Below, piece after piece: positions 1 to 24,618 of a stretch of DNA of 24,618 nt. Every line of letters begins with the position of its first letter. Within the stretch, counting starts at the first letter, position 1. Source of the stretch: an uncultured Eubacteriales bacterium (lineage in GTDB: Bacteria > Bacillota > Clostridia > Oscillospirales > Oscillospiraceae). The translations under genes and the position numbers were made by a program. The notes under the pieces are model-generated. The model did no database searches, was not told where the DNA came from, and saw only the letters and a program-made list of their open reading frames with translations. The DNA lies in NCBI GenBank assembly GCA_900546255.1, contig URCB01000025.1, positions 1 through 24,618 on the forward strand, in the 5' to 3' direction.

Positions 1-578
1 CCCACGCCGGCCCCCACCTGCCCCAGCAGCCACAGGGGGTGCACCCCCGCCGACCACAGCATCACCAGATAGATGGCCAGGTACACCGCCACCATCCCAA
101 TGTCCCCGGACACCCCGTACACCAGGGCGCACAGCGCCAGCACATGGAGCAGCAGCAGGGCCGCCGACTTGGGCCGGTTGAGCCCCTTCTCCCCCTGTTT
201 CTGCAGCTGCAGGGCCAGCAGGAGCAGGAAGGTCACCTTCACCACCTCCCCAGGCTGGAGGTTGAACAGCCCCCCCGGCAGGGCCAGCCAGCTCTTGTTG
301 CCGGTGCCGTCGTCGTTGCCGAAAGGGACCAGGAGCAGCAGCAGCCCTGCGTTTAGTGGGGGCAGCAGCCACCATAGCCTTTCCAGCAGACGCCGCACAT
401 CCAGCACCCGCAGCACCAGGCACACCGTCACCCCACCGGCCAAGGCCACCCCTTGCTTGGCCACCATACTGTGGAGCTCCGGGTCATACCGGGTGGCGCT
501 GTAAACCAAGGCCAGGCCGTATCCAGCCGCCGCCAAGCAGAGGAAAAACAGCGTCCACTCCCCCCGTTTGCTTCCCAT
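1..578 (-). CDS. SEDS-family (FtsW/RodA/SpoVE-like) membrane protein, N-terminal part, truncated by the window edge
   Basis: Reading the minus strand from ATG at 578 gives about 192 residues with no stop before the left edge, so only the N-terminal part is seen. It is very hydrophobic: a first membrane segment near residues 9-27, then several more. The segment [20 protein letters not shown] matches the SEDS pattern in which a short Trp/Leu loop precedes 'FQPSE..K', here with Gly in place of the usual Ser. A later GDIGMVAVY stretch resembles the SEDS 'PDLGTA' motif holding the conserved Asp. SEDS proteins are peptidoglycan glycosyltransferases that work with class B PBPs in elongation, division or sporulation. 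An AGGAGGGG ribosome site lies just upstream of the start. The motifs are loose, so this is a divergent paralogue, and I cannot say whether it is FtsW, RodA or SpoVE. It is transcribed divergently from tsaE. Confidence 0.75.
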
Positions 579-679
579 GGCCCTCCCCTCCTTTCCCAGC
601 CAGTCAAGGCTTGTCCCCCCGGTCAGACCCTTCTCCCCCCATGATACCCCCGGTCTCCCATAAATTTTGTCGCAGAGGG

Positions 680-708
680 GTGCAACAGCGGCGGATTTAT
701 GATAGAAT
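680..708 (+). promoter_or_regulatory. possible promoter for tsaE-tsaB-upp
   Basis: TAGAAT (703-708) could be a -10 box, with GTGCAA (680-685) 17 bp upstream as a weak -35. The TATGAT overlapping it at 698-703 is an alternative. The stretch lies in the 190-bp divergent gap between the SEDS gene and tsaE and is the AT-richest part of it. The -35 is poor, so the call is tentative. Confidence 0.25.
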
Positions 709-768
709 AAATCAAATCACCGCGCCGAGACGGTTCCACACCGCCTCGGCCATCTGGGAGGCATGCCC

Positions 769-1227
769 ATGGAACACTATTCATCCAGCGTCCAGGAGAC
801 CGAAGCCCTGGGCCGGGCCCTGGCCCAGCACCTCACCCCCGGGACCGTGGTGGCCTTCACAGGGGACTTGGGGGCGGGCAAAACCGCCTTTGTCCGGGGC
901 ATGGCCCAGGGGTTGGGCATTGCCCAGCGGGTCACCAGCCCCACCTTTACCATTGTCAATGAGTACGAGGGGGGGCGGCTTCCCCTCTTTCACTTCGACA
1001 TGTACCGGTTGGGCAGCGCAGATGACCTCTTCGACATCGGTTGGGAGGATTTCCTCCGCCGGGGGGGCGTCTGTGCCGTGGAGTGGAGCGAGACCGTGCA
1101 AGAGGCCTTGGACGCCGACACCATCTACGTGGACATCCGTCGGGGCGCTGAGGACAACCAGCGGGTGCTCACCATCCGAGGCCCCGGTTCCGAGGACCTG
1201 TCCCTGGGAAAGGAAGGTGCGCAATGA
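769..1227 (+). CDS. tsaE: tRNA threonylcarbamoyladenosine biosynthesis ATPase TsaE
   Basis: TsaE is the P-loop ATPase that drives the TsaB-TsaD complex, which installs t6A at position 37 of ANN-decoding tRNAs in the cytoplasm. The 152-residue protein has the Walker A loop GDLGAGKT at about residues 32-39, then [10 protein letters not shown] and HFDMYRL, both hallmark TsaE motifs, and AVEWSE near residue 105. The family is usually about 150 residues. Two ATGs are in frame (763 and 769). The GGGAGG ribosome site at 756-761 is only 1 nt from the first but 7 nt from the second, so 769 is the better start. The stop overlaps the tsaB start by 4 nt (ATGA), implying translational coupling with its biochemical partner. 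Confidence 0.95.
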
Positions 1228-1946
1228 AAATTTTAGCCCTGGAATCCTCCGCCACGGCGGCCTCCGTGGCCCTGTGCGAGGACGAAACCCTCCTGGTCCA
1301 GGCCTTCCTCCACACCGGCCTGACCCACAGCCAAACCCTGCTGCCCATGGCCCGGGACCTGCTGAAGGCCTGCGGCCTCACCCCCGCCCAGGTGGATCTC
1401 ATCGCCGTGGCGGCGGGGCCCGGTTCCTTTACTGGGCTGCGCATCGGGGTGGCCACCGCCAAGGGCTTGGCCTGGGCGGCGGAGAAACCCTGCGCCGGCT
1501 GCTCCACCCTGGCCTCCATGGCTTGGAACCTGGCGGGCTTTTCCGGCCAGGTGTGTGTGGCCATGGATGCCCGCCGCCACCAGATCTACAACGCCCGCTT
1601 CCAGGTGGACGGAACCCAACCCCACCGCCTCACCCCGGACCGGGCCATCGCCTTGGAGGACCTGGTGGCAGAGCTCCAGGGGACCCAAAGCCCCCAGCTG
1701 GTGGTGGGGGACGGCGCCCAGCTGTGCTACGATGCCCTCACCGCAGCCGGCATCCCCGCCAAACTGGCGCCCCCCAACCTCCGCCTCCAAAGCGCCTGGG
1801 GGGTGGCCCGGGAGGGGCTTGCCCTGGCCCAGGCAGGTCAGACCTGCCCGCCGGACCAGCTGGTCCCCGCCTACCACCGCCTCTCCCAGGCAGAGCGGGA
1901 ACGCCTGGCCCGGGAGAAGGCCGCCCCAGCCCCACAGAACCAATGA
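1224..1946 (+). CDS. tsaB: tRNA threonylcarbamoyladenosine biosynthesis protein TsaB
   Basis: TsaB is the catalytically inactive ASKHA-fold partner that dimerises with TsaD and binds TsaE in t6A synthesis. The 240-residue product starts [17 protein letters not shown], the standard N-terminal ASKHA strand, and carries [11 protein letters not shown] and [21 protein letters not shown], the most conserved blocks of the family. It overlaps tsaE by 4 nt. In many Firmicutes the next genes are rimI and tsaD. Here the next gene is upp, so tsaD must lie elsewhere. The C-terminal tail is rich in Ala, Arg and Glu and looks poorly conserved. Confidence 0.95.
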
Positions 1947-1969
1947 CAGAGAAAGGGAGACATGGAACA

Positions 1970-2602
1970 ATGGACGAAATGGTACACGTATTGGATCACC
2001 CCCTCCTGCAGCACAAGCTCTCCATCCTTCGGGACGAGACCACTGGCGTGAAAGATTTCCGCGAGATCGTCAACGAAGTGGCCACCCTCATGTGCTATGA
2101 GGCCACCCGAGACCTTCCCCTCCAGGACGTAGAAGTCCAGACCCCCGTGGCCAAGGCGGTCACCAAGCAGTTGGCCGGCAAAAAGCTGGCCATCGTCCCC
2201 GTCCTCCGGGCGGGGCTGGGGATGGTAGAGGGAATCCTCACCCTGATCCCCTCGGCCAAGGTGGGCCACATCGGCCTCTTCCGGGACCCGGAGACCTTGG
2301 AGCCCGTCAAATACTATTGTAAGATGCCCACAGACATCGCCGAGCGGGATGTGATCATCCTGGACCCCATGCTGGCCACCGGTGGCTCCGCCTCCGCTGC
2401 CATCACCTTTGTCAAGGAGTACGGGGTGAAGAACATTAAGCTCATGAACATCCTGGCCGCCCCCGAGGGCATCGCCCGGGTCCGGGCGGACCACCCGGAT
2501 GTGGAGATCTACATCGCCGCCGTGGATGAAAAGCTCAATGACCACGGCTACATCGTCCCCGGTTTGGGGGACGCCGGTGACCGGATTTTCGGCACCAAGT
2601 AA
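1970..2602 (+). CDS. upp: uracil phosphoribosyltransferase
   Basis: UPRT converts uracil and PRPP to UMP and pyrophosphate (pyrimidine salvage). The 210-residue length is normal for the family. The PRPP-binding loop [13 protein letters not shown] is at about residues 131-143. The uracil-binding C-terminal block [13 protein letters not shown] is at about 194-206, and RAGLGM at about 80-85. The reading frame is open far upstream, but AAGGGAGA at 1953-1960 is about 9 nt before the ATG at 1970, and the residues from there match the family N-terminus ([13 protein letters not shown]). It follows tsaB by 23 nt and is probably in the same transcript. A strong terminator follows immediately. Confidence 0.97.
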
Positions 2603-2612
2603 GGGCGCCAAC

Positions 2613-2655
2613 CTGGGGTCTCTCCCGCCTGTGGAGAGACCCCAGAAAAATTTTT
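2613..2655 (+). terminator. intrinsic terminator after upp
   Basis: A perfect 13-bp stem (2613-2625 with 2633-2645) with a 7-nt loop is followed by an A run and then TTTTT (2651-2655). It ends the tsaE-tsaB-upp transcript. Confidence 0.85.
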
Positions 2656-2675
2656 AAAAAAGTCGAAAAAAACGC

Positions 2676-2704
2676 TTGACAGTTTCTTACCCCTGTGATA
2701 TTAT
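2676..2704 (+). promoter_or_regulatory. consensus sigma-A promoter for tRNA-Leu
   Basis: TTGACA (2676-2681), exactly 17 bp, then TATTAT (2699-2704). This is one of the strongest promoters in the window and sits about 60 bp before the tRNA gene. The AT-rich run before it could serve as an UP element. Confidence 0.85.
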
Positions 2705-2765
2705 AAGTCTCGCCCTGAACGAGGCGGCCAAGCGAAAGGCCCTCTCCCAAGGGAAGAAAACAGAT

Positions 2766-2853
2766 GCGCGAGTGGTGGAATTGGCAGACTCGCTAGATTC
2801 AGGTTCTAGTGTGCAATACGCACGTGCGGGTTCAAGTCCCGCCTCGCGCACCA
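2766..2853 (+). tRNA. tRNA-Leu (anticodon CAG)
   Basis: An 88-nt type II tRNA including the encoded CCA (2851-2853). The acceptor arms GCGCGAG (2766-2772) and CTCGCGC (2843-2849) pair perfectly, with A2850 as discriminator base. The anticodon stem CTAGA/TCTAG encloses the loop TTCAGGT, giving anticodon CAG, which reads CUG. The T arm is GCGGG-TTCAAGT-CCCGC, and a long variable arm is present, as expected for tRNA-Leu. It is a single-gene transcript with its own promoter and terminator. The 350-nt gap between upp and the LysR gene is filled by this unit and flanking signals. Confidence 0.97.
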
Positions 2854-2890
2854 AGAAAGACACGACATCAAGTCGTGTCTTTCTTTTTTC
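2853..2890 (+). terminator. intrinsic terminator of tRNA-Leu
   Basis: A 14-bp stem (2853-2866 with 2872-2885) and 5-nt loop run straight into a T-rich tract. The hairpin begins at the last base of the encoded CCA. Confidence 0.85.
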
Positions 2891-2898
2891 TCTTCCTG

Positions 2899-2927
2899 TT
2901 GCACCAGAACGCCTCCCATGCTACACT
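2899..2927 (+). promoter_or_regulatory. predicted promoter of the LysR-family gene
   Basis: TTGCAC (2899-2904), 17 bp, TACACT (2922-2927). It is placed 26 bp before the start codon, after the tRNA terminator. Confidence 0.6.
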
Positions 2928-2952
2928 GAAGCCAAAGGGGAGGTGACCTTCC

Positions 2953-3840
2953 ATGGAACTGCGTGTCCTGCAATACTTTTTGACCGTTGTGCAGGAGGAG
3001 AATATTTCACGAGCCGCAGAGGTCCTCCATGTGACCCAACCCACCCTCAGCCGCCAAATGGCCCAGTTGGAGGAGGAACTGGGGGTGCAGCTCTTTGTGC
3101 GGGGCCGTCACCTGACCCTCACCGACGCCGGCGTCATGCTGCGCCGGCGTGCCGAAGAGGTCACCGCCTTGATGGAAAAGATGCAGCAGGAGCTGGAAGG
3201 GCATGCTGACGTGGGCGGGGTGATCTCCATCGGCAGCGGTGGTCTGATGGCCTTGCAGGCCCTCTCCCCTGCCATGGCCGCCTTCCGAGAACAACATCCT
3301 AAGGTGCAGTACCAGCTCTATACCAACCACGCAGAACACGTCAAGGAGCGCCTGGAGCAGGGGCTGTTGGACTTTGGCCTTCTGCTGGAACCTGTGGATG
3401 TGTCCAAGTTCGACTATCTCCGCATGGGGGCGCGGGAGACCTGGGGGCTCCTGATGCGGTCAGACCACCCGCTGGCGCGCAAACCCCACATTGTACGGGA
3501 GGATCTGGTCCCGCTCCCCCTCATCACCTCCGACCGCCGCTCCATCCAAAGGGAATTGGAGACCTGGCTTGGCATGGCGTTTTCCCAGCTGAATCTCTTT
3601 GCCACCTATAATATCATTACCAACGTCGCCACCCTGGTGCACGAGGGCGTTGCGGTTGCCCTTACCATTGAGGGCGCCGTGTCCCTGTTGGAAGGAGATC
3701 GCCTGGTGTTCCGCCCCCTCTACCCGGAACTTTCTATGCCCTCTGTGTTGGCCTGGAAAAAGTTCCCCGCCCATTCCCGTGCGGCCAGCCAATTCCTCGA
3801 ACAGGTAAAACGTATGCAAACATCGTATTCTTTTCCATAA
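2953..3840 (+). CDS. LysR-family transcriptional regulator
   Basis: The 295-residue protein has the classical LTTR layout. An N-terminal winged helix-turn-helix spans about residues 1-60 (MELRVLQYFLTVVQEENISR, then AAEVLHVTQPTLSRQMAQLE and LGVQLFVRG). A linker helix follows, then a periplasmic-binding-protein-like effector domain from about residue 90 to the end. Such regulators bind DNA as dimers or tetramers and respond to a small ligand. The ribosome site GGGGAGGTGA (2937-2946) fixes the ATG at 2953. It is followed by a terminator and then an aldo/keto reductase gene in the same direction. That neighbour is a plausible target, but nothing in the sequence identifies the ligand. Confidence 0.93.
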   Translation: MELRVLQYFLTVVQEENISRAAEVLHVTQPTLSRQMAQLEEELGVQLFVRGRHLTLTDAGVMLRRRAEEVTALMEKMQQELEGHADVGGVISIGSGGLMALQALSPAMAAFREQHPKVQYQLYTNHAEHVKERLEQGLLDFGLLLEPVDVSKFDYLRMGARETWGLLMRSDHPLARKPHIVREDLVPLPLITSDRRSIQRELETWLGMAFSQLNLFATYNIITNVATLVHEGVAVALTIEGAVSLLEGDRLVFRPLYPELSMPSVLAWKKFPAHSRAASQFLEQVKRMQTSYSFP

Positions 3841-3880
3841 AACATAGGCATTAGACATACTCCGTCTCTCGGCGTACCAT

Positions 3881-3930
3881 GTAGGTGGCCCTGGAAGCTC
3901 CCACGGCTTCCTGGGGGCACCTGCTTTTTT
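3881..3930 (+). terminator. intrinsic terminator between the LysR gene and the aldo/keto reductase
   Basis: An imperfect 18-19-bp stem (3881-3898 with about 3905-3924, GGAAGC/GCTTCC at the apex and GTAGGTG/CACCTGC at the base) is followed by TTTTTT. It separates the regulator transcript from the reductase promoter. Confidence 0.7.
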
Positions 3931-3931
3931 C

Positions 3932-3960
3932 TTGGACGCAGGTTGCCAACCCCATAACAT
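3932..3960 (+). promoter_or_regulatory. possible promoter of the aldo/keto reductase with a palindromic spacer
   Basis: TTGGAC (3932-3937), 17 bp, TAACAT (3955-3960): a weak promoter. The spacer contains the 11-bp palindrome GGTTGCCAACC (3941-3951), a candidate operator for the upstream LysR-type protein or another dimeric regulator. Confidence 0.4.
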
Positions 3961-3980
3961 TTACATAGGAGGCCGATTCT

Positions 3981-4853
3981 ATGATTTTTTCAGAACAGGA
4001 CACCCTGCCCAACGGCGTCACCATCCCACGGCTGGCCCTTGGCACTTGGTTCCTTCCCGACCAGCAGGCCGCCGAGGCGGTAAAAACCGCGCTCTCCATC
4101 GGCTACCGCCATATCGACACCGCCCAGGCCTACGGCAACGAGGCCGGCGTTGGGGAGGGAATCCGGCGCAGCGGCATCCCCCGGGAAGAAATTTTTGTCA
4201 CCAGCAAGGTGGCCGCCGAGCACAAGTCCTATGCCACCGCCGCCCAGTCCATCCACCAGACTTTGACCACCATGGGGCTGGACTATGTGGATCTGATGCT
4301 CATTCACAGCCCACAGCCCTGGGCGGAGGTAAACCAGTCGGACAACCGCTACTTCCCGGAAAACCGCCAGGTGTGGAGGGCCTTGGAGGACGCCCTCTCC
4401 GCCGGAAAGGTCCGGGCCATCGGGGTCTCCAACTTTCAGCCGGCAGACCTGGAGAATTTGTGGGCCACGGCAGCGGTCAAGCCCATGGTCAACCAAGTGC
4501 TCTGTCACATCTCCAACACGCCCCTTGCCCTGCTCTCCTTCTGCCGGAGCCGCGGGATCCTGCTGGAGGCCTACTCCCCCGTGGCCCACGGAGAGGCCAA
4601 AAAGAACCCCGCCATCCAACGGATGGCCCAACGGTACGGGGTCTCCGTTCCCCAGCTCTGCATTCGCTATGACTTGCAGCTGGGCATGGTGGTCCTCCCC
4701 AAGGCAGCAAACCCGGACCACATGCGGGAAAACGCCTCCCTGGACTTTACCATCTCCGAGGAGGATATGGACCAGCTTCTGCGCCTGCCCCCCATCCAAG
4801 ACTATGGTCCCTTCCGCCACTTCCCTGTGTTTGGGGGCAAAAAGAACGGATAA
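3981..4853 (+). CDS. aldo/keto reductase
   Basis: A 290-residue (alpha/beta)8-barrel NADPH-dependent oxidoreductase of the AKR superfamily, which reduces aldehydes and ketones in the cytoplasm. All four catalytic-tetrad residues are visible: D46 and Y51 in GYRHIDTAQAYGNE, K77 in VTSKV and H109 in DLMLIHSP. The IGVSNF block and a C-terminal cofactor-site stretch (VLPKAANPDHMRENASLDF) are also present. The length is typical of the prokaryotic AKR5/AKR3-like group. AGGAGG at 3966-3971 supports the ATG at 3981. It lies downstream of a LysR regulator behind its own terminator and weak promoter. The substrate cannot be inferred. Confidence 0.93.
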   Translation: MIFSEQDTLPNGVTIPRLALGTWFLPDQQAAEAVKTALSIGYRHIDTAQAYGNEAGVGEGIRRSGIPREEIFVTSKVAAEHKSYATAAQSIHQTLTTMGLDYVDLMLIHSPQPWAEVNQSDNRYFPENRQVWRALEDALSAGKVRAIGVSNFQPADLENLWATAAVKPMVNQVLCHISNTPLALLSFCRSRGILLEAYSPVAHGEAKKNPAIQRMAQRYGVSVPQLCIRYDLQLGMVVLPKAANPDHMRENASLDFTISEEDMDQLLRLPPIQDYGPFRHFPVFGGKKNG

Positions 4854-4870
4854 GGCGTACCTCCTGTGTC

Positions 4871-4904
4871 GGCAGAGCGGTTCGCTTTCCTTGCCGCTTT
4901 TCCC
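4871..4904 (+). terminator. weak terminator after the aldo/keto reductase
   Basis: A two-step hairpin: GGCA (4871-4874) pairs with TGCC, and the inner AGCG-GTT-CGCT is perfect. It is followed by GCTTTTCCC. The stem is interrupted and the T tract short, so this is a modest candidate. Confidence 0.35.
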
Positions 4905-4914
4905 AAAAATCATC

Positions 4915-4943
4915 TTTCCCCGGAAAGAGAACTATGGTATACT
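4915..4943 (+). promoter_or_regulatory. predicted promoter of the AI-2E-family transporter gene
   Basis: TATACT (4938-4943), preceded by TATGG as an extended -10, and TTTCCC (4915-4920) at 17 bp as a poor -35. The -35 region overlaps TTTCC-CC-GGAAA (4915-4926). A near-identical element with AACTATGGTAT recurs in the promoter of the following operon (6202-6224). Confidence 0.5.
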
Positions 4944-4993
4944 ACGGTTGCTTTCCTCTCCTTTGATCCCCCTTCCCACGAAAGGAGTCTGTT

Positions 4994-6154
4994 TTGGACC
5001 TAAACCGAAAGAATACCAAACGTCTCGTGCTGCTCATCGCCTTCGGGGTGGTGCTCTATTGGGTGCTCACCAACCCCAGCCAAGCCTGGCGTTTTGTCAG
5101 CGGGTTCTTCTCCCTCTTCTTCCCTTTTCTTCTGGGGGGCTGCCTGGCCTTCCTGGTGAATGTGGTCCTGCGTCCGGTGGAACGGGGCTGGCGTCGCCTT
5201 TGGGGGAAACGCTATGGTCCCCGGCAAGACAAAGCCCGCCGGCCTGTCTGCCTGCTGGTCAGTGTCCTGTTGGTGATCGGGGTGGTTTTTGCCCTGTTCT
5301 TCGTCATCGTCCCCTCCCTGAAGGACAGCATCGTGAATTTTGTGAACCTGCTGCCAGAACGGATCCTCCAATTACAAAATTGGTGGAACCAGCTCTCCTC
5401 CTTCCTGGCGGAACACGGGGCTCACCTCCCTGATTTCTCCCTGAATGGCCAGGAGATGCAGCAGAAGATCCTGGATTGGATGAGGCAGTACGGGGATCAG
5501 TTCCTCAACACCACCATCAGCACCGCCATTGGCATCACCTCCTCCGTGGTCTCCCTGATCTTTAACCTGGTGCTGGCCCTGGCCTTCGCCCTCTATCTCC
5601 TGGCCCAGAAGGAGACCCTCACCCGTCAGGCCAAGAAAGTGGTCCAGGCCATATTCTCCAGCAAGCGGGCCCAGCAGATCACGGAATTGGCCCACATGAC
5701 CAACCGGGCCTTCTCCAACTTTGTGACGGGTCAGCTCACCGAGGCCCTCATTTTGGGCTGCCTGTGCTTCCTGGGCATGCTGATTTTCCGTCTTCCCTAC
5801 GCAGGGGTGATCTCGGTAATCATCGGCTTTACCGCCCTCATCCCGATCTTTGGCGCCTTTATCGGGGTGGCCATTGGCGCCTTGCTGATCTTGTTGGTGA
5901 ACCCCATCCAGGCCCTGTGGTTCATCCTTTTCATCATCGTCCTGCAGCAGATTGAGAGCAATGTCATCTATCCCCGGGTGGTGGGCAAGTCCGTGGGCCT
6001 GCCAGGCATCTGGGTGCTGGCCGCCGTGACCCTCGGAGGCAATGCCTTTGGCCTGTTGGGCATGCTCTTCGCCGTTCCCCTGTGCTCGGTGCTGTACGCG
6101 GTGGCCCGCCGAGTGGTGCACCGCAGGCTGGCGCAGAAGGGGCTTGCGCCTTGA
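4994..6154 (+). CDS. AI-2E family transporter (TqsA/PerM-like membrane protein)
   Basis: The 386-residue polytopic membrane protein starts at TTG (4994), with AAAGGAG at 4981-4987 about 7 nt upstream and no better ATG near. There are three N-terminal membrane segments (about residues 10-26, 35-60, 88-112). A soluble stretch follows, then a cluster of hydrophobic segments from about residue 175 to 375. The stretch QQIESNVIYPRVVGKSVGLP near residue 315 is the family's most conserved block. Characterised members include E. coli TqsA (autoinducer-2 export), Na+/H+ antiporters and many of unknown substrate. The name should be read as a family name only. It is a single-gene transcript ended by the 6165-6190 hairpin. 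Confidence 0.9.
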   Translation: MDLNRKNTKRLVLLIAFGVVLYWVLTNPSQAWRFVSGFFSLFFPFLLGGCLAFLVNVVLRPVERGWRRLWGKRYGPRQDKARRPVCLLVSVLLVIGVVFALFFVIVPSLKDSIVNFVNLLPERILQLQNWWNQLSSFLAEHGAHLPDFSLNGQEMQQKILDWMRQYGDQFLNTTISTAIGITSSVVSLIFNLVLALAFALYLLAQKETLTRQAKKVVQAIFSSKRAQQITELAHMTNRAFSNFVTGQLTEALILGCLCFLGMLIFRLPYAGVISVIIGFTALIPIFGAFIGVAIGALLILLVNPIQALWFILFIIVLQQIESNVIYPRVVGKSVGLPGIWVLAAVTLGGNAFGLLGMLFAVPLCSVLYAVARRVVHRRLAQKGLAP

Positions 6155-6164
6155 TGGAGTTTGC

Positions 6165-6195
6165 TTCCCTCCCAGGATCCTGGGAGGGAATTTTC
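6165..6195 (+). terminator. intrinsic terminator after the AI-2E-family gene
   Basis: A perfect 26-bp palindrome (6165-6190, GATC at its centre) is followed by TTTTCTT. It lies directly upstream of the next operon's promoter. Confidence 0.85.
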
Positions 6196-6224
6196 TTGCG
6201 CTTTCCCGGAAACTATGGTATGAT
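6196..6224 (+). promoter_or_regulatory. predicted promoter of the Dlt/Alg-like operon
   Basis: TTGCGC (6196-6201), 17 bp, TATGAT (6219-6224) with TATGG immediately before the -10. The spacer begins with TTTCC-C-GGAAA (6202-6212), an inverted repeat shared with the promoter at 4915-4943 and a candidate operator. Transcription would start near 6231, leaving a leader of about 70 nt. Confidence 0.7.
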
Positions 6225-6303
6225 GTAGTGTCCTAAAGCGTCTAAAACCTGGCTCTCTCCCGGGCCAAATGGTTTGGATACCCTGCCTTTGGGAGGTTTG
6301 TCT

Positions 6304-7830
6304 ATGCTGCAAAAAAATGTATTGGAATACTTGGAAGCTTCCGCTTCCCGGGTCCCGGACAAAGTGGCCTTTTCCGATGAAGCGGAGGCCTTCACCTTTG
6401 CCCAACTCCAGTCCGCAGCCAAAAGCATGGGCACTGCTTTGGCCCAGCGAAGCGCCCGAAAAAATGCGCCGGTGGTGGTGCTGGTCAACCACCGGGCTGC
6501 CAATCTGGCCGCCTGTTTCGGTGCTCTATATGCGGGAAATTTCTATGTCCCGCTGGACAGCCAGATGCCCCTGCCCCGGCTGCGTTCCATTCTGGAAACC
6601 CTCTCCCCCGCCGCCCTGGTATATGACGAGAAGGAGGCGGAGACCGCCCAAGCCCTGGCGGAGTACTGCCCCCTCCTCTTGGACCGGGAGGGATTTGCCT
6701 GCCCGGAGGATCTATCCCTCCTGACCGCCCGGCGCCGGGGTGTGCTGGACATCGACCCGGTGTACGCCATCTTTACCTCTGGCTCCACCGGCACTCCAAA
6801 GGGGATCGTCATCTCCCACCGAAGCGTCATTGACTTCATCGAATGGATGGCGGAGGCCTGCCAGATCACCGGGGAAGACGTCATGGGCAACCAGGCCCCC
6901 TTTTACTTTGACCTGTCGGTGAAAGACATCTACCTCACCCTCAAGTGTGGGGCCACCACCCACATCATTCCCAAGAAGGACTTTCTCTTCCCCACCTTGC
7001 TCATCGACTTTTTGGAGGAAAAGAAGGTCACCGCCCTCATCTGGGCCACTTCCGCCTTCCATCTGGTGGCCAACTCCGGGGTGCTGGAAAAGAAGGCACC
7101 CAGCTGTCTGCGCACCGCCATCTTAGGCGGCGAGGCCCTGCAGGCCAAGCAGCTCAACCGTTGGCGGGCTGCCCTGCCCCAGGTACAGTACATCAACCTC
7201 TATGGTCCCACGGAAGTCACTGTGGACTGCACCTGGTATCCCATCCAGCGGAATTTTGCCGACCACGAGCGCATCCCCATCGGCACCGCCTGCGCCAACA
7301 AAGAGGTGTTCCTCCTGGACGAGACCTTGCAGCCAGTCCCCCCAGGCCAGCCTGGGGAGATCTGCGTGCGCGGCATGGGCCTGGCCAAGGGGTACTTCGG
7401 CCAGTGGGACAAGACTCGCGCCGCTTTCATCCAAGACCCTCGGAACCCCAACTACCCAGACCTGATCTACCGCACTGGCGACTTGGCGGTGATGGATGAG
7501 GACGGCCTGCTCACCTTCCTCACTCGACGGGACGGGCAGATCAAGCACATGGGTTACCGCATCGAGCTGGGGGAGATCGAAACCACCTTGAACAGCTTCC
7601 CGGCCATCCAAGAGGTGGCCTGCTTCTTCGACCCGGAGCGGGACCGCATCCACTGCGTCTACACCGGTACCCAGGACAGCAAGGCCATCGCCAAACAGGC
7701 CCGGGCCAGCCTGCCCCGCTACATGGTGCCCAACCTCTACCATCAGGTGGAAACCATGCCCCACAACCCCAACGGGAAGATTGACCGACCCCGCCTGCGG
7801 GAGGAGTACCTTGGACATGAAACTCACTGA
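6304..7830 (+). CDS. DltA-like amino-acid adenylating ligase
   Basis: The 508-residue ANL-superfamily enzyme is expected to activate an amino acid with ATP and load it on the carrier protein encoded two genes on. Motifs appear in order: A3 FTSGSTGTPKG (about 157-167), A4 FYFDLSVKDIY with the Asp that binds the substrate amino group, A5 NLYGPTEVT, A7 YRTGDL, A8 DGQIKHMGYRIELGEIE and A10 NPNGKIDRPRL with the catalytic Lys. The length and lack of condensation domains fit DltA (D-alanine:carrier ligase). However, the FCGE block of Bacillus DltA reads LGGE here (Gly at about 275), so the substrate may not be D-alanine. GGGAGG at 6291-6296 supports ATG 6304 over the upstream in-frame TTG at 6274. 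It overlaps the next gene by 14 nt. Confidence 0.85.
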   Translation: MLQKNVLEYLEASASRVPDKVAFSDEAEAFTFAQLQSAAKSMGTALAQRSARKNAPVVVLVNHRAANLAACFGALYAGNFYVPLDSQMPLPRLRSILETLSPAALVYDEKEAETAQALAEYCPLLLDREGFACPEDLSLLTARRRGVLDIDPVYAIFTSGSTGTPKGIVISHRSVIDFIEWMAEACQITGEDVMGNQAPFYFDLSVKDIYLTLKCGATTHIIPKKDFLFPTLLIDFLEEKKVTALIWATSAFHLVANSGVLEKKAPSCLRTAILGGEALQAKQLNRWRAALPQVQYINLYGPTEVTVDCTWYPIQRNFADHERIPIGTACANKEVFLLDETLQPVPPGQPGEICVRGMGLAKGYFGQWDKTRAAFIQDPRNPNYPDLIYRTGDLAVMDEDGLLTFLTRRDGQIKHMGYRIELGEIETTLNSFPAIQEVACFFDPERDRIHCVYTGTQDSKAIAKQARASLPRYMVPNLYHQVETMPHNPNGKIDRPRLREEYLGHETH

Positions 7831-8617
7831 CTACGCCGCCCTCGCCCAGCTGGCCTCGGCCCATCTCCGGCCAGGGGTGCGGGCCAACACCATGGTCTCA
7901 CAGACGGAATATGGCGCCTCCTTGGCGGGAGGAACCCTCACCGCTCAGGAGACCCCTGCCGGCCTTCTCCTGCTGCGGGACCGTGGAGACCATACCCGGC
8001 TGCATTTCTTCCTGGAGGACCTCTCCGTCCCTCTGGGTGCCGCCCTCCCGGACCCTACGGTAACCGAAGTGGCCTACCGTCCCAGGGACAAGGGTCTGCG
8101 GGAGGCTGTGGACTACCTCATAGAGCAGGGGTTCACCCCCCTGTTTGAGCGGCTTCGCCTCTCCCGTCCGGCGGGAGAGACGGGAGCGCCAGCGCTCCCT
8201 GTGTCCCGCCCTGGGCCGGAGCGCGGGCGGGATGTGCTGGCCTTTCTGCAGGCCAACTTCTCTCCCCTCACCGGCTGCCTGCCCAATGAGGCGGAGCTGA
8301 AGGCCGACCTGGCCCACCGCCAGGTCCTGCTCTTGGAGGAGCAAGGGGCCATTACGGGCCTGCTCCACTTTACTCTAGAGGGGACCACCGGCGAGATCCG
8401 CCACCTGGCCATCCAGGCATCTCGCCGCGGGACCGGCCGCACCCGCCCCCTCCTGGCCGCCTACCTCCAAGCCATTGGCGGAGCCAAAAGCGTGGTGTGG
8501 ACCCGCGCGGACCATCTGGCCGCGCAGACCGCCTACGGCCGCTTTGGCTTTGCCCCCGATGGCCGGCGTTCCGCCGTGCTATGCTACACTAAGAAAGAAG
8601 GGAACAAACACCCATGA
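7817..8617 (+). CDS. GNAT-like acetyltransferase domain protein of the Dlt/Alg-like operon
   Basis: A 266-residue protein. The C-terminal part (about 168-255) looks like a GNAT fold: a strand-rich segment LLLEEQGAITGLLHFTLEGT, then RHLAIQASRRGTGR with the acyl-CoA pyrophosphate-loop pattern RRGTGR (203-208), then the typical TAYGRFGF near the end. The first about 115 residues may be a degenerate second GNAT-like half (EAVDYLIEQGFTPLFERLRL), joined by a Pro/Gly/Arg-rich linker (about 116-138). The role in the operon is unknown; N-acylation of the activated amino acid or of the glycan amine is conceivable. ATG 7817 lies 10 nt after GGGAGGAG (7799-7806) inside the ligase 3' end; TTG 7811 is the alternative. 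The stop overlaps the carrier gene (ATGA), so the proteins are made together. Confidence 0.65.
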   Translation: MKLTDYAALAQLASAHLRPGVRANTMVSQTEYGASLAGGTLTAQETPAGLLLLRDRGDHTRLHFFLEDLSVPLGAALPDPTVTEVAYRPRDKGLREAVDYLIEQGFTPLFERLRLSRPAGETGAPALPVSRPGPERGRDVLAFLQANFSPLTGCLPNEAELKADLAHRQVLLLEEQGAITGLLHFTLEGTTGEIRHLAIQASRRGTGRTRPLLAAYLQAIGGAKSVVWTRADHLAAQTAYGRFGFAPDGRRSAVLCYTKKEGNKHP

Positions 8618-8844
8618 AAGAACAACTGCTGCAAATCTTGACCGAAGCCGTCCCCGGCGTGGACTTTGAAACCGAAACCGCCCTGGTGGACGATGAGATT
8701 CTGGAATCCCTGGACATTGTCACCATCGTCTCCGAAATTAAGGACGCCTTTGAGGTAGAGATCTCGGTAGACGACCTGGTCCCGGAGAACTTTAACTCTG
8801 TAGAAGCCATGCTGGCCCTCATCCAGGCCCGGAAAGACGACTGA
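8614..8844 (+). CDS. DltC-like acyl/aminoacyl carrier protein
   Basis: A 76-residue acidic four-helix carrier protein. The phosphopantetheine attachment site is Ser32 in DDEILESLDIV, matching the DSL/DSM motif of ACPs and DltC with Glu replacing the usual Asp just before the Ser. The later stretch FEVEISVDDLVPENFNSVEA is the conserved helix III region. It should be converted to the holo form by a phosphopantetheinyl transferase encoded elsewhere, and would carry the aminoacyl group from the DltA-like ligase to the MBOAT. The start overlaps the GNAT stop by 4 nt, and only 2 nt separate the stop from the MBOAT start. Confidence 0.9.
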   Translation: MKEQLLQILTEAVPGVDFETETALVDDEILESLDIVTIVSEIKDAFEVEISVDDLVPENFNSVEAMLALIQARKDD

Positions 8845-8846
8845 CC

Positions 8847-10424
8847 ATGTCCTTCACCTCCCTTCCCTTCCTGGTGCTGGTACTGGTATCGGTGGGGGTG
8901 TATTATCTGCTGCCCAAAAAGGGGCAGTGGGTGGCCCTACTGGCAGCCAGCATGGTGTTTTACTGTGTAGGGGGCGGCAAAACCGTCCTCTACGTGTTTT
9001 ACACCGCAGCCACAGTCTATGTCTCCGGCCGCCTGCTGGGGCACTTCAATGCCCTGCGCCGGGCCGCCCCCAAGGAGGAGCGCAAAGCCATCACCGCCAA
9101 GTACAAACCTTACCGTCGAGGGGTGGTCCTGTTTGCCTGCTTGGCCAACTTTGTGCTACTCTACATCCTCAAGTACTGGAACTTTACCGCAGAGCTTTTG
9201 CAGCCTCTGGCTGACCAGGTAAGCCCTGGGAGCCAGATTCCCCTGTCGGAACTGGTGCTCCCACTGGGTATCTCCTATTTTATCTTCCAGTCGGTGGGCT
9301 ATGTCATCGACGTCTATCGGGACAAGTATCAGCCGGAGAAGAACTTTGCCAAACTCCTTCTGTTTGTCTCCTTCTTCCCCCAAATGGTCCAGGGGCCCAT
9401 CGGCCGGTTTGACCAGCTGGCCCCCCAACTGCTGGCCCAGCGCTCGGCGGACTACACCAACCTGAAGTACGGCATCCAACTGATGATGTGGGGTTATTTC
9501 AAAAAGATGGTCATCGCCGACCGGGCCGCCGTGTTGGTGAACACCGTTCTGGACGATCCCTGGTCCTACAGCGGCAGTATCCTCGCCGTGGGGGTCCTGT
9601 TCTACTGTATCCAGCTCTACGGCGATTTCTCCGGGGGCATCGACATTGCCCGAGGGGTTGCCCGGATGTTCGGCATTGACTTGGCGGAAAACTTCCGCCG
9701 CCCCATCTTCTCCACCTCCCTCACCGACTTCTGGCGCCGGTGGCACATCACCTTGGGAGCCTGGATGCGGGATTACCTGTTCTATCCCCTCTCCCTGTCC
9801 AAACCCTTCGGCCGGTTGGGCCGGTTCACCCGGAAGCACATCAAGGGAAAGCTGGGGAAGATTTTGCCCACCTCCCTGGCCACTTTCATCGTCTACTTTG
9901 TCATCGGCATCTGGCACGGCGCCAACTGGCGGTATGTGGCCTTCGGCTTTTGGAACGGCGGTATCATCACCCTGTCCCTGTTGCTGGCCCCGCAGTTCTT
10001 GGTGTGGAAGGAAAAACTCCACATCAACGACAAGTCCCTGGGTTGGCATATTTTCCAAGTGGTACGCACCAACATTCTGGTCTTCTTCGGCCGGTACATC
10101 ACCCGGGCCCCCCGCTTTCTCACCGCCGTGTGGATGGTGAAAGAGACGTTCCTCCATCCCAACCTGCCTGACCTGTGGAACGGCACCCTGCTCTCCCTGG
10201 GCCTCACCGGTTGGGACCTTGCCGTCCTGTGGATTGGCGTGGCCATCATGCTGGCGGCAGAGTGGTACCAGGAAAAACAAGGGCCCATTCGCCCTATGTT
10301 GGAAACGAAACCCGCCTGGTTCCAATGGTTCACCACCATGGTACTGCCTTTGGCAATCCTCTTTTGCCTCGGCGTCCTCCGGGCAGACTATATCCCCGAG
10401 GGCTTCATCTATCAGCAGTTCTAA
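8847..10424 (+). CDS. MBOAT-family O-acyltransferase, AlgI-type
   Basis: A 525-residue polytopic membrane acyltransferase. MBOAT landmarks are LPLGISYFIFQSVGYVIDVY, FFPQMVQGPIGRF, DFWRRWHITLGAWMRDYLFY (His near 300) and GIWHGANWRYV, with the near-invariant His at about 357. DltB proteins are usually about 400 residues. This length and the extended C-terminal hydrophobic segments are closer to AlgI/PatA, the transferases that O-acetylate alginate and peptidoglycan. In both systems the MBOAT moves an acyl group across the membrane to an SGNH or DltD partner, here the next gene. The start lies 2 nt after the carrier-protein stop. The acyl donor is inferred to be the DltC-like protein. Confidence 0.9.
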   Translation: MSFTSLPFLVLVLVSVGVYYLLPKKGQWVALLAASMVFYCVGGGKTVLYVFYTAATVYVSGRLLGHFNALRRAAPKEERKAITAKYKPYRRGVVLFACLANFVLLYILKYWNFTAELLQPLADQVSPGSQIPLSELVLPLGISYFIFQSVGYVIDVYRDKYQPEKNFAKLLLFVSFFPQMVQGPIGRFDQLAPQLLAQRSADYTNLKYGIQLMMWGYFKKMVIADRAAVLVNTVLDDPWSYSGSILAVGVLFYCIQLYGDFSGGIDIARGVARMFGIDLAENFRRPIFSTSLTDFWRRWHITLGAWMRDYLFYPLSLSKPFGRLGRFTRKHIKGKLGKILPTSLATFIVYFVIGIWHGANWRYVAFGFWNGGIITLSLLLAPQFLVWKEKLHINDKSLGWHIFQVVRTNILVFFGRYITRAPRFLTAVWMVKETFLHPNLPDLWNGTLLSLGLTGWDLAVLWIGVAIMLAAEWYQEKQGPIRPMLETKPAWFQWFTTMVLPLAILFCLGVLRADYIPEGFIYQQF

Positions 10425-10439
10425 TGAGAGGAGGTCTCC

Positions 10440-12281
10440 ATGAATTCCAAACGATGGCTGTTGGGGTTTTTGGCCACCGCAGTGGTCTTAGGGGCTGCTG
10501 TGCTGGGCTTTAACTGGTTGGTAGACCCCTTCGGGGTCTTTTCCCACAAAGCGCTGGAGTGGCCCTCCTATGAGATGACCATGAATCCCCGTACCGCCAA
10601 AATCACCTACCTCAAAGAGCACCACGAGGAGTACGACTCCTATATCTTAGGCTGCTCCTCCGTGAGTTCCTTTCCCACAGACGCCCTCAACACGTATTTT
10701 GACGCCAATTTCTACAATATGATCGCCTACGGGGCGGACATGTTGGATGTAGAACAGCAGGCCTTCTATCTAGTGGAAAACTACGAGGTAAAGAACCTGG
10801 TGGTCAGCGTCTACATCGACAACGCGATGAACTATAACGAGGAAGCAGATCCCCTCTCCTATGCCATGCCGCCGGAGACCACCGGGGAAAACCCTCTCGC
10901 CTTCTACGCCAAATACCTTTTCATGGACCCCCGCCATAGTTTGGACAAGCTGGAGGCCATGGTGCAGGACACCTATCTGACCCAGACCTTCGACGTCTTT
11001 GACGCCAGTGACGGCGCCTATGACAAAAAGGTGCGGGACGCGGAGCCCATTGGAAATATGGATGCGTACTTGGAGTCCTATCCCGTCTTCGCCAATTACC
11101 CTGCCCTTTCCAACCAGACCAATGAGGAAGCCATCACCGGCACCCTGGAGAGCCTGACGCGGATTAAGCAGCTCTGTGAAGACAATGGGGTCCAGCTGAC
11201 CGTGGTGACTGCCCCGGTGTATGCGGACTATTTGGCCTCCTTCCCCTGGGAGCAAGTGGCGTCCTTTTACACCCGGTTGGCCGAGGTCACCGATTATTGG
11301 GATTTCTCCTACAGCTCCGTGAGCTTTGAGCCCCGGTACTTCTACGATGAAACCCACTTCCGGGAGTGCGTTGGCGACATGGCCCTGGCCCGGATGTTTG
11401 GGGATGAGAGTGTGTACATTCCTGAAGACTTTGGAGCCTATGTCACCCCTGACAACGTAGCAGAGCATGTGGCCCAGATGGCTCAGGCAGAACCTCTTCC
11501 GTTGGAGGAGTACACGGCCCAGGTCCCGGTGCTCATGTACCACCACATCTCGGAGGAGGGGAATGACAGTACGGAGCTCTCCCCAGAGGCCTTCGAAGCC
11601 CAGATCGCCGCCTTGGCAGAGGCCGGTTACACCTCTGTGTTCCCCGAGGATCTGGCTGCCTACGTCCGGGAGGGCAAGGAATTGCCGGAGAAACCCATTG
11701 TCATCACGTTTGACGACGGGTACTTGAGCAACTATGAATACGCCTACCCTATCCTGAAGAAATACGGTATGGTGGCCACCATCTTCGTCATCGGTTCTAC
11801 CGTAGGGGACACGGAGCATTATAAAGACACCGATTACCCCATCACCCCCCACTTCTCCTACGAACAGGCCAAGGAAATGGTGGACTCTGGGGTCATCTCC
11901 ATCCAGAGCCACACCTACGACATGCACCAATGGGGCCCCTATGAGGACTCTGACCAGCCCCGGGAGAACCTTCTCCCCCTGGAAGGGGAGTCGGAGGAGG
12001 ACTACCGGGCCGCCCTCTCCGCCGACTGCGAAACCATCCGCCGGGAGATCCAGGAAGGGACTGGGGAGGAGGACGTCCACGTCATCGCCTTCCCCGGTGG
12101 GTACTATGATATCCTAAGCCTGGTAACCCTGTTGGAGAACGGGTTTGACATCTCCTTTTCCACTGAGATCGGCACCAATATCCTCATTAAGGGGCTGGAC
12201 CAATCTCTCCTGGCCCTGGACCGGTACAACATGAATGGGTCCGTCTCCCCAGAGCAGATGCTGGAATGGATCCGTTCCTAA
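10440..12281 (+). CDS. SGNH/DltD-AlgX-like domain fused to a NodB (CE4) polysaccharide deacetylase
   Basis: A 613-residue protein with an N-terminal membrane anchor (about 5-27) followed by VDPFGVF, a sequence typical of AlgX/DltD-like extracellular proteins. Residues about 35-330 look like an SGNH-type acyltransferase or esterase: a candidate nucleophile Ser in YILGCSSVSSF (71-77) and a DETH Asp-His pair (303-306). Residues about 360-613 are a polysaccharide deacetylase: VLMYHHI (364-370), metal-binding TFDDGY (423-428), SHTYDMH (490-496) and FPGGYYD (551-557). Both domains would face outside the membrane. The family role of CE4 enzymes is N- or O-deacetylation of glycans; that of the SGNH partner is acyl transfer to the glycan. 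GAGGAGG upstream supports ATG 10440, 15 nt after the MBOAT. I know of no standard name for this fusion. Confidence 0.85.
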   Translation: MNSKRWLLGFLATAVVLGAAVLGFNWLVDPFGVFSHKALEWPSYEMTMNPRTAKITYLKEHHEEYDSYILGCSSVSSFPTDALNTYFDANFYNMIAYGADMLDVEQQAFYLVENYEVKNLVVSVYIDNAMNYNEEADPLSYAMPPETTGENPLAFYAKYLFMDPRHSLDKLEAMVQDTYLTQTFDVFDASDGAYDKKVRDAEPIGNMDAYLESYPVFANYPALSNQTNEEAITGTLESLTRIKQLCEDNGVQLTVVTAPVYADYLASFPWEQVASFYTRLAEVTDYWDFSYSSVSFEPRYFYDETHFRECVGDMALARMFGDESVYIPEDFGAYVTPDNVAEHVAQMAQAEPLPLEEYTAQVPVLMYHHISEEGNDSTELSPEAFEAQIAALAEAGYTSVFPEDLAAYVREGKELPEKPIVITFDDGYLSNYEYAYPILKKYGMVATIFVIGSTVGDTEHYKDTDYPITPHFSYEQAKEMVDSGVISIQSHTYDMHQWGPYEDSDQPRENLLPLEGESEEDYRAALSADCETIRREIQEGTGEEDVHVIAFPGGYYDILSLVTLLENGFDISFSTEIGTNILIKGLDQSLLALDRYNMNGSVSPEQMLEWIRS

Positions 12282-12320
12282 CCCCCCAAACGGTCCCCTT
12301 CGGGGGACCGTTTGGGGTTT
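12280..12320 (+). terminator. terminator of the Dlt/Alg-like operon
   Basis: A 13-bp perfect stem (12286-12298 with 12303-12315) closed by a TTCG tetraloop, followed by GGTTTGTC. The flanking C/G runs can extend the stem. It begins at the operon's last stop codon and lies between convergent genes. The T tract is short. Confidence 0.7.
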
Positions 12321-12331
12321 GTCGCCTCCCC

Positions 12332-12928
12332 TCACCGCTGCTCCAGCTTGCGTGCCTTGCTGTAAAAGGTGGCCACCGGCAGGCCACAGGCTCCGGCGGC
12401 CTGGCGCAGAGTCATGGTTTTGGCCCGCCATGCCCGGTGGAGGCTGTGGAAATTCTCCAGCAGCGGGCGGGGCGGCCGGCCGAAGCGAACCCCTCGGGCC
12501 TTGGCCGCAGCGATGCCCTCTGCCTGGCGCTGGCGGATGTTGGCCCGCTCGTTCTCCGCCACGAAGGAGAGGACTTGCAGGACGATGTCGCTGAGGAAGG
12601 TGCCCATCAGGTCCTTGCCCCGCCGGGTGTCCAGCAGGGGCATGTCCAGCACCACGATATCCACCCCCTTCTCCTTGGTAAGCAGCCGCCACTGGTCCAA
12701 AATCTCCCGGTAGTTGCGCCCCAGGCGGTCGATGCTGTGGAGATAGAGCAGATCGTCCCGTCGGAGCTTCCGCACCAGGCGCTGGTACTGGGGGCGGTCA
12801 AAGTCCTTCCCCGACTGCTTGTCGGCGAAGATGTTCCGCGGAGGGATGTCCAGCTGGTCCATGGCTAGGCGCTGGCGGTCCTCGTTCTGTTCCCGGGTGC
12901 TGACCCGGATGTATCCATACTTGGTCAT
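12332..12928 (-). CDS. small serine recombinase (resolvase/invertase family)
   Basis: A 198-residue protein of the Tn3-resolvase/Hin-invertase class. The catalytic domain begins MTKYGYIRVSTREQNEDRQR with the nucleophile Ser10 in YIRVST. SIDRLGRNYREIL is the conserved Arg-containing block, and the ENERANIRQRQAEGIAAAKARG stretch is the typical long E helix. A C-terminal Hin-like helix-turn-helix follows (TLRQAAGACGLPVATFYSKA). These enzymes carry out site-specific inversion or resolution through a covalent phosphoserine. ATG 12928 is chosen because the family N-terminus starts there and AAGGGGG precedes it by about 7 nt; a longer upstream reading has no support. No transposase, integrase or obvious invertible segment is visible next to it, so its substrate is unknown. 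Confidence 0.9.
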   Translation of the reverse strand: MTKYGYIRVSTREQNEDRQRLAMDQLDIPPRNIFADKQSGKDFDRPQYQRLVRKLRRDDLLYLHSIDRLGRNYREILDQWRLLTKEKGVDIVVLDMPLLDTRRGKDLMGTFLSDIVLQVLSFVAENERANIRQRQAEGIAAAKARGVRFGRPPRPLLENFHSLHRAWRAKTMTLRQAAGACGLPVATFYSKARKLEQR

Positions 12929-12937
12929 GGTATGACC
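12923..12937. repeat. 15-bp palindrome over the recombinase start codon
   Basis: GGTCAT-GGT-ATGACC: 6-bp perfect inverted arms with a 3-bp centre, spanning the recombinase start codon and the edge of its ribosome site. It may be an autoregulatory site or half of a recombination site, or chance. Confidence 0.4.
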
Positions 12938-12981
12938 CCCTTTTCTCGCATCCCTCCCTGCCCTGCCAGTGCGTTTCCCCA

Positions 12982-13016
12982 CACGAAAAGCCCCCTGCCC
13001 ATACTGGGCAGGGGGC
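12982..13016 (-). terminator. intrinsic terminator of the radical SAM gene
   Basis: An 11-bp stem (12990-13000 with 13006-13016), 5-nt loop, followed on the minus strand by CTTTTCGTG. It lies 12 nt past the stop of the radical SAM gene. Confidence 0.8.
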
Positions 13017-13027
13017 CTTCGTCTGTC

Positions 13028-14152
13028 TTAGATAGGGATGGCCCGGATCATCAGGCGGTCGCAGACGGCGTCGATGTTGGTTTTGTCCACATGGGCCTGG
13101 TCCATGGTCTGTTTCACCTTGTCCACCAGGACCTCGTTGTGCAGGTCCGAGAGCTGGCCCATGATCCCCAGCCGGCGGCCCAGGCGGAAGAGGTTCTGGG
13201 TGTCCTCCGGCAGGTCCAGGAAGAAGTCGATGAGGGCCAGCATCCGGTCCTTGTCCTCCGGCAGGCGGCCTTTCAGTTCCAGGAGGATGTTCAGGATATG
13301 GTCACTGTCCACCCAACTGGTGATGCCGTGGAGGTTCTCCAGGAACAGGCGGATCTCCCCGATGGTCTCAATGTCGTTGGGCCGGGTGAGGATGCCCTTC
13401 TCATAGTCCTCATACATCTCCAAATTCTCCGCCAGGGCCATGGAGCGGATGCGGATGAAGTCAGGGTTCACCTGGTTCATCACGTCGGCGGTGTCCAGAG
13501 CACTCTGCCTGGCATACTCCCGCCCTCCCATGCCGGGCATGTAGAACTCATTGATCTCGATGCCTGCGGCCATGGCCTTGATGCCCGCCTCGATCTGGGC
13601 CTGCTTGGTGACCCCCTTGCGCATCATTTTGAGGATGTGGTCGTTCCCCGTCTCCAGGCCGATGTGGAAGCGGTTGAGCTTGAGTTCCCGGTACCGCTTC
13701 AGCCGCTCCAGGGGAAGGCGGTTGATGGTGTCCGACCGGGCGTAGGTGGTGATCCGCTGGATCTGGGGGAAGGTCTGGTTCAGGTACTCCAGCACGTCGG
13801 TGAGCTCGTCCGGGTTCATCAGCAGGCCGTTGCCGTCCTGGAAAAAGACGGAGCGCATCCCGCTCTGCACCCAGTGATAGGCCATGGAGAGGGCCTCGTA
13901 GTCCGCCTCGGACTTGGCCTGGCGGGGGGGCTGGCGGTTCTGGATTACATCCACCCAGTACTTGACCAGGTCGATGTCTTTCTTCACGTCCTCCGCCCGG
14001 CGGATGCTGAAGGGCACGTCCCGGTAGAAGCCGCAGAAACGGCACTTGTTCCAGCCGCAGCCCCGGTTGATCCGCAGCAGCAGGCTGTAGGCCTCGCTGG
14101 GCGGGCGGATGGGGCCCAGTTCAAAGCCGTTGTATGGTGGGATCTTTGGCAC
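13028..14152 (-). CDS. radical SAM protein with a CX4CX2C cluster motif
   Basis: A 374-residue radical SAM enzyme. The cluster-binding motif RGCGWNKCRFCGFYRD (Cys 32, 37, 40) has four residues between the first two cysteines instead of the usual three. A TIM-barrel body follows, with VFFQDGNGLLM and FHIGLETGNDHILKMMRKGV resembling strands of the Elp3/MiaB-like class. The enzyme should bind a [4Fe-4S] cluster and cleave SAM to a 5'-deoxyadenosyl radical; the substrate is unknown. No B12-binding, TRAM or SPASM domain is obvious. The start is GTG (14152), with AAGGAGG about 9 nt upstream. It is a single-gene transcript with its own promoter (14187-14215) and terminator. Confidence 0.85.
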   Translation of the reverse strand: MPKIPPYNGFELGPIRPPSEAYSLLLRINRGCGWNKCRFCGFYRDVPFSIRRAEDVKKDIDLVKYWVDVIQNRQPPRQAKSEADYEALSMAYHWVQSGMRSVFFQDGNGLLMNPDELTDVLEYLNQTFPQIQRITTYARSDTINRLPLERLKRYRELKLNRFHIGLETGNDHILKMMRKGVTKQAQIEAGIKAMAAGIEINEFYMPGMGGREYARQSALDTADVMNQVNPDFIRIRSMALAENLEMYEDYEKGILTRPNDIETIGEIRLFLENLHGITSWVDSDHILNILLELKGRLPEDKDRMLALIDFFLDLPEDTQNLFRLGRRLGIMGQLSDLHNEVLVDKVKQTMDQAHVDKTNIDAVCDRLMIRAIPI

Positions 14153-14186
14153 GGCAGGGTCCTCCTTTGGATGTCATTTTGGAGGT

Positions 14187-14215
14187 ATTATACCCGAAGT
14201 TCTCCCCCGCCGCAA
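14187..14215 (-). promoter_or_regulatory. promoter of the radical SAM gene
   Basis: On the minus strand TTGCGG (14210-14215), 17 bp, then a perfect TATAAT (14187-14192), about 35 bp upstream of the GTG start. Confidence 0.8.
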
Positions 14216-14228
14216 GTGAGGAAGACAC

Positions 14229-14260
14229 AAAGCGCCCCCAGCCCGCTGGGCTGGGGGCGC
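14229..14260 (-). terminator. intrinsic terminator of the ABC transporter operon
   Basis: A perfect 13-bp GC-rich stem (14232-14244 with 14248-14260) with a 3-nt loop, then TTTGTG on the minus strand. It lies about 40 bp past the permease stop. Confidence 0.75.
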
Positions 14261-14298
14261 CAAAGGCATCGGGTTGGCTTGGAAGGGGTGCTTCGGAC

Positions 14299-16701
14299 TT
14301 ACCCCTCCATCCCCCGCAGGCGTTCCACCAGTGGCTCCTTGGCGAAGGTGTGGAGGGACACCCCGGTGATCACCAGGGGGACCAGCACCAGCACCGCCAC
14401 ATAGGCCAGGGCAAACCCCGTGGGGAACTGGAAGACCATGTAGTGCACCCCCATCCCCGCCAGGGTCCGGCTGAGGAACCAGCCGCAGAGGGTGCCCACC
14501 GTGAGGGTAACCCCCACCGTGGCCAGCACCAGCAGGAGGCTCTCCCCCAGGAGCATCTGGCGGACCTGCCCCTTGCCCATGCCAATGGACTCCAGCATGG
14601 CCAGCTCCTGCTTCCGGGTGACGATGTTGGTGATGAGGGTGTTCATCATGCTCAGGATGCTAAAGAGCATGATGAAGATGGCCAGGCCGCTGATGGCCCC
14701 AAAGATGGTGTTCACGTTCTGGGCATCCACCGCCTGCCGCTGGGAGAGGGTTTCCATGGTCAGCTCGCTCCGGGCGGCCACCAGGGGCTCCAGAGCGGCC
14801 TCTACGGCGGCCTCCTGGCCGTCGGCGGCATTCACCAGCAGGCCGGTGTTGAAGGTGTCGTAGGACACCCAGCTTTGGGCCACCGCCTCCGGCAGGAGGA
14901 ACCAGCCCTCCAGCAGCTCGTTGTCCCGGTTGTACTGGTCATTGAGGATGCCCAGCACGGTCACCGTCCGCTCCGCCGGGCCGGTGCCGTCGAAGTAGTG
15001 GAAGGTCAACTGGTCCCCCACCTGGAAGCGCCAGCCGTAGATCTCCTCCACGTTGTTGTTGTCGGCCACCAGGACATAGGACCCGGACATCAGCTGGTCA
15101 TAGTCGGCGCTGCCCTCCTCCAGGTACTGGCCGATGGTGCGGACCTCCTCCTGGGTCATCAGCCAGGCCATGTCGTCGTTGTCATACTCACTCTGGGTGG
15201 GAATGTCATAGGAGAGGCCGAAGTTCTTCAGCTCCTGGACCGACTCCACCCCGTCCAGGGCCAGGATCTCCTCCACCATGGCCTGGTCCATGGGTTGGTT
15301 GGCCTGGAGGCCGCTGATGCCGTTGTCCTCCAGCTCGATGGCCGCCTGGGTGTAGTTGATATGGGCCTCCGCGTCCTTAAAATAGATCTGGCGGGAGTAG
15401 GCATCCCGGTCGAAGGAGGTCATGTAGGTGGCCGCCGTCATAAACAGGATGCCCCCCAGGGCCAGGGAGAGCATGGTGACGGTGGCCTTCTTCCGGTTCT
15501 TTCCAAAGTTCATCACCCCCAGCCCCACCGGGGTGAGGTTCCGGCACAGCTTGCGGCCGGCTGCCGCCTTCATGCCGTCCTGGGGCTGGTACCGCAGGGC
15601 CTCCATGGGGGAGACCGCCGCCGCCAGTTTGGCCGGCTTGTGGACCGAGAGCAGGGTGATGACGTAGACCACCACAAACACCCCCACCGCCAGGAGCAGG
15701 GTATTGAGGATGCTGAACCCCGCCGGCAGGAGGAAATACCCCACCACACCGCCGATCACGATCCCCAAGGGGGCGGCCCGCAGAAAGAGCATCCGCCCCT
15801 CTCGGGAGACCAGCTTCCGCATCTGCTTTTTGGTCATGCCGATGGTGCGCAGCTGACCGAACTGATGGACCCGGCCAATGACAGAGAGGTAGAACACCCC
15901 ATAGATCACCAGCACCGCCGCCAGCAAGATCACCGCCCCCACCAGGCCGTAGAGGAGAACCTGCTGGCTGTCCACCGACAGGGAGTCTAGGAAAGCCCGG
16001 GAGGGGTTCACAAACTGCCGCTCCACCCCGGCATCGCTGCCGATGAGGAACATGGCCTCCTGGCAGTCCCACTGGTTCATGGTGGTGGCCCCGTAGAGCT
16101 GGGCATAGACCTCATAGGGCTCCTCCGCCAGCTGGCTGCCCGTCTCGGCGTAGGCCTGGGAGAAGAAGAGGGAGAACTGGCTGGCGTTCTCTCCCCCTGC
16201 CAGCAGGCCGGTGACGGTAAAGGTCTCCGTATTGCCGTCGTAGAAGGGGAAGGTCACCTGGGTGCCCAGGGCGGCAGGCAGGCCCATCCGCTCCAGCATG
16301 GCCCCTTGGACGGCCACCTCGTTGGCCGCCTGGGGGAGGCTCCCCTGGGTGAGGGTGCCCACCTGGATGTGGTCGGACATCTCGCTGACGTAGTAGGGCA
16401 CCACGGAAAAACCGTCCAGCTCCGTGGGCACCCCGGTTTTCACTTGGATCTGGTAGGCGATCCGCTCGTCCCTTTGCAGGGCCTCCACCTGGGTCTCGGT
16501 GAGGTTATAGTAGCCCACCTGCTGGGCGTGGGTGAGGTTCCGCTGGGTCTGCTCCTGCTGCCCTACGGCAAACATCAGGATACCCATAAGCAGGGCCGAG
16601 GCCAGGACGATGGTGAGCATCACAAACCCGTTGCGCATCCGGCTGGCCCGCAGGCTGGCCTTGGCCATGCGGGCAATCATGTCCCGTTCCAGTTTCTTCA
16701 T
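14299..16701 (-). CDS. ABC transporter permease, FtsX/MacB-like, two FtsX domains
   Basis: An 800-residue membrane protein. The layout is a first membrane segment (about 24-47), a large extracellular domain (about 50-265), three membrane segments (about 270-375), a second unit starting with a membrane segment near 415, another large extracellular domain to about 635, and three C-terminal segments. This is a tandem FtsX arrangement with about eight membrane spans. It is distinct from BceB (ten spans, one large domain) and is found in Clostridia exporters or peptide-stress transporters. ATG 16701 follows AGGAGGGG by about 7 nt; in-frame codons further upstream have no such site. It is 13 nt downstream of its ATPase gene. 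The substrate is unknown. Mechanotransmission or antimicrobial-peptide resistance is plausible given the adjacent two-component system. Confidence 0.9.
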   Translation of the reverse strand: MKKLERDMIARMAKASLRASRMRNGFVMLTIVLASALLMGILMFAVGQQEQTQRNLTHAQQVGYYNLTETQVEALQRDERIAYQIQVKTGVPTELDGFSVVPYYVSEMSDHIQVGTLTQGSLPQAANEVAVQGAMLERMGLPAALGTQVTFPFYDGNTETFTVTGLLAGGENASQFSLFFSQAYAETGSQLAEEPYEVYAQLYGATTMNQWDCQEAMFLIGSDAGVERQFVNPSRAFLDSLSVDSQQVLLYGLVGAVILLAAVLVIYGVFYLSVIGRVHQFGQLRTIGMTKKQMRKLVSREGRMLFLRAAPLGIVIGGVVGYFLLPAGFSILNTLLLAVGVFVVVYVITLLSVHKPAKLAAAVSPMEALRYQPQDGMKAAAGRKLCRNLTPVGLGVMNFGKNRKKATVTMLSLALGGILFMTAATYMTSFDRDAYSRQIYFKDAEAHINYTQAAIELEDNGISGLQANQPMDQAMVEEILALDGVESVQELKNFGLSYDIPTQSEYDNDDMAWLMTQEEVRTIGQYLEEGSADYDQLMSGSYVLVADNNNVEEIYGWRFQVGDQLTFHYFDGTGPAERTVTVLGILNDQYNRDNELLEGWFLLPEAVAQSWVSYDTFNTGLLVNAADGQEAAVEAALEPLVAARSELTMETLSQRQAVDAQNVNTIFGAISGLAIFIMLFSILSMMNTLITNIVTRKQELAMLESIGMGKGQVRQMLLGESLLLVLATVGVTLTVGTLCGWFLSRTLAGMGVHYMVFQFPTGFALAYVAVLVLVPLVITGVSLHTFAKEPLVERLRGMEG

Positions 16702-16714
16702 GGCGCGCCCCTCC

Positions 16715-17380
16715 TTACCGGTGGATCTTCCCGTCCTCGATGCGGACCTGGACATCGGCCTTGGCTGCAATCTCGGGGTTGTGGGTGATCATCACGATGG
16801 TCTGGTGAAAGGTGGCGCTGGTCATTTTCAGCAGGTCGATGACCCGGTCGCTGGTGTGGCTGTCCAGGTTGCCGGTGGGCTCGTCGGCCAAAATGATGGC
16901 GGGCTTGGTGATCAGCGCCCGGGCGATGGCCACCCGCTGCTGCTGGCCGCCGGAGAGGTGGCTGGGATAGCTGGCCAGTTTGCCCTCCAGGTCCAAAAAG
17001 CCCACGATCTCCCGGAGGAGGGCCTTGTCCTCCTGCTTGCCGTCCAAACGGACGGGGAGGACGATGTTCTCATAGGCGGTGAGGTAGGGGATCAAGTTGT
17101 AATTTTGAAAGATGAAACCGATCCGCTGGCGGCGGAAGACGGTGAGGTCCTCGTCCCGAAGGTCCTCCAGCTGGAAGTTGTCCACCTTCACGGTGCCGCC
17201 GGTGGGCCGGTCCAGCCCGCCCAGCATGTTCAGCAAGGTGGACTTGCCGGAGCCGGAGGTGCCGATGATGGCCACGAACTGCCCCGCCTCTACGGACAGG
17301 GAGACGTCGTCCAGGGCCTTCACCAGGCTGGCGCCCTGACCATACTCCTTGGTCAGGTGGGTGGTTTGCAGGATACGCAT
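16715..17380 (-). CDS. ABC transporter ATP-binding protein (MacB/LolD type)
   Basis: A 221-residue ATPase of the MacB/LolD/BceA group. Walker [10 protein letters not shown] (40-48), Q-loop [16 protein letters not shown] (Q92), signature LSGGQQQR (142-149), Walker [13 protein letters not shown] (162-173) and H-loop H200 in MITHN are all intact. The '[14 protein letters not shown]' form is characteristic of partners of FtsX-type permeases. ATG 17380 is preceded by AAGGAAGG. It is the first gene of a two-gene operon with the permease 13 nt downstream. It lies behind a weak promoter and a pair of direct repeats likely bound by the upstream LytTR regulator. Confidence 0.95.
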
Positions 17381-17417
17381 AAACGATTCCTTCCTTTCTC
17401 TGTTGCAGGATGGCCCT

Positions 17418-17445
17418 ATGGTACCACCCTGCTCTCCCGAGACAA
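17418..17445 (-). promoter_or_regulatory. weak promoter of the ABC transporter operon
   Basis: On the minus strand TTGTCT (17440-17445), 16 bp, TACCAT (17418-17423). The poor match to consensus fits a promoter that needs an activator, and a 21-bp-spaced direct repeat lies just upstream. Confidence 0.45.
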
Positions 17446-17460
17446 GAAGCGGGGCCTAAA

Positions 17461-17489
17461 CTAACACCGACGGGGTAAAACTTAACACC
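17461..17489 (-). promoter_or_regulatory. candidate LytTR-type direct repeat upstream of the ABC operon
   Basis: On the minus strand GGTGTTA occurs at 17483-17489 and again at 17462-17468, 21 bp apart. The similarity continues through TTT and CCCCG in each unit. Two repeats on the same helix face, two turns apart, just upstream of a -35 box is the classical arrangement for LytTR regulators such as AgrA or ComE, and a LytTR regulator is encoded upstream in this locus. The core only partly matches the usual LytTR consensus. Confidence 0.5.
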
Positions 17490-17520
17490 CGCCGGGAAGC
17501 CTAGGGCTTCCCGGCGGGTG
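17478..17520 (-). terminator. intrinsic terminator after the GHKL kinase gene
   Basis: A perfect 16-bp stem (17486-17501 with 17505-17520) with a 3-nt loop, followed on the minus strand by TTAAGTTTTA. It separates the regulator-kinase transcript from the ABC promoter and overlaps the first direct repeat. Confidence 0.75.
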
Positions 17521-17534
17521 CTGCATGCAGGCGG

Positions 17535-18866
17535 TTAGGAGACGGGCTCCTGGGCCCGGGCAGGGGCCTCCACCTGGGGGATGGGCAGGAGGATTTTCAG
17601 GGTAAACACGCCCCCCTCCCCCCGGGTGAGCACATGGCCGCCGTACCCCTCCGCAGTGCGCCGGAGGTTGGCCAAGCCGTAGCCGTGGAGGAAGGTGTCC
17701 CCCTTGGTGGTGCGGGCATGTTCCGGGGCCTGGGGGTCCATGGTGTTCTCCACCAGGATGAGAAGCATGTCCCGCACCCGGCCGGTTTTCACCGTCACCA
17801 GCCGCTGGCCCTGGGGCAGCTTTTCGCAGGCCTCGATGGCGTTGTCCAGGGCGTTGCCGAACAGGGTGCTGATGTCCAGGGGGGCCAGGAACCCCCCGTC
17901 GGCAAAGGGGGTCACCGCGGTGAAGTCGATCCCCTTTTCCCGGGCGGCCTTGGCCTTGTCCCGAAGGACGATGTCCAGGTACTCGTTGCCGGTGTGCTGG
18001 TAGCTCTCATAGGCCTCCAATTGAACCTGCAGATCCTGGGCAGCCTGGTGGAGGGCCTGGCTGCCCCCGGTCTGGGCCTGGAGGACCAGAAGGTGGTTCT
18101 TCATGTCGTGGTAGATGCTGCGCACCCGCTCCTCGTCCCGGAGGCGGTCTTTGTAGTAGGCCTGCTGCTTCTCCAGAGCCTGGGCCCGGTACCGGTCCTG
18201 GAGGGAGTCGCAGATGTAGGCCGCCACATAGATGCAGCCAAAGCTGGAGAAGATAGAGGCAAAGCACACCGGGTAGACGATGGCCATCTCCTCCGGCATG
18301 AAGTAGATGATGATAAAGATACACACAAAGGGGGCCAGCATCACCGCGTCCACCATCCACCACATGGCGGCGGTGAGGCTCTCGGCGATCCGCTTGAGCT
18401 TCCGGCGAAGGAAGGCCCAGGCCCCCACCCAGAACCCCAACCGGGCCAGCAGGGACAGGGTGTGGATCAGGGTGCTCCAGAACCAGTCGGACTCGGTCCA
18501 GCCTGGGCCGGGCTCGCCGGGGGCGCCGGTGTAGGCGAAGAAAAGGTTCGACCCGGCGTCCTGCATGAGGTAGTTGACCGCAATGAGGGCGGGGTAGAAC
18601 ACCAGCACCGCCGCCACCTTCTTCATCCACCGCCCCCGGTGGAAGACAGCCACATAGCCAAAGAAGCCCACCATGGCTCCCAGCAGCCCTGGCAGGTCGT
18701 TGGAGTAGATCACCACCACCGACAGCTGGGCGCAGACCACCACCGCCGCCAGCCGAAGGGGCCAGGGCTTCCGCACCGGCAAAAAGGTGTGGAGAATCCA
18801 GAAAAACAGCAGCGCATAGGCCCACTCCACCACAAAACTCAGCACATCCAGCAGGGTAATGATCAC
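17535..18866 (-). CDS. GHKL (AgrC-like) sensor histidine kinase
   Basis: A 443-residue kinase. The N-terminal half (about 1-215) is hydrophobic with about six membrane segments and no recognisable extracellular domain. A coiled-coil stretch follows (QALEKQQAYYKDRLRDEERV). The phospho-acceptor box is IYHDMKNHLLVL (His253), the N box STLFGNALDNAIEA, and the G box GYGLANLRRTAEGYGG. This is the GHKL-type ATPase of AgrC/ComD-like kinases, which often sense peptides. The start is GTG 18866, overlapping the regulator stop (GTGA), with GGGGGG upstream. Its catalytic half is strikingly like that of the second kinase at 20106-21386, while the sensor halves differ. Confidence 0.93.
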   Translation of the reverse strand: MIITLLDVLSFVVEWAYALLFFWILHTFLPVRKPWPLRLAAVVVCAQLSVVVIYSNDLPGLLGAMVGFFGYVAVFHRGRWMKKVAAVLVFYPALIAVNYLMQDAGSNLFFAYTGAPGEPGPGWTESDWFWSTLIHTLSLLARLGFWVGAWAFLRRKLKRIAESLTAAMWWMVDAVMLAPFVCIFIIIYFMPEEMAIVYPVCFASIFSSFGCIYVAAYICDSLQDRYRAQALEKQQAYYKDRLRDEERVRSIYHDMKNHLLVLQAQTGGSQALHQAAQDLQVQLEAYESYQHTGNEYLDIVLRDKAKAAREKGIDFTAVTPFADGGFLAPLDISTLFGNALDNAIEACEKLPQGQRLVTVKTGRVRDMLLILVENTMDPQAPEHARTTKGDTFLHGYGLANLRRTAEGYGGHVLTRGEGGVFTLKILLPIPQVEAPARAQEPVS

Positions 18867-19573
18867 AGCATATCCCCCCAGTAGTCGGTGAGCTGGGCCA
18901 GGAAGGTTTTCCGCTTGGGCTGGCTGATGGGAAGGGTCTCCCCGGTGATGAGGGTGAGTTCCAGCTTGTGGACCCCTTTCACATAGAACAGGTTCACCAG
19001 GTAGCTGGTGTGGCACCGGGCAAAGCCCTTGTCCCCCAGGGCGGCCTCCATCTCCTTCATGGTGCGGTAGCTGATGAGGTTCTGCTCCTGGGTGTGGCAG
19101 AGGAGGTTGCGGTTGAAGGTTTCGATATACCGCAGGTCCCGCAGGGCCACCCGGTGGCGGCCGGCGTCGTTGGCGATCACCACGAAGGGGTCTGGCTCCT
19201 TCTGCCGCCGGGCCAGGAACTTGTCCATCTCCGCCTTGAGGCGGATGTACTGCAGGGGTTTTAGGATGTAGTTGGTGGCCTGGTACTGGTACCCCTCCAA
19301 GCTGTACTGGGCCAGGGTGGTGAGGAAAATGATGCTCACCTGCCCGTCCATTTCTCGGATGCGCTGGGCGGTGCGCAGGCCATCCATGATACCCATTTGA
19401 ATGTCCAGAAAAATCAGGTCCAGGGTGGGGTCGTAGGGGTCGGTGAGGTCCGCCCCATCCCCAAAGGTGCTGATTTTCAGTTCTGTGCCGGTCTCCTGGG
19501 CGTAACGGTCCAGCAGCTGGGACAGATGCTGGACAAACGCCGCTTCGTCATCACAGATTGCCACGTGGAGCAA
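18863..19573 (-). CDS. LytTR-family response regulator (AgrA/ComE-like)
   Basis: A 236-residue regulator. The receiver domain spans about 1-120, with the acidic pocket at VAICDDE, phospho-acceptor D57 in LIFLDIQMG and the conserved Lys in YILKPL. A LytTR DNA-binding domain covers about 135-236 (LRDLRYIETFNRNLLCHT, FARCHTSYLVNLFYV, LPISQPKRKTFL). It should be phosphorylated by the kinase encoded just downstream and activate target promoters as a dimer on direct repeats. The start is probably TTG 19573, 5 nt after GAGGGTGA. GTG 19582 is also in frame but touches the ribosome site. A strong promoter lies at 19609-19637. Confidence 0.93.
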   Translation of the reverse strand: MLHVAICDDEAAFVQHLSQLLDRYAQETGTELKISTFGDGADLTDPYDPTLDLIFLDIQMGIMDGLRTAQRIREMDGQVSIIFLTTLAQYSLEGYQYQATNYILKPLQYIRLKAEMDKFLARRQKEPDPFVVIANDAGRHRVALRDLRYIETFNRNLLCHTQEQNLISYRTMKEMEAALGDKGFARCHTSYLVNLFYVKGVHKLELTLITGETLPISQPKRKTFLAQLTDYWGDML

Positions 19574-19608
19574 TCCGGTCACCCTCTTTCTCGTGCAAAT
19601 TCCGCCCT

Positions 19609-19637
19609 ATTATACCCCCTCTCTCCCGCGGGTGCAA
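19609..19637 (-). promoter_or_regulatory. promoter of the LytTR regulator-kinase operon
   Basis: On the minus strand TTGCAC (19632-19637), 17 bp, then a perfect TATAAT (19609-19614), about 36 bp before the start codon. Confidence 0.8.
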
Positions 19638-19720
19638 GGGCGAGTCCCTCCAACAGGGCAGCAGGAACAGTGTACCAGAACGCGTCTCAAGAATCAACCT
19701 CTTGTTTTTCTATTTTCAAC

Positions 19721-19747
19721 CCAATGTTTTTCCATATTGGATACAAT
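19721..19747 (+). promoter_or_regulatory. possible promoter/operator of the XRE-kinase operon
   Basis: TACAAT (19742-19747) is a plausible -10, but no good -35 lies 16-18 bp upstream. Instead there is an inverted repeat CCAAT-N10-ATTGG (19721-19740), where a regulator, perhaps the XRE protein itself, could bind. The stretch is markedly AT-rich against its surroundings. Confidence 0.4.
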
Positions 19748-19794
19748 AAAATGTACCGTTACGGGAACTGTTTTCACTGCAAGGAGCCATCGTT

Positions 19795-20106
19795 ATGAAC
19801 CGGATCGGCGAACGGATGAGGGAATATCGGAGGTCCATCAAAATGACCCAGGCGGACTTTGCCTCCCGCCTGGGGGTCACCGGGGCGGCAGTGTCCGCCT
19901 ACGAGACGGGCAACCGCCTGCCCTCCTACGAGGTGCTGGTGAAGATTGCCAACATCCTGGGGGTCAGCACCGACGCCCTCCTGGGCCGTCAGAGCGCAGA
20001 CCGGGTGGTGGTGGACGTCACCTCCCTCACCCCCCGGCAGCGGAGCCTGGTCCAGGACATGGTGGAGGAGTTTGCCGCCGGGAACCGGCGGGGGGATGCC
20101 CTGTGA
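19795..20106 (+). CDS. XRE-family helix-turn-helix regulator
   Basis: A 103-residue protein. A Cro/CI-type helix-turn-helix fills about residues 5-60 (RMREYRRSIKMTQADFASRL, then VTGAAVSAYETGNRLPSYEVL). A short C-terminal tail follows (LTPRQRSLVQDMVEEFAAGN) of the kind that dimerises in SinR-like regulators. It has no receiver domain. AAGGAG upstream supports ATG 19795. Its TGA overlaps the start of the downstream kinase by 1 nt (TGATG), so the two are translationally coupled. That is an unusual partner for an AgrC-like kinase. It is divergent from the LytTR regulator across a 221-bp gap. Confidence 0.92.
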   Translation: MNRIGERMREYRRSIKMTQADFASRLGVTGAAVSAYETGNRLPSYEVLVKIANILGVSTDALLGRQSADRVVVDVTSLTPRQRSLVQDMVEEFAAGNRRGDAL

Positions 20107-21386
20107 TGTGGGTGTACCAAGGGCTGGACATCCTGGGCACCCTGCTGGAGGCCATGGGCCTCTATGTCCTGGTCAACGCCTTTTGCCCCCACCGAGAACC
20201 TAGCTGGCGGTACCTGGTCCCCCCGGCGGTGTTCTTTGTCTCGGTGTACCTCTGGACCTGGTTCTGGGAGGACTCTGCCTATAAGATCGCCGTCACCCTG
20301 CTCCTCACGTTTCTGGCCTACAAAGGGCTGACCAAGCAGCCGGCCATGGCCATCCTGGCGGGGATGATGACCCAGCAAATCTACCTCGCCGCCGCCAATG
20401 CCCTGGCGGAAACCGCCGCCTTTTTCCTCCTCGATGAGATGACGGTGGTGGTCGAGGGCCAGCAGTTTCTTCGGCCGGTGGTCTATGGGCTGTATTTCCT
20501 TTTCCAAATTGCCTTTATGCTCTTCTTCCGATTCTTCCTGCGGAAGTACGCCGGAGGGCTAGACAAGCGAAGTGTATTGGCCATCGCCCTCCCCTTCCTG
20601 CTGATTGAGGTGCTGGTCCACCTGCTTACCGTTCCCTTCCACAATGGACAATTGGGATGGTTTAACGTGTATTGGGAGCTGGGCATCCTCCTCATCGCCA
20701 TGCTCTTTCTGGTGCTGTTGGTCTATATCAAGAACAACCTCTTTCTCCGGGAACAGGAGCAGCGGAGCAAACTGCAAATCGCCCAGTTACAGCAGCAGTT
20801 TGCCTACTACCAAGACAAGCAGAAGGAGGAGGAACGGGTCCGCGCCCTCTACCATGATCTGAAAAATCATCTGCTGGTGCTGGAGCAGCAGCCCAGTACG
20901 GAAGCCACCCACCGGATGGCCGAAACCCTCCGGGGCCAGATCGCCGCCTATGAGGACTACGTCCACACCGGCAACGAATTTTTGGACATCATCCTCAAGG
21001 ACAAGGCAGCCAAAGCCCGGGAGAAGGGGATCGACTTCTCCGCCCAACTAGACCTGCACGGGGCCGATTTCCTGGACCCCCTGGACCTGAGCACCCTCTT
21101 CGGCAATGCCCTGGACAACGCCATTGAGGCCAGCGAAAAGCTGCCGGAGGGCCAGCGGCTCATCACCGTGCAGGGAAAGCGCATCCGGGACATGCTCCTG
21201 GTCACCGTGGAGAACCGGGCCCAGCCAGAATCCACCCCCGCCCAGGGCACCTCCAAGGAGGATCCCTTCCTCCACGGCTTCGGCATCCCCAACATGCGCC
21301 AGGCCGCAGAGCGTTACGGCGGCCAGATCCAGTTCCAGCAGTCGGGGGAGACCTTCCGGCTGAAACTCCTCCTCCCTGTCCCCTGA
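20106..21386 (+). CDS. second GHKL (AgrC-like) sensor histidine kinase, coupled to an XRE gene
   Basis: A 426-residue kinase. About six or seven hydrophobic segments occupy residues 1-205, followed by a coiled coil rich in Gln/Glu/Arg (about 208-245). The H box is LYHDLKNHLLVL (His250), the N box STLFGNALDNAIEA, and the G box GFGIPNMRQAAERYGG. The cytoplasmic half shares long identical runs with the kinase at 17535-18866 (KNHLLVL, AREKGIDF, the whole N box), indicating a duplication. The membrane half differs, suggesting another signal. No response regulator is encoded after it; the XRE gene precedes it, and it might signal through the divergent LytTR regulator. The start at 20106 has GGGGGAT upstream. 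Confidence 0.92.
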   Translation: MWVYQGLDILGTLLEAMGLYVLVNAFCPHREPSWRYLVPPAVFFVSVYLWTWFWEDSAYKIAVTLLLTFLAYKGLTKQPAMAILAGMMTQQIYLAAANALAETAAFFLLDEMTVVVEGQQFLRPVVYGLYFLFQIAFMLFFRFFLRKYAGGLDKRSVLAIALPFLLIEVLVHLLTVPFHNGQLGWFNVYWELGILLIAMLFLVLLVYIKNNLFLREQEQRSKLQIAQLQQQFAYYQDKQKEEERVRALYHDLKNHLLVLEQQPSTEATHRMAETLRGQIAAYEDYVHTGNEFLDIILKDKAAKAREKGIDFSAQLDLHGADFLDPLDLSTLFGNALDNAIEASEKLPEGQRLITVQGKRIRDMLLVTVENRAQPESTPAQGTSKEDPFLHGFGIPNMRQAAERYGGQIQFQQSGETFRLKLLLPVP

Positions 21387-21395
21387 TCCTTTCCC

Positions 21396-21425
21396 CGCCC
21401 CGCTGCCCAGCAGCGGGGCGCTTTT
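21396..21425 (+). terminator. intrinsic terminator of the XRE-kinase operon
   Basis: A perfect 10-bp stem (21396-21405 with 21411-21420) with a 5-nt loop, followed by CTTTT. Confidence 0.8.
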
Positions 21426-21438
21426 GGCCCAATTTCTC

Positions 21439-21470
21439 GGGAAAACCCGGGAAATTTACAGGGTTTTCCC
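21439..21470. repeat. inverted repeat upstream of the CofE-like gene promoter
   Basis: GGGAAAACCC (21439-21448) and its exact reverse complement GGGTTTTCCC (21461-21470), separated by 12 bp, lie 20 bp upstream of the -35 box. It could be an operator or a second hairpin backing up the preceding terminator. Confidence 0.55.
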
Positions 21471-21490
21471 CTCTGAGAGGCAAAAAAATC

Positions 21491-21519
21491 TTGCCATTTC
21501 CCTCTAACCTCTGTATAAT
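21491..21519 (+). promoter_or_regulatory. promoter of the CofE-like gene
   Basis: TTGCCA (21491-21496), 17 bp, then a perfect TATAAT (21514-21519), about 65 bp before the start codon. Confidence 0.85.
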
Positions 21520-21584
21520 AGTTGCGGTATTTTTTCCCATGAAACGATACTGCTTATCTTTATGAATATATTGGAGGATATACT

Positions 21585-22760
21585 ATGGCAGGCGTGATTT
21601 CCAGAGGCATCCAGGGCCCCATCATCCGGGAAGGGGACGACATTGTCGACATTGTGGTCAAGAGCGTGTACGCGTCGGAACAGGCCGACGGCTACACCCT
21701 CCAAAACCGGGACGTGATCGCGGTCACCGAGTCCGTGGTGGCCCGGGCCCAGGGCAACTATGTCACCGTGGACCAGGTGGCCCAGGACATCCGCGCAAAG
21801 TTCCCCACCAAGAAGCTGGGGCTGGTCTTCCCCATTCTCAGCCGCAACCGCTTCTCCATGTGCCTCAAGGCCATCGCCCGGGCCATGGACGAAGTGGTGG
21901 TCCTGTTCAGCTACCCCAACGACGAGGTGGGCAACCCCCTCATGGTCCGTTCGGCCTATCTGAAGAACCGCTACAGCGGGGTGTATGACTTCGAGGAGGC
22001 CGACTTCGTCAAGACCTTCGGCTCCCCCGTCCACCCCTTCACCGGGGTGAACTACCTGGACTTCTACCGGGAAGTCATTGAGAGCGAGGGCGCTAAGGCC
22101 ACCTTCCTCTTCTCCAACGACTGCCGCTACATCGCTTCCTACTGCGACAGCATCCTCTGCTGCGACATCCACACCCGGAACGAGACCCGGGACGTGCTCC
22201 AGTCCATGGGCAAGCAGGTGCTCACCCTGGCGGACATCATGAACGCCCCCGTGGACGGCAGCGGCTACCACGAGGCCTACGGCATGCTGGGTTCCAACAA
22301 GGCCAACGAGGAGAAGCTGAAGCTCTTCCCCCGGAACTGCCAGCCGGTGGTGGAGGGCATCCAGGCCCGGATCAAGGCAGAGCGCGGCCTGGACGTGGAG
22401 GTCATGGTCTACGGCGACGGCGCCTTCAAGGACCCCGTAGGGGGCATCTGGGAGCTGGCTGACCCCGTGGTCTCCCCCGCCTACACCGCAGGGCTGGCGG
22501 GCAAGCCCAATGAGCTGAAGCTGAAGTTCCTGGCCGACAACGACTTTGCCGACCTCTCCGGCGAGGCCCTTCAGGAGGCCATCCGCCAGGAGATCCGCGC
22601 CAAGCGGGAGGACCTGGTGGGGGACATGAGCTCCGAGGGCACCACCCCCCGGCAGTACACCGACCTGCTGGGCTCCCTGTGCGACCTCACCTCCGGCTCC
22701 GGGGACAAGGGGACCCCCTTCATCGTCATCCAGAACTACTTCAACAACTACGCGGGGTGA
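21585..22760 (+). CDS. divergent coenzyme F420-0:L-glutamate ligase (CofE) family protein
   Basis: A 391-residue protein. The N-terminal region resembles the F420 ligase fold: DVIAVTESVVARAQGNYVTV corresponds to the CofE 'DVVVVTSKIVSKAEGR' strand-helix, with Gln replacing the Glu. Later blocks KLGLVFPILSRNRFSMCLK and SYPNDEVGNPLM replace the usual AGIDxSN and GDP-type motifs. True CofE, which adds gamma-linked glutamates to F420-0, is about 250 residues; this protein is much longer and lacks several hallmarks. Nothing else in the window relates to F420, so it is probably an amide ligase of unknown substrate. GGAGG upstream supports ATG 21585. It is a single-gene transcript with a consensus promoter and strong terminator. 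The family assignment is from motif memory only. Confidence 0.65.
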   Translation: MAGVISRGIQGPIIREGDDIVDIVVKSVYASEQADGYTLQNRDVIAVTESVVARAQGNYVTVDQVAQDIRAKFPTKKLGLVFPILSRNRFSMCLKAIARAMDEVVVLFSYPNDEVGNPLMVRSAYLKNRYSGVYDFEEADFVKTFGSPVHPFTGVNYLDFYREVIESEGAKATFLFSNDCRYIASYCDSILCCDIHTRNETRDVLQSMGKQVLTLADIMNAPVDGSGYHEAYGMLGSNKANEEKLKLFPRNCQPVVEGIQARIKAERGLDVEVMVYGDGAFKDPVGGIWELADPVVSPAYTAGLAGKPNELKLKFLADNDFADLSGEALQEAIRQEIRAKREDLVGDMSSEGTTPRQYTDLLGSLCDLTSGSGDKGTPFIVIQNYFNNYAG

Positions 22761-22777
22761 GGGTTCCTCACCTCCCT

Positions 22778-22811
22778 GCCCGGGTGGCTCCATGCCGCCC
22801 GGGCTTTTTTT
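22778..22811 (+). terminator. intrinsic terminator of the CofE-like gene
   Basis: A 10-bp stem with one G-U pair (22778-22787 with 22795-22804), 7-nt loop and seven Ts (22805-22811). Confidence 0.88.
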
Positions 22812-22824
22812 GTCCCCCGGTCCC

Positions 22825-22853
22825 TTGTGACCGCCGCCCCCCTGTGCTATGAT
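22825..22853 (+). promoter_or_regulatory. promoter of the FAD-oxidoreductase operon
   Basis: TTGTGA (22825-22830), 17 bp, TATGAT (22848-22853), 26 bp before the TTG start of the oxidoreductase gene. Confidence 0.65.
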
Positions 22854-22879
22854 AGGGAGGCAAAAGGAGGGGAAGATTC

Positions 22880-24337
22880 TTGAACCGCGCAAACCAATCC
22901 TTTGATGTACTCATCGTCGGCGGCGGAGCCGTAGGCTGCGCCATCGCCCGGGAGCTGGCCCGGTACCGGCTGTCCATCGCCCTGGTGGAGAAGGAGGCCG
23001 ACGTGGCCGCCGGCACCAGCGGGCGCAACTCCGCCGTGGTCCACGCCGGCTTCAACAACCGGCCCGGGAGCTTGATGGCCAAGCTCTGCGTGGCGGGGAA
23101 CCAGGGCTTTCCCGCCCTGTGCCAGGAGCTGGACGTGCCCTTTCGGAAAACCGGAAAAATCCTGGTGGCCTTTGACGAAACCGACCTGGCCACCCTCCGC
23201 CGCCTGAAAGCCCAGGGAGAGGCCAACGGCTGCCGGGGGCTGGAACTTCTGGATCGGGCGCAGCTCCAGGCCAAGCTCCCCCAGGTGGGGGGCATCGGCG
23301 GGTTCTTCTCCCCGGAGACGGGGATCTGCGACCCCTTCCTCTACACCGTGGCCCTGGCGGAGAACGCCGTGGCCAACGGGGTGGCCTTCTTCCTGAACCA
23401 CCCTGTCACCGCCATCGCCCCCGCCGCTGGGGGGTACCAGGTGACCGCCGGGGACACCGTCCTCTCCGCCCAGGTGGTGGTGAACGCCGCAGGGCTGTAC
23501 AGCGCCCAGGTAGCCGCCATGGCGGGGGTCCAGGGGTACCACATCTACCCCTGCCGGGGGGAGTACTTCATTCTGGACCAGATCGCCGAGGGGCTCCTCC
23601 CCCTGCCGGTCTACCCCGCCCCCCGGGCGGGCGAGGGGGGGCTGGGGATCCACCTCACCCCCACCGTTCACGGGAACATCCTCCTGGGCCCCAGCGCCGA
23701 GTACATCGACTCCCTGGAGGACACCGCCTCCACCCAGCCGGTGATGGACCGGCTGTTCCAGGAGGCCCGGCAGCTCCTCCCCGGCCTGGACCGAAGGCAG
23801 ATCATCGGGGCCTACGCCGGCCTGCGGCCCAAGCAGGCCCCCCCGGGGGAGGGGGGCTACCGGGACTTCGTGGTCCGAGAGGACAAGCCGGGGTTCATCG
23901 ACCTCGTCGGCATCGAGTCCCCGGGGCTCACCGCTTCCCTCCCCCTGGCCCGGGAGGTGGTGGGGCTGGTGGAGCGCACCCTGGACCTGGTGCCCCGGGC
24001 GGACTTCCAGCCCCGGCGCCAGGGCATCCGCCGCTTCCGGGACCAGAGCCCGGAGGGCCAGGCCGCCCTCATCGCCGCCGACCCGGACTACGGGGAGGTG
24101 GTGTGCCGGTGCCAGACGGTCACCCGGGCGGAGCTCCGCCAGGCGGTGGAGAACCCCCTGAGGGTGCGCACCCTGGCGGGGATCAAGTACCGGGCCTGGG
24201 CCACCACCGGCCGCTGCCACGGGGGGTACTGCCTGCCCAAGATCGCCCAGATGCTGGTGGAGGACTACGGCCTGGCCCCGGAGGAAGTCACCTACCGGGG
24301 GGCCGGATCCCCTCTGTTTACCGGGAGGGTGAAGTGA
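22880..24337 (+). CDS. FAD-dependent oxidoreductase, GlpA/LhgO-like with C-terminal BFD-type [2Fe-2S] domain
   Basis: A 485-residue flavoprotein of the DAO family. The N-terminal dinucleotide fold [20 protein letters not shown] (about 9-28) is followed by [14 protein letters not shown]. The FAD-binding C-terminal part of the domain has [14 protein letters not shown] and [10 protein letters not shown]. From about residue 405 there is a Cys-rich BFD-like domain with Cys 409, 411, 446 and 451 (VCRCQTV and GRCHGGYC). This architecture is that of anaerobic glycerol-3-phosphate dehydrogenase subunit A and related 2-hydroxyacid oxidases. The start is TTG 22880, 7 nt after AAGGAGGGG. Its stop overlaps the start of a second flavoprotein gene by 1 nt, matching a GlpA-GlpB-like pair. 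The substrate, glycerol-3-phosphate or another hydroxy acid, is not certain. Confidence 0.9.
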
Positions 24338-24618
24338 TGGAAGAAAGGTATTACGACGTGGTCATCATCGGGGGCGGCCCCGGGGGGCTGGCCGCCGCCC
24401 AGGGGGCCAAAGAGGCGGGGGCGGCCTCCGTCCTGGTGCTGGAGCGGGAGGACCAGGTGGGGGGCATCCTCCACCAGTGCATCCACGACGGCTTCGGCCT
24501 CATCCGGTACCGGGAGACCCTCACCGGCCCGGAGTACGCCCGCCGGGCCCGGGGGGAGGCCCAGGCCGCCGGGGCAGCCCTGGTCACCGGGGCCATGGTC
24601 ACCCGCCTGACGGCGGGG
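24337..24618 (+). CDS. GlpB-like FAD/NAD(P)-dependent oxidoreductase, N-terminal part, truncated by the window edge
   Basis: ATG 24337 overlaps the preceding stop (TGATG), and GGGAGGGTGA lies just upstream. About 94 residues are visible before the right edge. [20 protein letters not shown] is a classic FAD-binding Rossmann start, followed by [20 protein letters not shown], which is typical of the second flavoprotein of Firmicutes GlpA-GlpB-DUF1667-type operons (also HcnB/thioredoxin-reductase-like). It probably transfers electrons between the first subunit and a carrier. Only the N-terminus is available, so the exact subgroup is uncertain. Confidence 0.85.

What the first reader, a model, noticed from the sequence alone, without database searches (positions are those of the whole stretch)
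6196..12320. Hybrid Dlt/Alg operon: DltA-like ligase, GNAT, carrier protein, AlgI-type MBOAT and SGNH-deacetylase fusion
Seen: five tightly coupled genes (overlaps of 14 and 4 nt, gaps of 2 and 15 nt) between one promoter and one terminator. Known: dltABCD loads D-alanine on DltC, DltB (MBOAT) moves it outward and DltD completes transfer to teichoic acid; AlgI/AlgX-type systems O-acetylate polysaccharides. Inference: here the amino-acid activating front end of Dlt is joined to an AlgI-sized MBOAT and to an extracellular fusion that also deacetylates glycan. That suggests a surface glycan is de-N-acetylated and aminoacylated or acylated by one machine, which would raise positive charge by both routes. 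The GNAT is an extra component absent from classical dlt.
Basis: partly seen in the sequence, partly recalled or inferred. Interest (0 to 1): 0.8.

Follow-up and report, generated by a model that had tools for sequence, protein, structure and literature searches.

The report
Carrier-fed cell-surface glycan acylation cassette
Five neighbouring genes, kept together in scattered gut and other anaerobic Clostridia, look like a machine that loads an activated amino acid, carries it through the membrane and attaches it to a surface sugar polymer while trimming acetyl groups from that polymer; it resembles the known D-alanine system of Gram-positive bacteria but is built from other parts and probably does not use D-alanine.

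Summary
The five genes are real, with the stated overlaps and gaps. They form a conserved unit: the same order in 60 of 80 related loci, from Oscillospiraceae to Peptoniphilus and Fenollaria. It is not a dlt operon. Ligase, carrier and MBOAT score far below the DltA, DltC and DltB cut-offs. The MBOAT groups with AlgI-type proteins and ends in FIYQQF, the acyl-shuttle motif that Dlt carries on a separate microprotein, DltX. The last gene joins a DltD-like SGNH domain to a PgaB/PplD-type deacetylase. The GNAT is a tandem fold resembling mycothiol synthase. The ligase pocket (D235, K239, D331) is unlike DltA's and suggests a polar or acidic amino acid. In ten other loci the same back end is served by FkbH (presumably glyceryl-carrier) instead of ligase and GNAT, and the front end changed more than once. 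Best reading: a carrier-protein-fed MBOAT-SGNH acylation system with an exchangeable loading module, acting on a GlcNAc-containing envelope glycan that it also deacetylates. A 2025 paper says other MBOAT/SGNH pathways lack such a carrier; this appears to be an exception. 'More positive charge by both routes' is not supported. Acyl group and acceptor are untested.

The parts
6196..6224 (+). possible promoter, weak -35 and extended -10 (TTGCGC-17-TATGAT)
   Evidence: seen by eye; not reported by the consensus scan
6304..7830 (+). amino-acid adenylation enzyme (508 aa), NRPS-type, not DltA; pocket D-L-K-I-I-G-L-V-D
   Evidence: TIGR01733 357.9 bits over cut-off 317.4, DltA 288.5 below 559.85; pocket residues; tree
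7817..8617 (+). tandem-GNAT acetyltransferase (266 aa), proposed to N-acylate the carrier-bound amino acid
8614..8844 (+). carrier protein (76 aa), phosphopantetheine Ser32
   Evidence: PF00550; Ser present in 72 of 72 carrier hits
8847..10424 (+). AlgI-type MBOAT (525 aa) with His357 and built-in C-terminal acyl-shuttle motif FIYQQF (Tyr522)
   Evidence: PF03062; DltB 148 bits below 375; motif; tree
10440..12281 (+). membrane-anchored SGNH acyltransferase fused to NodB-type (PgaB/PplD-like) N-deacetylase (613 aa)
12284..12317 (+). strong hairpin after the operon, likely terminator, between the operon and the convergent resolvase gene
   Evidence: -33.5 kcal/mol, z -5.7; not listed by the terminator scan

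Best explanation
A carrier-protein-fed MBOAT-SGNH acylation cassette. In the cytoplasm the A enzyme activates an alpha-amino acid (pocket suggests polar or acidic, not D-Ala) and loads it on the carrier; the GNAT probably caps its amine. The MBOAT takes the acyl group from the carrier through the membrane onto Tyr522 of its own C-terminal FIYQQF tail, doing DltB's and DltX's jobs in one chain. The tail hands it to Ser73 of the SGNH domain, which esterifies an envelope glycan. The fused deacetylase removes N-acetyl groups from GlcNAc in the same glycan. Shown by sequence or model: gene set, order, motifs, folds, distribution, front-end exchange. Inferred: every chemical step, amine capping, amino acid identity, glycan identity.
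Against: No biochemistry. The A-domain code is an indirect guide and the comparison with published codes is recalled; searches for code strings found nothing. GNAT is absent from L022, L024, L069, L152 and L065, so capping is not universal; its CoA-type motif in the window ends in T rather than A/G, and the acidic residue at 194 that all 24 rows of the first alignment share is E in only 39 of 63 loci. One full cassette, L040, has a dead deacetylase (D426G, H491C, H496Y), so deacetylation is dispensable. L065 shows no carrier match between A and MBOAT. The acceptor is unidentified: no PgaC/IcaA over cut-off (0 of 48) and TagF-type polymerases in only 8 of 48.
Confidence: 0.6

Rival explanations
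1. A diverged dlt operon: the ligase still activates D-alanine and the product is D-alanylated teichoic acid.
For: Same functional roles; DltA, DltB and DltC models are among the hits; SGNH half has the DltD fold.
Against: All three equivalog cut-offs missed by wide margins; A and MBOAT group apart from DltA and DltB; pocket has G or A where the three DltA rows have Cys, and a Lys/Asp pair; 40 of 48 fusion-bearing genomes have no TagF-type polymerase; 3 genomes with a cassette also have a true dlt operon.
Confidence: 0.12
2. Protect-deprotect: GNAT acetylates the amino acid for transport and the extracellular deacetylase removes that acetyl after transfer.
For: GNAT and deacetylase co-occur in 60 of 80 loci; the GNAT fold is closest by Z to an enzyme that acetylates an aminoacyl amine.
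Against: The catalytic residues of the deacetylase are kept in 10 FkbH loci, which need no amine protection, and in five A-type loci without GNAT; L040 keeps GNAT with a dead deacetylase; the deacetylase half is closest to GlcNAc-polymer enzymes.
Confidence: 0.1
3. Same machine, but the amino acid is transferred with a free amine and GNAT does something else (for example makes or edits the amino acid, or adds a second residue).
For: GNAT missing from five A-type loci (L022, L024, L065, L069, L152), three of them with a pocket that GNAT-bearing loci also have (DGKQLGLVD); no match to the GNAT profile elsewhere in two of those genomes.
Against: GNAT sits between A and carrier in 60 of 80 loci and was seen in no FkbH locus.
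Confidence: 0.2
4. The cassette makes a secreted small molecule or modifies a lipid rather than a glycan.
For: The A enzyme is NRPS-like.
Against: Deacetylase half belongs with GlcNAc-polymer enzymes; among 760 flanking ORFs no other gene family is regularly beside it.
Confidence: 0.08

Closest known systems
Dlt system (DltA, DltB, DltC, DltD, DltX)
   Same: ATP-dependent ligase, carrier protein, MBOAT, acyl-Tyr tail motif, extracellular SGNH protein with DltD-like fold
   Different: ligase, carrier and MBOAT outside the equivalog models; shuttle motif fused to the MBOAT; deacetylase fused to the SGNH domain; GNAT added; pocket not DltA-like
PatA/PatB and AlgI-type MBOAT-SGNH acetylation systems
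   Same: MBOAT lineage, C-terminal FXYXXF tail, separate SGNH partner (PMC12148441, passages read)
   Different: those use acyl-CoA and lack a carrier protein according to that paper; here a dedicated carrier and loading enzyme are present
PgaB / IcaB / PplD NodB-type deacetylases
   Different: here the C-terminal half of an acyltransferase fusion; PgaB/IcaB equivalog cut-offs not reached; no PNAG synthase over cut-off in 48 genomes
Mycothiol synthase MshD and other tandem GNATs
   Different: 12% identity; MshD equivalog cut-off not reached (20.4 against 163.1); by Foldseek E-value other tandem GNATs rank above MshD; substrate unknown
FkbH glyceryl-carrier loading
   Same: in variant loci FkbH, mostly with a carrier, serves an MBOAT and the SGNH-deacetylase
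   Different: the FkbH partners in the papers seen here are polyketide or peptide pathways (PMC7489565 and PMC13122637, passages read)

Membership tests
Dlt system | ligase passes DltA equivalog model | tested here: not met
   288.5 bits, cut-off 559.85; groups apart
Dlt system | carrier passes DltC model | tested here: not met
   26 of 68 and 16.3 of 52.35 bits
Dlt system | MBOAT passes DltB model and lacks the tail motif | tested here: not met
   148.1 of 375 bits; tail FIYQQF
Dlt system | separate DltX microprotein in the operon | tested here: not met
   overlaps and gaps of 2 and 15 nt leave no room between the genes; no small-ORF search of the rest of the window was made
Dlt system | SGNH protein of the DltD family | tested here: not met
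Dlt system | activates D-alanine | not testable with these tools
   pocket differs from DltA; needs an assay
MBOAT-SGNH polymer acyltransferases | MBOAT with catalytic His and C-terminal FXYXXF | tested here: met
   His357 in WHG and FIYQQF; WHG in 76 of 83 MBOAT ORFs, several of the rest being partial
MBOAT-SGNH polymer acyltransferases | partner SGNH protein with Ser-Asp-His, outside the membrane | tested here: met
   S73, D303, H306; single N-terminal helix 3-28 in the model; the outside location is inferred
MBOAT-SGNH polymer acyltransferases | acyl-Tyr intermediate | not testable with these tools
   needs labelling
AlgI/PatA subtype | no carrier protein, acyl-CoA donor | tested here: not met
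   carrier gene in the operon, Ser in 72 of 72 hits; the donor itself was not testable
PNAG (pga/ica) system | PgaC/IcaA synthase in the genome | tested here: not met
   0 of 48 genomes of relatives over cut-off; the window's own genome is not held
NodB-type GlcNAc-polymer deacetylases | catalytic Asp and metal Asp-His-His | tested here: met
   80, 79, 80 and 79 of 83 ORFs keep D425, D426, H491, H496; the three substitutions are all in L040, the rest are gaps
MshD mycothiol synthase | passes MshD equivalog model | tested here: not met
   20.4 bits, cut-off 163.1

The most novel reading that the evidence does not exclude
AlgI-type MBOATs with a built-in shuttle are a general outlet for carrier-bound acyl groups: Clostridia exchange the loading module (adenylation enzyme plus GNAT, or FkbH) on one SGNH-deacetylase back end, and so decorate envelope glycans with esters not described before, such as N-acetylated polar amino acids or glycerate, while unmasking glucosamine in the same polymer.
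Probability: 0.4. Interest if true: 0.78.

Novelty: new variant of a known kind. Interest (0 to 1): 0.62.

Why it matters
The recent model (PMC12148441, passages) sets Dlt (carrier protein plus separate DltX) against the other MBOAT-SGNH systems (acyl-CoA, tail fused to the MBOAT). This cassette breaks that division. It is wide but sparse in Clostridia (12 of 295 genomes of one order hold the fusion), and 44 of 48 fusion-bearing genomes show no DltD. It implies unrecognised surface chemistry in these anaerobes, and its natural variants (no GNAT, dead deacetylase, FkbH front end) allow each step to be tested separately.

Tried and rejected
No genome is held for the window, so gene content was read from relatives' genomes. 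Target as PNAG: rejected as default because no PgaC/IcaA passes its cut-off in 48 genomes (weaker hits occur in 43 of 48 and in all 14 controls). Target as TagF-type teichoic acid: unlikely as a rule (8 of 48); LtaS-type LTA was not tested. Conserved neighbour naming the glycan: none found. The largest flank cluster holds 14 loci, with mixed orientation and distance; I did not identify it. The FkbH cluster (5 loci) is the one that explains variant loci. Cassette as specific replacement of dlt: not shown, DltD is rare in the order anyway. Protect-deprotect model: tested by comparison and disfavoured. Published A-domain codes: string searches found no paper, so 'Glu-like' rests on recall. In the A-domain tree two rows labelled 'other' (L127, L133) are, by genome, position and score, the cassette ligases of L018 and L053. 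The trees are quick ones (SH-aLRT only), on chosen rows: 30 cassette MBOATs, 29 of 30 other MBOATs (L090, a short frame, dropped; rows were required to end in the motif), 3 FkbH-type and 3 DltB; the cassette MBOAT group has support 93, not a star, and DltB as outgroup was my choice. The GNAT search used 8 genomes and missed one known diverged GNAT. In some searches no paper held the terms asked for; one search found two papers with FkbH and MBOAT, and I read passages of one, a cyanobacterial peptide pathway; papers were seen as listings only.
Full report
Observation. The five genes are present with the stated overlaps (14, 4 nt) and gaps (2, 15 nt): A 6304-7830, GNAT 7817-8617, carrier 8614-8844, MBOAT 8847-10424, SGNH-deacetylase 10440-12281. 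Pfam supports A, GNAT, carrier, MBOAT and deacetylase; the SGNH half carries no Pfam name. A strong hairpin follows, though the terminator scan did not list it; the promoter is only plausible.

Conservation. A search with the fusion protein gave 2217 proteins at E up to 0.001 among 7997 scored. An alignment of the window protein with 27 of them was used to scan one genome per species: 82 confirmed places, 80 kept. Of these 80 loci, 60 have A-GNAT-carrier-MBOAT-fusion in this order. The other 20 are: 6 whose contig ends in or just before the part upstream of the fusion (L016, L026, L038, L061, L062, L079); L023, with no A match in the 2.4 kb upstream of its GNAT; 3 A-type without GNAT (L022, L024, L069); 6 FkbH-type (L054, L056-L059, L070); L065 (A, MBOAT, fusion); L075 (fragmentary); L068 (fusion alone); L080 (carrier, MBOAT, fusion). 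In the 60 full loci the open frame (stop to stop) of each of the four later genes begins before, or within 30 nt after, the previous stop in 59, 57, 60 and 59 cases. Sources include Evtepia, Agathobaculum, Ruminiclostridium hungatei, Peptoniphilus, Aedoeadaptatus and Fenollaria. The nearest relatives of the window are Evtepia. In 295 genomes of the order of Evtepia gabavorous, 12 hold the nearly full-length fusion (my count from the list), 4 of them already in the set; most other hits there match the deacetylase half only. So the system is wide but sparse. Among 760 flanking ORFs no family recurs at a fixed place apart from FkbH in its own loci, so the genes appear to be a self-contained unit.

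MBOAT. It passes Pfam MBOAT and reaches 148 bits with the DltB equivalog against a cut-off of 375. Its last residues are FIYQQF. In the 60 full cassettes the fourth residue from the end is Tyr in 60, and the pattern [FM][IVL]Yxx[FY] holds in 56. PMC12148441 (passages read) reports that DltX in the Dlt system and the C-terminus of PatA carry this motif and that its Tyr is acylated; [quoted passage not shown] In a quick tree of 65 MBOATs the 30 chosen cassette rows form one group (SH-aLRT 93), next to two FkbH-type MBOATs (100), inside AlgI-sized proteins; three DltB rows lie apart on a long branch. The three clear dlt operons found in cassette genomes have a motif-less DltB and a small DltX-like ORF with the motif. 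The cassette therefore combines Dlt's carrier logic with an AlgI-type MBOAT that contains its own shuttle.

Ligase. It passes the general amino-acid adenylation model and misses DltA by a wide margin; its best solved relatives are NRPS domains (linear gramicidin synthase 356 bits, best DltA 205). In a tree of 45 domains the cassette ligases are one starred group apart from the three DltA (two rows there are mislabelled, see Tried and rejected). Pocket residues read off an alignment to a Phe-domain ruler give DLKIIGLVD in the window. Over 63 cassette ligases, the window's included, position 235 is D in 63, 239 is K in 62 and R in one, 301 is G or A, and 331 is D in 63. In a second alignment the three DltA read DVCVVCAVL, DVCVVCTVL and DVCVLCAVL, and NRPS rows read codes that I recall as glycine (DILQLG..), threonine (DFWNIGMVH) and cysteine (DLYN..), which supports the positions. 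K239 with D331 is, from recall, like a known glutamate code. I take this as 'polar or acidic amino acid, not D-Ala', no more.

Exchangeable front ends. Ten loci pair the fusion and an MBOAT with FkbH instead of A and GNAT: L054, L056-L059 and L070 of the 80, and L154-L157 of eight further full-length places fetched (L151-L158). In eight of the ten a carrier match lies beside it (weak in L054); in L056 and L057 none was found. Four of these FkbH proteins (L056, L057, L059, L070) were tested with NCBIfam and pass the TIGR01686 cut-off. FkbH proteins are proposed to make glyceryl-carrier from 1,3-bisphosphoglycerate (PMC7489565, passages). On a quick tree of 43 fusions the FkbH label needs 3 changes among rows with a known front end, and 2 if the unresolved L054 is left out. 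The MBOAT of L059 belongs to another AlgI clade than the cassette MBOATs. So the loading module, and at least once the MBOAT, have been exchanged while the fusion stayed.

Relation to dlt and to known polymers. The 48 genomes searched all hold the fusion locus; 42 have the full five-gene cassette, the other six are L022, L024, L057, L059, L070 and L075. DltD (PF04914) is found in 4 of 48, one of them weak, against 15 of 295 in the order. PgaC/IcaA passes its cut-off in 0 of 48. TagF-type polymerases occur in 8 of 48. Seven of the 48 show a single MBOAT match; in two isolates among them (G038, G042) it is by position the cassette's own. The acceptor is therefore unlikely to be PNAG made by a standard synthase or, as a rule, TagF-type teichoic acid. 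A common envelope glycan such as peptidoglycan, a cell-wall polysaccharide linkage unit, or an unrecognised polymer remains.

Verdict. A real, wide but sparse, apparently undescribed variant of MBOAT-SGNH envelope acylation. The statement on novelty rests on searches of one open-access library; the key 2023 paper on DltX was not held.

Noticed in passing
L040 3880-5715: Full cassette whose deacetylase half has lost three catalytic residues while the SGNH triad is kept.
   Followed up: partly
L075 8957-11746: Peptoniphilus lacrimalis DSM 7455 locus with only parts of A and MBOAT and a fusion gene interrupted by a stop: it looks like a decayed cassette. Left as pieces.
   Followed up: no
L159 6016-10664: Two adjacent fusion-like genes whose matches end near residue 455 of the profile, beside an MBOAT ending QQFIYAGF; their C-terminal parts were not identified.
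   Followed up: no
L162 7093-8887: Two tandem stand-alone deacetylases of a type close to the fused domain, with no MBOAT or carrier match in the 15 kb held.
   Followed up: no
L065 6968-11842: A, MBOAT and fusion in a row with no carrier or GNAT detected between them.
   Followed up: no
window 356-2602: 748-aa open frame whose last 207 residues are a uracil phosphoribosyltransferase over its cut-off; the first 541 residues match no family in the Pfam and NCBIfam scans made.
   Followed up: partly
window 12332-12982 (-): Resolvase-type recombinase gene convergent with the operon, ending 50 nt from it.
   Followed up: no
window 14299-16770 (-), 17535-19582 (-), 19593-21386 (+): FtsX-type permease near two GHKL-domain proteins on opposite strands and a LytTR response regulator.
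   Followed up: no
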